Virus record (IMG/VR): IMGVR_UViG_3300022848_000033
Span: 1-35,095 of that record
Reading direction: 5' to 3' (one strand)
DNA length: 35,095 nucleotides
DNA from: a virus
Shown: positions 1 through 35,095 of the stretch, in pieces
How positions within the stretch are numbered: position 1 is the first letter of the stretch
How the letters are laid out: each line of letters begins with the position of its first letter
Made by a program: the position numbers and the translations under genes
Notes under the pieces: model-generated
What the model saw: only the letters and a program-made list of their open reading frames with translations
Told to the model about the DNA's origin: nothing
Databases searched by the model: none

Positions 1-37
1 TACCCACTACCCTAAAGAGGTAGGGGCTTCCGGCTCG
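1..37 (-). mobile_element. IS200/IS605-type end fragment at the window edge
   Basis: Positions 9-31 match 23 bases of the right-end hairpin of the full element at 14689-15031. Positions 3-20 also match the inner part of the left-end hairpin of the same family, so the fragment reads as a hybrid of both ends joined through the shared core CCTCTTTAGGGT. It sits inside the phosphatase-like gene. The rest of the element, if any, lies outside the window, so its orientation and full extent cannot be decided. Confidence 0.5.
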
Positions 38-342
38 CAATGGGTGAACCATCAAAACTTCACAATTATTTTTGTTTTTAAGATAAAAGTCTATTATTTT
101 ATCTGCATGTTCTTGAGAGAAAAGATTTTGTTTTAATTCTTTAATTTCCGATTCGGATAATGATTCTGATGTAAAATCGGTAGAATCAGCATCTGGGAAT
201 GTTATTTGAAGTAAATCTAATCTTTTAACCGCTGATATTTTAGGATGAGATTCATCTTTAAATGTGTTGATTTGAATTCCACACCATATAGATTGTGATT
301 CAAATTCCGTAGCTTCTCTTTTTGAACAAACAACAAACTGCA
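1..342 (-). CDS. Dual-specificity phosphatase-like protein, partial and interrupted at its active-site loop
   Basis: The reading frame starts at ATG 342 behind the Shine-Dalgarno AGGAAGAAG and runs off the left edge of the window. Its start, MQFVVCSKREATEF, the middle DLLQITFPDAD and the helix HADKIIDFYLKNKNN followed by the strand CEVLMVH match the layout of small phage and bacterial tyrosine/dual-specificity phosphatases, where the next residues should be the catalytic loop HCxxGxxRS. Here the sequence instead reads VH-PLRAGSPYLFR, and the DNA that codes for it is an IS200/IS605-type end hairpin. The catalytic Cys and Arg are therefore absent in the visible frame, so the gene is probably inactivated unless the insertion is removed. 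The family assignment rests on pattern recognition from the N-terminal two thirds. It lies 13 bases downstream of the DnaE-like gene and is probably in the same transcript. Confidence 0.55.
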
Positions 343-355
343 TTCTTCTTCCTAG

Positions 356-3016
356 TTAGAGACCTAATTCTTCTTCAGTAGCTATAGGATCAATAGAGAA
401 CCTTAGTTTCATTTGTTTACCACCCCGAGCGGGTGATAAAAATCTAGAGAACAACAAATCATGTTCTATTGGATCAACGTTTGTTATACCTAAACAATAA
501 CAAACAAGTGATCCCACGGCTGAATTGTGAACTAATCCAGATGTAGTGCAGAAATTCTCTTCAGAACCATCCACTTTTAAATCATAGACTTCACTTACAT
601 TACCTAACACTTCTATTGATCTAATTCTTTGCATTATTCCATCTTCAATTGGAATCCAATGATAATTTTGTTCATAATCTCTATTAGATCCAAATTTAAT
701 ATTTTTAGGAGTATTGACGGTAATTTCTACATATTTCTTATTGGTTCTTTTATCTAGTCTATTGTTAAAATTAATACTAGATGGTATTTTCAAACCCCAC
801 AAAAGAAGTCTTAAGCCATGAGCAAGAGATTCTGATGTTGTGGAAAATTTCATTTTATGCAAATCATCATGACCATCTGCTCCTAAATATCCTCTTATAA
901 ACATTTCTTTAGATATTTGACTCTGTTCAAACACCAAGCTAGGTATATGCTTAGTCTGGGAAGTGCATTCGTAAGAATCAAAGAAATATTTATGAAATTC
1001 TAGGATAAATTTATTGTTGATGTGAACTTGAATTAATTTTTTGTTTTTATGTTTATTAATAGTATAATCAGAAATTTTTAAATTATCTAGTTTTCTTATC
1101 AATAAATTCAATCCTGTTTTATCTTCGGAATGAAAACAATACCTAACACTTGATCTTCCATCTAATCTCCACCAACCATCTCCCGCAAATCTTCCTAGAA
1201 GCCTCCACCAATCATTATCTAAATCAATTACTTTATTATTTTTTTTAATAGACCTTACAGAACCAGTTAAAGGATTCAGCCACTTTTGAAGAACATAATC
1301 ACCCTCACAAATTAAATTACTTCCATTACAAAACTGTGACAAGTCTATTGTTTTTATTTCATTTAAGTCACATTTTACATAAGGAACAAACATCCAATCA
1401 CCTTCTTTCAAACTATCGGCTCTTAACCAAGATAATTTTTCATTAGGTTTCTTCCAACTTTTTTCATGTTTCTTAGTTACTTCACTCCAAGAATCATAAC
1501 CATTCGGTCTAGTAGATTTTTCCGCCCAAATCATATGATCAGCAGTTAATCCCAAACCTCTATTATCTCCATAATATGTTTTTATATTTAATAAATCTTC
1601 TTTCACTTCATACTTAAACTTCTTTATTACTTTTCTAAATTTTCCGTCACGATTTAAAACAAAATCACCTTCTTGTACTTTTTCTATAGGTTTTGTTCCA
1701 TCATCAGTAATAATATATGAATTTGGAGATAAACATCCTCGGCCTGGACCTGTGGCTAAACTTGTATTTTTAGAATTGTAAAATGTAGACATAACTCTCC
1801 TAGCTTCATCTACCATCATTTTTTGAATCAAAAAATAACTACAAAAACCCTTTCTGTCAATCAAGTCTATCTCTTCCGTAATTCGATCACGATATAACTT
1901 ATCGAGTGGTATACGACGTTCTTTTACACCCTTCTGTACCGCATTAATTAATACTGTCTTAGCATCAGGTATTTCTGGTAATTTAAGAGATCTATCTAGT
2001 TCAACTCCTGCCGATTTCTCACACAATTTAACCGTATTTAATTTAGCAGTCTCAAACAACTCGTAAGGAATTATTTCTCTATAATCAGAATACCACTTCT
2101 GATTTAATTCCAACTCATTTTTCATCCATAAGTTTTTATCCTGTAATTCAAACAACTCTACATTTTGACTTTGTAATTCTTCAACTTGACTAATCGTTTT
2201 GCCTGAACGACTCATCAACATCAATTGCTGCATGGTACTATCTGATTCATCAGGGTAATGACAGTCATTAGTTACAATTAGCTCTAATCCATGTCTTTGA
2301 TGAGCCTCCATAATAAATTCATCGTAAGGTTTTTGTTTTTCAAAATCTAATAACATAAATTCTAAAACAAAATTATCCTTACCAAATAAATCAATATACT
2401 TTTCAACCATATCATTGGCAGCATCAGGTCCTTCTCTATCAAAAGCCTGTCCTATCTCACCAATGTAACAACATGAAGAGAAAGTAATACCTTCTTTGTA
2501 CTGCCTCAATTGATCGTGATTGACTCTTGGTTTTTTATAAAACCCCTTTGTATATCCCTCTGATGAGAGATTAATTAGATTTTTATAACCAACCTCATTA
2601 TAAGCAATTGCTAAAAGATGAAATGATTTCTTGAAAATCATTTGATCATATTCATTCAAAGACTTCAGATAACTACCAAATTCCGATTTTGGAATATCTA
2701 TTGGTTGTAAAGGATTTACGTATAACTCTATTCCAAATATAGGTTTTGTACCATAAATATCACACGCTTGAATCTGTCTAGGTATAGAGCCTAAAGATCC
2801 ATGATCTGTAATAGTTAAAAATCTTTGATTCTGACTTATAGCTTTTTTTGCATATTCTTCAGGGTATCCATACCCGTCTAATACAGAGAAATGACTGTGA
2901 AGATGAAGGTGTTCAAACCCAACTTCTTTTTTAATGAGAGAATCTATGTGCATCTTGAAGTCCAAAAAAAAGCAACCTTCTCCTGAATAAAAGGAATAAT
3001 ATGGAGAAGATTGCAA
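356..3016 (-). CDS. dnaE: DNA polymerase III alpha-like protein (PHP domain plus start of palm) with an intein; truncated
   Basis: The N-terminal half is a PHP domain ([13 protein letters not shown], then ITDHGSLG) followed by the DnaE segment that ends in GPGRG. After removal of the intein (residues 428-831) the mature sequence reads [23 protein letters not shown], the typical DnaE palm entry, then [11 protein letters not shown]. In DnaE the catalytic motif MPDxDxDF follows directly. Here the protein instead ends after about 20 unrelated residues at a TAA, giving only about 482 extein residues against roughly 1100 in the family. It therefore lacks the polymerase aspartates and could keep at most a PHP nuclease or structural role, unless the rest is encoded elsewhere. 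ATG at residue 22 ([10 protein letters not shown]) is a likelier start than residue 1. An upstream AGGAG lies about 26 bases from it, so the start is uncertain. Confidence 0.85.
   Translation of the reverse strand: [886 protein letters not shown]
524..1735 (-). other. Intein in the DnaE-like gene with LAGLIDADG endonuclease (404 aa)
   Basis: The intein spans residues 428-831. It starts with Cys ([13 protein letters not shown], block A), has the block B motif TADH at residues 491-494, and ends VHN before extein Ser, so all residues needed for protein splicing are visible. The endonuclease part has two LAGLIDADG motifs with both acidic residues: LLGRFAGDG (about 606-614) and [10 protein letters not shown] (about 706-715). 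It therefore looks active both in splicing and in homing. The insertion point is [10 protein letters not shown] in the DnaE palm entry. Confidence 0.9.
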
Positions 3017-3030
3017 ATAATAAACAGTAA

Positions 3031-3252
3031 CTATTCAGTTGTCAATTTCATTTTTTTGTATTTTTCCCAAGCATCATGAACTTTTCCTGCTTCTTGCATG
3101 ATTTCATTTTTCTTGATCTTAAATTCTTCTTTGATTCGATTAATTTCAGATTCTTCTGAAGTTTTAATTTCCTTCAATTTGTCAGAATAACCTTTTAACC
3201 TCATTGAGTATTTTTCGAATTCATCAGAAAGAAATAATTCTACTTCATTCAT
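3031..3252 (-). CDS. Small coiled-coil protein of unknown function
   Basis: A 73-residue, highly charged protein (MNEVELFLSDEFEKY start) with a long predicted helix rich in Lys and Glu and an isoleucine/leucine spacing that suggests a coiled coil. No catalytic motif or membrane segment is visible. Its ATG overlaps the TGA of the upstream gene as ATGA, which points to translational coupling and supports it as a real gene. It lies just upstream of the DnaE-like gene in the same transcript. Function not recognised. Confidence 0.65.
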   Translation of the reverse strand: MNEVELFLSDEFEKYSMRLKGYSDKLKEIKTSEESEINRIKEEFKIKKNEIMQEAGKVHDAWEKYKKMKLTTE

Positions 3253-3851
3253 GTTTCACCATTTAATTTAGAGTAATAATCTTGGTCGAACTTGACATTC
3301 TTCCATTTACCTTTTTCGAAATAAAACCAAAGAATACAATCTTTATTAATAGGGACACTACAGAAAGGTTCTTTAGCTTTAAATCCTGTATTCTTATCAA
3401 TAGGTGAATTCCAACAGCTTTTCCAAACTTGCTCACTCGAAAGTATACCTTTCCTAGAAAAAAGTGCTGCTCTTTTATAATCACCACCAAACATCAAAAA
3501 ATGAGTAGGTTGGATGCATTTTTTTGGTTTGTCAATCTTCCTTCTAGGTATATGTATAGTGTCCCATTTATATTTATGAGCAATTCCATTCCAGCATTTA
3601 TTATTATATGGATCATATCTCCAATTATTCTTGACTTCTACATCAATTCTAATATCTCCACCAAGATATTTATTCTTAGCAAAAAGATCAGTTATCACCC
3701 ATTCAGATTGTTGTTTGGTCTTGAACTGAGTAGATTCCTCTGTATTTTCTTTAATGTCAGAAGATCTTAATGATTCTAAAAACCCAACAGCTACTCGCTT
3801 TGCTTTGTCGTCATATTTGTCATGCGTCTTTTGGTCGAAAGGTTTGTACAT
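3249..3851 (-). CDS. Unknown protein, possible PD-(D/E)XK-type nuclease
   Basis: A soluble protein of 200 residues. The stretch GGDIRIDVEVKNNWRY around residues 65-80 has the D-(x)n-ExK pattern of the PD-(D/E)XK nuclease fold. It is followed by WDTIHIPRRKID and THFLMFGGDYKRAALFSR, which would fit the later strands of that fold, where the chain usually checks substrate or partner. This is only a pattern match; no family was recognised. It ends in an ATGA overlap with the small coiled-coil gene and starts just downstream of the ClpP-like gene, so it belongs to the same minus-strand transcript. Confidence 0.6.
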   Translation of the reverse strand: MYKPFDQKTHDKYDDKAKRVAVGFLESLRSSDIKENTEESTQFKTKQQSEWVITDLFAKNKYLGGDIRIDVEVKNNWRYDPYNNKCWNGIAHKYKWDTIHIPRRKIDKPKKCIQPTHFLMFGGDYKRAALFSRKGILSSEQVWKSCWNSPIDKNTGFKAKEPFCSVPINKDCILWFYFEKGKWKNVKFDQDYYSKLNGET

Positions 3852-3855
3852 ATTA

Positions 3856-4536
3856 TTACTCGAAAAAATAATTTAAAAGGTCTTCATAATTCAGAAAATC
3901 CCCAGCACCATAAATACTATCGGCAAATCCATATTCAATAGACTCTTGAGAATTTAAATACCAATCAGATTTATCTTTCATTTTTCTATCAATGAAAGAT
4001 CTCGTCCTAGACATCGAGTAATTTTTGCTTTTGCAAATTTCACCATCTATAGCTTTTGTAGCTAAAATATCAAGCATTAATCTTCTACCTCTTGCATCTG
4101 CTTGTGCTGCTGACGAAACTTCGATAGAGGTGCCACTGAAGCCCGTATGACCATAATGAATCATGAACTCACAGTTAGGTGTCATAAGCCTTAGATCAGC
4201 CGCCTGAAGGATTATAGCAGACATTGAGGCTGCTTGAGCATATGCTATTACAACCACATGACAACTACAATTAGCTATTGAATCATATATCGCAACTCCA
4301 TCTGACCAACAACCACCAATAGAATGCATATGAACAATAATTGGTTTTTTAGATTGGTGTTCTAAAATATGAAGGTTCTTGTAGAAATTAGTCGCCATTC
4401 TATAGTCAACCCCTGGCTCTTCATCAAAATTCATATGAGGTGAATGAAGATAAATTTCACGAGTGTGATAATTTACTTGATGATTATGTATATCACTAAT
4501 TAATTGTGTTATATCATCTTTTTTAGATGGAGCCAT
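3856..4536 (-). CDS. ClpP-like serine protease
   Basis: A 226-residue member of the ClpP/S14 fold. The oxyanion strand HSIGGCWSDGVAIYD, the nucleophile motif AQAASMSAII (Ser about 104), the His motif FMIHYGHTGF (His about 127) and the acidic helix DWYLNSQESIEYGFAD (Asp about 191) are all present in the family order, so the catalytic triad looks intact. The usual GQAASMGA is changed to AQAASMSA. ClpP-like enzymes act with AAA+ unfoldases or alone as phage-encoded proteases. Here it is the last gene of the PrkA-YeaH-SpoVR run, separated from SpoVR by 60 bases, so a shared transcript is likely. A role in prohead maturation is possible but not shown. Confidence 0.85.
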   Translation of the reverse strand: MAPSKKDDITQLISDIHNHQVNYHTREIYLHSPHMNFDEEPGVDYRMATNFYKNLHILEHQSKKPIIVHMHSIGGCWSDGVAIYDSIANCSCHVVVIAYAQAASMSAIILQAADLRLMTPNCEFMIHYGHTGFSGTSIEVSSAAQADARGRRLMLDILATKAIDGEICKSKNYSMSRTRSFIDRKMKDKSDWYLNSQESIEYGFADSIYGAGDFLNYEDLLNYFFE

Positions 4537-4596
4537 GAATTAACCTATAGCGTAAGATTTTTTAATTTAACAGAAAAATCAAGACATTTCAAGCTT

Positions 4597-7200
4597 TTAA
4601 TTGTAGTTATCTTCAACGTAATCAGATTGCTCGACAACCGTAATATGACCTTTGGTACCCTCACACTTGTACATAAACTCATGATCCCTGTTTCTAGTCA
4701 GTAGATAGACATCTTTTTTCCACATTTTTCGTATTGATTGTAATACTGGTCTGGTGTATTTGTCATTCAAAGGTGTTCCATCATAAGTATGTTCTAACAA
4801 AAGAATATTATTATTTCTATGGTTGTAATCTACTAAATTAATTTCTGGCAAGCCTCCATTTATATGTTTTTCTATCATAGATTTTCTAATCACTTTAGGA
4901 TCTTTAGATTCTATAACATAATCACCATTAGGGTATTTTTTCCATAAAAACAATTCATTCTTTTCTATTATTTCTGGAGTCAGATATTCCATAATAACAG
5001 TAACATCATCATAAAATTTTCTTACTTCAAAAACCTTCTCTTTACCCAAACCTAATTGTTTATCCCAATCTTGTCTTTGTTTTAAATTATCACATTCATT
5101 CCACTCAGTGCCAAATTTGCCTTTATTCCAACGATCTTCAATATCTGACAATATATCAAAACCAACTTTGTAAGGATTAAGACTGTATTTTCCTCCAAGT
5201 ACCATCATTTTATGTTTAGCGTAATCAATAATACCTGAACTATCATATTCTTGACCCAAAGAAGCATAGCCCTGTTTGGCGATTATATTATAATCAACCC
5301 AAGAATTATGATTAGTAAAACCTTGTGCAGAATACTTATGAGAATTTTCTACCGAAAAGTCGTAAACTTCACCTGATTCTATTTCTTCTACCGACAAAAC
5401 AGAATCTTTGGTATCTTCTTCACAAAACCAAGGATGATTAAAAATAGATTTACATAAAATTATTTGTTTTTCTTTATTGTTAAAACCTATCTCTCGGTAA
5501 AATCTTTTTAAGGATTCTCCAAAAATACCTAAACAATAATTACTTTTATCTTTTGGGTTTACTGTAGAAAATATTTTGTAATTTAATAATATGGATTGTA
5601 TTTGACGTATTAATTTTTCACTTGAATCAATAAGTACAATTCTATCTTGGCAGGCACGTCCTTTGGAATCAAAATAAGACGATAAAAACGCAGAAACAAC
5701 AGATTTTGGAGATTTTAAAATCTCTGTCGGAACAACCCTTTCTTTAAGATAAGATAAACCAATCAATTCTGTTAATTTGGGAGAGTCTATAGTAGCTTTC
5801 CAAGTATCGCCACTATTTTTAGAAACTTCTAAACCAAAATCATCCTTAATAGTTTTAACACATTTATTAATAACATTCTTGTCTTTACTTTTAAGTATAA
5901 TATCTTTTGTTTTCTTTATCAAACGACCGCTACCAAGCATAAAACCAATTAACTCAGCAACATCATTTGTCACACTGATGAATTTTTTATCTCCTGATTG
6001 CCACTTAATTTTTTGAGTTCGATTATTCCAAAGTGACCCACTATCGATTAAATTAATCTTTAAACCTCGTGAAACATCTTTCAATTCTACCCAGTTACCG
6101 TTACTATCCAATATTCTATGATTATCACTTCCTATTAAAACATAACCCTTTTTAGTTATAACCTTGAATCGTTTTCTATCATCGAACTTGAACCAATTAA
6201 CAATATTTTGCTTTTCTTTTCCGTCAAAGATTTCCACTTCTAAATTCTTGTCAACAATCTCTTCAGCAGTTAAAATCCCTTTGTTAGTACACATTAATGT
6301 ATCCTTATGGACACATGCATAACCCTCGTTTATGGTCTTGGTTGCTCTTTGAGGAGCAAAGTATAATGCCTCTTCATGTAACATTGACATAATATCACTT
6401 TGCCATGTTTCTAAAGGTGCATTATCTTTAAGGAATCCCATGATGTCTTTAGTAGGCTTGAAAAAAGCTCCAATTTGATTTGCAGCTTCGTATCTTTCGA
6501 TATTTGTCTTTTGCTTATTAATCCAATTACTCGGATTTATGTATTCATCCATGTATTCATGATCTTCACGATATTTCAATCTGTTAGGATGCTTATATTC
6601 TCGTTTGTCTTTTAATTGAAGATTAGAGATTTTTCTTTTTTCCCAGGCTTTAGCAGGATCGATAAGAGTTTCTATTCTTAGTACATCATCTAGGAATTCT
6701 GTTACTTTATTTCTACCCCAACGAGCCATATATTGTCTGATTCTAGAACCATGATTAGCCATGGTGTTAATCATATTTTTAGATGTTTTTTCAAAAAAGA
6801 TGTTATTCTTGAAAAAACAACTATGACCTAGAGCATGAGCTACAACAGTTACGTTATCTAATAATGTATTAGATGACATGCAATATATGTAGCATGGTAC
6901 GGAATTTATGACAAGTTCAAATATTTTTCCACCACCATAAGTGTATCGTTTTTGTATAGCCTCATATTCCATTCCCCATTTCCAATGAGGATATCGACTC
7001 GGAAAACCACCATAAGCAGCAATTTCGCTCATTTCATCATATTTGAGCATTTCAACAATGGAAGGAAAATAATCACAACCAAAATCTTTTACTGCTTGAA
7101 ATATTTCTGGTAATAAAACATTTAATTCTTCGGGTATTGGTGTTCTGGGAGAAGTTTGGTCCCCATAAAGTATTTCATTGCTTTGTATAAATTTAGACAT
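4597..7200 (-). CDS. spoVR: SpoVR family protein with an intein
   Basis: The extein parts (residues 1-295 and 633-867) follow SpoVR closely: FGCDYFPSIVEM, FPSRYPHWKWGMEYE, GGKIFELVINSVPCYIYCM, HALGHSCFFKNN, EEALYFAPQRATKTINEGYA and, after the intein, SWVDYN. SpoVR (YcgB in E. coli) is encoded by bacteria together with PrkA and YeaH, and its biochemical role is not settled. Here the three lie side by side in that order of transcription, and the SpoVR start overlaps the YeaH stop by 8 bases. The intein must splice for a normal product, since it splits the conserved NEG-A-S(W/Y) motif. Length without the intein is about 530 residues, usual for the family. Confidence 0.93.
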   Translation of the reverse strand: MSKFIQSNEILYGDQTSPRTPIPEELNVLLPEIFQAVKDFGCDYFPSIVEMLKYDEMSEIAAYGGFPSRYPHWKWGMEYEAIQKRYTYGGGKIFELVINSVPCYIYCMSSNTLLDNVTVVAHALGHSCFFKNNIFFEKTSKNMINTMANHGSRIRQYMARWGRNKVTEFLDDVLRIETLIDPAKAWEKRKISNLQLKDKREYKHPNRLKYREDHEYMDEYINPSNWINKQKTNIERYEAANQIGAFFKPTKDIMGFLKDNAPLETWQSDIMSMLHEEALYFAPQRATKTINEGYACVHKDTLMCTNKGILTAEEIVDKNLEVEIFDGKEKQNIVNWFKFDDRKRFKVITKKGYVLIGSDNHRILDSNGNWVELKDVSRGLKINLIDSGSLWNNRTQKIKWQSGDKKFISVTNDVAELIGFMLGSGRLIKKTKDIILKSKDKNVINKCVKTIKDDFGLEVSKNSGDTWKATIDSPKLTELIGLSYLKERVVPTEILKSPKSVVSAFLSSYFDSKGRACQDRIVLIDSSEKLIRQIQSILLNYKIFSTVNPKDKSNYCLGIFGESLKRFYREIGFNNKEKQIILCKSIFNHPWFCEEDTKDSVLSVEEIESGEVYDFSVENSHKYSAQGFTNHNSWVDYNIIAKQGYASLGQEYDSSGIIDYAKHKMMVLGGKYSLNPYKVGFDILSDIEDRWNKGKFGTEWNECDNLKQRQDWDKQLGLGKEKVFEVRKFYDDVTVIMEYLTPEIIEKNELFLWKKYPNGDYVIESKDPKVIRKSMIEKHINGGLPEINLVDYNHRNNNILLLEHTYDGTPLNDKYTRPVLQSIRKMWKKDVYLLTRNRDHEFMYKCEGTKGHITVVEQSDYVEDNYN
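5305..6315 (-). other. Intein in SpoVR with decayed LAGLIDADG endonuclease (337 aa)
   Basis: The intein spans residues 296-632. It begins with Cys (CVHKDTLMCTNKGILTAEEI), carries a block B variant SDNH at residues 358-361, and ends GFTNHN before extein Ser, with VYDFSVENSHKY as block F. Splicing residues look intact. The two LAGLIDADG helices are GFMLGSGR (about 419-426) and AFLSSYFDSKGR (about 504-515). The first has Ser where the catalytic Asp should be, so the endonuclease is probably inactive while splicing is kept. Insertion is at NEGYA|SWVDY. Confidence 0.88.
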
Positions 7201-8359
7201 TTTTCTTTCCTAAGAAATCCATTATAACATTTTTCTTAAGCATATCCAATTCTTCTACTGAAGAAAACCCATCAATACTGGATGTAATTAAATTACCGAA
7301 ACTTTCTACTTTTTCTTCAATATCTAAAACATTCTTTATGCTACCTAAATATCTTGAAGGCTTAACCTGACAAACACCCACCAAGTTAACAATTTCTGGA
7401 CCTAATCTTCCCTTCAATATATTAATAAATTGAGGATTGTCAGAAGGTGTATTCTCTCCATCAGTAAAATAAAACAAGTAAATATTCCATTGTAATGGAT
7501 TGTATCTATTCTCTAGCTGCTTAGAAACAAGGTCTAAAGACGAAGAACATAAAGTGCCACCACCTTTTCTTAATTTATAAAAAGTAGCTTCATCAACCTC
7601 TCTAGCTGTATAGTCGTGCCAAATATAACACTTTTCTGTTTTTTCATAAAAACGAGAAACCCAAGCACTGATCCACCAACACAAGTCACTAATTATATCA
7701 CACTTTTCTTCATCCATCGAATAAGATCCATCTCTAGCAAAAAAGATAACAGCCTTACTTGAAGGTATTTTTATTTCATTCCACTGCCTGTATCTTTTAT
7801 CAGAATTGATAGGCAATAGTAGTTTTATATCTTCATTACATCCTGGTATTTTATACTTCTTGTCTATAGAACCAGTTGCACACTGACGTTTCATTGTTTG
7901 ACGAAGTGTTTTCCTAGTATGTCTTAATGACTCAGGACCTGTTTTCGATACAGAATTATACTTTATTTTTGTATCTTCGAAAGTATCAGACACTTTATGT
8001 TTTAGATTAGGCAAATCTAATTCTTCTTGTAGAAGATCTAATACATAATTAACATCTACTTCAATTTCTACACCATCACCACTACCTTCTCCTACCTTGT
8101 TAGGCTTACCTTCCCCTGGTTTGGGTTCTTTGGCTACGATCTGACCTTCTTCTCCTTTTCCAACTCCTACTCCATTACCAGAATCTCCCTTTACTATAAA
8201 AGGTATTCTAATTCTATTAGCTTTAACAATTATTTTACCATCCTTGCCTGTTTTTCCGACTATCTCTCCACTACCAATCCATTCCTTGATTTTCTTTTTA
8301 ACTTTTCCTGAATAAATGTCATTAAAACTAGATCGGTCTTCATCAATTCTTCTGGTCAA
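7193..8359 (-). CDS. yeaH: YeaH/DUF444 family protein with a von Willebrand A-like domain
   Basis: A 388-residue YeaH homologue. The N-terminus (DRSSFNDIYSGKVKKKIKEW, then GKDGKIIVKANRIRIPF) is the DUF444 signature. A Gly-rich acidic linker follows at residues 58-96, then HTRKTLRQTMKRQ. The vWA-like half begins near residue 200 with a metal-site motif D210-G-S212-Y-S214 (DxSxS), so metal binding is probably retained. In bacteria yeaH is co-transcribed with prkA (yeaG), and the kinase and YeaH act together in nutrient stress; the exact reaction is unknown. Here it sits 22 bases after the PrkA stop and overlaps the SpoVR start by 8 bases, so the three are clearly one operon. Confidence 0.92.
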   Translation of the reverse strand: MTRRIDEDRSSFNDIYSGKVKKKIKEWIGSGEIVGKTGKDGKIIVKANRIRIPFIVKGDSGNGVGVGKGEEGQIVAKEPKPGEGKPNKVGEGSGDGVEIEVDVNYVLDLLQEELDLPNLKHKVSDTFEDTKIKYNSVSKTGPESLRHTRKTLRQTMKRQCATGSIDKKYKIPGCNEDIKLLLPINSDKRYRQWNEIKIPSSKAVIFFARDGSYSMDEEKCDIISDLCWWISAWVSRFYEKTEKCYIWHDYTAREVDEATFYKLRKGGGTLCSSSLDLVSKQLENRYNPLQWNIYLFYFTDGENTPSDNPQFINILKGRLGPEIVNLVGVCQVKPSRYLGSIKNVLDIEEKVESFGNLITSSIDGFSSVEELDMLKKNVIMDFLGKKNV

Positions 8360-8381
8360 TTTGCTGACTCCATATTATAAA

Positions 8382-10472
8382 TTAAGATTCATCATCTTCA
8401 ACGTCACCACGGGCTGATATTGACGAAACATAGTCTAATACATCTGTTGCTGACTGTTCATTATACCCATAATCTTTAATTAATCTCGACTTAATAGTAT
8501 CGATTTTCTCTTGTATATCTTTATCGACTACAGAAGATGCGTTTTTGTGTAATGAAGATAGATTAATCGTATTCTTAGTATCTTCATATAATTTTTTCTC
8601 TAAAGCCTTCTTTAACTCTTCATTACTCTTCCAAGTAAAATCTTTCTTCTTCATAGAAAGATTTCCAATGAATGCTGCAATCGAACGTCGAAACTGATCT
8701 ACACCAGTGGAAGGGATGCCAATCTTTTCCTCAATAGACCTCATGAGATTTTCATCAGGATCTTGTTCTTCTTCTGTAATAGGATTAATAACTCTTACTC
8801 CATCAATATAAGCACTAACATTGTCAATATAATTAGAACACAACCTAACAATTGCATCTTCATCACCTACAAGTGCTCTTTGGACTTCCTTCTTCAAAAT
8901 CTCATCAAGTTCCTTCCTAGCTAAATCTACACACTTATTATAATGTTTTTTAGCCTCTTTGTCGTTAATTAATGATTGATTATCAATTCCTTTTTTAATA
9001 GCATTCAAGACCATAAAAGGATTGATGTAATCATGACGACTGGATAAACACCCGCTTATTTTGTCTTGAGTGTACCTACAACTCATACCACCAGCCATAC
9101 CTTCTTCTGGTGAGGTATCCATGAGTTCACGGACTGAATCTTGTGTATAACCATGAACATTTCGACCATCATATAATTTAGCTTTAGTAACCAAATCAAT
9201 CTTACCAGTATGATCGTCATCGTATCTTGTCATGACACTCCACAAAGAAGCAATTTCCAATGTGTGTGGAGCTATATGTTGTTTAACCTTATCTTTTCCG
9301 TAATAACTATCAAGAACTTGTAGTTCATCTGACCATTTCAATAAATAAGGAACATCAATTTTAAATGTTCTGTCCCTTAATGCTTCCATTGTCACATCAG
9401 CCTTTAGTTTTTCAAATTCTGGAGAATTGGAATGACCACACAATACGGTATCTAAAGAAATTTGCGGGAACTTCTTAGGTTTGATACTTTGTTCTTGAGA
9501 AGCACCCAAAATATCATAAAGAAATTCTTTTGCTAATTTAAGAACTTCAATTAATTCAAACATGCCTCGATTGGCACAGCAGAATTCTCCATCGAAATCA
9601 AAACCTCGTGGATCAGAGTCTGATCCATAGTGAGATAGTTTACTCCAATTAATATCACCTGTTAATTCCGAACTATCTTGATTTTTTTCGTCTTTAGGTT
9701 GGAAAGTGGCAATACCTACCCTGTCAGCTTCGCTATGCGTCTTCCTAACGATTCTAATGTGATTAGATATAACTTTGCCCCAATCTCCATCATAGTGCTT
9801 TAGAAGCATAGACATGAACTTCTTAGACCTTGGATCTAAGTCATTATTACAAATCAATTTATATTGAGTTGTTCTTAATTTTTTATCAGTTTGTTCAAGA
9901 AGTATTTTGTTTAAATCATCTAAAATTGATTGTCTAGCCCCATTTTCTTTAGGAACCAAACAAAGAGGATCTTGTTTCATTGGAGATTCATCTTGGTCAT
10001 GAATATAAATAGATTCTGTTGAAAGATTAACCCACTTAAAAGTGTACCATGCACCTTCATCCGTTAGACTATATTTTTCTAACCCTTTCTTTAACAATCG
10101 ACAGATAGTAGATTTTGCTGATCCAACAGGTCCATGAAGGAGAAGAAAACGTTTTTCAGGTCCAAATCCACCTGCTGCACCTTTGAAAAACTCGACTAAA
10201 GCATGAAGTGTAGGCTTGATACCAACAATTGGAATATCAGAATCCGAGAAAAAATGATAATCATTATATTTATTTCTCAATTCTTCTACTGTTGAGTAGC
10301 CTTTAGAAACAACCATATCATAAATGTATTGATAGGCAGTTCTTGCTAATTTAGGATTTTGATAAAGTTGATCCATGTATTCATCAAAAGTTATTTCTTG
10401 ATGAATTAAACTGTATTTGTCTTTATCGAATTTTGCAGAAATTTTCGAAAGATGGTTATTTTTGGTTGGCAT
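8382..10472 (-). CDS. prkA: PrkA-like serine protein kinase (AAA+ plus C-terminal domain)
   Basis: A 696-residue PrkA/YeaG homologue. The N-terminal FDEYMDQLYQNPKLARTAYQYIYDM and the segment VGIKPTLHALVEFFKGAAGGFG lead into Walker A GPVGSAKST (about residues 114-122). The middle holds the AAA+ lid region, including CRYTQDKISGCLSSRHDYINPF, as in PrkA. The C-terminal part ends with an acidic tail. In bacteria PrkA is a serine kinase with an AAA+ module, linked to sporulation or starvation responses. This is the first gene of the minus-strand trio with YeaH and SpoVR. No unusual truncation is visible; the family is usually 630-690 residues. That a phage carries it intact suggests it reprograms host stress signalling, which is inference. 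Confidence 0.93.
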   Translation of the reverse strand: MPTKNNHLSKISAKFDKDKYSLIHQEITFDEYMDQLYQNPKLARTAYQYIYDMVVSKGYSTVEELRNKYNDYHFFSDSDIPIVGIKPTLHALVEFFKGAAGGFGPEKRFLLLHGPVGSAKSTICRLLKKGLEKYSLTDEGAWYTFKWVNLSTESIYIHDQDESPMKQDPLCLVPKENGARQSILDDLNKILLEQTDKKLRTTQYKLICNNDLDPRSKKFMSMLLKHYDGDWGKVISNHIRIVRKTHSEADRVGIATFQPKDEKNQDSSELTGDINWSKLSHYGSDSDPRGFDFDGEFCCANRGMFELIEVLKLAKEFLYDILGASQEQSIKPKKFPQISLDTVLCGHSNSPEFEKLKADVTMEALRDRTFKIDVPYLLKWSDELQVLDSYYGKDKVKQHIAPHTLEIASLWSVMTRYDDDHTGKIDLVTKAKLYDGRNVHGYTQDSVRELMDTSPEEGMAGGMSCRYTQDKISGCLSSRHDYINPFMVLNAIKKGIDNQSLINDKEAKKHYNKCVDLARKELDEILKKEVQRALVGDEDAIVRLCSNYIDNVSAYIDGVRVINPITEEEQDPDENLMRSIEEKIGIPSTGVDQFRRSIAAFIGNLSMKKKDFTWKSNEELKKALEKKLYEDTKNTINLSSLHKNASSVVDKDIQEKIDTIKSRLIKDYGYNEQSATDVLDYVSSISARGDVEDDES

Positions 10473-10555
10473 CTATTATTCCCTCTAAAGTCAAGATGGT
10501 TTATTCAAAACTAATAGAGGCTAATAATAATGCATTTCTTTTTTTAAATCAATAT

Positions 10556-10882
10556 TTAATCATCTAATTTAATTTTTCCATAAGGGGTTGGACCCATATG
10601 AGATTCTTCTTCTGCTTTTTTACGTTGATCTCGTATACCACCTTTTTTATCAATTCCATGGTGATATCGATAATCATGACCTTTATCACCACTATTCCAG
10701 CGGTCAGTATCAACAGGATTACTAAAATTAAAATTAGGCTTACTGATGAGTAAATTTTTCTTTTTAGAACCACATTTATCACATTTTGCGGCTTTTAAAT
10801 TAGGGCTTCCTTCTATGAAGGATACTGTAAAGTATTCATATTCTGAATTGCACTTTTTACATTCTAAGTCGTAAGTAGGAAT
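10556..10882 (-). CDS. FmdB-like zinc ribbon protein, apparent ATT start
   Basis: A frame of 108 residues without an ATG near its natural start. It reads (I/M)PTYDLECKKCNSEYEYF, then CDKCGSKKK, then a polar tail that ends in GPTPYGKIKLDD. The opening PTYD-x2-C-x2-C and the second C-x2-C are the FmdB-type zinc ribbon, whose members start MPTY. Here the codon at the Met position is ATT (10880-10882), placed six bases after AGAGG. ATT is a known but rare start (infC). Internal ATG codons lie only far downstream, so ATT initiation or a recent ATG to ATT change are the two readings. It lies between the PrkA gene and a small acidic gene, on the same strand. Confidence 0.7.
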   Translation of the reverse strand: MPTYDLECKKCNSEYEYFTVSFIEGSPNLKAAKCDKCGSKKKNLLISKPNFNFSNPVDTDRWNSGDKGHDYRYHHGIDKKGGIRDQRKKAEEESHMGPTPYGKIKLDD

Positions 10883-10903
10883 AATACACCTCTATTGTTT
10901 AAA

Positions 10904-11170
10904 TTATTTTTCATTTTCTTCTTCTGAGAAGAGATCCTTTAATATAAAGAAAGTATCAACAACTTTATTTAACTTATAATCTTCTGATCTAAAACACCAA
11001 AAAATGCTTTTCTCGCATAATCTTATCGAATATTCTAATAATTCAGAATTTCTAGTTCCTTGCATATAAACATAATCAACAGATACCAATGATTCCATTG
11101 CTTCATTGATCATTTCATCAAATTCATTTTCATTTTCATTTTCTTCACCGTCAAAATAGAAATCTCTCAT
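10904..11170 (-). CDS. Small acidic protein of unknown function
   Basis: The start was set at ATG 11170 because AAGGAG stands five bases before it (a longer frame upstream has no such site). The product is 88 residues, begins MRDFYFDGEENENENEFDE, and is strongly acidic at both ends. The centre (YSIRLCEKSIFWCFRSEDYKLN) is hydrophobic enough to form a small globular core. No motif recognised. It is 22 bases from the upstream gene and likely in one transcript with it. Confidence 0.65.
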   Translation of the reverse strand: MRDFYFDGEENENENEFDEMINEAMESLVSVDYVYMQGTRNSELLEYSIRLCEKSIFWCFRSEDYKLNKVVDTFFILKDLFSEEENEK

Positions 11171-11192
11171 GTTAACTCCTTGATGAAAATCA

Positions 11193-11669
11193 TCATAATA
11201 AGTTATAATACTTTTCACATTGACTCCACATTTTTAATGTGGCATGTTCATTTACAGTATTACAACTTTTTTTAATTTTTTTAGTAAATGCAAAAGGTGC
11301 TTTGTTACTATTTAGCCATACAGAACTATTAAAATCTCCAACCCCTTCTTTATAGTCAACTAAACATGTCATATCTTCTGTTTTAGAACCACTTGGACCT
11401 AATAAATTATCGTGATAGTGTCTTACTGCTAAAGTAGTCGCATTATGTAAATAATCAAAATTTTCAGGTTTTTTAGATATTTGTATATTAAATTTATTAA
11501 CCCAATTAAAACAATCCATATTCACATAACTATTGTCAATTACAAAAATAATCTTTGAATTTGGAAGAATTTTTACCAAAGAATACCAAAGACCATATGC
11601 CATCCATCGATTCTGGATACTATTCGTAAATTTAGCTGCTATTTCTAAATTATGTCCCGTGTTTAACAT
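11193..11669 (-). CDS. Unknown 158-residue protein
   Basis: The start at ATG 11669 is preferred over an earlier TTG because GGAG precedes it at a proper distance. That GGAG lies in the 3' arm of a 12-bp hairpin (11672-11699), so translation may depend on the hairpin opening. The protein starts MLNTGHNLEIAAKFTNSIQNRW and has the pattern of an alpha/beta fold: KIIFVIDNSYVNMDCFNWVNKF, then LAVRHYHDNLLGPSG, then DMTCLVDYKEGVGDF. It may resemble a nucleotide-sugar or Rossmann-type enzyme, but I could not assign a family. Confidence 0.6.
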   Translation of the reverse strand: MLNTGHNLEIAAKFTNSIQNRWMAYGLWYSLVKILPNSKIIFVIDNSYVNMDCFNWVNKFNIQISKKPENFDYLHNATTLAVRHYHDNLLGPSGSKTEDMTCLVDYKEGVGDFNSSVWLNSNKAPFAFTKKIKKSCNTVNEHATLKMWSQCEKYYNLL

Positions 11670-11671
11670 AA

Positions 11672-11699
11672 AAAACTCCAATTAAAAAATTGGAGTTTT
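11672..11699 (-). terminator. Hairpin terminator that also covers the next gene's ribosome site
   Basis: Perfect 12-bp inverted repeat AAAACTCCAATT / AATTGGAGTTTT with a four-base loop. Read on the minus strand it is followed by a run of T, so it fits a rho-independent terminator after the exported-protein gene. The 3' arm holds the GGAG of the gene starting at 11669. Confidence 0.65.
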
Positions 11700-11722
11700 C
11701 GTAAATTAGTTCTTTTCAAGAA

Positions 11723-12235
11723 TTATCTCCAAAAGAAATTTCTTAAACCTCTAAGGATAGGAAAATTCCAACCACATCTATTATAGTATCTGTAACCATA
11801 ATTATTGCAGTAATTGCTTCTTACAGTTCTGTAAGTATTGCAATAATTATATTTAGGGTAACAATTAGATGTAACACTTGGATAACAAGTTGTATTAGTG
11901 TTAGGGGCTACATACCTTGTTTGAGGTTGAATATACTGAGTATTTGGCTGGATATATCTAATATTTGGTTTATTAGTATCTGGACAATTATACCTAGCTA
12001 TAGGTTGAGCAGAACCTAAATCATAAAAATTATTTACTTTAGGCTTTCTTTGTAAACTTGAAGATTGATTAGGATTCAAACTATCGTTCATATTATCCTT
12101 TTCAGGCTTTACAGTAATTTTATTTTCTGTTTTAGCTAATCTAGCTTCTCTAATAGGATTAAATAAAACATTTGCTGATGCAACTACAGCAAAAAAAGTT
12201 ATTGTAAATCCAATCATAAAACTTAGTGTACGCAT
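11723..12235 (-). CDS. Exported Tyr/Asn/Pro-rich repeat protein
   Basis: 170 residues, with GGAGG before the ATG. The N-terminus MRTLSFMIGFTITFFAVVASA is a signal peptide or single membrane anchor. The middle carries short repeats of the form (R/Q)Y-(I/V)-(Q/A)-P-(N/Q)-T: RYIQPNTQYIQPQTRYVAPNT is one run of three units (given here in pieces). The C-terminus is rich in Tyr, Asn and Cys (NYCNNYGYRYYNRCGW) and ends in FPILRGLRNFFWR. The composition suggests a periplasmic or surface protein held by disulfides. Function not recognised. Confidence 0.7.
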   Translation of the reverse strand: MRTLSFMIGFTITFFAVVASANVLFNPIREARLAKTENKITVKPEKDNMNDSLNPNQSSSLQRKPKVNNFYDLGSAQPIARYNCPDTNKPNIRYIQPNTQYIQPQTRYVAPNTNTTCYPSVTSNCYPKYNYCNTYRTVRSNYCNNYGYRYYNRCGWNFPILRGLRNFFWR

Positions 12236-12293
12236 TTTGTTCCTCCATGATAGTACAAAATCTAAACTCTAATTTATCTATAGTTAATAAACA

Positions 12294-12482
12294 TTATTTT
12301 TGTTTATCATAATCAACTATTTCGAAATCCTCTATAGAAATTGTAGAATATTTACTAGAAATAATATACTCTTCTAAATATTTCAGCATTTCTTCACATT
12401 CTTTCTTTTCTTCTGTTATCCATTTTCCGTAATGAGGATGAACTAAATATTTGTCATTCTTTTTATTATATAAAGTATACAT
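12294..12482 (-). CDS. Small protein of unknown function
   Basis: 62 residues, starting MYTLYNKKNDKYLVHPHYGKW. The ATG directly follows the TAA of the upstream gene (TAAATG), which supports coupled translation. The C-terminal half is acidic and helical. No motif recognised. Confidence 0.6.
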   Translation of the reverse strand: MYTLYNKKNDKYLVHPHYGKWITEEKKECEEMLKYLEEYIISSKYSTISIEDFEIVDYDKQK

Positions 12483-12743
12483 TTATCTTCTTAAAGTAGT
12501 ATTTTTCGATTCTTTTCCTTGCGCTTTATCTTTAGCCATACCAATTTCAACAGCAGTTGCTATAGAAGCATTAGGATCGTTATTAACTTCCTGTGATGCT
12601 TTCTTTAATTCCTTTTGAGCTATTTCTTGTGCTGTAACTCCAGGCATATTGGATTGTTGAGCAATAGCAGTCTTTACCCTCGACTTTACATCAGTTCCAA
12701 TTGCTTCTTTTTGCAACATCCATTCACTAAATTTAATTATCAT
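12483..12743 (-). CDS. Small helical protein with the shared F-x-E-W leader
   Basis: ATG 12743 is taken as the start because AAGGTG stands six bases before it; an in-frame GTG nine bases earlier overlaps that site. The product is 86 residues and opens MIIKFSEWMLQKEAIG, one of seven leaders of this type in the window. The rest is a charged, Ala- and Gln-rich helix (AIAQQSNMPGVTAQEIAQKE) without recognised motifs. The leader suggests a protein packaged in the phage head, by analogy with T4 internal proteins; this is inference. Confidence 0.65.
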   Translation of the reverse strand: MIIKFSEWMLQKEAIGTDVKSRVKTAIAQQSNMPGVTAQEIAQKELKKASQEVNNDPNASIATAVEIGMAKDKAQGKESKNTTLRR

Positions 12744-12778
12744 AAAATTCACCTTAAGTTAGTTTATATTACTATTTA

Positions 12779-13039
12779 CTAACATTCTTTCATTATTTCT
12801 TGAGATTCACCAGCAATTTTAAAAGTTAATACTTCACCCATTGTAGATCGATTTTTGCTTAATACCAATATTTCTTCATTGTGAATTTTTCTATGGCAAT
12901 TAGAACAAACTACAATCGTACCCCAATCGGTATATTTACTTCCTGGATCTAATCGGTGACAATCCAATATAGAATAATTTTCTATCTCGCAAATACAGCA
13001 TTTGCCCTTAATTTTTTTCTTGGCTATTTTACTAAACAT
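12779..13039 (-). CDS. Small HNH nuclease
   Basis: 86 residues with a compact HNH/zinc pattern: CCICEIENYSILDCHRLDPG, then YTDWGTIVVCSNCHRKIHNEEI. The two Cys pairs (C-x2-C twice) can hold zinc, and the His of DCHRLDPG plus the NCHRKIH segment form the HNH core. Such short HNH proteins occur both as free homing endonucleases and as phage nicking enzymes. It stands alone between two unrelated small genes and is not inside an intron or intein that I can see. Confidence 0.85.
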   Translation of the reverse strand: MFSKIAKKKIKGKCCICEIENYSILDCHRLDPGSKYTDWGTIVVCSNCHRKIHNEEILVLSKNRSTMGEVLTFKIAGESQEIMKEC

Positions 13040-13112
13040 ATCCTCAAGTAAGTGAAAATATATCTAAAACTCAAACTAATATTGATAAATAAATACAACC
13101 ATGGAGAAAATT

Positions 13113-13316
13113 ATGAATAAAATTATTATGGCAACATTGACTGTTGCATGTTTAACTTTTGTCGGTTGTAATGACAAAAATTGTGACGAAAACGGATGTG
13201 TTATTTCTGAAAACGTCGTCTGTCCAGAAGGATGTGAAAACTGCTTGTGTGCAGAAGGCGTAGAATGCCCAGAAGAATGCAAAGATTGTAATTGCATTTG
13301 CTGCAAAGCTAGCTAG
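13113..13316 (+). CDS. Cysteine-rich, metallothionein-like lipoprotein or secreted peptide
   Basis: The start at ATG 13113 follows GGAG by six bases. The product is 67 residues: a short hydrophobic signal (MNKIIMATLTVACLTFVGC) ending in a near-lipobox FVGC, then a mature part of about 49 residues with 13 Cys. Two similar units are visible, CPEGCENCLC and CPEECKDCNC, ending in ICC. The spacing resembles metallothioneins or zinc/copper-binding peptides, and many acidic residues lie between the Cys. It is the only plus-strand gene in this part and overlaps the HldE-like stop by 8 bases in a convergent way. Metal binding in the periplasm or envelope is inferred. Confidence 0.65.
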   Translation: MNKIIMATLTVACLTFVGCNDKNCDENGCVISENVVCPEGCENCLCAEGVECPEECKDCNCICCKAS

Positions 13317-14616
13317 TTTTAATCCTGTTAATTAATTCAGAACTAGAATAGTTCTTGTACATAGGAACAGGATAATATTTTATAAGTTCAGATCCAATTG
13401 GGTTTGTGTATTCAGAGCCCTTGATTAAACAATCAGGGGCTATTTTTTTAATTGAATCCAAAGGTGTGTCTTCTTCGAATAAACAAATATAATCAACCAT
13501 TGGTAATTGCATTAACATATCAATCCTATATTCTTGATTGTTAATTAATGGATGATTTTTATTTTGTCTTCTAACACTTTCGTCAGAATTTAACCCTATT
13601 ACTAATTTATCTGCTTTTTCTTTAGCAAAATTAAAAGAATGTAAATGCCCTGGTGTGATTAAATCAAAACAACCATTTTGATATGCTAAAGTGAAATCCC
13701 TATCTTTTAATAATTCTGGCTTAATTAGTTTTCCTGAAATTTCACAAGGATAAACTGGTTTTTGATCTTTTTGGACATATTGCCTACAAACATTGTTTGC
13801 CATCTTTGCAGATTCTACGATTGAATTACCTTGCAAATAAGCTACGGTTAAAACACCAACGAAAAGATCACCACAACCAGTGACGCTTTGCACTTTACTG
13901 ATTTGTTTAGTTTCAAATTCAAAATATTCTTTTTTGTTCAATCCGTAGATAGATCCTGCCCCAGATGTCACTACTACATGTTCACATCTAGTTTTTCTCT
14001 TGATTACTCTACATTGCTTTTCTTTATCGGTTTCTCCCGTCAATTCATAAGCTTCTTTATGATTAGGTTTGAAGATGTCACAACCTTTCCACTTCTCTAA
14101 TGGACCTTTTTTAGGATCTACCACCTTCAAGCATTTCATTTTCATAACTACTTCTACATCATTAAGAAACCCTTTGTTGTAATCTGATATTATTAAAGCA
14201 TCGAATTTATAGTCAATGAATTTTTCATAATGAATAAAATTTGATATACCTAAGGTATAAACAATAGGTTTTTCATGATCAATTCTACAAAAAGGAACCT
14301 TTCCGTCAGATAACCTAATCTTCTTAGGTATTTGTATTTTTTTAATTTTGCTAAATTGATAATCAATATCAAAATCTTCTAACACATCTTTAAATTCAAT
14401 ATTACAAGGTCCTATGTAATAGTTGTTTTTATTCCAAGGTTTTAGAAGATATGCCACATTTGCTGCACCACCTGGATAGGTTTCTATAATATCATTTTGG
14501 TTAAGATAAACAGGTATTGGATTTTCGGGAGAAACCCGATTAAACTCTACTTGGAGGTATTGATCAATAACTCCATCACCTAAAATACCTACCTTATAAT
14601 TACTTAAACCTAACAT
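13309..14616 (-). CDS. hldE: HldE-like bifunctional sugar kinase / nucleotidyltransferase
   Basis: The 435-residue protein has a PfkB-type kinase at 1-285: PGGAANVAYLL (about 48-58), LIISDYNKGF (141-150) and the catalytic VTGCGDLFVG with Asp 250. A cytidylyltransferase domain follows at 308-435: YQNGCFDLITPGHLHSF, then LVIGLNSDESVRR and SSSELINRIK. In HldE (heptose-phosphate kinase/adenylyltransferase) this pair supplies ADP-heptose for LPS. The nucleotidyltransferase motif HxGH is TPGH here (321-324), so the first His is lost. The kinase GAGD is GCGD but keeps the Asp. The enzyme may therefore act mainly as a kinase or on a different substrate. It could serve host surface change or a phage sugar pathway. 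Confidence 0.85.
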   Translation of the reverse strand: MLGLSNYKVGILGDGVIDQYLQVEFNRVSPENPIPVYLNQNDIIETYPGGAANVAYLLKPWNKNNYYIGPCNIEFKDVLEDFDIDYQFSKIKKIQIPKKIRLSDGKVPFCRIDHEKPIVYTLGISNFIHYEKFIDYKFDALIISDYNKGFLNDVEVVMKMKCLKVVDPKKGPLEKWKGCDIFKPNHKEAYELTGETDKEKQCRVIKRKTRCEHVVVTSGAGSIYGLNKKEYFEFETKQISKVQSVTGCGDLFVGVLTVAYLQGNSIVESAKMANNVCRQYVQKDQKPVYPCEISGKLIKPELLKDRDFTLAYQNGCFDLITPGHLHSFNFAKEKADKLVIGLNSDESVRRQNKNHPLINNQEYRIDMLMQLPMVDYICLFEEDTPLDSIKKIAPDCLIKGSEYTNPIGSELIKYYPVPMYKNYSSSELINRIKTS

Positions 14617-14624
14617 TATGAAAC

Positions 14625-14664
14625 CTATAATAAAGCAAGGCGATTTTACCTTGCTTTATTATAG
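14625..14664. terminator. Perfect 16-bp stem-loop before the HldE-like gene
   Basis: Arms CTATAATAAAGCAAGG (14625-14640) and CCTTGCTTTATTATAG (14649-14664) with an eight-base loop. On the plus strand it is followed by TTTATTTATT, on the minus strand by the start region of the HldE-like gene nine bases on. It may be a terminator or a 5' leader hairpin that controls translation. Confidence 0.5.
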
Positions 14665-14688
14665 TTTATTTATTGAAAAAACTTTTAT

Positions 14689-15031
14689 CCATCGGCGGCG
14701 AGAAAACCCCTACTTTCGTAGAAAGTTTGGGTCGGTACTCCGACCCAAACCTCTTTAGGGTAGTGGGATGAGAGCCGCCAATTAAAAAAAACATAATTAA
14801 ACTTGTTTTTTAACAATATGTTACTACAATATGTTACTATAATATATTTGCTATGATAACCAAATGGCAAACACAAAAACGATCCTTTAGTTAGGATCAA
14901 ATCTTCAAGGCGGGAACCGCCTGAAGTAAAAAGCCTGTGGACATGATATTAGACTTGTATCCTTAATTGGAAATAAAGCAATTGTGAGTGAAGCAGGAAG
15001 CCCCTACCTCTTTAGGGTCGGGGTAGTTCAC
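14689..15031 (+). mobile_element. tnpB-less IS200/IS605-type element, 343 bp, complete
   Basis: Inserted directly after TTTAT (14684-14688). The left end CCATCGGCGG opens a strong hairpin region (14689-14780) with the perfect repeat GTTTGGGTCGG / CCGACCCAAAC. The right end closes with a hairpin around CCTACCTCTTTAGGGT and terminates GGTAGTTCAC, as in IS200/IS605 members. Right-end DNA read on the plus strand still codes ACGHDIRLVSLIGNKAIVSE and then AGSPYLFRVG, which looks like the last residues of TnpB; upstream of them the frame is broken. There is no transposase. The retained right end is the region that in complete elements makes the 3' part of the omega RNA. A near-identical copy lies at 34764-35095. 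Confidence 0.8.
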
Positions 15032-15576
15032 AGAAGTTTATGTCTGATTAATCGAACTACTTGCATTGCATCTTCTACTGCATGATGTGTCACCACACTA
15101 GGTAATCCTGCTCTTTCTAAACATGTCGACAGATTAGGAACATCTTTATCATCTTTAGTAACATACATGGAACCAACGTCTAATGCTCTATGAGAAGCAT
15201 TAATATCTTTCCAATCATAAATCATATCTAGAAATTTAGAGTCGAACATACCAAAGTTTTTACCTGCAAATACTACTTTTTCTATATTATTCTCATCAAG
15301 CCATTTCCCGAAACTTTCAGCTAACTCTTTAGGAGAGATAACCATATCAGTACCTATAGCATCTCTCATCGCTAAAATAGTGTCTGTATTCATCGATAAT
15401 GCAAATATTTCACCTTTGATCCTATTATCTTCTTCAAGTAGATATTTGTGATAAGTAGGGAGTGTGTCAAGAGGACGAGAATCTTGTAGATCATCGATAA
15501 TTGCCCCAATTTCAAGTATTTGACCTATCCAGGGATTAAGAGAAGTAGTTTCTAAGTCTAAAGAACAATAATGCAT
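15028..15576 (-). CDS. DnaQ-like 3'-5' exonuclease (DEDDh)
   Basis: 182 residues. Exo I is LDLETTSLNPWIGQILEIGA (Asp 7, Glu 9), Exo II lies in VVFAGKNFGMFDSKFLD, and Exo III is HHAVEDAMQVVRL with the His-x4-Asp pair. The fold is that of RNase T, oligoribonuclease and the DnaQ proofreading subunit. Length fits a free-standing exonuclease. The stop codon is formed by the end of the IS-type element: with the element it is CTG-TGA, and without it would be CTA-TAA, giving the same protein end (HKLL). Substrate (RNA or DNA) cannot be told from sequence. Confidence 0.88.
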   Translation of the reverse strand: MHYCSLDLETTSLNPWIGQILEIGAIIDDLQDSRPLDTLPTYHKYLLEEDNRIKGEIFALSMNTDTILAMRDAIGTDMVISPKELAESFGKWLDENNIEKVVFAGKNFGMFDSKFLDMIYDWKDINASHRALDVGSMYVTKDDKDVPNLSTCLERAGLPSVVTHHAVEDAMQVVRLIRHKLL

Positions 15577-15587
15577 AGGGGAACCTA

Positions 15588-15595
15588 TATAAATA
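15588..15595 (+). promoter_or_regulatory. T4-late-promoter-like TATAAATA
   Basis: The octamer TATAAATA stands 16 bases before the ATG of the 504-residue gene, with GAGAGATAAAATG as its ribosome site. It fits a T4-type late promoter by position and sequence. However, in DNA this AT-rich about a dozen chance copies are expected in the window on both strands, so the call is weak. Confidence 0.25.
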
Positions 15596-15611
15596 AAAGT
15601 AGAGAGATAAA

Positions 15612-17126
15612 ATGAATTTTTCCAAATGGCTATTTTACATAATTGAAGGGCAACTTCAAGATCAGACCTTGAAAATGGTTAATGGTGATCAAAATATATT
15701 CCAACAAATACAAAGTATCTCTCCCGAACCGAAATTCATGCCAATTATTGCTTATTTTCATATATATGAAAAAATAGCATTAAGCCAAATCCGAACAGAA
15801 ATAGGGCGATATATTGAATATGTAAAAAACAAAAAAATACCAATGGTTCAAATAACAAAGCGAGGAGCCTTTTTAGAAAACAAGCCTATTAACTGGATTG
15901 GTTTAACCGAAAAAATACATGCAATTGAAGAAAGAGAAAATTTTATTAACAGAGATGCTAATAAAGATGTCAATGACGGAGTTCCAGTAAAAGGTAAACC
16001 TATTTTCAGTAAGAATAATATTGATGTTTATGAAGCTCACGGTAGAGATAAATGCATTCAATATGGAACAGGATACAGCTTTTGTATTAGTAAACCAGGG
16101 AATACAATGTGGCAAAGCTATCGAGATATACAAGCTAGTACATTCTATTTTGTGTTTGATAGAAATAGAAGTAAACAAGATCCATTACATGTTGTAGTTG
16201 TAGATAGTACCGAAAATGGATGGAGTTTAACTGATAGTAATAATGATACAGGTAATATTGCTCAGTTCGGGTCCGATTCAGAAGCTTACATTTCACATCT
16301 AGTATCAAAAGGAATTCCGAAAGAAATATTTAAGCATATAGAACATGATGAACAAGAAAAACTAGATAAAGAAAAATTAGGTGAACACATAGAAGATCTT
16401 GAGTATTTTGTGAAAGAATTGAGTTATGAAGAAAAAAGCAAATATATTGGACGAGGTCATGATTTAACAGATTCTCAATTTAAATACTTAATCGATAATA
16501 ATTTTGATGATCTAATTAATCAATATATAACAAACGGAGAGCCTTTAAATAAAAAAGAGCTTGTTCTGTTAAAAAACAAGCTCCTGAAATCTTACTTTAG
16601 AACCAGAATAAAAACAGCTACAAAAACTGGTTTTTATAAAATTTCCAAGGATGAATTAGAGTATTTTGACAAAAAAATGTTCTTAAGTAATTTACAAATA
16701 TTTAATCTTAATCATTTGATGGATGTTTTTGCAGGAACATACCCTAACCTCATTTTAACCGATTCTGATATAGCTGATACTGCAAATAAAATTTATGAAA
16801 TCGCATCGAAAAATCCTTTTAATGCTAAAAATATGAATTATTTCTTTGAAGATCCAAGAGTAATAAAAGCTCTAGTGAGAACCGGGGAAGATGATGTTCT
16901 ATTTGTTGGTGATCGATTTATTCGTGGAGCAATGTTCACAGGAATAAGTAAGTTTATGACAAGAGCAGCTTTAGGTAAAATTAACGATATTGATCCTGAT
17001 ATTGTCGAGAAATTTGTAGTAAAACTTTACAAGAAATATCTCCCTAACAAGAAAAAATTTCTAATGGAAGATTTTGAAGATTATTTTAAACTAATAGGCA
17101 AAGAACATTTATTGGACACACTATGA
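15612..17126 (+). CDS. Large phage protein of unknown function with the F-x-x-W leader
   Basis: 504 residues. The N-terminus MNFSKWLFYIIEGQ carries the leader shared by several genes here. The core (about 150-225) contains GRDKCIQYGTGYSFCISKPG, N-x-MWQSYRD, FYFVFDRNRS and HVVVVDSTENGWSLTDSNN, a conserved G-T-(x)n-C-I-(x)n-Y-R pattern that I associate with large phage proteins but cannot give a function. The rest is a long helical, charged region. The stop overlaps the ATG of the GNAT gene (ATGA-type overlap), so both are one transcript. With the leader and a possible late promoter it is a candidate internal virion protein. Confidence 0.8.
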   Translation: MNFSKWLFYIIEGQLQDQTLKMVNGDQNIFQQIQSISPEPKFMPIIAYFHIYEKIALSQIRTEIGRYIEYVKNKKIPMVQITKRGAFLENKPINWIGLTEKIHAIEERENFINRDANKDVNDGVPVKGKPIFSKNNIDVYEAHGRDKCIQYGTGYSFCISKPGNTMWQSYRDIQASTFYFVFDRNRSKQDPLHVVVVDSTENGWSLTDSNNDTGNIAQFGSDSEAYISHLVSKGIPKEIFKHIEHDEQEKLDKEKLGEHIEDLEYFVKELSYEEKSKYIGRGHDLTDSQFKYLIDNNFDDLINQYITNGEPLNKKELVLLKNKLLKSYFRTRIKTATKTGFYKISKDELEYFDKKMFLSNLQIFNLNHLMDVFAGTYPNLILTDSDIADTANKIYEIASKNPFNAKNMNYFFEDPRVIKALVRTGEDDVLFVGDRFIRGAMFTGISKFMTRAALGKINDIDPDIVEKFVVKLYKKYLPNKKKFLMEDFEDYFKLIGKEHLLDTL

Positions 17127-17518
17127 ATTTTAATCAATGGATGCTAGTAGAAAATAACACTGATGTACAGATATCAACACCTATAAGAAAGCATTCTAGT
17201 TTTTCTGAAGAATATGAATATACCACAAATGGCGGTATTTTAAGGATAGTAAATCCTAATTCTCAATGGTGGAAATACAGTGTTGTCGAGACTCACGTTC
17301 AAGAGGATTATCGAAGACAAGGAATCGCTTCTATTCTTATAGATAAAGCTCTTGAACACCTCAAAGGAAAAGGAGATATTGCTGCTCAAACTTCGACTGA
17401 TGCAAGCATAATGTTGTTTTGGAATAAAGGTTTTCGTAATCAAAGCAATAATTTAGAAGAAGCTTTAAACACTAGAAAAGAAAATTCTTCTGTTTTGTTG
17501 ATTTATAAAAATAGTTAA
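17123..17518 (+). CDS. GNAT-family N-acetyltransferase with the shared leader
   Basis: 131 residues, opening MNFNQWMLVENN. The acetyl-CoA site follows the GNAT pattern: VVETHVQEDYRRQGIASILI (motif A with R/Q-x-x-G-x-A), then AQTSTDASIMLFWNKGFR (motif B). The substrate is unknown. It overlaps the 504-residue gene upstream by four bases. A GNAT enzyme with a packaging-type leader suggests an enzyme delivered with phage DNA, which is inference. Confidence 0.85.
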   Translation: MNFNQWMLVENNTDVQISTPIRKHSSFSEEYEYTTNGGILRIVNPNSQWWKYSVVETHVQEDYRRQGIASILIDKALEHLKGKGDIAAQTSTDASIMLFWNKGFRNQSNNLEEALNTRKENSSVLLIYKNS

Positions 17519-17540
17519 AACTAAGAGATAGGTGCTTTAT

Positions 17541-17636
17541 CCATCGGCGGCTCTCATCCCACTACCCTAAAGAGGTTTGGGTCGGAGTACCGACCCAAAC
17601 TTTCTACGAAAGTAGGGGTTTTCTCGCCGCCGATGG
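17541..17636. mobile_element. 96-bp palindromic IS200/IS605-type left-end element
   Basis: The sequence equals the left end of the 343-bp element read on the minus strand, but closes on itself: arms CCATCGGCGGC and GCCGCCGATGG, flanked by TTTAT (17536-17540) and ATAAA (17637-17641). It lacks the right end. It holds the internal repeat GTTTGGGTCGG / CCGACCCAAAC and would fold into one long hairpin. It lies between the converging GNAT and folA-like genes, where it may act as a two-way terminator. Confidence 0.7.
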
Positions 17637-17666
17637 ATAAAAACAAAAATATGTAATTTTACAAAA

Positions 17667-18164
17667 TTACATAACTAATTCTCTAAACACAAAATCCCCT
17701 TTATCTACTTCATTAGCCAATAGTAGATCATCAAAAGCACTAATGTCAATTGAAGTATCACCAGTATATTCTCCAAGAACAACAGAATGATATACTTTGT
17801 CATATAACCTAGTTTCCAAAATGTATTCATATATCTGTTTACCACCAATAATAAAACATTCCTGGCAACCTAACTTTTCTGCAAAATCTAAACCATGTTC
17901 TATAGCAGAAAAAAGATAACACTCTCTTTCAGGATGTGTCAAAGATTCAGGGAAATCAGAATAATCCCTAGATATAACAATATTACATCTATCTTTTAAT
18001 GGTCTTACAGGTAATGATTGCCATGTCTTCCTACCCATCAAAACAGTATTGTTCAACGTCAAAGATTTAAATATCTTTAAATCTTCAGGTAGATTCCAAG
18101 GTAATGCATTATCTTTACCTATAAGCCCATTCTTGTCAGTTGCAAGAATTAATGATCTAAGCAT
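17667..18164 (-). CDS. folA: Dihydrofolate reductase
   Basis: 165 residues of normal DHFR length. Seen: LILATDKNGLIGKDNALPWN (Met20-loop region), LPEDLKIFKSLT with the active acidic residue in the first helix, VLMGRKTWQSLP for NADPH binding, and ECFIIGGKQIYEYIL (GG motif). It reduces dihydrofolate to tetrahydrofolate, which resupplies the cofactor oxidised by thymidylate synthase. thyA lies 0.6 kb upstream on the same strand with two coupled small genes between, a phage nucleotide-supply group like T4 td-frd. A TATAAATA box stands 23 bases before the ATG. Confidence 0.95.
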   Translation of the reverse strand: MLRSLILATDKNGLIGKDNALPWNLPEDLKIFKSLTLNNTVLMGRKTWQSLPVRPLKDRCNIVISRDYSDFPESLTHPERECYLFSAIEHGLDFAEKLGCQECFIIGGKQIYEYILETRLYDKVYHSVVLGEYTGDTSIDISAFDDLLLANEVDKGDFVFRELVM

Positions 18165-18186
18165 TTATGTTTTTGTATTGTTTAAA

Positions 18187-18194
18187 TATTTATA
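18187..18194 (-). promoter_or_regulatory. TATAAATA box before folA
   Basis: TATAAATA on the minus strand, 23 bases upstream of the folA ATG. It fits a T4-like late promoter, but chance copies are common at this base composition and T4 frd is not a late gene. Confidence 0.2.
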
Positions 18195-18213
18195 TTAATC
18201 TTCAAATAATTTT

Positions 18214-18420
18214 TCAATGATCTAAGCATTCATACGCCAATTGAATCAGTTCATCTAGTTCACTAGGTGTCATCTCAATACCAATATTCGCTATCTGATT
18301 TCGTAATTTCACTTTTTCTACAGGAGAATATGATGCATATGCTTCAAAAATTTCTCTATTCTCTTTACAATGCTTGATCAATGTTTCAAGATTATTCTGC
18401 TTGTTCTTTACTCTCGACAT
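18214..18420 (-). CDS. Small protein of unknown function
   Basis: 68 residues, MSRVKNKQNNLETLIKHCKE start, helical and charged. The piece GIEMTPSELDELI resembles GLELTPEELMMKL in the small protein at 20404-20631. The gene overlaps the stop of the upstream gene by 13 bases. No family recognised. Confidence 0.6.
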   Translation of the reverse strand: MSRVKNKQNNLETLIKHCKENREIFEAYASYSPVEKVKLRNQIANIGIEMTPSELDELIQLAYECLDH

Positions 18421-18761
18421 ATTATTTTCATACTATTTGGGTTTAATATTGCTAATCGAGCCTCATATACAGGCTCAAGACTTGATTTAAAATAAAAATA
18501 ATCAAATCTATAAGGATTATAGCTTACATCATGAGCTATATCCAGACTTTTATTAAAGTCGTTTTCAGTAGAAATTAAACATCCTCGAACGAAGGCATGA
18601 ACGTTCTTAACTTTTTTCTCTAAAACACGTTTTCTTCCTGCTGGCTGAACAACAAATCTGCAATTTTCTAAAATCAAATATCGAGAATAAAGAATAACTT
18701 TGCCTTTCTGTCTTACAGAATAGCAGTTCTTGTTTAAATTCTTATAGCATTCAACATTCAT
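18408..18761 (-). CDS. Conserved phage protein of unknown function
   Basis: 117 residues. Regular blocks are visible: NLNKNCYSVRQKGKVILYSR, ENCRFVVQPAGRKRVLEKK, KNVHAFVRGCL and SYNPYRFDYFYFKSS. This layout (a KG-beta strand, then AGR-x-RV, K-NVHAFV-G and YNPY-x2-F) is one I know from small conserved proteins of large phages and some bacteria; no function is known to me. Its ATG overlaps the thyA stop as TAATG, so translation is coupled to thyA. Confidence 0.7.
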   Translation of the reverse strand: MNVECYKNLNKNCYSVRQKGKVILYSRYLILENCRFVVQPAGRKRVLEKKVKNVHAFVRGCLISTENDFNKSLDIAHDVSYNPYRFDYFYFKSSLEPVYEARLAILNPNSMKIICRE

Positions 18762-19633
18762 TAAACCGATATAGGAACCTTCATTCTTGGCAAGGGATTA
18801 TAATCTTCTAAAGTAAAGTCATCTGCGACGTAATCATAAATCGATTCTCTTTTATTTAATTTGAGAATAGGAGAATTCGGTTTATCTCGATCAAGGTATT
18901 CTTTAACTAAATCAATATGATTTAGATAGATGTGAGCATTACCAGAAGTGTGATATAGTTTTTCTGGCTTCATATCAAATAATTGAGCGAACATATAAGT
19001 ATAAAATGCTGCACCTTGAAGGTTGGTCGAGAGATTTCCCACAAACATATCACTACTACGCTGAAAAACACAACACGATAATTTATTCAATTCCCCTGAT
19101 TCATCTGGCACAGGCACAAATTGATAAACTAAATGGCACGGCGGCAATTTACAATGTTTTGAATCAACAACGTCTGGTCTCCAAAAAGAAAATAATATCC
19201 TTCTAGATTCTCGATTATTTTTTAATAGATCTAAAACATAATCAATTTGATTAAATCCTTTTTCTGGGTCAATGACTTTTTCGATAGTTCCATTAAAATT
19301 AATTAAATTAGGACCATAGCCATAACCAATAGAAGATTTCTTGAAATTTGGTTCAGAAAATGAGTCATCTTCCCAGAAATCCCAAACATTTGATCCCATT
19401 TCTCGCAAATCAGAGATTAGATCTGAACCTGTTAAAAACCATAAATATTCTTTTAACATGCTTTTCCAAGATGTTTTTCTCCTAGTAGGTATTGGAACTC
19501 TTTCAGAAATGTCAATTTCTGTGTGAACTCCAGGAAGATAAAGGGTTCCTGTGCCAGTTCTGTCATTTGACCGATAACCCTCATCCAAAACTTTTTGGAG
19601 ATTGACATCGAAATTATCAAGAATGTAAGTCAT
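18761..19633 (-). CDS. thyA: Thymidylate synthase (ThyA)
   Basis: 290 residues, usual for ThyA. Seen: GYRSNDRTGTGTLYLPG (phosphate-binding Arg), WKSMLKEYLWFLTG, the nucleophile region KLPPCHLVYQF with Cys 166, CCVFQRSSDMFVGN, and the C-terminal SGNAHIYLNHIDLVKEYL with the His and Asn that bind dUMP. The C-terminus ends PRMKVPISV, short but in place. It methylates dUMP to dTMP with methylene-tetrahydrofolate. It heads the thyA to folA run. No intron is visible, unlike T4 td. Confidence 0.96.
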   Translation of the reverse strand: MTYILDNFDVNLQKVLDEGYRSNDRTGTGTLYLPGVHTEIDISERVPIPTRRKTSWKSMLKEYLWFLTGSDLISDLREMGSNVWDFWEDDSFSEPNFKKSSIGYGYGPNLINFNGTIEKVIDPEKGFNQIDYVLDLLKNNRESRRILFSFWRPDVVDSKHCKLPPCHLVYQFVPVPDESGELNKLSCCVFQRSSDMFVGNLSTNLQGAAFYTYMFAQLFDMKPEKLYHTSGNAHIYLNHIDLVKEYLDRDKPNSPILKLNKRESIYDYVADDFTLEDYNPLPRMKVPISV

Positions 19634-19702
19634 ATATACTTTTTATGTAGAAGTATCAATTTTCTACATTTTAGCAAGTCAAAGAATCTATGGCAATGAA
19701 TT

Positions 19703-20407
19703 ATGTTAAATTTTAAAGAATGGCTCAAAGAAATTTTATTAGAAAATATCCAAGGAGAATATTGGATTATGGATGGATTTGCTATGGGGGCTGATGGGGG
19801 TTTAAACGACTTCAATCACGAAGGCTATGCAATAGAAAACGCAAGGCAAATTATCATTTCAGATGCTGAAGATTATGTAGACTCTTATTCTTACGGTGAA
19901 TATATTGACTGGGACCAATTCCTAAAAGATTTACTAAATGGTTATGTAGAAGAAAATCCAAAATATGAAGAGTTAGTGGATGATGATCCAAACCAACTTC
20001 TTTCTATTATATGGAAGGAATTACAAATTGACCCAGAAATTTTAAGTATTGCTTATGATCAAGGAGATGTAAGAAATTTAGCAATGAAGAAGTGGGGCTG
20101 GAAAGCTGCAAGAGGTAATCACGTTCAAACATGGACTCTTACTAGAGAAGATTCACTAAGTATAATATCAGGTTTACATGAAGTTCTTCCTTATGACAAT
20201 AAGCAAGACTTTGAAATAGAATTAGAAGTAATGTCAACCAGGAAATTGTACCAGATACCACTTTCTATTTTGAATACTGGCAATCCAATGAAAATAATGA
20301 ATTACGATAGAGAAAAGCAAAATTCAGAAAAAGAAAAATCATATTCCAATGCATTTAACCAAATAAACAAACCTTCTAATCCTTTTTATAGTAGGTTTGG
20401 TGATTAG
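19703..20407 (+). CDS. Unknown protein with the shared leader
   Basis: 234 residues, opening MLNFKEWLKEILLEN. The body is acidic (YVEENPKYEELVDDDPNQLL) and contains GDVRNLAMKKWGWKAARGNHVQTW, a basic-aromatic patch, and then ends in a polar Asn/Ser/Lys tail. No catalytic motif recognised. The leader places it with the other candidate internal virion proteins. Its stop overlaps the end of the minus-strand gene at 20404. Confidence 0.7.
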   Translation: MLNFKEWLKEILLENIQGEYWIMDGFAMGADGGLNDFNHEGYAIENARQIIISDAEDYVDSYSYGEYIDWDQFLKDLLNGYVEENPKYEELVDDDPNQLLSIIWKELQIDPEILSIAYDQGDVRNLAMKKWGWKAARGNHVQTWTLTREDSLSIISGLHEVLPYDNKQDFEIELEVMSTRKLYQIPLSILNTGNPMKIMNYDREKQNSEKEKSYSNAFNQINKPSNPFYSRFGD

Positions 20408-20631
20408 GTTGTCTTGCTCTCCAGAATTATTTCTTTTACCATCATCTCAAACCATCTATTTTCCAGTTCGTTACCTCTACCTACCATCTCACAAATACCT
20501 TTTTCATTTGTAAGATCTAATATACCAACCTGTCCACTTAATTTCATCATGAGTTCTTCAGGTGTTAATTCAAGACCTTTCTCAGCTAGAAGCTCTCTTA
20601 GTCTATAAAAATCAGTCTTTGCTATGTTCAT
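20404..20631 (-). CDS. Small protein of unknown function
   Basis: Start taken at ATG 20631 (MNIAKTDFYRLRELLAEKG); the longer frame begins in the Lys-coding tail of the preceding gene. 75 residues, with GLELTPEELMMKLSG similar to a piece of the protein at 18214-18420. It overlaps the upstream gene by 20 bases in another frame. Confidence 0.6.
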   Translation of the reverse strand: MNIAKTDFYRLRELLAEKGLELTPEELMMKLSGQVGILDLTNEKGICEMVGRGNELENRWFEMMVKEIILESKTT

Positions 20632-20761
20632 TTTTTTTCTTCTTCTTTTTAGGTTTTTTATTATAATTAGCACCTAAAGGTAGTGCAAGACCTGCAACAT
20701 CTGCTGATGATGTTGCATTTTCTTTTAGTTTTTCTTTTAAGAATTCTTTGAACTTTTTCAT
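20612..20761 (-). CDS. 49-residue basic-tailed protein with the leader
   Basis: A short frame between two other genes: leader MKKFKEFLKEKLKEN, a small-residue middle ATSSADVAGLALPLGA and a C-terminal tail with six Lys in a row. Its ATG shares a base with the TAA of the upstream gene (TAATG), which supports coupling. The size, leader and basic tail resemble small head-core or DNA-binding internal proteins of T4-like phages; this comparison is inference. Confidence 0.6.
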   Translation of the reverse strand: MKKFKEFLKEKLKENATSSADVAGLALPLGANYNKKPKKKKKKNEHSKD

Positions 20762-21135
20762 TACATCCCCATTGGACTTTGTGGTTGATTTAATCCTTGA
20801 CTCATAAGTTGATTGAATTGATCAATATTTAATGTAATTCTTTGACCACCCATCGATGAAGCCAATTGTGTTCCATCATCATCTTTAGAGTAGGTTCTAG
20901 TATTTAGGCTCTTATCTGGTGATATTTTTATTGTCACATGAGTCACTTCTTCGCCAGATTTCTGAAAATCTTCTATAGTAAAATGAATTTTATTCATTAA
21001 CTTATCACCTATTTTCACATTAGATGCTACGTAAGAATTACCCTTTAGGTGTTCTGCTCCTATTGATAATTCTCTATCTAAACCAGATAAGTACCCTTGT
21101 TCTGCTAAATTAATATAAGATTTAAAATTTTCCAT
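20761..21135 (-). CDS. Unknown protein with N-terminal leader-like helix
   Basis: ATG 21135 chosen so that the protein opens MENFKSYINLAEQGYL; the longer frame would overlap the divergent gene at 21153. 124 residues. The middle KLMNKIHFTIEDFQKSGEEVTHVTIKISP looks like a beta-rich fold. The C-terminus is Gln/Met/Pro-rich (QLMSQGLNQPQSPMGM). No family recognised. Confidence 0.6.
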   Translation of the reverse strand: MENFKSYINLAEQGYLSGLDRELSIGAEHLKGNSYVASNVKIGDKLMNKIHFTIEDFQKSGEEVTHVTIKISPDKSLNTRTYSKDDDGTQLASSMGGQRITLNIDQFNQLMSQGLNQPQSPMGM

Positions 21136-21152
21136 AATATCTATATAGTAAT

Positions 21153-21803
21153 ATGACACTTCCATTTAATAATAAATCAAGACAAAGAAAATTTAATTGT
21201 TTTGTTTGTGGTACAGAACTTCCTTCTTTAGAAGATTTCAAAGAACATGTAGTTAAAGAGCATGAAGAACTGAAGGATTATATTATATGTCCTGTACCAC
21301 ACTGTAAAACGCCCGTTAGGGACCTCAAAATGCATGTTAAGTGCAATCACCCAGGATTAGATACTAAACGTCTTAAAGGTCCTCTCAGGGCTATTGTGTG
21401 GCGTGATTTCAAGAATGGTAAGACTAAAAAGAAAGTAAACTTCAAAAAAGGTGTCCATGAATCAACTAAAATGAAAAAAGGCTTTATTTTTAGAAGTGGA
21501 ATGGAAGAAAGTGTCTTTAAAGCCTTAGATGATCATAAAGACATATTAGCTTATGAAGTAGAACCTTTTGTAATTGAGTATTTCTTTGAGGGAGCTAATC
21601 ATAAATACACTCCTGATGTATTTGTTACATTTCAAGATGGGAAGGAAGAGATCTGGGAAATTAAGCCAGAGAATCAAACAGAAATGGCTATTAATAAAGC
21701 TAAATGGGAAGCTGCCAGACAAGCAGGTAAAATGCGAGGATGGGAGTTTAAAGTAATTACAGAGAAATCCGTAAAAAACCTTATTAATGAAGCTAAAAAA
21801 TGA
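21153..21803 (+). CDS. Zinc-finger TnsA-like PD-(D/E)XK nuclease
   Basis: 216 residues. The N-terminus holds a C2H2-type finger (CFVCGTELPSLEDFKEHVVKEH) and a second Cys/His group (CPVPHCKTPVRDLKMHVKCNH). The C-terminal part (about 115-180) fits the TnsA-like nuclease: SGMEESVFKALDD, then EVEPFVIEYFF, HKYTPDVFV and EIWEIKPE, giving the E-D-ExK set. In phages such nucleases process DNA ends or help head completion; which applies here is open. Its stop overlaps the start of the ART-like gene (ATGA-type), so they are co-translated. Confidence 0.8.
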   Translation: MTLPFNNKSRQRKFNCFVCGTELPSLEDFKEHVVKEHEELKDYIICPVPHCKTPVRDLKMHVKCNHPGLDTKRLKGPLRAIVWRDFKNGKTKKKVNFKKGVHESTKMKKGFIFRSGMEESVFKALDDHKDILAYEVEPFVIEYFFEGANHKYTPDVFVTFQDGKEEIWEIKPENQTEMAINKAKWEAARQAGKMRGWEFKVITEKSVKNLINEAKK

Positions 21804-22399
21804 ATTTTATAGAATGGTTATTAACTGAAAAGACTTTGTACCATGGAACAGTGGTAGATAATTTGAATGATATTAAAAGATTTGGTTTAGTCGCTGGATG
21901 GCATAATGATGATGGTCCTGGAGATTTCGTACAGCATTATTACGGCGATTATGCTCCTGAAGATATGAGTCAGGTTCGTCAAGGAATATTTATGGCTGAC
22001 AAAAAATCATTACATAAAGCTGTTACCGCTATGGAATTTCATGTCGCTAAAAAAATGAATAAAGACACAGGTGATGTTTCAGATATTGATATTAGAAATC
22101 ACGGACTTATAGTAATAATCAAAGATGAAGACGATTACCACAAACCGTATGATCCTAATAATTACGAAGATGAAAATCATGACATGTTCGGCATTGAAGA
22201 TGGTGATTATGCTGCTGAGAATGAATCTGGCGATTTATATTTAAGAGGTTCGAAATTACTCAAATTCCTTCAAATGAATGGATATGCAGATTTCGGGAAA
22301 AACAATTCAGAAAAATGGAAGAACAAATTACAAGGAAATAAAGATTCAATTGAAATGAGCAAGTATCCGTTACTTAGATGGGCAAATAAACAAAACTAG
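21800..22399 (+). CDS. ADP-ribosyltransferase-like protein with the shared leader
   Basis: 199 residues. After the leader MNFIEWLLTEK comes LYHGTVVDNLNDIKRFGL, the first motif of ADP-ribosyltransferase and related NAD-binding folds (Y-H-G-T with I-x-x-x-G-L). QGIFMADKKSLHKAVTAM gives the middle strand/helix, and ENESGDLYLRGSKLL could hold the late acidic residue. No clear EXE motif is seen, so activity is uncertain. T4 Alt is a packaged ADP-ribosyltransferase with a cleaved leader, and this gene fits that plan. It follows the zinc-finger nuclease with a four-base overlap. Confidence 0.65.
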   Translation: MNFIEWLLTEKTLYHGTVVDNLNDIKRFGLVAGWHNDDGPGDFVQHYYGDYAPEDMSQVRQGIFMADKKSLHKAVTAMEFHVAKKMNKDTGDVSDIDIRNHGLIVIIKDEDDYHKPYDPNNYEDENHDMFGIEDGDYAAENESGDLYLRGSKLLKFLQMNGYADFGKNNSEKWKNKLQGNKDSIEMSKYPLLRWANKQN

Positions 22400-22429
22400 A
22401 TTCAACTTAGCGATTTTGCTAAATTGAAT
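22400..22429 (+). promoter_or_regulatory. Stem-loop in front of the 22432 start
   Basis: TTCAACTTAGC and GCTAAATTGAA pair with one mismatch around GATTTT, starting right after the upstream TAG and ending three bases before the ATG. No Shine-Dalgarno is visible outside it, so the hairpin occupies the ribosome site. Confidence 0.4.
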
Positions 22430-22431
22430 TC

Positions 22432-23112
22432 ATGAGCATAGAATCTTTTACAAAACATTATATTTTACCTCAAACGATAAAGTTCGTAAATGAAACCTAT
22501 TCCCCACAAAGACTCATAAGAAGATTTGATGAACCTATACCAGAAAAGTACACTGGAAAATCCTCATACAGAAGTAGAATTGGTATCATCATGGAAGGTG
22601 TTCTTGGAGATAAAATAAATGAAATTTTATCACAAAGCTTTTCTAATCAATTTACATTAACCAATAATCTAGTCAACGAATTCCCTGATTTCTACATAAG
22701 GGATCAATCTTTTAATATTAAAATGGGTTTAGATATTAAATGCGTTCACAGGAAATCAGAAGAGAAGTCCGCAAGATTTGATACTTTGATTAAAGATTTG
22801 AAAGAAGATGACTTCTTGTTATTGATATCTTGGGATTGGAAGTCAATTGGAGATGCTTCATTCCCTTACATACTTGACCACGCTCTTATTAAAGCTATTC
22901 CTATTGCCAAAGAAAGGGATAAACGTTTGAGAATAACAGGAGGTTGTATCCAAGATGGCAAAGTTTATATCAAGTCCAAAAAAGATAACAAAATGATTAA
23001 AGATAATCATAATTTTGGAAAGCTAAATAGATTAATACATGAATCTAGAATAAATCAACTTTTTTGTAAAGATGTGGAAGAGTATATAAAATTTACAAAG
23101 AAGTTAGATTAA
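22432..23112 (+). CDS. Restriction-endonuclease-like (PD-(D/E)XK) protein
   Basis: 226 residues. RSRIGIIMEGVLGDKINEIL supplies an early Glu helix, NEFPDFYIRD the Asp, and MGLDIKCVHRKSEEKSARFD the D-x-K strand typical of type II restriction enzymes (E...PD...D-x-K). DDFLLLISWDWKSIG follows as the next strand. It could be a phage-encoded restriction-like nuclease that attacks host DNA or a packaging/repair nuclease. There is no partner methylase nearby. It ends by overlapping the convergent cupin gene by four bases. Confidence 0.7.
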   Translation: MSIESFTKHYILPQTIKFVNETYSPQRLIRRFDEPIPEKYTGKSSYRSRIGIIMEGVLGDKINEILSQSFSNQFTLTNNLVNEFPDFYIRDQSFNIKMGLDIKCVHRKSEEKSARFDTLIKDLKEDDFLLLISWDWKSIGDASFPYILDHALIKAIPIAKERDKRLRITGGCIQDGKVYIKSKKDNKMIKDNHNFGKLNRLIHESRINQLFCKDVEEYIKFTKKLD

Positions 23113-23468
23113 TCACCTTTTACAATTCTATAAGAATCTTCTTCAAAATGTTCAGTAGAGGTTTCAAATAAGCGAGAATCTTCTTCTAAGGCTTCCATTT
23201 GGTGTCTTAATCCTCTAGGAACATAAAACGTATCATCTTCTTCTAATATTACTGATTCAGCTAAGGATAAATCATCTCCAAAGCTATATCTAATAATAAA
23301 AGAATTTTTAATTACGTGAAAATGTTCAGTCTTTCTTTTATGGTAGTGAAAGCTGCAAAGTTTTCCTTTATTGAAATGTAATACTTTAGCACAATAATCA
23401 GGAGAGTTTGCTAACCAGTGCTCAAACCCCCAACCTTTAGGAACTATGATTCTGTCTAAATTTTTCAT
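23109..23468 (-). CDS. Cupin-fold protein, sugar-isomerase-like
   Basis: 119 residues with a single cupin. KGWGFEHWLANSPDYCAKVL, then GKLCSFHYHKRKTEHFHVIK (metal-binding H-x-H...E-x-x-x-H of cupin motif 1) and EDDTFYVPRGLRHQMEAL (motif 2, P-x-G-x2-H). It is close to the phosphomannose isomerase/mannose-1-P guanylyltransferase C-terminal cupin. The role may be in sugar metabolism together with the HldE-like protein, though that gene is 9 kb away. The start overlaps the dNMP kinase end by 32 bases. Confidence 0.85.
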   Translation of the reverse strand: MKNLDRIIVPKGWGFEHWLANSPDYCAKVLHFNKGKLCSFHYHKRKTEHFHVIKNSFIIRYSFGDDLSLAESVILEEDDTFYVPRGLRHQMEALEEDSRLFETSTEHFEEDSYRIVKGD

Positions 23469-24594
23469 AAAAACTCTCTTCTAAATATTTTTCTCTAAAA
23501 TTTTCATCAGTTATATGTAATCTGTATTCATCATTACGAATATCAATCAAATCATATTTGTAATTTTTAGAATCTAAATAGTTACAAACATTATTCGATA
23601 TTGGTAATTCTACATCAATAATTAAATCCTCTCCGTTTTTAGCAGCGGATACTAATCCCATAATCCACATTTCGAACAATTTTTCATCATTTAATATACA
23701 TTTTGGAATGGTTTGTTCTCCCCCTTTGTATACATCTAGTTCTTTAAATTCTTCTACTAAATCTGAATTAATATTCACACCAAAATAAACATGTTTTAAA
23801 TATTTCTCTTCCCTTATTTTATTTTTACTTATTTCTTTGGTTAAGAACAAAGCTTTTTCTTTATTTTTGGCTTCAAAAATATTCACACAAGTATTTGTTA
23901 CATCAATTTCCCCTGAAAAAAGAAAACCTGCAATGTATGCTTCTTTTTCAGATAAATTTCGACAATCAAACTCTGTAGGATGGTTTCTAGGAATTAACTT
24001 AAACCATGATAGGAAGTCAAAAACAAATTTACCTAATCCTTCTCTTCCTTCGGTTTTATTGACTAAAACAAAATTAAAGTCTCTTCTATTGAGATCTATT
24101 TCGCTTTCATGGTTTGAATAATCTAAATTATTAGGACGTATAATAAATAACGATATAGCTCCTAAAGAATCTAACTTGGCTTTTTCATCTTTAAACCTTG
24201 AATCATCAATAACATAATTCTTGTTCGGAACTATTTTTTCTACTAAAGATTCAACATGAAAATTTGGTTTATGTTTTCTTAAAACTTCTGTGCCAATATA
24301 CTGTAAGGCTTGGCGGCGAGAAAGAAAAACTCTGTTTCCTGTATGGGGAAGAGATGGGTCACCAATTAGTTCTGCTAATTTTTTAGATTCTTCTTCTCCG
24401 TAAAAGGCACCTTCTTTTAAAATCTCTTCTTTGTAGTTGATGTCTGATATTTTCTGACGATCCCAACCATACAATTCACAAACTAAGTCTTTTAATTTGT
24501 CCGCAAAGGATATCTTTTCGAAACCAACTTTGATAAGTTCATTAGCAAGAGTAGTTTTACCAGACCCTTTTCGACCAGTTATGCTTATTATCAT
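23437..24594 (-). CDS. dNMP kinase with a decayed LAGLIDADG domain fused at the C-terminus
   Basis: 385 residues. Residues 1-200 form a T4 gene 1-like deoxynucleoside monophosphate kinase: Walker A GRKGSGKTT (7-15), the base-binding loop with LYGWDRQK, RRQALQYIGTEVLR (92-106), VIDDSRFKDE and the LFIIRP strand. T4 gp1 is about 240 residues. From about 210 a second part resembles LAGLIDADG endonucleases: EAYIAGFLFSGEI (219-230), then TIPKCILNDEKLFEMWIMGLVSAAKNG. Both motifs lost their catalytic Asp (GFLFSGE, GLVSAA). No intein ends are visible, so it is a fused relic. It may have lost DNA cutting and kept only a folding or binding role. Confidence 0.85.
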   Translation of the reverse strand: MIISITGRKGSGKTTLANELIKVGFEKISFADKLKDLVCELYGWDRQKISDINYKEEILKEGAFYGEEESKKLAELIGDPSLPHTGNRVFLSRRQALQYIGTEVLRKHKPNFHVESLVEKIVPNKNYVIDDSRFKDEKAKLDSLGAISLFIIRPNNLDYSNHESEIDLNRRDFNFVLVNKTEGREGLGKFVFDFLSWFKLIPRNHPTEFDCRNLSEKEAYIAGFLFSGEIDVTNTCVNIFEAKNKEKALFLTKEISKNKIREEKYLKHVYFGVNINSDLVEEFKELDVYKGGEQTIPKCILNDEKLFEMWIMGLVSAAKNGEDLIIDVELPISNNVCNYLDSKNYKYDLIDIRNDEYRLHITDENFREKYLEESFYEKFRQNHSS

Positions 24595-24629
24595 TTTGTT
24601 TTTACTTATTTTACTTAAAGGAGAATGTT

Positions 24630-24887
24630 ATGAAAAAGTTTTGGAAAAAGAACAAAGAGAAGAAATGTAAAAACTGTCCTCTATTTGAAGCCAATAATAG
24701 AAGATGTAGGGTTTTGGTTAGATTGGATGAAAACACAGTAGAGAAATTACCAGTTGATGCTGAAGATGATTGTTTTTGGTTATCTTTCAAAGAGGGAGAA
24801 CTTTACATTGATCAATTGATTTGGAGAATGAAAGAAGGACAAGACAATAAAGTAGAATTTGTACATCCTCCTGAGTTCTTTAAATAA
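24630..24887 (+). CDS. Small Cys-containing protein of unknown function
   Basis: 85 residues with a strong AAAGGAG site seven bases before the ATG. It opens with a basic tract (MKKFWKKNKEKK) and has C-x2-C, then C and C (KCKNCPLFEANNRRCRVL, DDCFWLSF), which could bind one zinc. The C-terminus is acidic-aromatic. It runs against its neighbours, divergent from the dNMP kinase and convergent with the transferase-like gene. No family recognised. Confidence 0.65.
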   Translation: MKKFWKKNKEKKCKNCPLFEANNRRCRVLVRLDENTVEKLPVDAEDDCFWLSFKEGELYIDQLIWRMKEGQDNKVEFVHPPEFFK

Positions 24888-24888
24888 C

Positions 24889-25428
24889 CTATCGGTGAGG
24901 TACAGGTAAAAGTACTGATGTAGCAACTGTAACTGCCTGTGCCAATGTTTTCACTCTAAAATCTGTCGCTTCTTTAATCATAGGATGATTATGAATATTT
25001 TCCTCTTCAGATATAACAATTAATGGTATCTTATAGGCATATGCCCAAGCAATTTCCATTACAGTCCCAATACTTACTTTAGGATAATCCAGGAAGTTTA
25101 CTATTATCAAATCACTTCTTTGACAATCATTATGGTCTCTACTAGTAATTCCTCTTGAAGAGGAAAGAACAGTAGCTATTTCTCCAAGATGATGAGAATT
25201 ATCGTAACTTCCAGAAATGTCTTCCATACCTTCTAGGTACTTTTTTCCCCTCATAGGACTCATTCCTATAATTTCTTTCGGGAACATTTTCATAATTTCT
25301 TCCCTCCAACCTATACTATTATCAAAACTTAATCCTGATATAGGTCCTGCTAAATATACAATAAATCTCATTCCTGAATCTAATACAGACTTTTCATTTG
25401 ATTTATTTTTCTTGAAATTAAAATTCAC
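24889..25428 (-). CDS. Nucleoside 2-deoxyribosyltransferase-like protein
   Basis: 179 residues. FIVYLAGPISGLSFDNSIGW (glycine-rich first strand) and CQRSDLIIVNFLDYPKVSIG, then TVMEIAWAYAYKIPLIVI, give the D and the catalytic-type E of this family. The start is GTG at 25428, with GGAG eight bases before it; the GTG overlaps the helicase stop as GTGA. Such enzymes move or cleave the sugar of deoxynucleosides and fit phage nucleotide salvage or degradation. It may also be a related hydrolase of the MazG-like/NDT fold. Confidence 0.8.
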   Translation of the reverse strand: MNFNFKKNKSNEKSVLDSGMRFIVYLAGPISGLSFDNSIGWREEIMKMFPKEIIGMSPMRGKKYLEGMEDISGSYDNSHHLGEIATVLSSSRGITSRDHNDCQRSDLIIVNFLDYPKVSIGTVMEIAWAYAYKIPLIVISEEENIHNHPMIKEATDFRVKTLAQAVTVATSVLLPVPHR

Positions 25429-28400
25429 TGATTAAACTCCGATTGGAACATTGCTTTTCTAAATCTTTCTTCACTAAAACCCATAACTTTTCTAGCCTTT
25501 TCAGGATATTTCTTTACATCTTTAATTGATCTAAATCCTGCTGCGTATAATTTTTCTGCTCTTACCTTACCGACATCATTGATTTCACACAATGGTAATA
25601 AGGCGTCAGAGACACCATATCTGATTCTCATGGACATTTTCTTGAGAAAGTCCCTCTTATTCCATTTAGCACCCATAGAATCGATTGTATAGAGTACAGA
25701 GAGTGTTCTTTCAAAGTCTGATTGAATACCTCTACACATTGCAGCAAAAGGACCAGGATTAAGACCTTTTAGTAGCAAATAATAAGCATAAGCACCTTTC
25801 GCTGCCGAACCATTATCAAATTTGGTGCCAAAACGGTTTCTCAATTTAGCATCAAAAGCTCCCATGAATTCCTTTTCTGCTTTAGTGGTAAATCCTGCAC
25901 GTATTGAATCAATATTACCTAATGCTGCTGCAATAGCTACATCATCATTTTCCCAATCCAAACCAAATACAGTATTAAAGTTTTTAGACAGGTCTGAAGC
26001 ATCGAAAGGAGAGTAATAGAACATACTAGAAACTTTTCCAATAGGAGTCACTATATATTCATCATTCTCAACTTTAACAGCTTTACACTTCAATAATAAT
26101 TCAATTGTATTTTCAACAATATCGTCATGAAGATCATTAGCTTGAAATTTAGCCAAACTCTTTTCATACCAAGAATAAAGATCCTCTTTAGTCTTAATCA
26201 CACCTTGAAAAATTTCACTAACTATATGAAAAGCTAGAGTTTTGTAGTGAGGATTATCTTCATTTCCCACATAATCTAAAAGGCGACTTTCAATGTCTCT
26301 AGGAGTTGACAGTCTTTCATGATGATGTTCAAAGTTATTGTCTGGGAGTAGAACATAAGCATCGCCTTTTGGATCTAACCCAACACGACCTGATCTACCT
26401 ATCTCTTGGAATATATCATAGGATTCAACTTCGGTCATCCCACGATGAACACCTGCTATAATAACTCTTCGGGCAGGCATATTAATACCCCAGGCGAGTC
26501 CAGATGTAGCAATCAGAACTCTCAACTTCTTTGTTCTAAAATTTAGTTCTATTTTTTCTCTTTTTTCTCTTGTAAGATCTGCACTATGAAATTCACATGG
26601 TACTCCATTCTCTTCAAAATGTTTTTTCATTTTTAAACCTGTTGTTTTCGTATGGGCAAACACCAGGAAGTGATCTTCATCATGTTCTTCAATAATTTCT
26701 AAACATTTCTTTATTTTAGAATCTTCATTATAATTGTAATATTTTTTGTGTTCATAAGTCTCCCAATGAATATCCAAAGGACAAGGTCGGTATTCTGATT
26801 GTAAAAGATAAGTATCTCTACCAGTCAGACTATAACTAACCCATTCTGCTATTTCTGCGACATTGGGCATTGTTGCAGATAAAAAAACCATTCTGCACTC
26901 AGGTGATATTTCTGAGAATTTCATTAAACCCACTTCTAAGTGATCGCCACGTCCACCTACTGTCAAGAGGTGGCAATTCGATACTAGTACATCGTCAGCA
27001 AAATAATTGTGATAATCCTCTATTTCTAGATCATAAACATAATCTATACCACCTCTGCCCCATTTTTTTACTTCGATAATTTTAGAAGAATGATTATTTA
27101 GAAAATATGATATTTTTTCATCAACATGAGCAACGCCTTTTTCAACATCCTTATTTGTTAAATACAAACACTCATAGCCTATTTCGGCGTACCTCTCTAC
27201 AGTTTCAAGTATTTCTTCTTCTGTATGCCAATACTCTACATCACCTACTTCAATAACTTTTCTTTTACCATTTACTTTGAAATCAGGGTTTTTTCTTTTG
27301 CTATTTTTGAAAGTTAACCAAAATTTACCATTAGACGTTTTTCTGATACCTTTTTCACAAGCTATTTCGTCAACAAATAACTCCAAGGAAGTGTCATAAG
27401 TTTTATTCTTAGGAGTATTAATAAATCTCTGTATTTGTAACTCTTTTTCTTCTTCGGATAGATTATTCCATCTATCCCTACCAGTTTGTTTTAATTTTTC
27501 TACCGCACCTTCTACATTATAAATAGGATTATTTTTTCCTAATCTATTTCTGCCCATTGCTTTCATCGAAGCTTTAAATTTAGGACTATCCATTTTCGCT
27601 TTATTGATTTTATCATAATGATCTTGAGTATAATGATGATGACTTTCATGAATTCCTCGTGAATGCGCATTTTCGAACTCTTTACCACAAACCTTACAAA
27701 TGTTTGTTTTAGGAATGTATTTAGGTTTTTCTGAACCACAATGATTTAAATGGTTTTTATAACCATACACTGATATTTCTTTGTCACACTTTTCGCATTT
27801 TTTGACACTATCTGAATGATTCGTGTTTTTACCTTTAGATAGATGTCCGTAAACGTAATGCGAATTTAAAGCTGATTTACTTTTAAATTCTTTATCACAT
27901 AAAACACATGACAAAGAGTCATCCTCTGGGATGTATTTGATTTCATCAGAAGATGTTAAATCACTAGCCTTTTTATAACCTTTGGAAGTCCAGATTTTGT
28001 GATCTTCAGTACAGATCAAAGAGCCATATTCATGTTTGACCCTAACCAAGCCCTTAGTTCTTGGTTTTTTTATTTTTCTAAGAATCTTCTTTTTGACTAA
28101 TGAATTCGTACAATGATCATATGCTAAAACTTCGTTGATATCATCAGATTCTACAATATTTTTAATAGGCAATTCCAAGTTTCTTTCTATCTTTATTTTG
28201 GTTTTACCAGGAAAACATTCATCGACTATAATGGTTTTAACATCTTGAAGAAAGTTATTCTTTTCTGATTTAAAATTTCGACAACGACTTGATAACATTT
28301 CAGATGTCATCAATATAATATCAGCATCATCTAATTCTTTTTTCCTTGCTTCAGTGATTCTATAATCACCAGTCATTATAGAAATTTTAAGATCAGAAAA

Positions 28401-28721
28401 ATGATGATTTTCGGACAACCAATCATCTGTCTTTTCTTTGGCTAATGCTTTGAGTGGAGCTAAATATATAGCCTTGCCCTTAGTTCTATCATCAGGGCGT
28501 TTTCTTGCATTAGGACGAACTTCAGAACTAATGAATTGTTCTGCTACGATTGTTTTGCCACTCGATGTTTGAGCAGCAACTATACAATTACAATCTTGAT
28601 CATAGAATTCAAAGGTTCTGCTTTGTACTGGGTTGAATTCGTCGAAAGGGAACTTAGCTGATTTAAACGAAGAGGTAGGGACCAAAACGTGTTGGTCCCC
28701 CACTTTTTTCACTGGTGGCAT
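25425..28721 (-). CDS. Ski2/Hel308-like superfamily 2 helicase with an intein
   Basis: 1098 residues in total, about 684 after splicing. Helicase motifs: FNPVQSRTFEFY (Q motif), Walker A QTSSGKT (51-57), LAPLKALAKEK (Ia), MTSEMLSSR, the Walker B box DE|CH split by the intein, LSATMPN (III), VFAHTKTTG (IV), LRVLIATSGLAWGINMPARRV (V) and QEIGRSGRVG (VI). A Ski2/Hel308-type C-terminus follows, with helix-hairpin-helix-like ADDLL... regions (KLYAAGFRSIKDV). It likely unwinds branched DNA in replication or recombination. The exact family member cannot be told. It stands downstream of a small gene and overlaps the transferase-like gene. Confidence 0.9.
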   Translation of the reverse strand: MPPVKKVGDQHVLVPTSSFKSAKFPFDEFNPVQSRTFEFYDQDCNCIVAAQTSSGKTIVAEQFISSEVRPNARKRPDDRTKGKAIYLAPLKALAKEKTDDWLSENHHFSDLKISIMTGDYRITEARKKELDDADIILMTSEMLSSRCRNFKSEKNNFLQDVKTIIVDECFPGKTKIKIERNLELPIKNIVESDDINEVLAYDHCTNSLVKKKILRKIKKPRTKGLVRVKHEYGSLICTEDHKIWTSKGYKKASDLTSSDEIKYIPEDDSLSCVLCDKEFKSKSALNSHYVYGHLSKGKNTNHSDSVKKCEKCDKEISVYGYKNHLNHCGSEKPKYIPKTNICKVCGKEFENAHSRGIHESHHHYTQDHYDKINKAKMDSPKFKASMKAMGRNRLGKNNPIYNVEGAVEKLKQTGRDRWNNLSEEEKELQIQRFINTPKNKTYDTSLELFVDEIACEKGIRKTSNGKFWLTFKNSKRKNPDFKVNGKRKVIEVGDVEYWHTEEEILETVERYAEIGYECLYLTNKDVEKGVAHVDEKISYFLNNHSSKIIEVKKWGRGGIDYVYDLEIEDYHNYFADDVLVSNCHLLTVGGRGDHLEVGLMKFSEISPECRMVFLSATMPNVAEIAEWVSYSLTGRDTYLLQSEYRPCPLDIHWETYEHKKYYNYNEDSKIKKCLEIIEEHDEDHFLVFAHTKTTGLKMKKHFEENGVPCEFHSADLTREKREKIELNFRTKKLRVLIATSGLAWGINMPARRVIIAGVHRGMTEVESYDIFQEIGRSGRVGLDPKGDAYVLLPDNNFEHHHERLSTPRDIESRLLDYVGNEDNPHYKTLAFHIVSEIFQGVIKTKEDLYSWYEKSLAKFQANDLHDDIVENTIELLLKCKAVKVENDEYIVTPIGKVSSMFYYSPFDASDLSKNFNTVFGLDWENDDVAIAAALGNIDSIRAGFTTKAEKEFMGAFDAKLRNRFGTKFDNGSAAKGAYAYYLLLKGLNPGPFAAMCRGIQSDFERTLSVLYTIDSMGAKWNKRDFLKKMSMRIRYGVSDALLPLCEINDVGKVRAEKLYAAGFRSIKDVKKYPEKARKVMGFSEERFRKAMFQSEFNQ
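26976..28217 (-). other. Intein in the helicase with zinc fingers and Vsr-like endonuclease (414 aa)
   Basis: Spans residues 169-582, inserted between DE and CH of motif II. It begins Cys (CFPGKTKIKIERN), has block B TEDH (238-241), block F VYDLEIEDYHNY, and ends VSN before extein Cys, so the usual penultimate His is missing. The insert holds three C2H2-like fingers (about 272-293, 309-328, 342-362), a NUMOD-like stretch KAMGRNRLGKNNP, and from about 445 a Vsr/EDxHD-type nuclease: NPDFKVNGKRKVIEVGDVEYW, then H, with YECLYLTNKDVEK. This kind of nuclease is unlike the LAGLIDADG of the other inteins here. Confidence 0.85.
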
Positions 28722-28726
28722 ATGAA

Positions 28727-28990
28727 CTACTTTTTACTTAGTTGCTTTAAAGATTCTAATTTCGAAGATGCTTTTCGAGTAACAGAATCTACCATACTAT
28801 ACCATTCATTTCTAGTCTCAGCACTTCTTAACCATCGGTCTAATTCAAAAGATTTTTCAAACTTTTGAGTCAACCTAACGTCATCTCCATAGAATTTTTG
28901 AGAAGAGAAATTGACAATTTCTTCTAAATCTTCCTTACCCAACTTATTTAAATAGTTGTTGATTATTTCACTACTGTTAAAATTACTCAT
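28727..28990 (-). CDS. Small helical protein of unknown function
   Basis: 87 residues, starting MSNFNSSEIINNYLNKLGKE with AAGGTGG before it. Helical and charged throughout, with DRWLRSAETRNEWYSMVD in the middle. It ends four bases before the helicase ATG region (TAG, then TTCATATG), so the two are likely co-transcribed. Function not recognised. Confidence 0.65.
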   Translation of the reverse strand: MSNFNSSEIINNYLNKLGKEDLEEIVNFSSQKFYGDDVRLTQKFEKSFELDRWLRSAETRNEWYSMVDSVTRKASSKLESLKQLSKK

Positions 28991-29007
28991 ATTCCACCTT
29001 TATCAAA

Positions 29008-29268
29008 ATGTTGCAAACAAATAAAATACACGATTACCTTGTTAAAAATTGGGCTGAATTCATTGAGCCACGAGGATTGATCAGATTTCTAAAAGAAGAA
29101 ACTGATTCAAACAATTTAAATAAAATAACAGTATCCCGTTTTGAAATCAATAGTATCGGATATTTTATTTGGGCGGATTTCGATATTAACCAAAAGAACT
29201 TAACGGCTGAACTTCAATTTGATCTAAAAGGAAACCTTCTATCTAAAAAGATTCATTATCTAGATTAG
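29008..29268 (+). CDS. Possible small protein of unknown function
   Basis: 86 residues (MLQTNKIHDYLVKNWAEFIE). It fills a gap that no other frame covers and has a plausible composition (beta-strand pattern near IGYFIWADFDINQ), but no clear Shine-Dalgarno. It runs opposite to both neighbours and overlaps the next gene by nine bases. Moderately supported. Confidence 0.45.
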   Translation: MLQTNKIHDYLVKNWAEFIEPRGLIRFLKEETDSNNLNKITVSRFEINSIGYFIWADFDINQKNLTAELQFDLKGNLLSKKIHYLD

Positions 29269-29565
29269 ATCGTAAGTAGTAAATTCTCCTATATCATTAG
29301 ATATTTCATCTTCCCATAAGAATGTACCTTTGTCAGAATCTTGATTCTTGCATTTAATCATAGTATTATAAGAATCTATAGAAATTGTTTTATCTTGTCT
29401 AGAAGCTTCCACCCAACAGTAGTTGTCAGCTTTAATTTTACCTTTTTTGCTATCTTGGGTTATTCCTACATCTAGAATAATACCGTCTGGGAGGGTTAGT
29501 GTAATAGATCCTTCTTCGATAAGATGTTTTATAAGAAGGCATTGGATTTTATCAACTCTATTCAT
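29260..29565 (-). CDS. Unknown protein of 101 residues
   Basis: ATG 29565 preferred (MNRVDKIQCLLIKHLIEEG), with GGAG about ten bases before it; a longer frame opens at TTG inside a hairpin (29590-29612). The protein shows a beta-rich pattern: GSITLTLPDGIILDVGI, CWVEASRQDKTISID. No family recognised. Confidence 0.65.
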   Translation of the reverse strand: MNRVDKIQCLLIKHLIEEGSITLTLPDGIILDVGITQDSKKGKIKADNYCWVEASRQDKTISIDSYNTMIKCKNQDSDKGTFLWEDEISNDIGEFTTYDLI

Positions 29566-29589
29566 AGCTAGAATTCTCCATTCTTTAAG

Positions 29590-29612
29590 ATATGACAATT
29601 AAATTGTCATAT
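29590..29612. promoter_or_regulatory. 11-bp perfect palindrome
   Basis: ATATGACAATT and AATTGTCATAT around one base, upstream of the gene starting at 29565 and downstream of the gene at 29652. No T-run follows, so it may be an operator or an RNA hairpin rather than a terminator. Confidence 0.35.
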
Positions 29613-29651
29613 TATTTATGTTTATGAATCTAACCAATTGATAAAAAAAGA

Positions 29652-30158
29652 TTAATAAAAGTCAAAATCAGAGGCTTCTACGTAATTATATTTGAAATTA
29701 CCGTACTCTCTCTCTTCATATTCATCTAAATATGGACTCTCAATAGCAATATTGTCGAAGTTTTCATATACTGACCAACAGTATACCTTTTTCTCTTTGT
29801 CTATTAATTCCATTAAAACTAAATGAGAATCACCCAATAGTTTTTTACCAATCTTCACTACCATGTTTATTGGAAGGAAGAAACAATTATCACTATAAAT
29901 TTGTGCTGATTTTAAATAATAATTTTCAAATTTAGATTTATTATAATAAATACCAATTTCATAACCATCTATAACCATAAAGTCTCTTTTAATATAACTT
30001 AAATCGTCTTCTATTTCTTTTGGTCCGACTGGATAATTAAAAGTCGAAAGATAATCTCCTAAAGAAAACATATTATTGATAGAATTGTCAATTTTGTCAT
30101 TATACAAATACTGATCAGCCCAATTCATATTAGTACCTATTGATTTCGGTTTTAACAT
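29652..30158 (-). CDS. Unknown acidic protein
   Basis: 168 residues. Starts are possible at ATG 30158 or at ATG 30128 (MNWADQYLYNDKIDN), the latter with AGGT six bases before it. Regular strands are visible (FMVIDGYEIGIYYNKSKF, HLVLMELIDKEKKVYCW) and the C-terminus is acidic and Tyr-rich. It does not match a family I know. Confidence 0.65.
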   Translation of the reverse strand: MLKPKSIGTNMNWADQYLYNDKIDNSINNMFSLGDYLSTFNYPVGPKEIEDDLSYIKRDFMVIDGYEIGIYYNKSKFENYYLKSAQIYSDNCFFLPINMVVKIGKKLLGDSHLVLMELIDKEKKVYCWSVYENFDNIAIESPYLDEYEEREYGNFKYNYVEASDFDFY

Positions 30159-30188
30159 TTATTATTATTAACTTAAAGGAGACAATTA

Positions 30189-30626
30189 ATGTTAAAAAAA
30201 TGTATAAAAATTAAAACAAACAACGCTGAATTCTACACTAAAAAAGATAATTTAGAGGCTTTGAAAAGATTTGTAGAATTAAGTAAGTATCAAGTTTCTA
30301 CAACAATGGCTGACGAGAAATTCATTTTAGGAATTGATGACTTGTCTAGAATCATATGTGAAGAAAAATACAACCAAAAATCAAATTCATTTCATTGTAA
30401 TAAATCTAACCTAGTTAACAATAAAAAAATGACTCAAAAACATATCGAAAGATTGTTATTAACAGGAGAGGTTGTTTCTTTAAATGATATTAGATCAGTA
30501 GATGATCTATCTAAGTTGACCTCTGCTTACTTGTGTAACAATTTTAAGTTGGTTAGAAAGAAAATGACGGATAATGGAAAAACCATTATCCGTCACAGTA
30601 GAGGTGTTTATCAGATGATCGACTAA
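30189..30626 (+). CDS. Unknown basic protein
   Basis: 145 residues with AAAGGAG before the ATG. Basic, with MTQKHIERLLLTGEVVSLND and a C-terminal KKMTDNGKTIIRHSRGVYQM. The last part of the gene encodes a perfect 13-bp inverted repeat (30565-30595). It may bind nucleic acid because of the charge. It converges on the RecA gene with a four-base overlap. Confidence 0.65.
   Translation: MLKKCIKIKTNNAEFYTKKDNLEALKRFVELSKYQVSTTMADEKFILGIDDLSRIICEEKYNQKSNSFHCNKSNLVNNKKMTQKHIERLLLTGEVVSLNDIRSVDDLSKLTSAYLCNNFKLVRKKMTDNGKTIIRHSRGVYQMID
30565..30595. repeat. Perfect 13-bp inverted repeat inside a gene end
   Basis: TGACGGATAATGG and CCATTATCCGTCA with a five-base A loop, inside the last codons of the plus-strand gene and 29 bases before the convergent RecA stop. 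No T-run follows on either strand. It could stall or end transcription of the two convergent genes. Confidence 0.5.
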
Positions 30627-31828
30627 TCTTGTTTATTACCAAACATAGCTGAGAGATCTTCTTCTTCGGAACTTTCAGCTATTACTGAATCTTGATTAGA
30701 TAAAGCAATAGCATTTTCCCACTCTTGTATGTAAGCTTTAACTTCTTCTTCAGATTCTGCATCAATACATTTATAGTTCTTGATGATTAATTCTGGGTCG
30801 AGAGGTTTATCAAGAGATGATCTGAAAGAACCTTCTCCATATCCTTCAACAAACTCATAAACACCTTTACCAGATGAACTTTTCACACGTCCCGCTTTAA
30901 CAAGTATATCAAGTAAACCACCAGTAGGGTGTATACCACTATCAAAGAATAAAGGTATTTTCTCAGCAACTAACCCTGGAACATTATGTCTATTCTTTTT
31001 ATTAGTAATCTTCATATTAACACCTAATGGCATTTTAGTATCTTTGTCAGTGAATCTTTGTGGAGCACCTGTTCTAAACCTCATTGAAGCATAAAACTTC
31101 AAAGCTTCTCCACCACCAGCAGTAGTATCAGGATCACCAAACATAACACCAATCTTCTTTCTAACTTGATTAATAATATAAAGAGTAGCGTTATTTTCAT
31201 TAAGAAAAGGATTCAGTTTTCTCAAAACATCACCAGCAGCTTTTGCTCTTTCCCCAGGACGAGCATTACCACCAGCATCTGATATTTGTTTAGCTGTAGG
31301 ATTTTCAGGCAATTCTGTTTCGTTCCATTCCCTATCAGTAGTATTAACACCAATTGAGTCCCAAACTATACCAATAGGTTTATCTGGGAATTTTGCTCTG
31401 ATAGTATTTACAACAGATATTACTTTCTTCTCAACTTGCTGAAAAGTAATAGGACTGTATGTTAGTAGTCTATCAGAATCGACATGACCACAACGTTCTG
31501 CGAATTCAGCACCTGATGATCGTTCGCAATCCAATAGAACTGCAAATCCATCCATTCGTTGAACTGCACCTAGGAAACAATAACCTAAAAGAGACTTCCC
31601 ACTTGCCTCAGCACCAAAAGCTTCGATTATTCTTCCACCAGGAAATCCACCAGTTATAAACTTTCCTGAACAACAGAAGTTTATTGAAAGATTCCCTGTA
31701 TCAACGAAATAGGGCACTTTACCAGCGTCTCGTAGCGTTTGTCCGTCTGTATCAGCCAAGATACTGGTGATGTCATCATTGATACCAGTAAGCTCAGTAT
31801 CTTCTTTTTTAGTTCTCTTTTTTGCCAT
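30623..31828 (-). CDS. recA: RecA/UvsX-like recombinase
   Basis: 401 residues. Walker A GAEASGKS (72-79), DCERSSGAEFAER, the Walker B strand PIGIVWDSIG, NATLYIINQVRKKIG (L2-like region), and TTAGGGEALKFYASMRFR match RecA-type strand-exchange proteins. The C-terminal tail is acidic (AESSEEEDLSAMFGNKQD), as in many phage recombinases. It coats single-stranded DNA and drives strand exchange in phage recombination and replication. It lies with the SSB gene two genes upstream, separated by an endonuclease gene. Length is above the usual 350 because of the C-terminal extension. Confidence 0.95.
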   Translation of the reverse strand: MAKKRTKKEDTELTGINDDITSILADTDGQTLRDAGKVPYFVDTGNLSINFCCSGKFITGGFPGGRIIEAFGAEASGKSLLGYCFLGAVQRMDGFAVLLDCERSSGAEFAERCGHVDSDRLLTYSPITFQQVEKKVISVVNTIRAKFPDKPIGIVWDSIGVNTTDREWNETELPENPTAKQISDAGGNARPGERAKAAGDVLRKLNPFLNENNATLYIINQVRKKIGVMFGDPDTTAGGGEALKFYASMRFRTGAPQRFTDKDTKMPLGVNMKITNKKNRHNVPGLVAEKIPLFFDSGIHPTGGLLDILVKAGRVKSSSGKGVYEFVEGYGEGSFRSSLDKPLDPELIIKNYKCIDAESEEEVKAYIQEWENAIALSNQDSVIAESSEEEDLSAMFGNKQD

Positions 31829-31884
31829 TTTAATATACCTAATTATTTGTTCTTAATTACACTGATTATTTAATTGTTGCAGTT

Positions 31885-32816
31885 TTAGTTAGTTATTTTG
31901 TTCTGTTTGTCATATGAATAAAATTTTTCTTTCTTACATTCCATAAAAACGGTTGCTCCATTATACATCCAGTCTCTTATTTTCAAAGCAGGTTTTCCTT
32001 CATAAGATAAAGAATACGAATGGTTTCTACGTTTAGATTTATAGATTTTATTGTTATTTAAATCCAATTCTTCAACGAAAAGTTTTCTAATATCTGTAAG
32101 AAAACTCTCAACTCCAGATGCAATACTAAATGATGGATAAGAATAAATTATTTCTTTAAATTTGTGTAACAAATAAAAAATAGACCCATCTCCATCAAAT
32201 AATCCTCTCATAAAATGTCTGTTTAAATCTTCATTTATTTTAGGAAATTTAACAGTTAAAGTTTTATTAGGAATAACTCCCAAACTATTTAAAGAGCTAT
32301 ACATAATATCACTGCATAACCTTATTGAATATGAAGGATTGCCATTTTTTCTAATGAGAGGTCCATGAACTGGACTATCCGCTTTTATTGAATTTTTGAA
32401 TTTATTCAAATGTTTTTCAGCTTCTAGAACTAGCTCGATTCTTAATTCACCTTGTACATTTTTTCGTTTTGTTACAGATCCATCAGCATATGTGAACTAC
32501 CCCGACCCTAAAGAGGTTTGGGTCGGAGTACCGACCCAAACTTTCTACGAAAGTAGGGGTTTTCTCGCCGCCGATGGATAAAACCTAACCAATAAGCTTT
32601 TGATTCAGTATTTATTTCATCAAAGTAGTTATAATCAAAAGAATACTTACTGTAACCTATTTTCCTTTTTCTAATACCTATTCTTTTCGCTCTTTGTTTA
32701 ACTCCAAGCCAAGGTCTAGAAAGAAGATTTAATAAAATTTCTTCTTTTTTTGCCACTAAGTAATTATTTTTGAGATGATCATCTTCTTCTTTAGACCATT
32801 TAGGATTCTTTGTCAT
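31885..32816 (-). pseudogene. LAGLIDADG homing endonuclease gene interrupted by an 86-bp element
   Basis: Two pieces of one gene: MTKNPKWSKEEDDHLKNNYL (SANT/Myb-like DNA-binding start) to AYWLGF, and, after the insertion, YADGSVTKRKN to the end. Joining them at the insertion gives AYWLGFIYADGS, the first LAGLIDADG motif; the second is HFMRGLFDGDGSIF. Without the 86 bp the coding part is 846 bases, exactly 282 codons with the stop, so the original gene was 281 residues and complete. It lies free-standing between the SSB and RecA genes, a usual site for homing genes near conserved replication genes. As it stands it is broken. Confidence 0.88.
32492..32577 (-). mobile_element. Minimal 86-bp IS200/IS605-type element with both ends
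   Basis: Read on the minus strand: TTTAT, then the left end CCATCGGCGG..., the repeat GTTTGGGTCGG / CCGACCCAAAC, and then, through the shared core CCTCTTTAGGGT, the right end that closes GGTAGTTCAC. Everything between the two core copies of the 343-bp form is missing, so it is an internal deletion that keeps both termini. It is inserted in the LAGLIDADG gene. Confidence 0.8.
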
Positions 32817-32820
32817 TAAG

Positions 32821-33000
32821 TTATTCTGTGATTTCTACGGGTTCAACTTTTATATCTATTGTCAGTGCAGAATTGACTATAAAAGGCTCTAGGACTCTTA
32901 CAATTTTTATTTCTTTACTATCTCTTTCTCGGAACTGGAGAGTTGATCCAGGAAGAATCTTAATCAAATTTGTTCCCCAGTCTGATTTATTTTCCATCAT
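32821..33000 (-). CDS. Small protein of unknown function (59 aa)
   Basis: Frame from ATG-ATG at 33000 (MMENKSDWGTNLIKILPGST) to TAA. It has a beta-rich, acidic-basic pattern (EIKIVRVLEPFIVNSALTID). It fills the gap between the SSB terminator and the endonuclease gene, whose ATG lies four bases after its stop. No Shine-Dalgarno is obvious. Confidence 0.5.
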   Translation of the reverse strand: MMENKSDWGTNLIKILPGSTLQFRERDSKEIKIVRVLEPFIVNSALTIDIKVEPVEITE

Positions 33001-33041
33001 TAGATTGTATCTTTTTTAAGTTTTTATTACTATAACTAAAC

Positions 33042-33074
33042 AAAAAAAACTCCCATAAAAAATATGGGAGTTTT
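33042..33074 (-). terminator. Rho-independent terminator after the SSB gene
   Basis: 12-bp stem AAAACTCCCATA / TATGGGAGTTTT with a five-base loop. On the minus strand it is followed by eight T, so transcription of the SSB gene should end here. Confidence 0.85.
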
Positions 33075-33098
33075 ATATATTATCAAATTGATATTGGT

Positions 33099-34070
33099 TT
33101 ATTCAGAATCAGAGAGTCCACGCAAGGTATTAAAGAATTCTTCATCAACCATGCTTTCTGTTTCGTCTACGTTGAAAGGTGACTCTTCTTGTACAGAAGA
33201 AGTACTTGCTTGTGCAACAGGCTGAGTCTCTTGAACAACAGCCTTAGTTTCTTGAATAACTGCTTTAGTTTCAGGTGAATCTTGATTATTGGAAGGTTCG
33301 TACTGGGAAGCATCAAACTCAGTATTTTCTTGGATAACACCAAGATGAACTTTTAACTCATGATCAATTTCTTCAGCACTCTTTAGAATCCTTAAAGTAC
33401 TTAGATCATGTAATTCTTCCATCCATTGCTTGCATTGATCTGGGTCACCAGCAGGTAATTCATCTTTGAACATTGAACTATCATAGTTAGGAAAAGCATC
33501 TTCTCCTGATTGCTTAACGTTTTTGATAATCATAAAATCACGACCTGTCTTTAGATCAGTAATATCACCATAACCTTTAATACCCATTTCTTTATCCCCA
33601 CAGGCTCCTCTAAGGATTAACTCAAGTAGAGTTTGTCCAACGGAGAGAATCTTAGGACCAACATTTTTAGAAACTACACCATTTTCATCAGTTTCTTCTC
33701 TGACAATAACATTGAAGTAAAATCTAGGAATAGGCTTGATTTGACGATAAAGATCTCTCATAGCCTTTTGTTCTTGTGGTGGAGCTTGTTCTGACTTTTT
33801 CCACAAGTACCGTAAGTAATCTCTAATAGGATTCTTACCTACCCACTTTCCATCTACCTTATCACATGGATCATGTAGATTCTTACCATTGACTTTAGAA
33901 ATCCTTGTTTCTTGATACAAGGACGCTCCAGGAGCAGGTGGTAGAATTCGAACTACAACAGTTCCTTTTCCTCGTGGCATTCTAACGAAATTCTTGAGGT
34001 ATGAATCATCTGGACCACCAGTTGATTTGATACTGTTGTAGGCACTTTGAAGTTGGTTAATAGCGTTCAT
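33099..34070 (-). CDS. T4 gp32-like single-strand DNA-binding protein
   Basis: 323 residues with GGAGG before the ATG. VRMPRGKGTVVVRILPPAPG, IPRFYFNVIV, KILSVGQTLLELIL, GDITDLKTGRDFMIIK and FPNYDSSMFKDE follow the gp32 core order. The C-terminal domain is acidic with three near-repeats (ETKAVIQETKAVVQETQPVA) and ends FNTLRGLSDSE, the usual partner-binding tail. It protects single-stranded DNA and works with the RecA-like protein. Its own terminator follows. The N-terminal basic region used by T4 gp32 for cooperativity is short here. Confidence 0.9.
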   Translation of the reverse strand: MNAINQLQSAYNSIKSTGGPDDSYLKNFVRMPRGKGTVVVRILPPAPGASLYQETRISKVNGKNLHDPCDKVDGKWVGKNPIRDYLRYLWKKSEQAPPQEQKAMRDLYRQIKPIPRFYFNVIVREETDENGVVSKNVGPKILSVGQTLLELILRGACGDKEMGIKGYGDITDLKTGRDFMIIKNVKQSGEDAFPNYDSSMFKDELPAGDPDQCKQWMEELHDLSTLRILKSAEEIDHELKVHLGVIQENTEFDASQYEPSNNQDSPETKAVIQETKAVVQETQPVAQASTSSVQEESPFNVDETESMVDEEFFNTLRGLSDSE

Positions 34071-34166
34071 TTTTGTCCTCCGTAGGTTTCCCTACAAGTA
34101 TGTTGAAATTGTTTCAGTGTTATAGTAATTATCGTAAGTGGTTTCAATATCGTTCAATCTTTTTTT

Positions 34167-34577
34167 TTATTCTTTTTCAGAATCATTATTTTTATTAAGA
34201 ATTTCTCGTGTTCCTTCAGGCTCAACCGACTTAGCCATCACATCTAATTTCTCTTTAAATGTAGAACAACCTTCTGATTCAAGTTTTTCATTGATTTCTT
34301 TTCTTGAATTATCTTCAGTTTTTTGTTGTTCTTGTAAAGTTTTGAGCATTTCAAGATTTTTTTCTATTTGCTTCTTTATATCTTCTTGAGATTGTTCAAA
34401 AGACAAGTTTGGATCTTTCCTATATGGTCTTGGTTTTTCAGAAAGTTTTCGTTCAAGATTATCACAGTATTTCTTTTCTTTAGCATTCTTACGAAGACTC
34501 TCCCGAATTTTTAAAACTTTAGCTTTCTTATCTTTTTCTTTAGCTTTTTGCTTCTTGATTTTCTTGTTTGTATTCAT
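34167..34577 (-). CDS. Charged coiled-coil protein of unknown function
   Basis: 136 residues with AAGGTG before the ATG. Almost entirely Lys/Glu-rich helix (KKIKKQKAKEKDKKAKVLKI, then EDIKKQIEKNLEMLKTLQEQ), with one Pro-rich break SEKPRPYRKDPN and a more acidic end. It could be a scaffold or DNA-binding helper. Its ATG lies three bases after the stop of the upstream broken gene. Confidence 0.65.
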   Translation of the reverse strand: MNTNKKIKKQKAKEKDKKAKVLKIRESLRKNAKEKKYCDNLERKLSEKPRPYRKDPNLSFEQSQEDIKKQIEKNLEMLKTLQEQQKTEDNSRKEINEKLESEGCSTFKEKLDVMAKSVEPEGTREILNKNNDSEKE

Positions 34578-34580
34578 AAA

Positions 34581-34763
34581 TCACCTTATTTCTATTCTTG
34601 AATCTGTTGAAATGACTTCGGGGAAAAAGCATATTAATTGTTTTTCTGAATTAACAACATTACCTGTATTTTGTAGGTACTGGGACAGAGAAAGTATAAA
34701 CTCAAAAAGATTTTCTTTGTTTAATTCTCGCCCTCTTGTCGTATTTATATTGAGGTTATCAAA
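34581..34763 (-). pseudogene. C-terminal end of a gene interrupted by the 34764 element
   Basis: Only the last 60 codons are visible (FDNLNINTTRGRELNKENLF to STDSRIEIR). Directly upstream is the right end of an IS200/IS605-type element. Joining the flank to the TTTAT expected on the far side gives the frame ...Y-FDNLNINTTRG, so an NYN-type (VYxDxxN) opening is possible but weakly based. The rest lies outside the window. Confidence 0.5.
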
Positions 34764-35095
34764 GTGAACTACCCCGACCCTAAAGAGGTAGGGGCTTCCT
34801 GCTTCACTCACAATTGCTTTATTTCCAATTAAGGATACAAGTCTAATATCATGTCCACAGGCTTTTTACTTCAGGCGGTTCCCGCCTTGAAGATTTGATC
34901 CTAACTAAAGGATCGTTTTTGTGTTTGCCATTTGGTTATCATAGCAAATATATTATAGTAATATATTATAGTAACATATTGTTAAAAAACAAGTTTAATT
35001 ATGTCTAATTGGCGGCTCTCATCCCACTACCCTAAAGAGGTTTGGGTCGGAGTACCGACCCAAACTTTCTACGAAAGTAGGGGTTTTCTCGCCGC
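34764..35095 (-). mobile_element. Second copy of the tnpB-less IS200/IS605-type element, cut by the window end
   Basis: Read on the minus strand it is nearly identical to 14689-15031: same left hairpin, same right end with ACGHDIRLVS and AGSPYLFRVG coding remnants, and terminus GTAGTTCAC at 34764. It differs by a five-base gap after GAGAGCCGCCAATTA and a few changes in the AT-rich part (ATATTAC for ATGTTAC). About six bases of the left end lie beyond the window. High identity implies recent movement. Confidence 0.8.

Follow-up and report, generated by a model that had tools for sequence, protein, structure and literature searches.

Comparative sequence analysis of a core PrkA-YeaH-SpoVR operon in a lineage of huge tailed phages

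The proteins PrkA, YeaH and SpoVR are widespread in bacteria and are associated with known phenotypes, and their chemistry is disputed or unknown. The YeaG (PrkA) and YeaH proteins of E. coli act jointly in nitrogen starvation, with both domains of YeaG being of importance (PMC4664914), and the PrkA protein of Bacillus influences sporulation and osmotic stress (PMC13001217). The published results on phosphotransfer by PrkA are in conflict: residue K426 was mutated as the 'kinase' residue of E. coli YeaG (PMC4664914), whereas work published in 2026 described a bacterial PrkA that oligomerises on ATP and displays negligible kinase and protease activity (PMC13001217).

Individual members of these families have already been annotated in phages, namely in Thermus phages, in the Ralstonia jumbo phage RsoM2USA, which lists SpoVR (ORF28) and PrkA (ORF30) (PMC8504454), and as PHROGs families of unknown function. 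The isolated and culturable Thermus phages phiYS40, TMA, phiLo, MN1 and Lalka8 contain clustered relatives of YeaH, SpoVR and PrkA (annotated as 'SpoVR' and 'serine kinase'), and the uncultured phages LR756502, LR756504 and LR745206, with genomes of 634-642 kb, likewise encode PrkA, YeaH and SpoVR. Additionally, group 2.2 jumbo phages encode a MoxR AAA+ protein along with a vWA protein fused to a metallopeptidase, a system for which a role in virion assembly has been proposed (PMC7824862).

The stretch of DNA analyzed here (the window) is a virus record of 35,095 bases that carries the genes of the trio on the minus strand between positions 4597 and 10472 (Table 1). In keeping with the first-pass annotation, the genes encoding PrkA, YeaH and SpoVR are arranged in this order and are followed by a gene for a ClpP-like protease, and the Pfam matches coincide with these genes. 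The PrkA-type protein matched AAA_PrkA (1e-68) and the PrkA C-terminal family (1.4e-71), both far over the cut-off, the YeaH protein matched DUF444 (2.2e-60), and the SpoVR protein matched the profiles SpoVR (4.8e-96) and SpoVR_C and contains the invariant HxxxH and NEG motifs of the family. The range of E-values from 1e-60 to 1e-96, along with a gene order shared unchanged by 65 distinct viral loci, indicates that the trio of the window is not a chance match. A comparison with the solved structure 9xip ('Serine protein kinase') gave 609 bits for the window PrkA, and the YeaH protein matched TIGR02877 (YhbH) and PRK05325 below their curated cut-offs, the NCBIfam equivalog cut-offs being unmet. 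The MIDAS motif DxSxS...T...D of YeaH, which had been described as intact, is indeed present as D-G-S-Y-S followed by the downstream motifs GGGT and FTDG. The genes had also been described as overlapping, which applies to YeaH and SpoVR (8 nt, positions 7193-7200) but not to PrkA and YeaH, which are separated by 22 nt.

Table 1. Features of the PrkA-YeaH-SpoVR region and its conserved neighbourhood in the window.
Feature	Position	Strand	Remarks
DnaE N-terminal part, PHP and start of Pol III alpha	356..3016	-	own intein, about aa 428-831; phage marker gene
Conserved ~75-aa protein, ClpP-DnaE interval	3031..3252	-	34/69 loci; profile match in window
ClpP-like serine protease	3856..4536	-	Pfam CLP_protease 1.3e-23; triad read from sequence
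SpoVR precursor	4597..7200	-	867 aa; extein 530 aa (aa 1-295 and 633-867); Pfam
Intein within SpoVR	5305..6315	-	337 aa (aa 296-632); Cys1, terminal His-Asn, Ser+1
SpoVR candidate metal residues H122, H126, E292; Asp636 replacing bacterial His			conservation and fold search, intein-free relative
YeaH/YhbH (DUF444) vWA-like protein	7193..8359	-	388 aa; TTG start; MIDAS DGSYS
PrkA-type AAA+ protein	8382..10472	-	696 aa; Walker A GPVGSAKS; Pfam
FmdB-like zinc-ribbon protein, directly upstream of PrkA	10556..10891	-	63/69 loci; profile match 5e-34
Conserved ~100-aa (101-aa) protein	10904..11218	-	64/69 phage loci; 0/80 bacterial loci
Conserved ~195-aa protein family	11193..11681	-	58/69 loci; profile match 3e-40; 0/80 bacterial loci
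HldE-like bifunctional heptose kinase/adenylyltransferase	13309..14616	-	61/69 loci; NCBIfam HldE 5e-55, below cut-off

The E. coli proteins belong to the same families and share the Walker A lysine (K116 of YeaG), which is invariant in 13 of 13 aligned PrkA proteins, but the window PrkA is only 24% identical to YeaG, and the spoVR homolog ycgB is not linked to yeaG-yeaH in E. coli. Moreover, neither K426 nor R232 of YeaG is conserved in the window PrkA. The position of K426 is occupied by Asp470 in the window and by aspartate (once serine) in the aligned window-type and Thermus phage proteins, and the consensus of the bacterial sister sequences likewise shows aspartate. Owing to this replacement and to the negligible activity of bacterial PrkA (PMC13001217), intact kinase sites cannot be claimed for the phage PrkA proteins, and kinase activity cannot be assumed.

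The distribution of the trio was examined by scans of IMG/VR, which yielded 32 SpoVR relatives and 132 PrkA relatives, and 69 distinct phage PrkA sequences and their loci were compared. The search of phage genomes for the same gene order, as suggested in the first-pass annotation, revealed that 65 of these 69 loci contain all three genes on one strand, arranged as PrkA-YeaH-SpoVR, the other four being cut by the end of the record. DnaE was used as an independent bait; a single DnaE sequence recovered only 6 loci, and an alignment was used instead, which provided 64 loci in which the sequence upstream of dnaE spans 9.5 kb or more. The full trio was present in 52 of them, a part of it in five where the stretch ends, and two have the trio elsewhere on the contig (L218/L014 and L221/L007), so that the trio, complete or in part, is represented on the contigs of 59 of the 64 loci. 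SpoVR was not found anywhere in the other five records, which are fragments of 24-104 kb, and four of these keep the flanking genes; the corresponding phages may have the trio at another location or lack it, and it may thus be dispensable in some phages.

With respect to genome size, SpoVR is present once each on contigs of 459 and 527 kb, and the trio is found on a contig of 436 kb. A tail sheath protein was detected in 7 of 21 related records and a terminase above the cut-off in three, including the 595-kb phage LR756511; since many of the 21 records are fragments, the absence of these markers from the others means little. The related contigs are long, up to 527 kb, and viral, so that a host island, which had been named as a refuting case, or a prophage-border artefact is ruled out for the window. 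The Pfam matches and these contigs bear out the initial description of a complete, intact module on phage DNA.

Quick maximum-likelihood trees with SH-aLRT support placed the window-type phage proteins in one group each, with values of 88 for PrkA, 100 for SpoVR and 100 for YeaH. The divergence of the three proteins follows that of DnaE (Mantel r 0.82-0.88) as closely as they follow each other (0.82-0.89), and 0 of 999 permutations gave values as high. The tracking of DnaE argues for an old, vertically inherited phage operon, and the trio was most likely taken up as one unit long ago and then passed down with the phage. Recent separate captures from hosts, the outcome that had been named as contrary to a phage module, are ruled out by the joint old phage clade and by the tracking of DnaE. 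Taken together, the comparative data show PrkA-YeaH-SpoVR as an intact core operon, vertically inherited, of a huge tailed phage lineage.

It is conceivable that a bacterial operon was caught by chance and is little used, or that a prophage border was recorded as phage DNA, as bacteria possess operons with the same arrangement and such artefacts do occur in databases. An example is the record of Enterobacter phage LAU1 (L117, MN688132.1), which opens with host yeaG-yeaH (positions 1-3308; 97.7% to E. coli YeaG) and probably represents a prophage border; this artefact is unrelated to the trio of the window. An origin as such cargo appears extremely improbable, being contradicted by the old joint phage clade, by motifs and gene order that are kept among phages with a median pairwise PrkA identity of 67%, by the tracking of DnaE and by the kept splicing motifs of the SpoVR intein.

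The nearest bacterial proteins among the best 80 PrkA matches, which served as the cellular relatives in the comparison, are 45-52% identical to the phage PrkA and derive from Planctomycetota, Myxococcota, Bdellovibrionota, Chloroflexota and others; 53 of these 80 loci show the same gene order. The bacterial operons thus consist of the same families in the same order, and some of their SpoVR proteins have an intein at the same site as the phage protein, but the phage SpoVR differs by an aspartate instead of histidine at position Glu+7 and by the motif HAxGH instead of HVxGH, and the phage loci contain an upstream block that is phage-only. The Thermus phages differ more strongly, with the order YeaH-SpoVR-PrkA, identities of about 21-35%, portal or terminase genes adjoining in some of them and a separate placement in the trees, which is uncertain because of long branches. 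The 634-642 kb phages encode an E. coli-type PrkA (62-65% to YeaG) and a SpoVR that keeps the histidine, which marks a separate acquisition. With the reservation on the Thermus phages, these placements are read as at least three recruitments of the trio by phages. The end branches of the window proteins are longer than those of their nearest relatives (0.6 vs 0.11-0.14 for PrkA), which suggests faster change in the window lineage.

According to the first-pass annotation, the module might steer the stress state of the host or be reused for steps of the phage itself. Steering would mean that the trio puts or holds the host in a starvation-like state of low metabolism, as YeaG and YeaH do in E. 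coli; the joint role of yeaG and yeaH in adaptation to nitrogen starvation (PMC4664914), the involvement of Bacillus PrkA in sporulation and osmotic stress (PMC13001217) and the shared gene order of the bacterial relatives fit this explanation, and the E. coli-type copies of the 634-642 kb phages could act on host clients. It is nevertheless regarded as unlikely, since the trio was not seen together with any stress regulator or sporulation gene and instead follows the phage polymerase and carries the phage-only His-to-Asp change and upstream block. Reuse by the phage fits better with genes that are inherited with the polymerase and located in a block of replication and nucleotide-metabolism genes. 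The core status of all three genes in the phage lineage suggests a shared activity that is useful outside starvation and sporulation, and finding spoVR in viromes should not lead to its classification as a 'sporulation' auxiliary gene, as was done in PMC8940887.

Conserved residues of SpoVR outline a candidate active site. Residues H127, H131 and N296-E297-G298 (numbering of the intein-free relative L011) are invariant in 62 SpoVR proteins, and the HxxxH motif and the NEG glutamate match the ligand layout of gluzincins, i.e. HExxH and a glutamate of a later helix (HEYFH...KEGLT in PepN). The catalytic glutamate of HExxH is replaced by alanine in the phage proteins (HAxGH) and by valine in the bacterial ones (HVxGH); peptidase activity is doubtful because this glutamate is absent, and SpoVR may not cut anything. 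At position Glu+7, aspartate was present in 52 of 52 intein-free sequences of the phage clade and histidine in 42 of 42 bacterial sequences (aspartate in 0 of 42), so that this exchange is fixed in the phage clade and affects the candidate active site. The histidine of the NEGWAxxxH motif is thus replaced in the window SpoVR, and Thermus phages vary at this position. The change is taken as a variant that does not exclude the protein from the SpoVR family, the histidine not being an agreed defining feature.

A sequence search of the PDB yielded no SpoVR structure, and AlphaFold models were generated from the intein-free relative L011 (pLDDT 84.7; core 86.7). Foldseek searches with these models gave no significant match. 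Structural re-alignment of the core model with VIA-align listed 50 matches, almost wholly HExxH metallopeptidases (zincins) and their kin. The putative lipoprotein 3o0y (Z 11.3, rmsd 3.3, 182 aligned), the putative lipoprotein 3u24 (Z 10.1), M32 carboxypeptidases (8.1-9.3), M1 (8.3), the ACE family (about 6-7.7) and BepA (5.9) were among them, the Foldseek E-values being not significant, and mostly helical models can attain such Z values without kinship. The models are therefore suggestive only of SpoVR being a zincin relative, and the sequence layout of the invariant residues backs this assignment. A sequence link between SpoVR and M1 peptidases was rejected, as hhalign of SpoVR versus PepN gave none, and a Pfam scan of the 62 SpoVR proteins detected no metallopeptidase family.

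The same region of SpoVR is marked by inteins. The window protein is split straight after the NEGYA motif (NEGYA|SWVD) by an intein that had gone unmentioned in the first-pass annotation; it was recognized by the Pfam profiles Intein_splicing and LAGLIDADG_3 and by TIGR01445, the scores for Intein_splicing and TIGR01445 being slightly under the cut-offs. Removal of these 337 residues by splicing would leave the mature SpoVR of 530 aa. Both catalytic acids of the LAGLIDADG motifs are replaced in the window (GSG and FDSKG vs GDG and FDCDG in relatives), and the homing endonuclease is probably dead; that the splicing motifs are kept despite this loss is the pattern expected if spliced SpoVR is needed. 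Inteins are present in about 17 distinct phage SpoVR proteins, either at site a (in the NPCYIY strand, which precedes the HxxxH helix) or at site b (after NEGxA, beside the invariant glutamate), and in some at both. The NEG site is shared by three bacterial SpoVR proteins and by phage LR756504, and since inteins are commonly inserted where a needed protein is most conserved, this recurrence independently points to NEG as a functional motif. The E. coli-type SpoVR of the 636-kb phage LR756504.1 (L118, positions 15276-17186) contains a 129-aa mini-intein devoid of an endonuclease. The PrkA protein of L013 is also intein-bearing. A literature search for papers combining 'intein' and 'SpoVR' found none.

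The retention of all three core genes in a phage lineage would tie the proteins into one machine, and a working model can be formulated from their families. PrkA would be an ATP-hydrolysing AAA+ ring, YeaH would be its vWA-type partner and use the MIDAS metal to bind PrkA or the substrate, and SpoVR would be a zincin-fold protein that holds a metal on H122, H126 and E292, binds or cuts the substrate and becomes functional only once the intein next to the metal site has spliced itself out. The trio might thus resemble MoxR AAA+/vWA chaperone machines in its action, with the metallopeptidase-like part as a subunit of its own; during infection it would remodel a protein complex or bring it to maturity, and PrkA would not have to be a kinase for this. 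The likeliest clients would be phage proteins of the replisome or the virion, with host proteins as second choice. The view that the trio is an ATP-driven remodelling machine for phage or host proteins is considered evenly balanced. The more specific proposition that huge phages made the bacterial trio a dedicated ATP-driven machine for assembly or maturation, in which SpoVR, a zincin relative, would bind a metal at a site retuned from His to Asp, and that at least three phage lineages independently recruited the same set, is put forward tentatively.

The MoxR system of jumbo phages resembles this arrangement in combining an AAA+ motor, a vWA partner and a metallopeptidase-like part, but its motor is MoxR and not the PrkA AAA+ protein, and its peptidase is fused to the vWA protein. 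The AAA matches of the window PrkA in Pfam comprise only AAA_PrkA and weak general AAA families, so that it is not of MoxR type, and the likeness would concern the mode of action only. In Thermus phage Lalka8, the gene order is portal, minor head, vWA, SpoVR and PrkA, followed by TerL, and the set of phiYS40 is located near TerL; the position of the Lalka8 set between the minor head gene and TerL favours an assembly role in that phage. The neighbours of the trio in the window lineage are replication and nucleotide-metabolism genes and not head genes. The culturable Thermus phages, with their smaller version of the system, offer a genetic system for its function. The SpoVR HxxxH motif, the NEG glutamate and the His/Asp switch stand out as testable residues. 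The interest of the locus lies in its core status in huge phages, its repeated recruitment and the intein-marked, altered centre of SpoVR.

A ClpP homolog and then DnaE often occur downstream of the trio in related loci, the homolog being found in 28 related trio loci, many loci being cut. The ClpP-like protein of the window shows a Ser-His-Asp triad in the motifs AASMS, MIHYGH and KSDW, solved ClpP proteins are its nearest structures, and its best match is the PHROGs head maturation protease family, with the NCBIfam cut-offs for ClpP and head maturation not being reached. The frequent position of this gene as the next in the operon, and the suggestion that the ClpP of jumbo phages targets host proteins (PMC7824862), could be accommodated by a machine that acts, possibly jointly with the neighbouring ClpP, in the unfolding or degradation of defence or replication proteins of the host. 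Such a role in counter-defence or clearance of host proteins is judged quite improbable, since counter-defence genes are usually patchy whereas the trio is near-universal in its clade. The genes are also free of PADLOC model matches, a weak argument given that PADLOC holds defence and not counter-defence proteins; a defence system was rejected as a candidate for the same lack of a match.

The conserved block extends upstream of PrkA to the HldE-like enzyme of the ADP-heptose pathway, which represents its upstream end. The FmdB-like gene is clearly conserved although ATG, GTG or TTG is missing at the expected start place, and it probably uses a non-standard start. Downstream of the trio, the DnaE proteins of the window, L011, L021 and L023 all stop after LLFSRFLSPARGGK..KLRFS, short of the palm catalytic Asp region; this is apparently a conserved split polymerase with the second half encoded elsewhere. 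An Rfam scan of the window for RNA elements that might explain the split DnaE gave no match. In related huge phages, tmRNA genes (RF00023) are located downstream of dnaE (L021:17658-18011 and L223:16756-17110). Positions 21153-21803 of the window encode a conserved protein that combines a TnsA-like/endonuclease I domain with a part resembling a zinc finger. Two further inteins of the window reside in DnaE (524-1735, approximate) and in a Hel308-like helicase (26976-28217, approximate), giving a total of three inteins in 35 kb.
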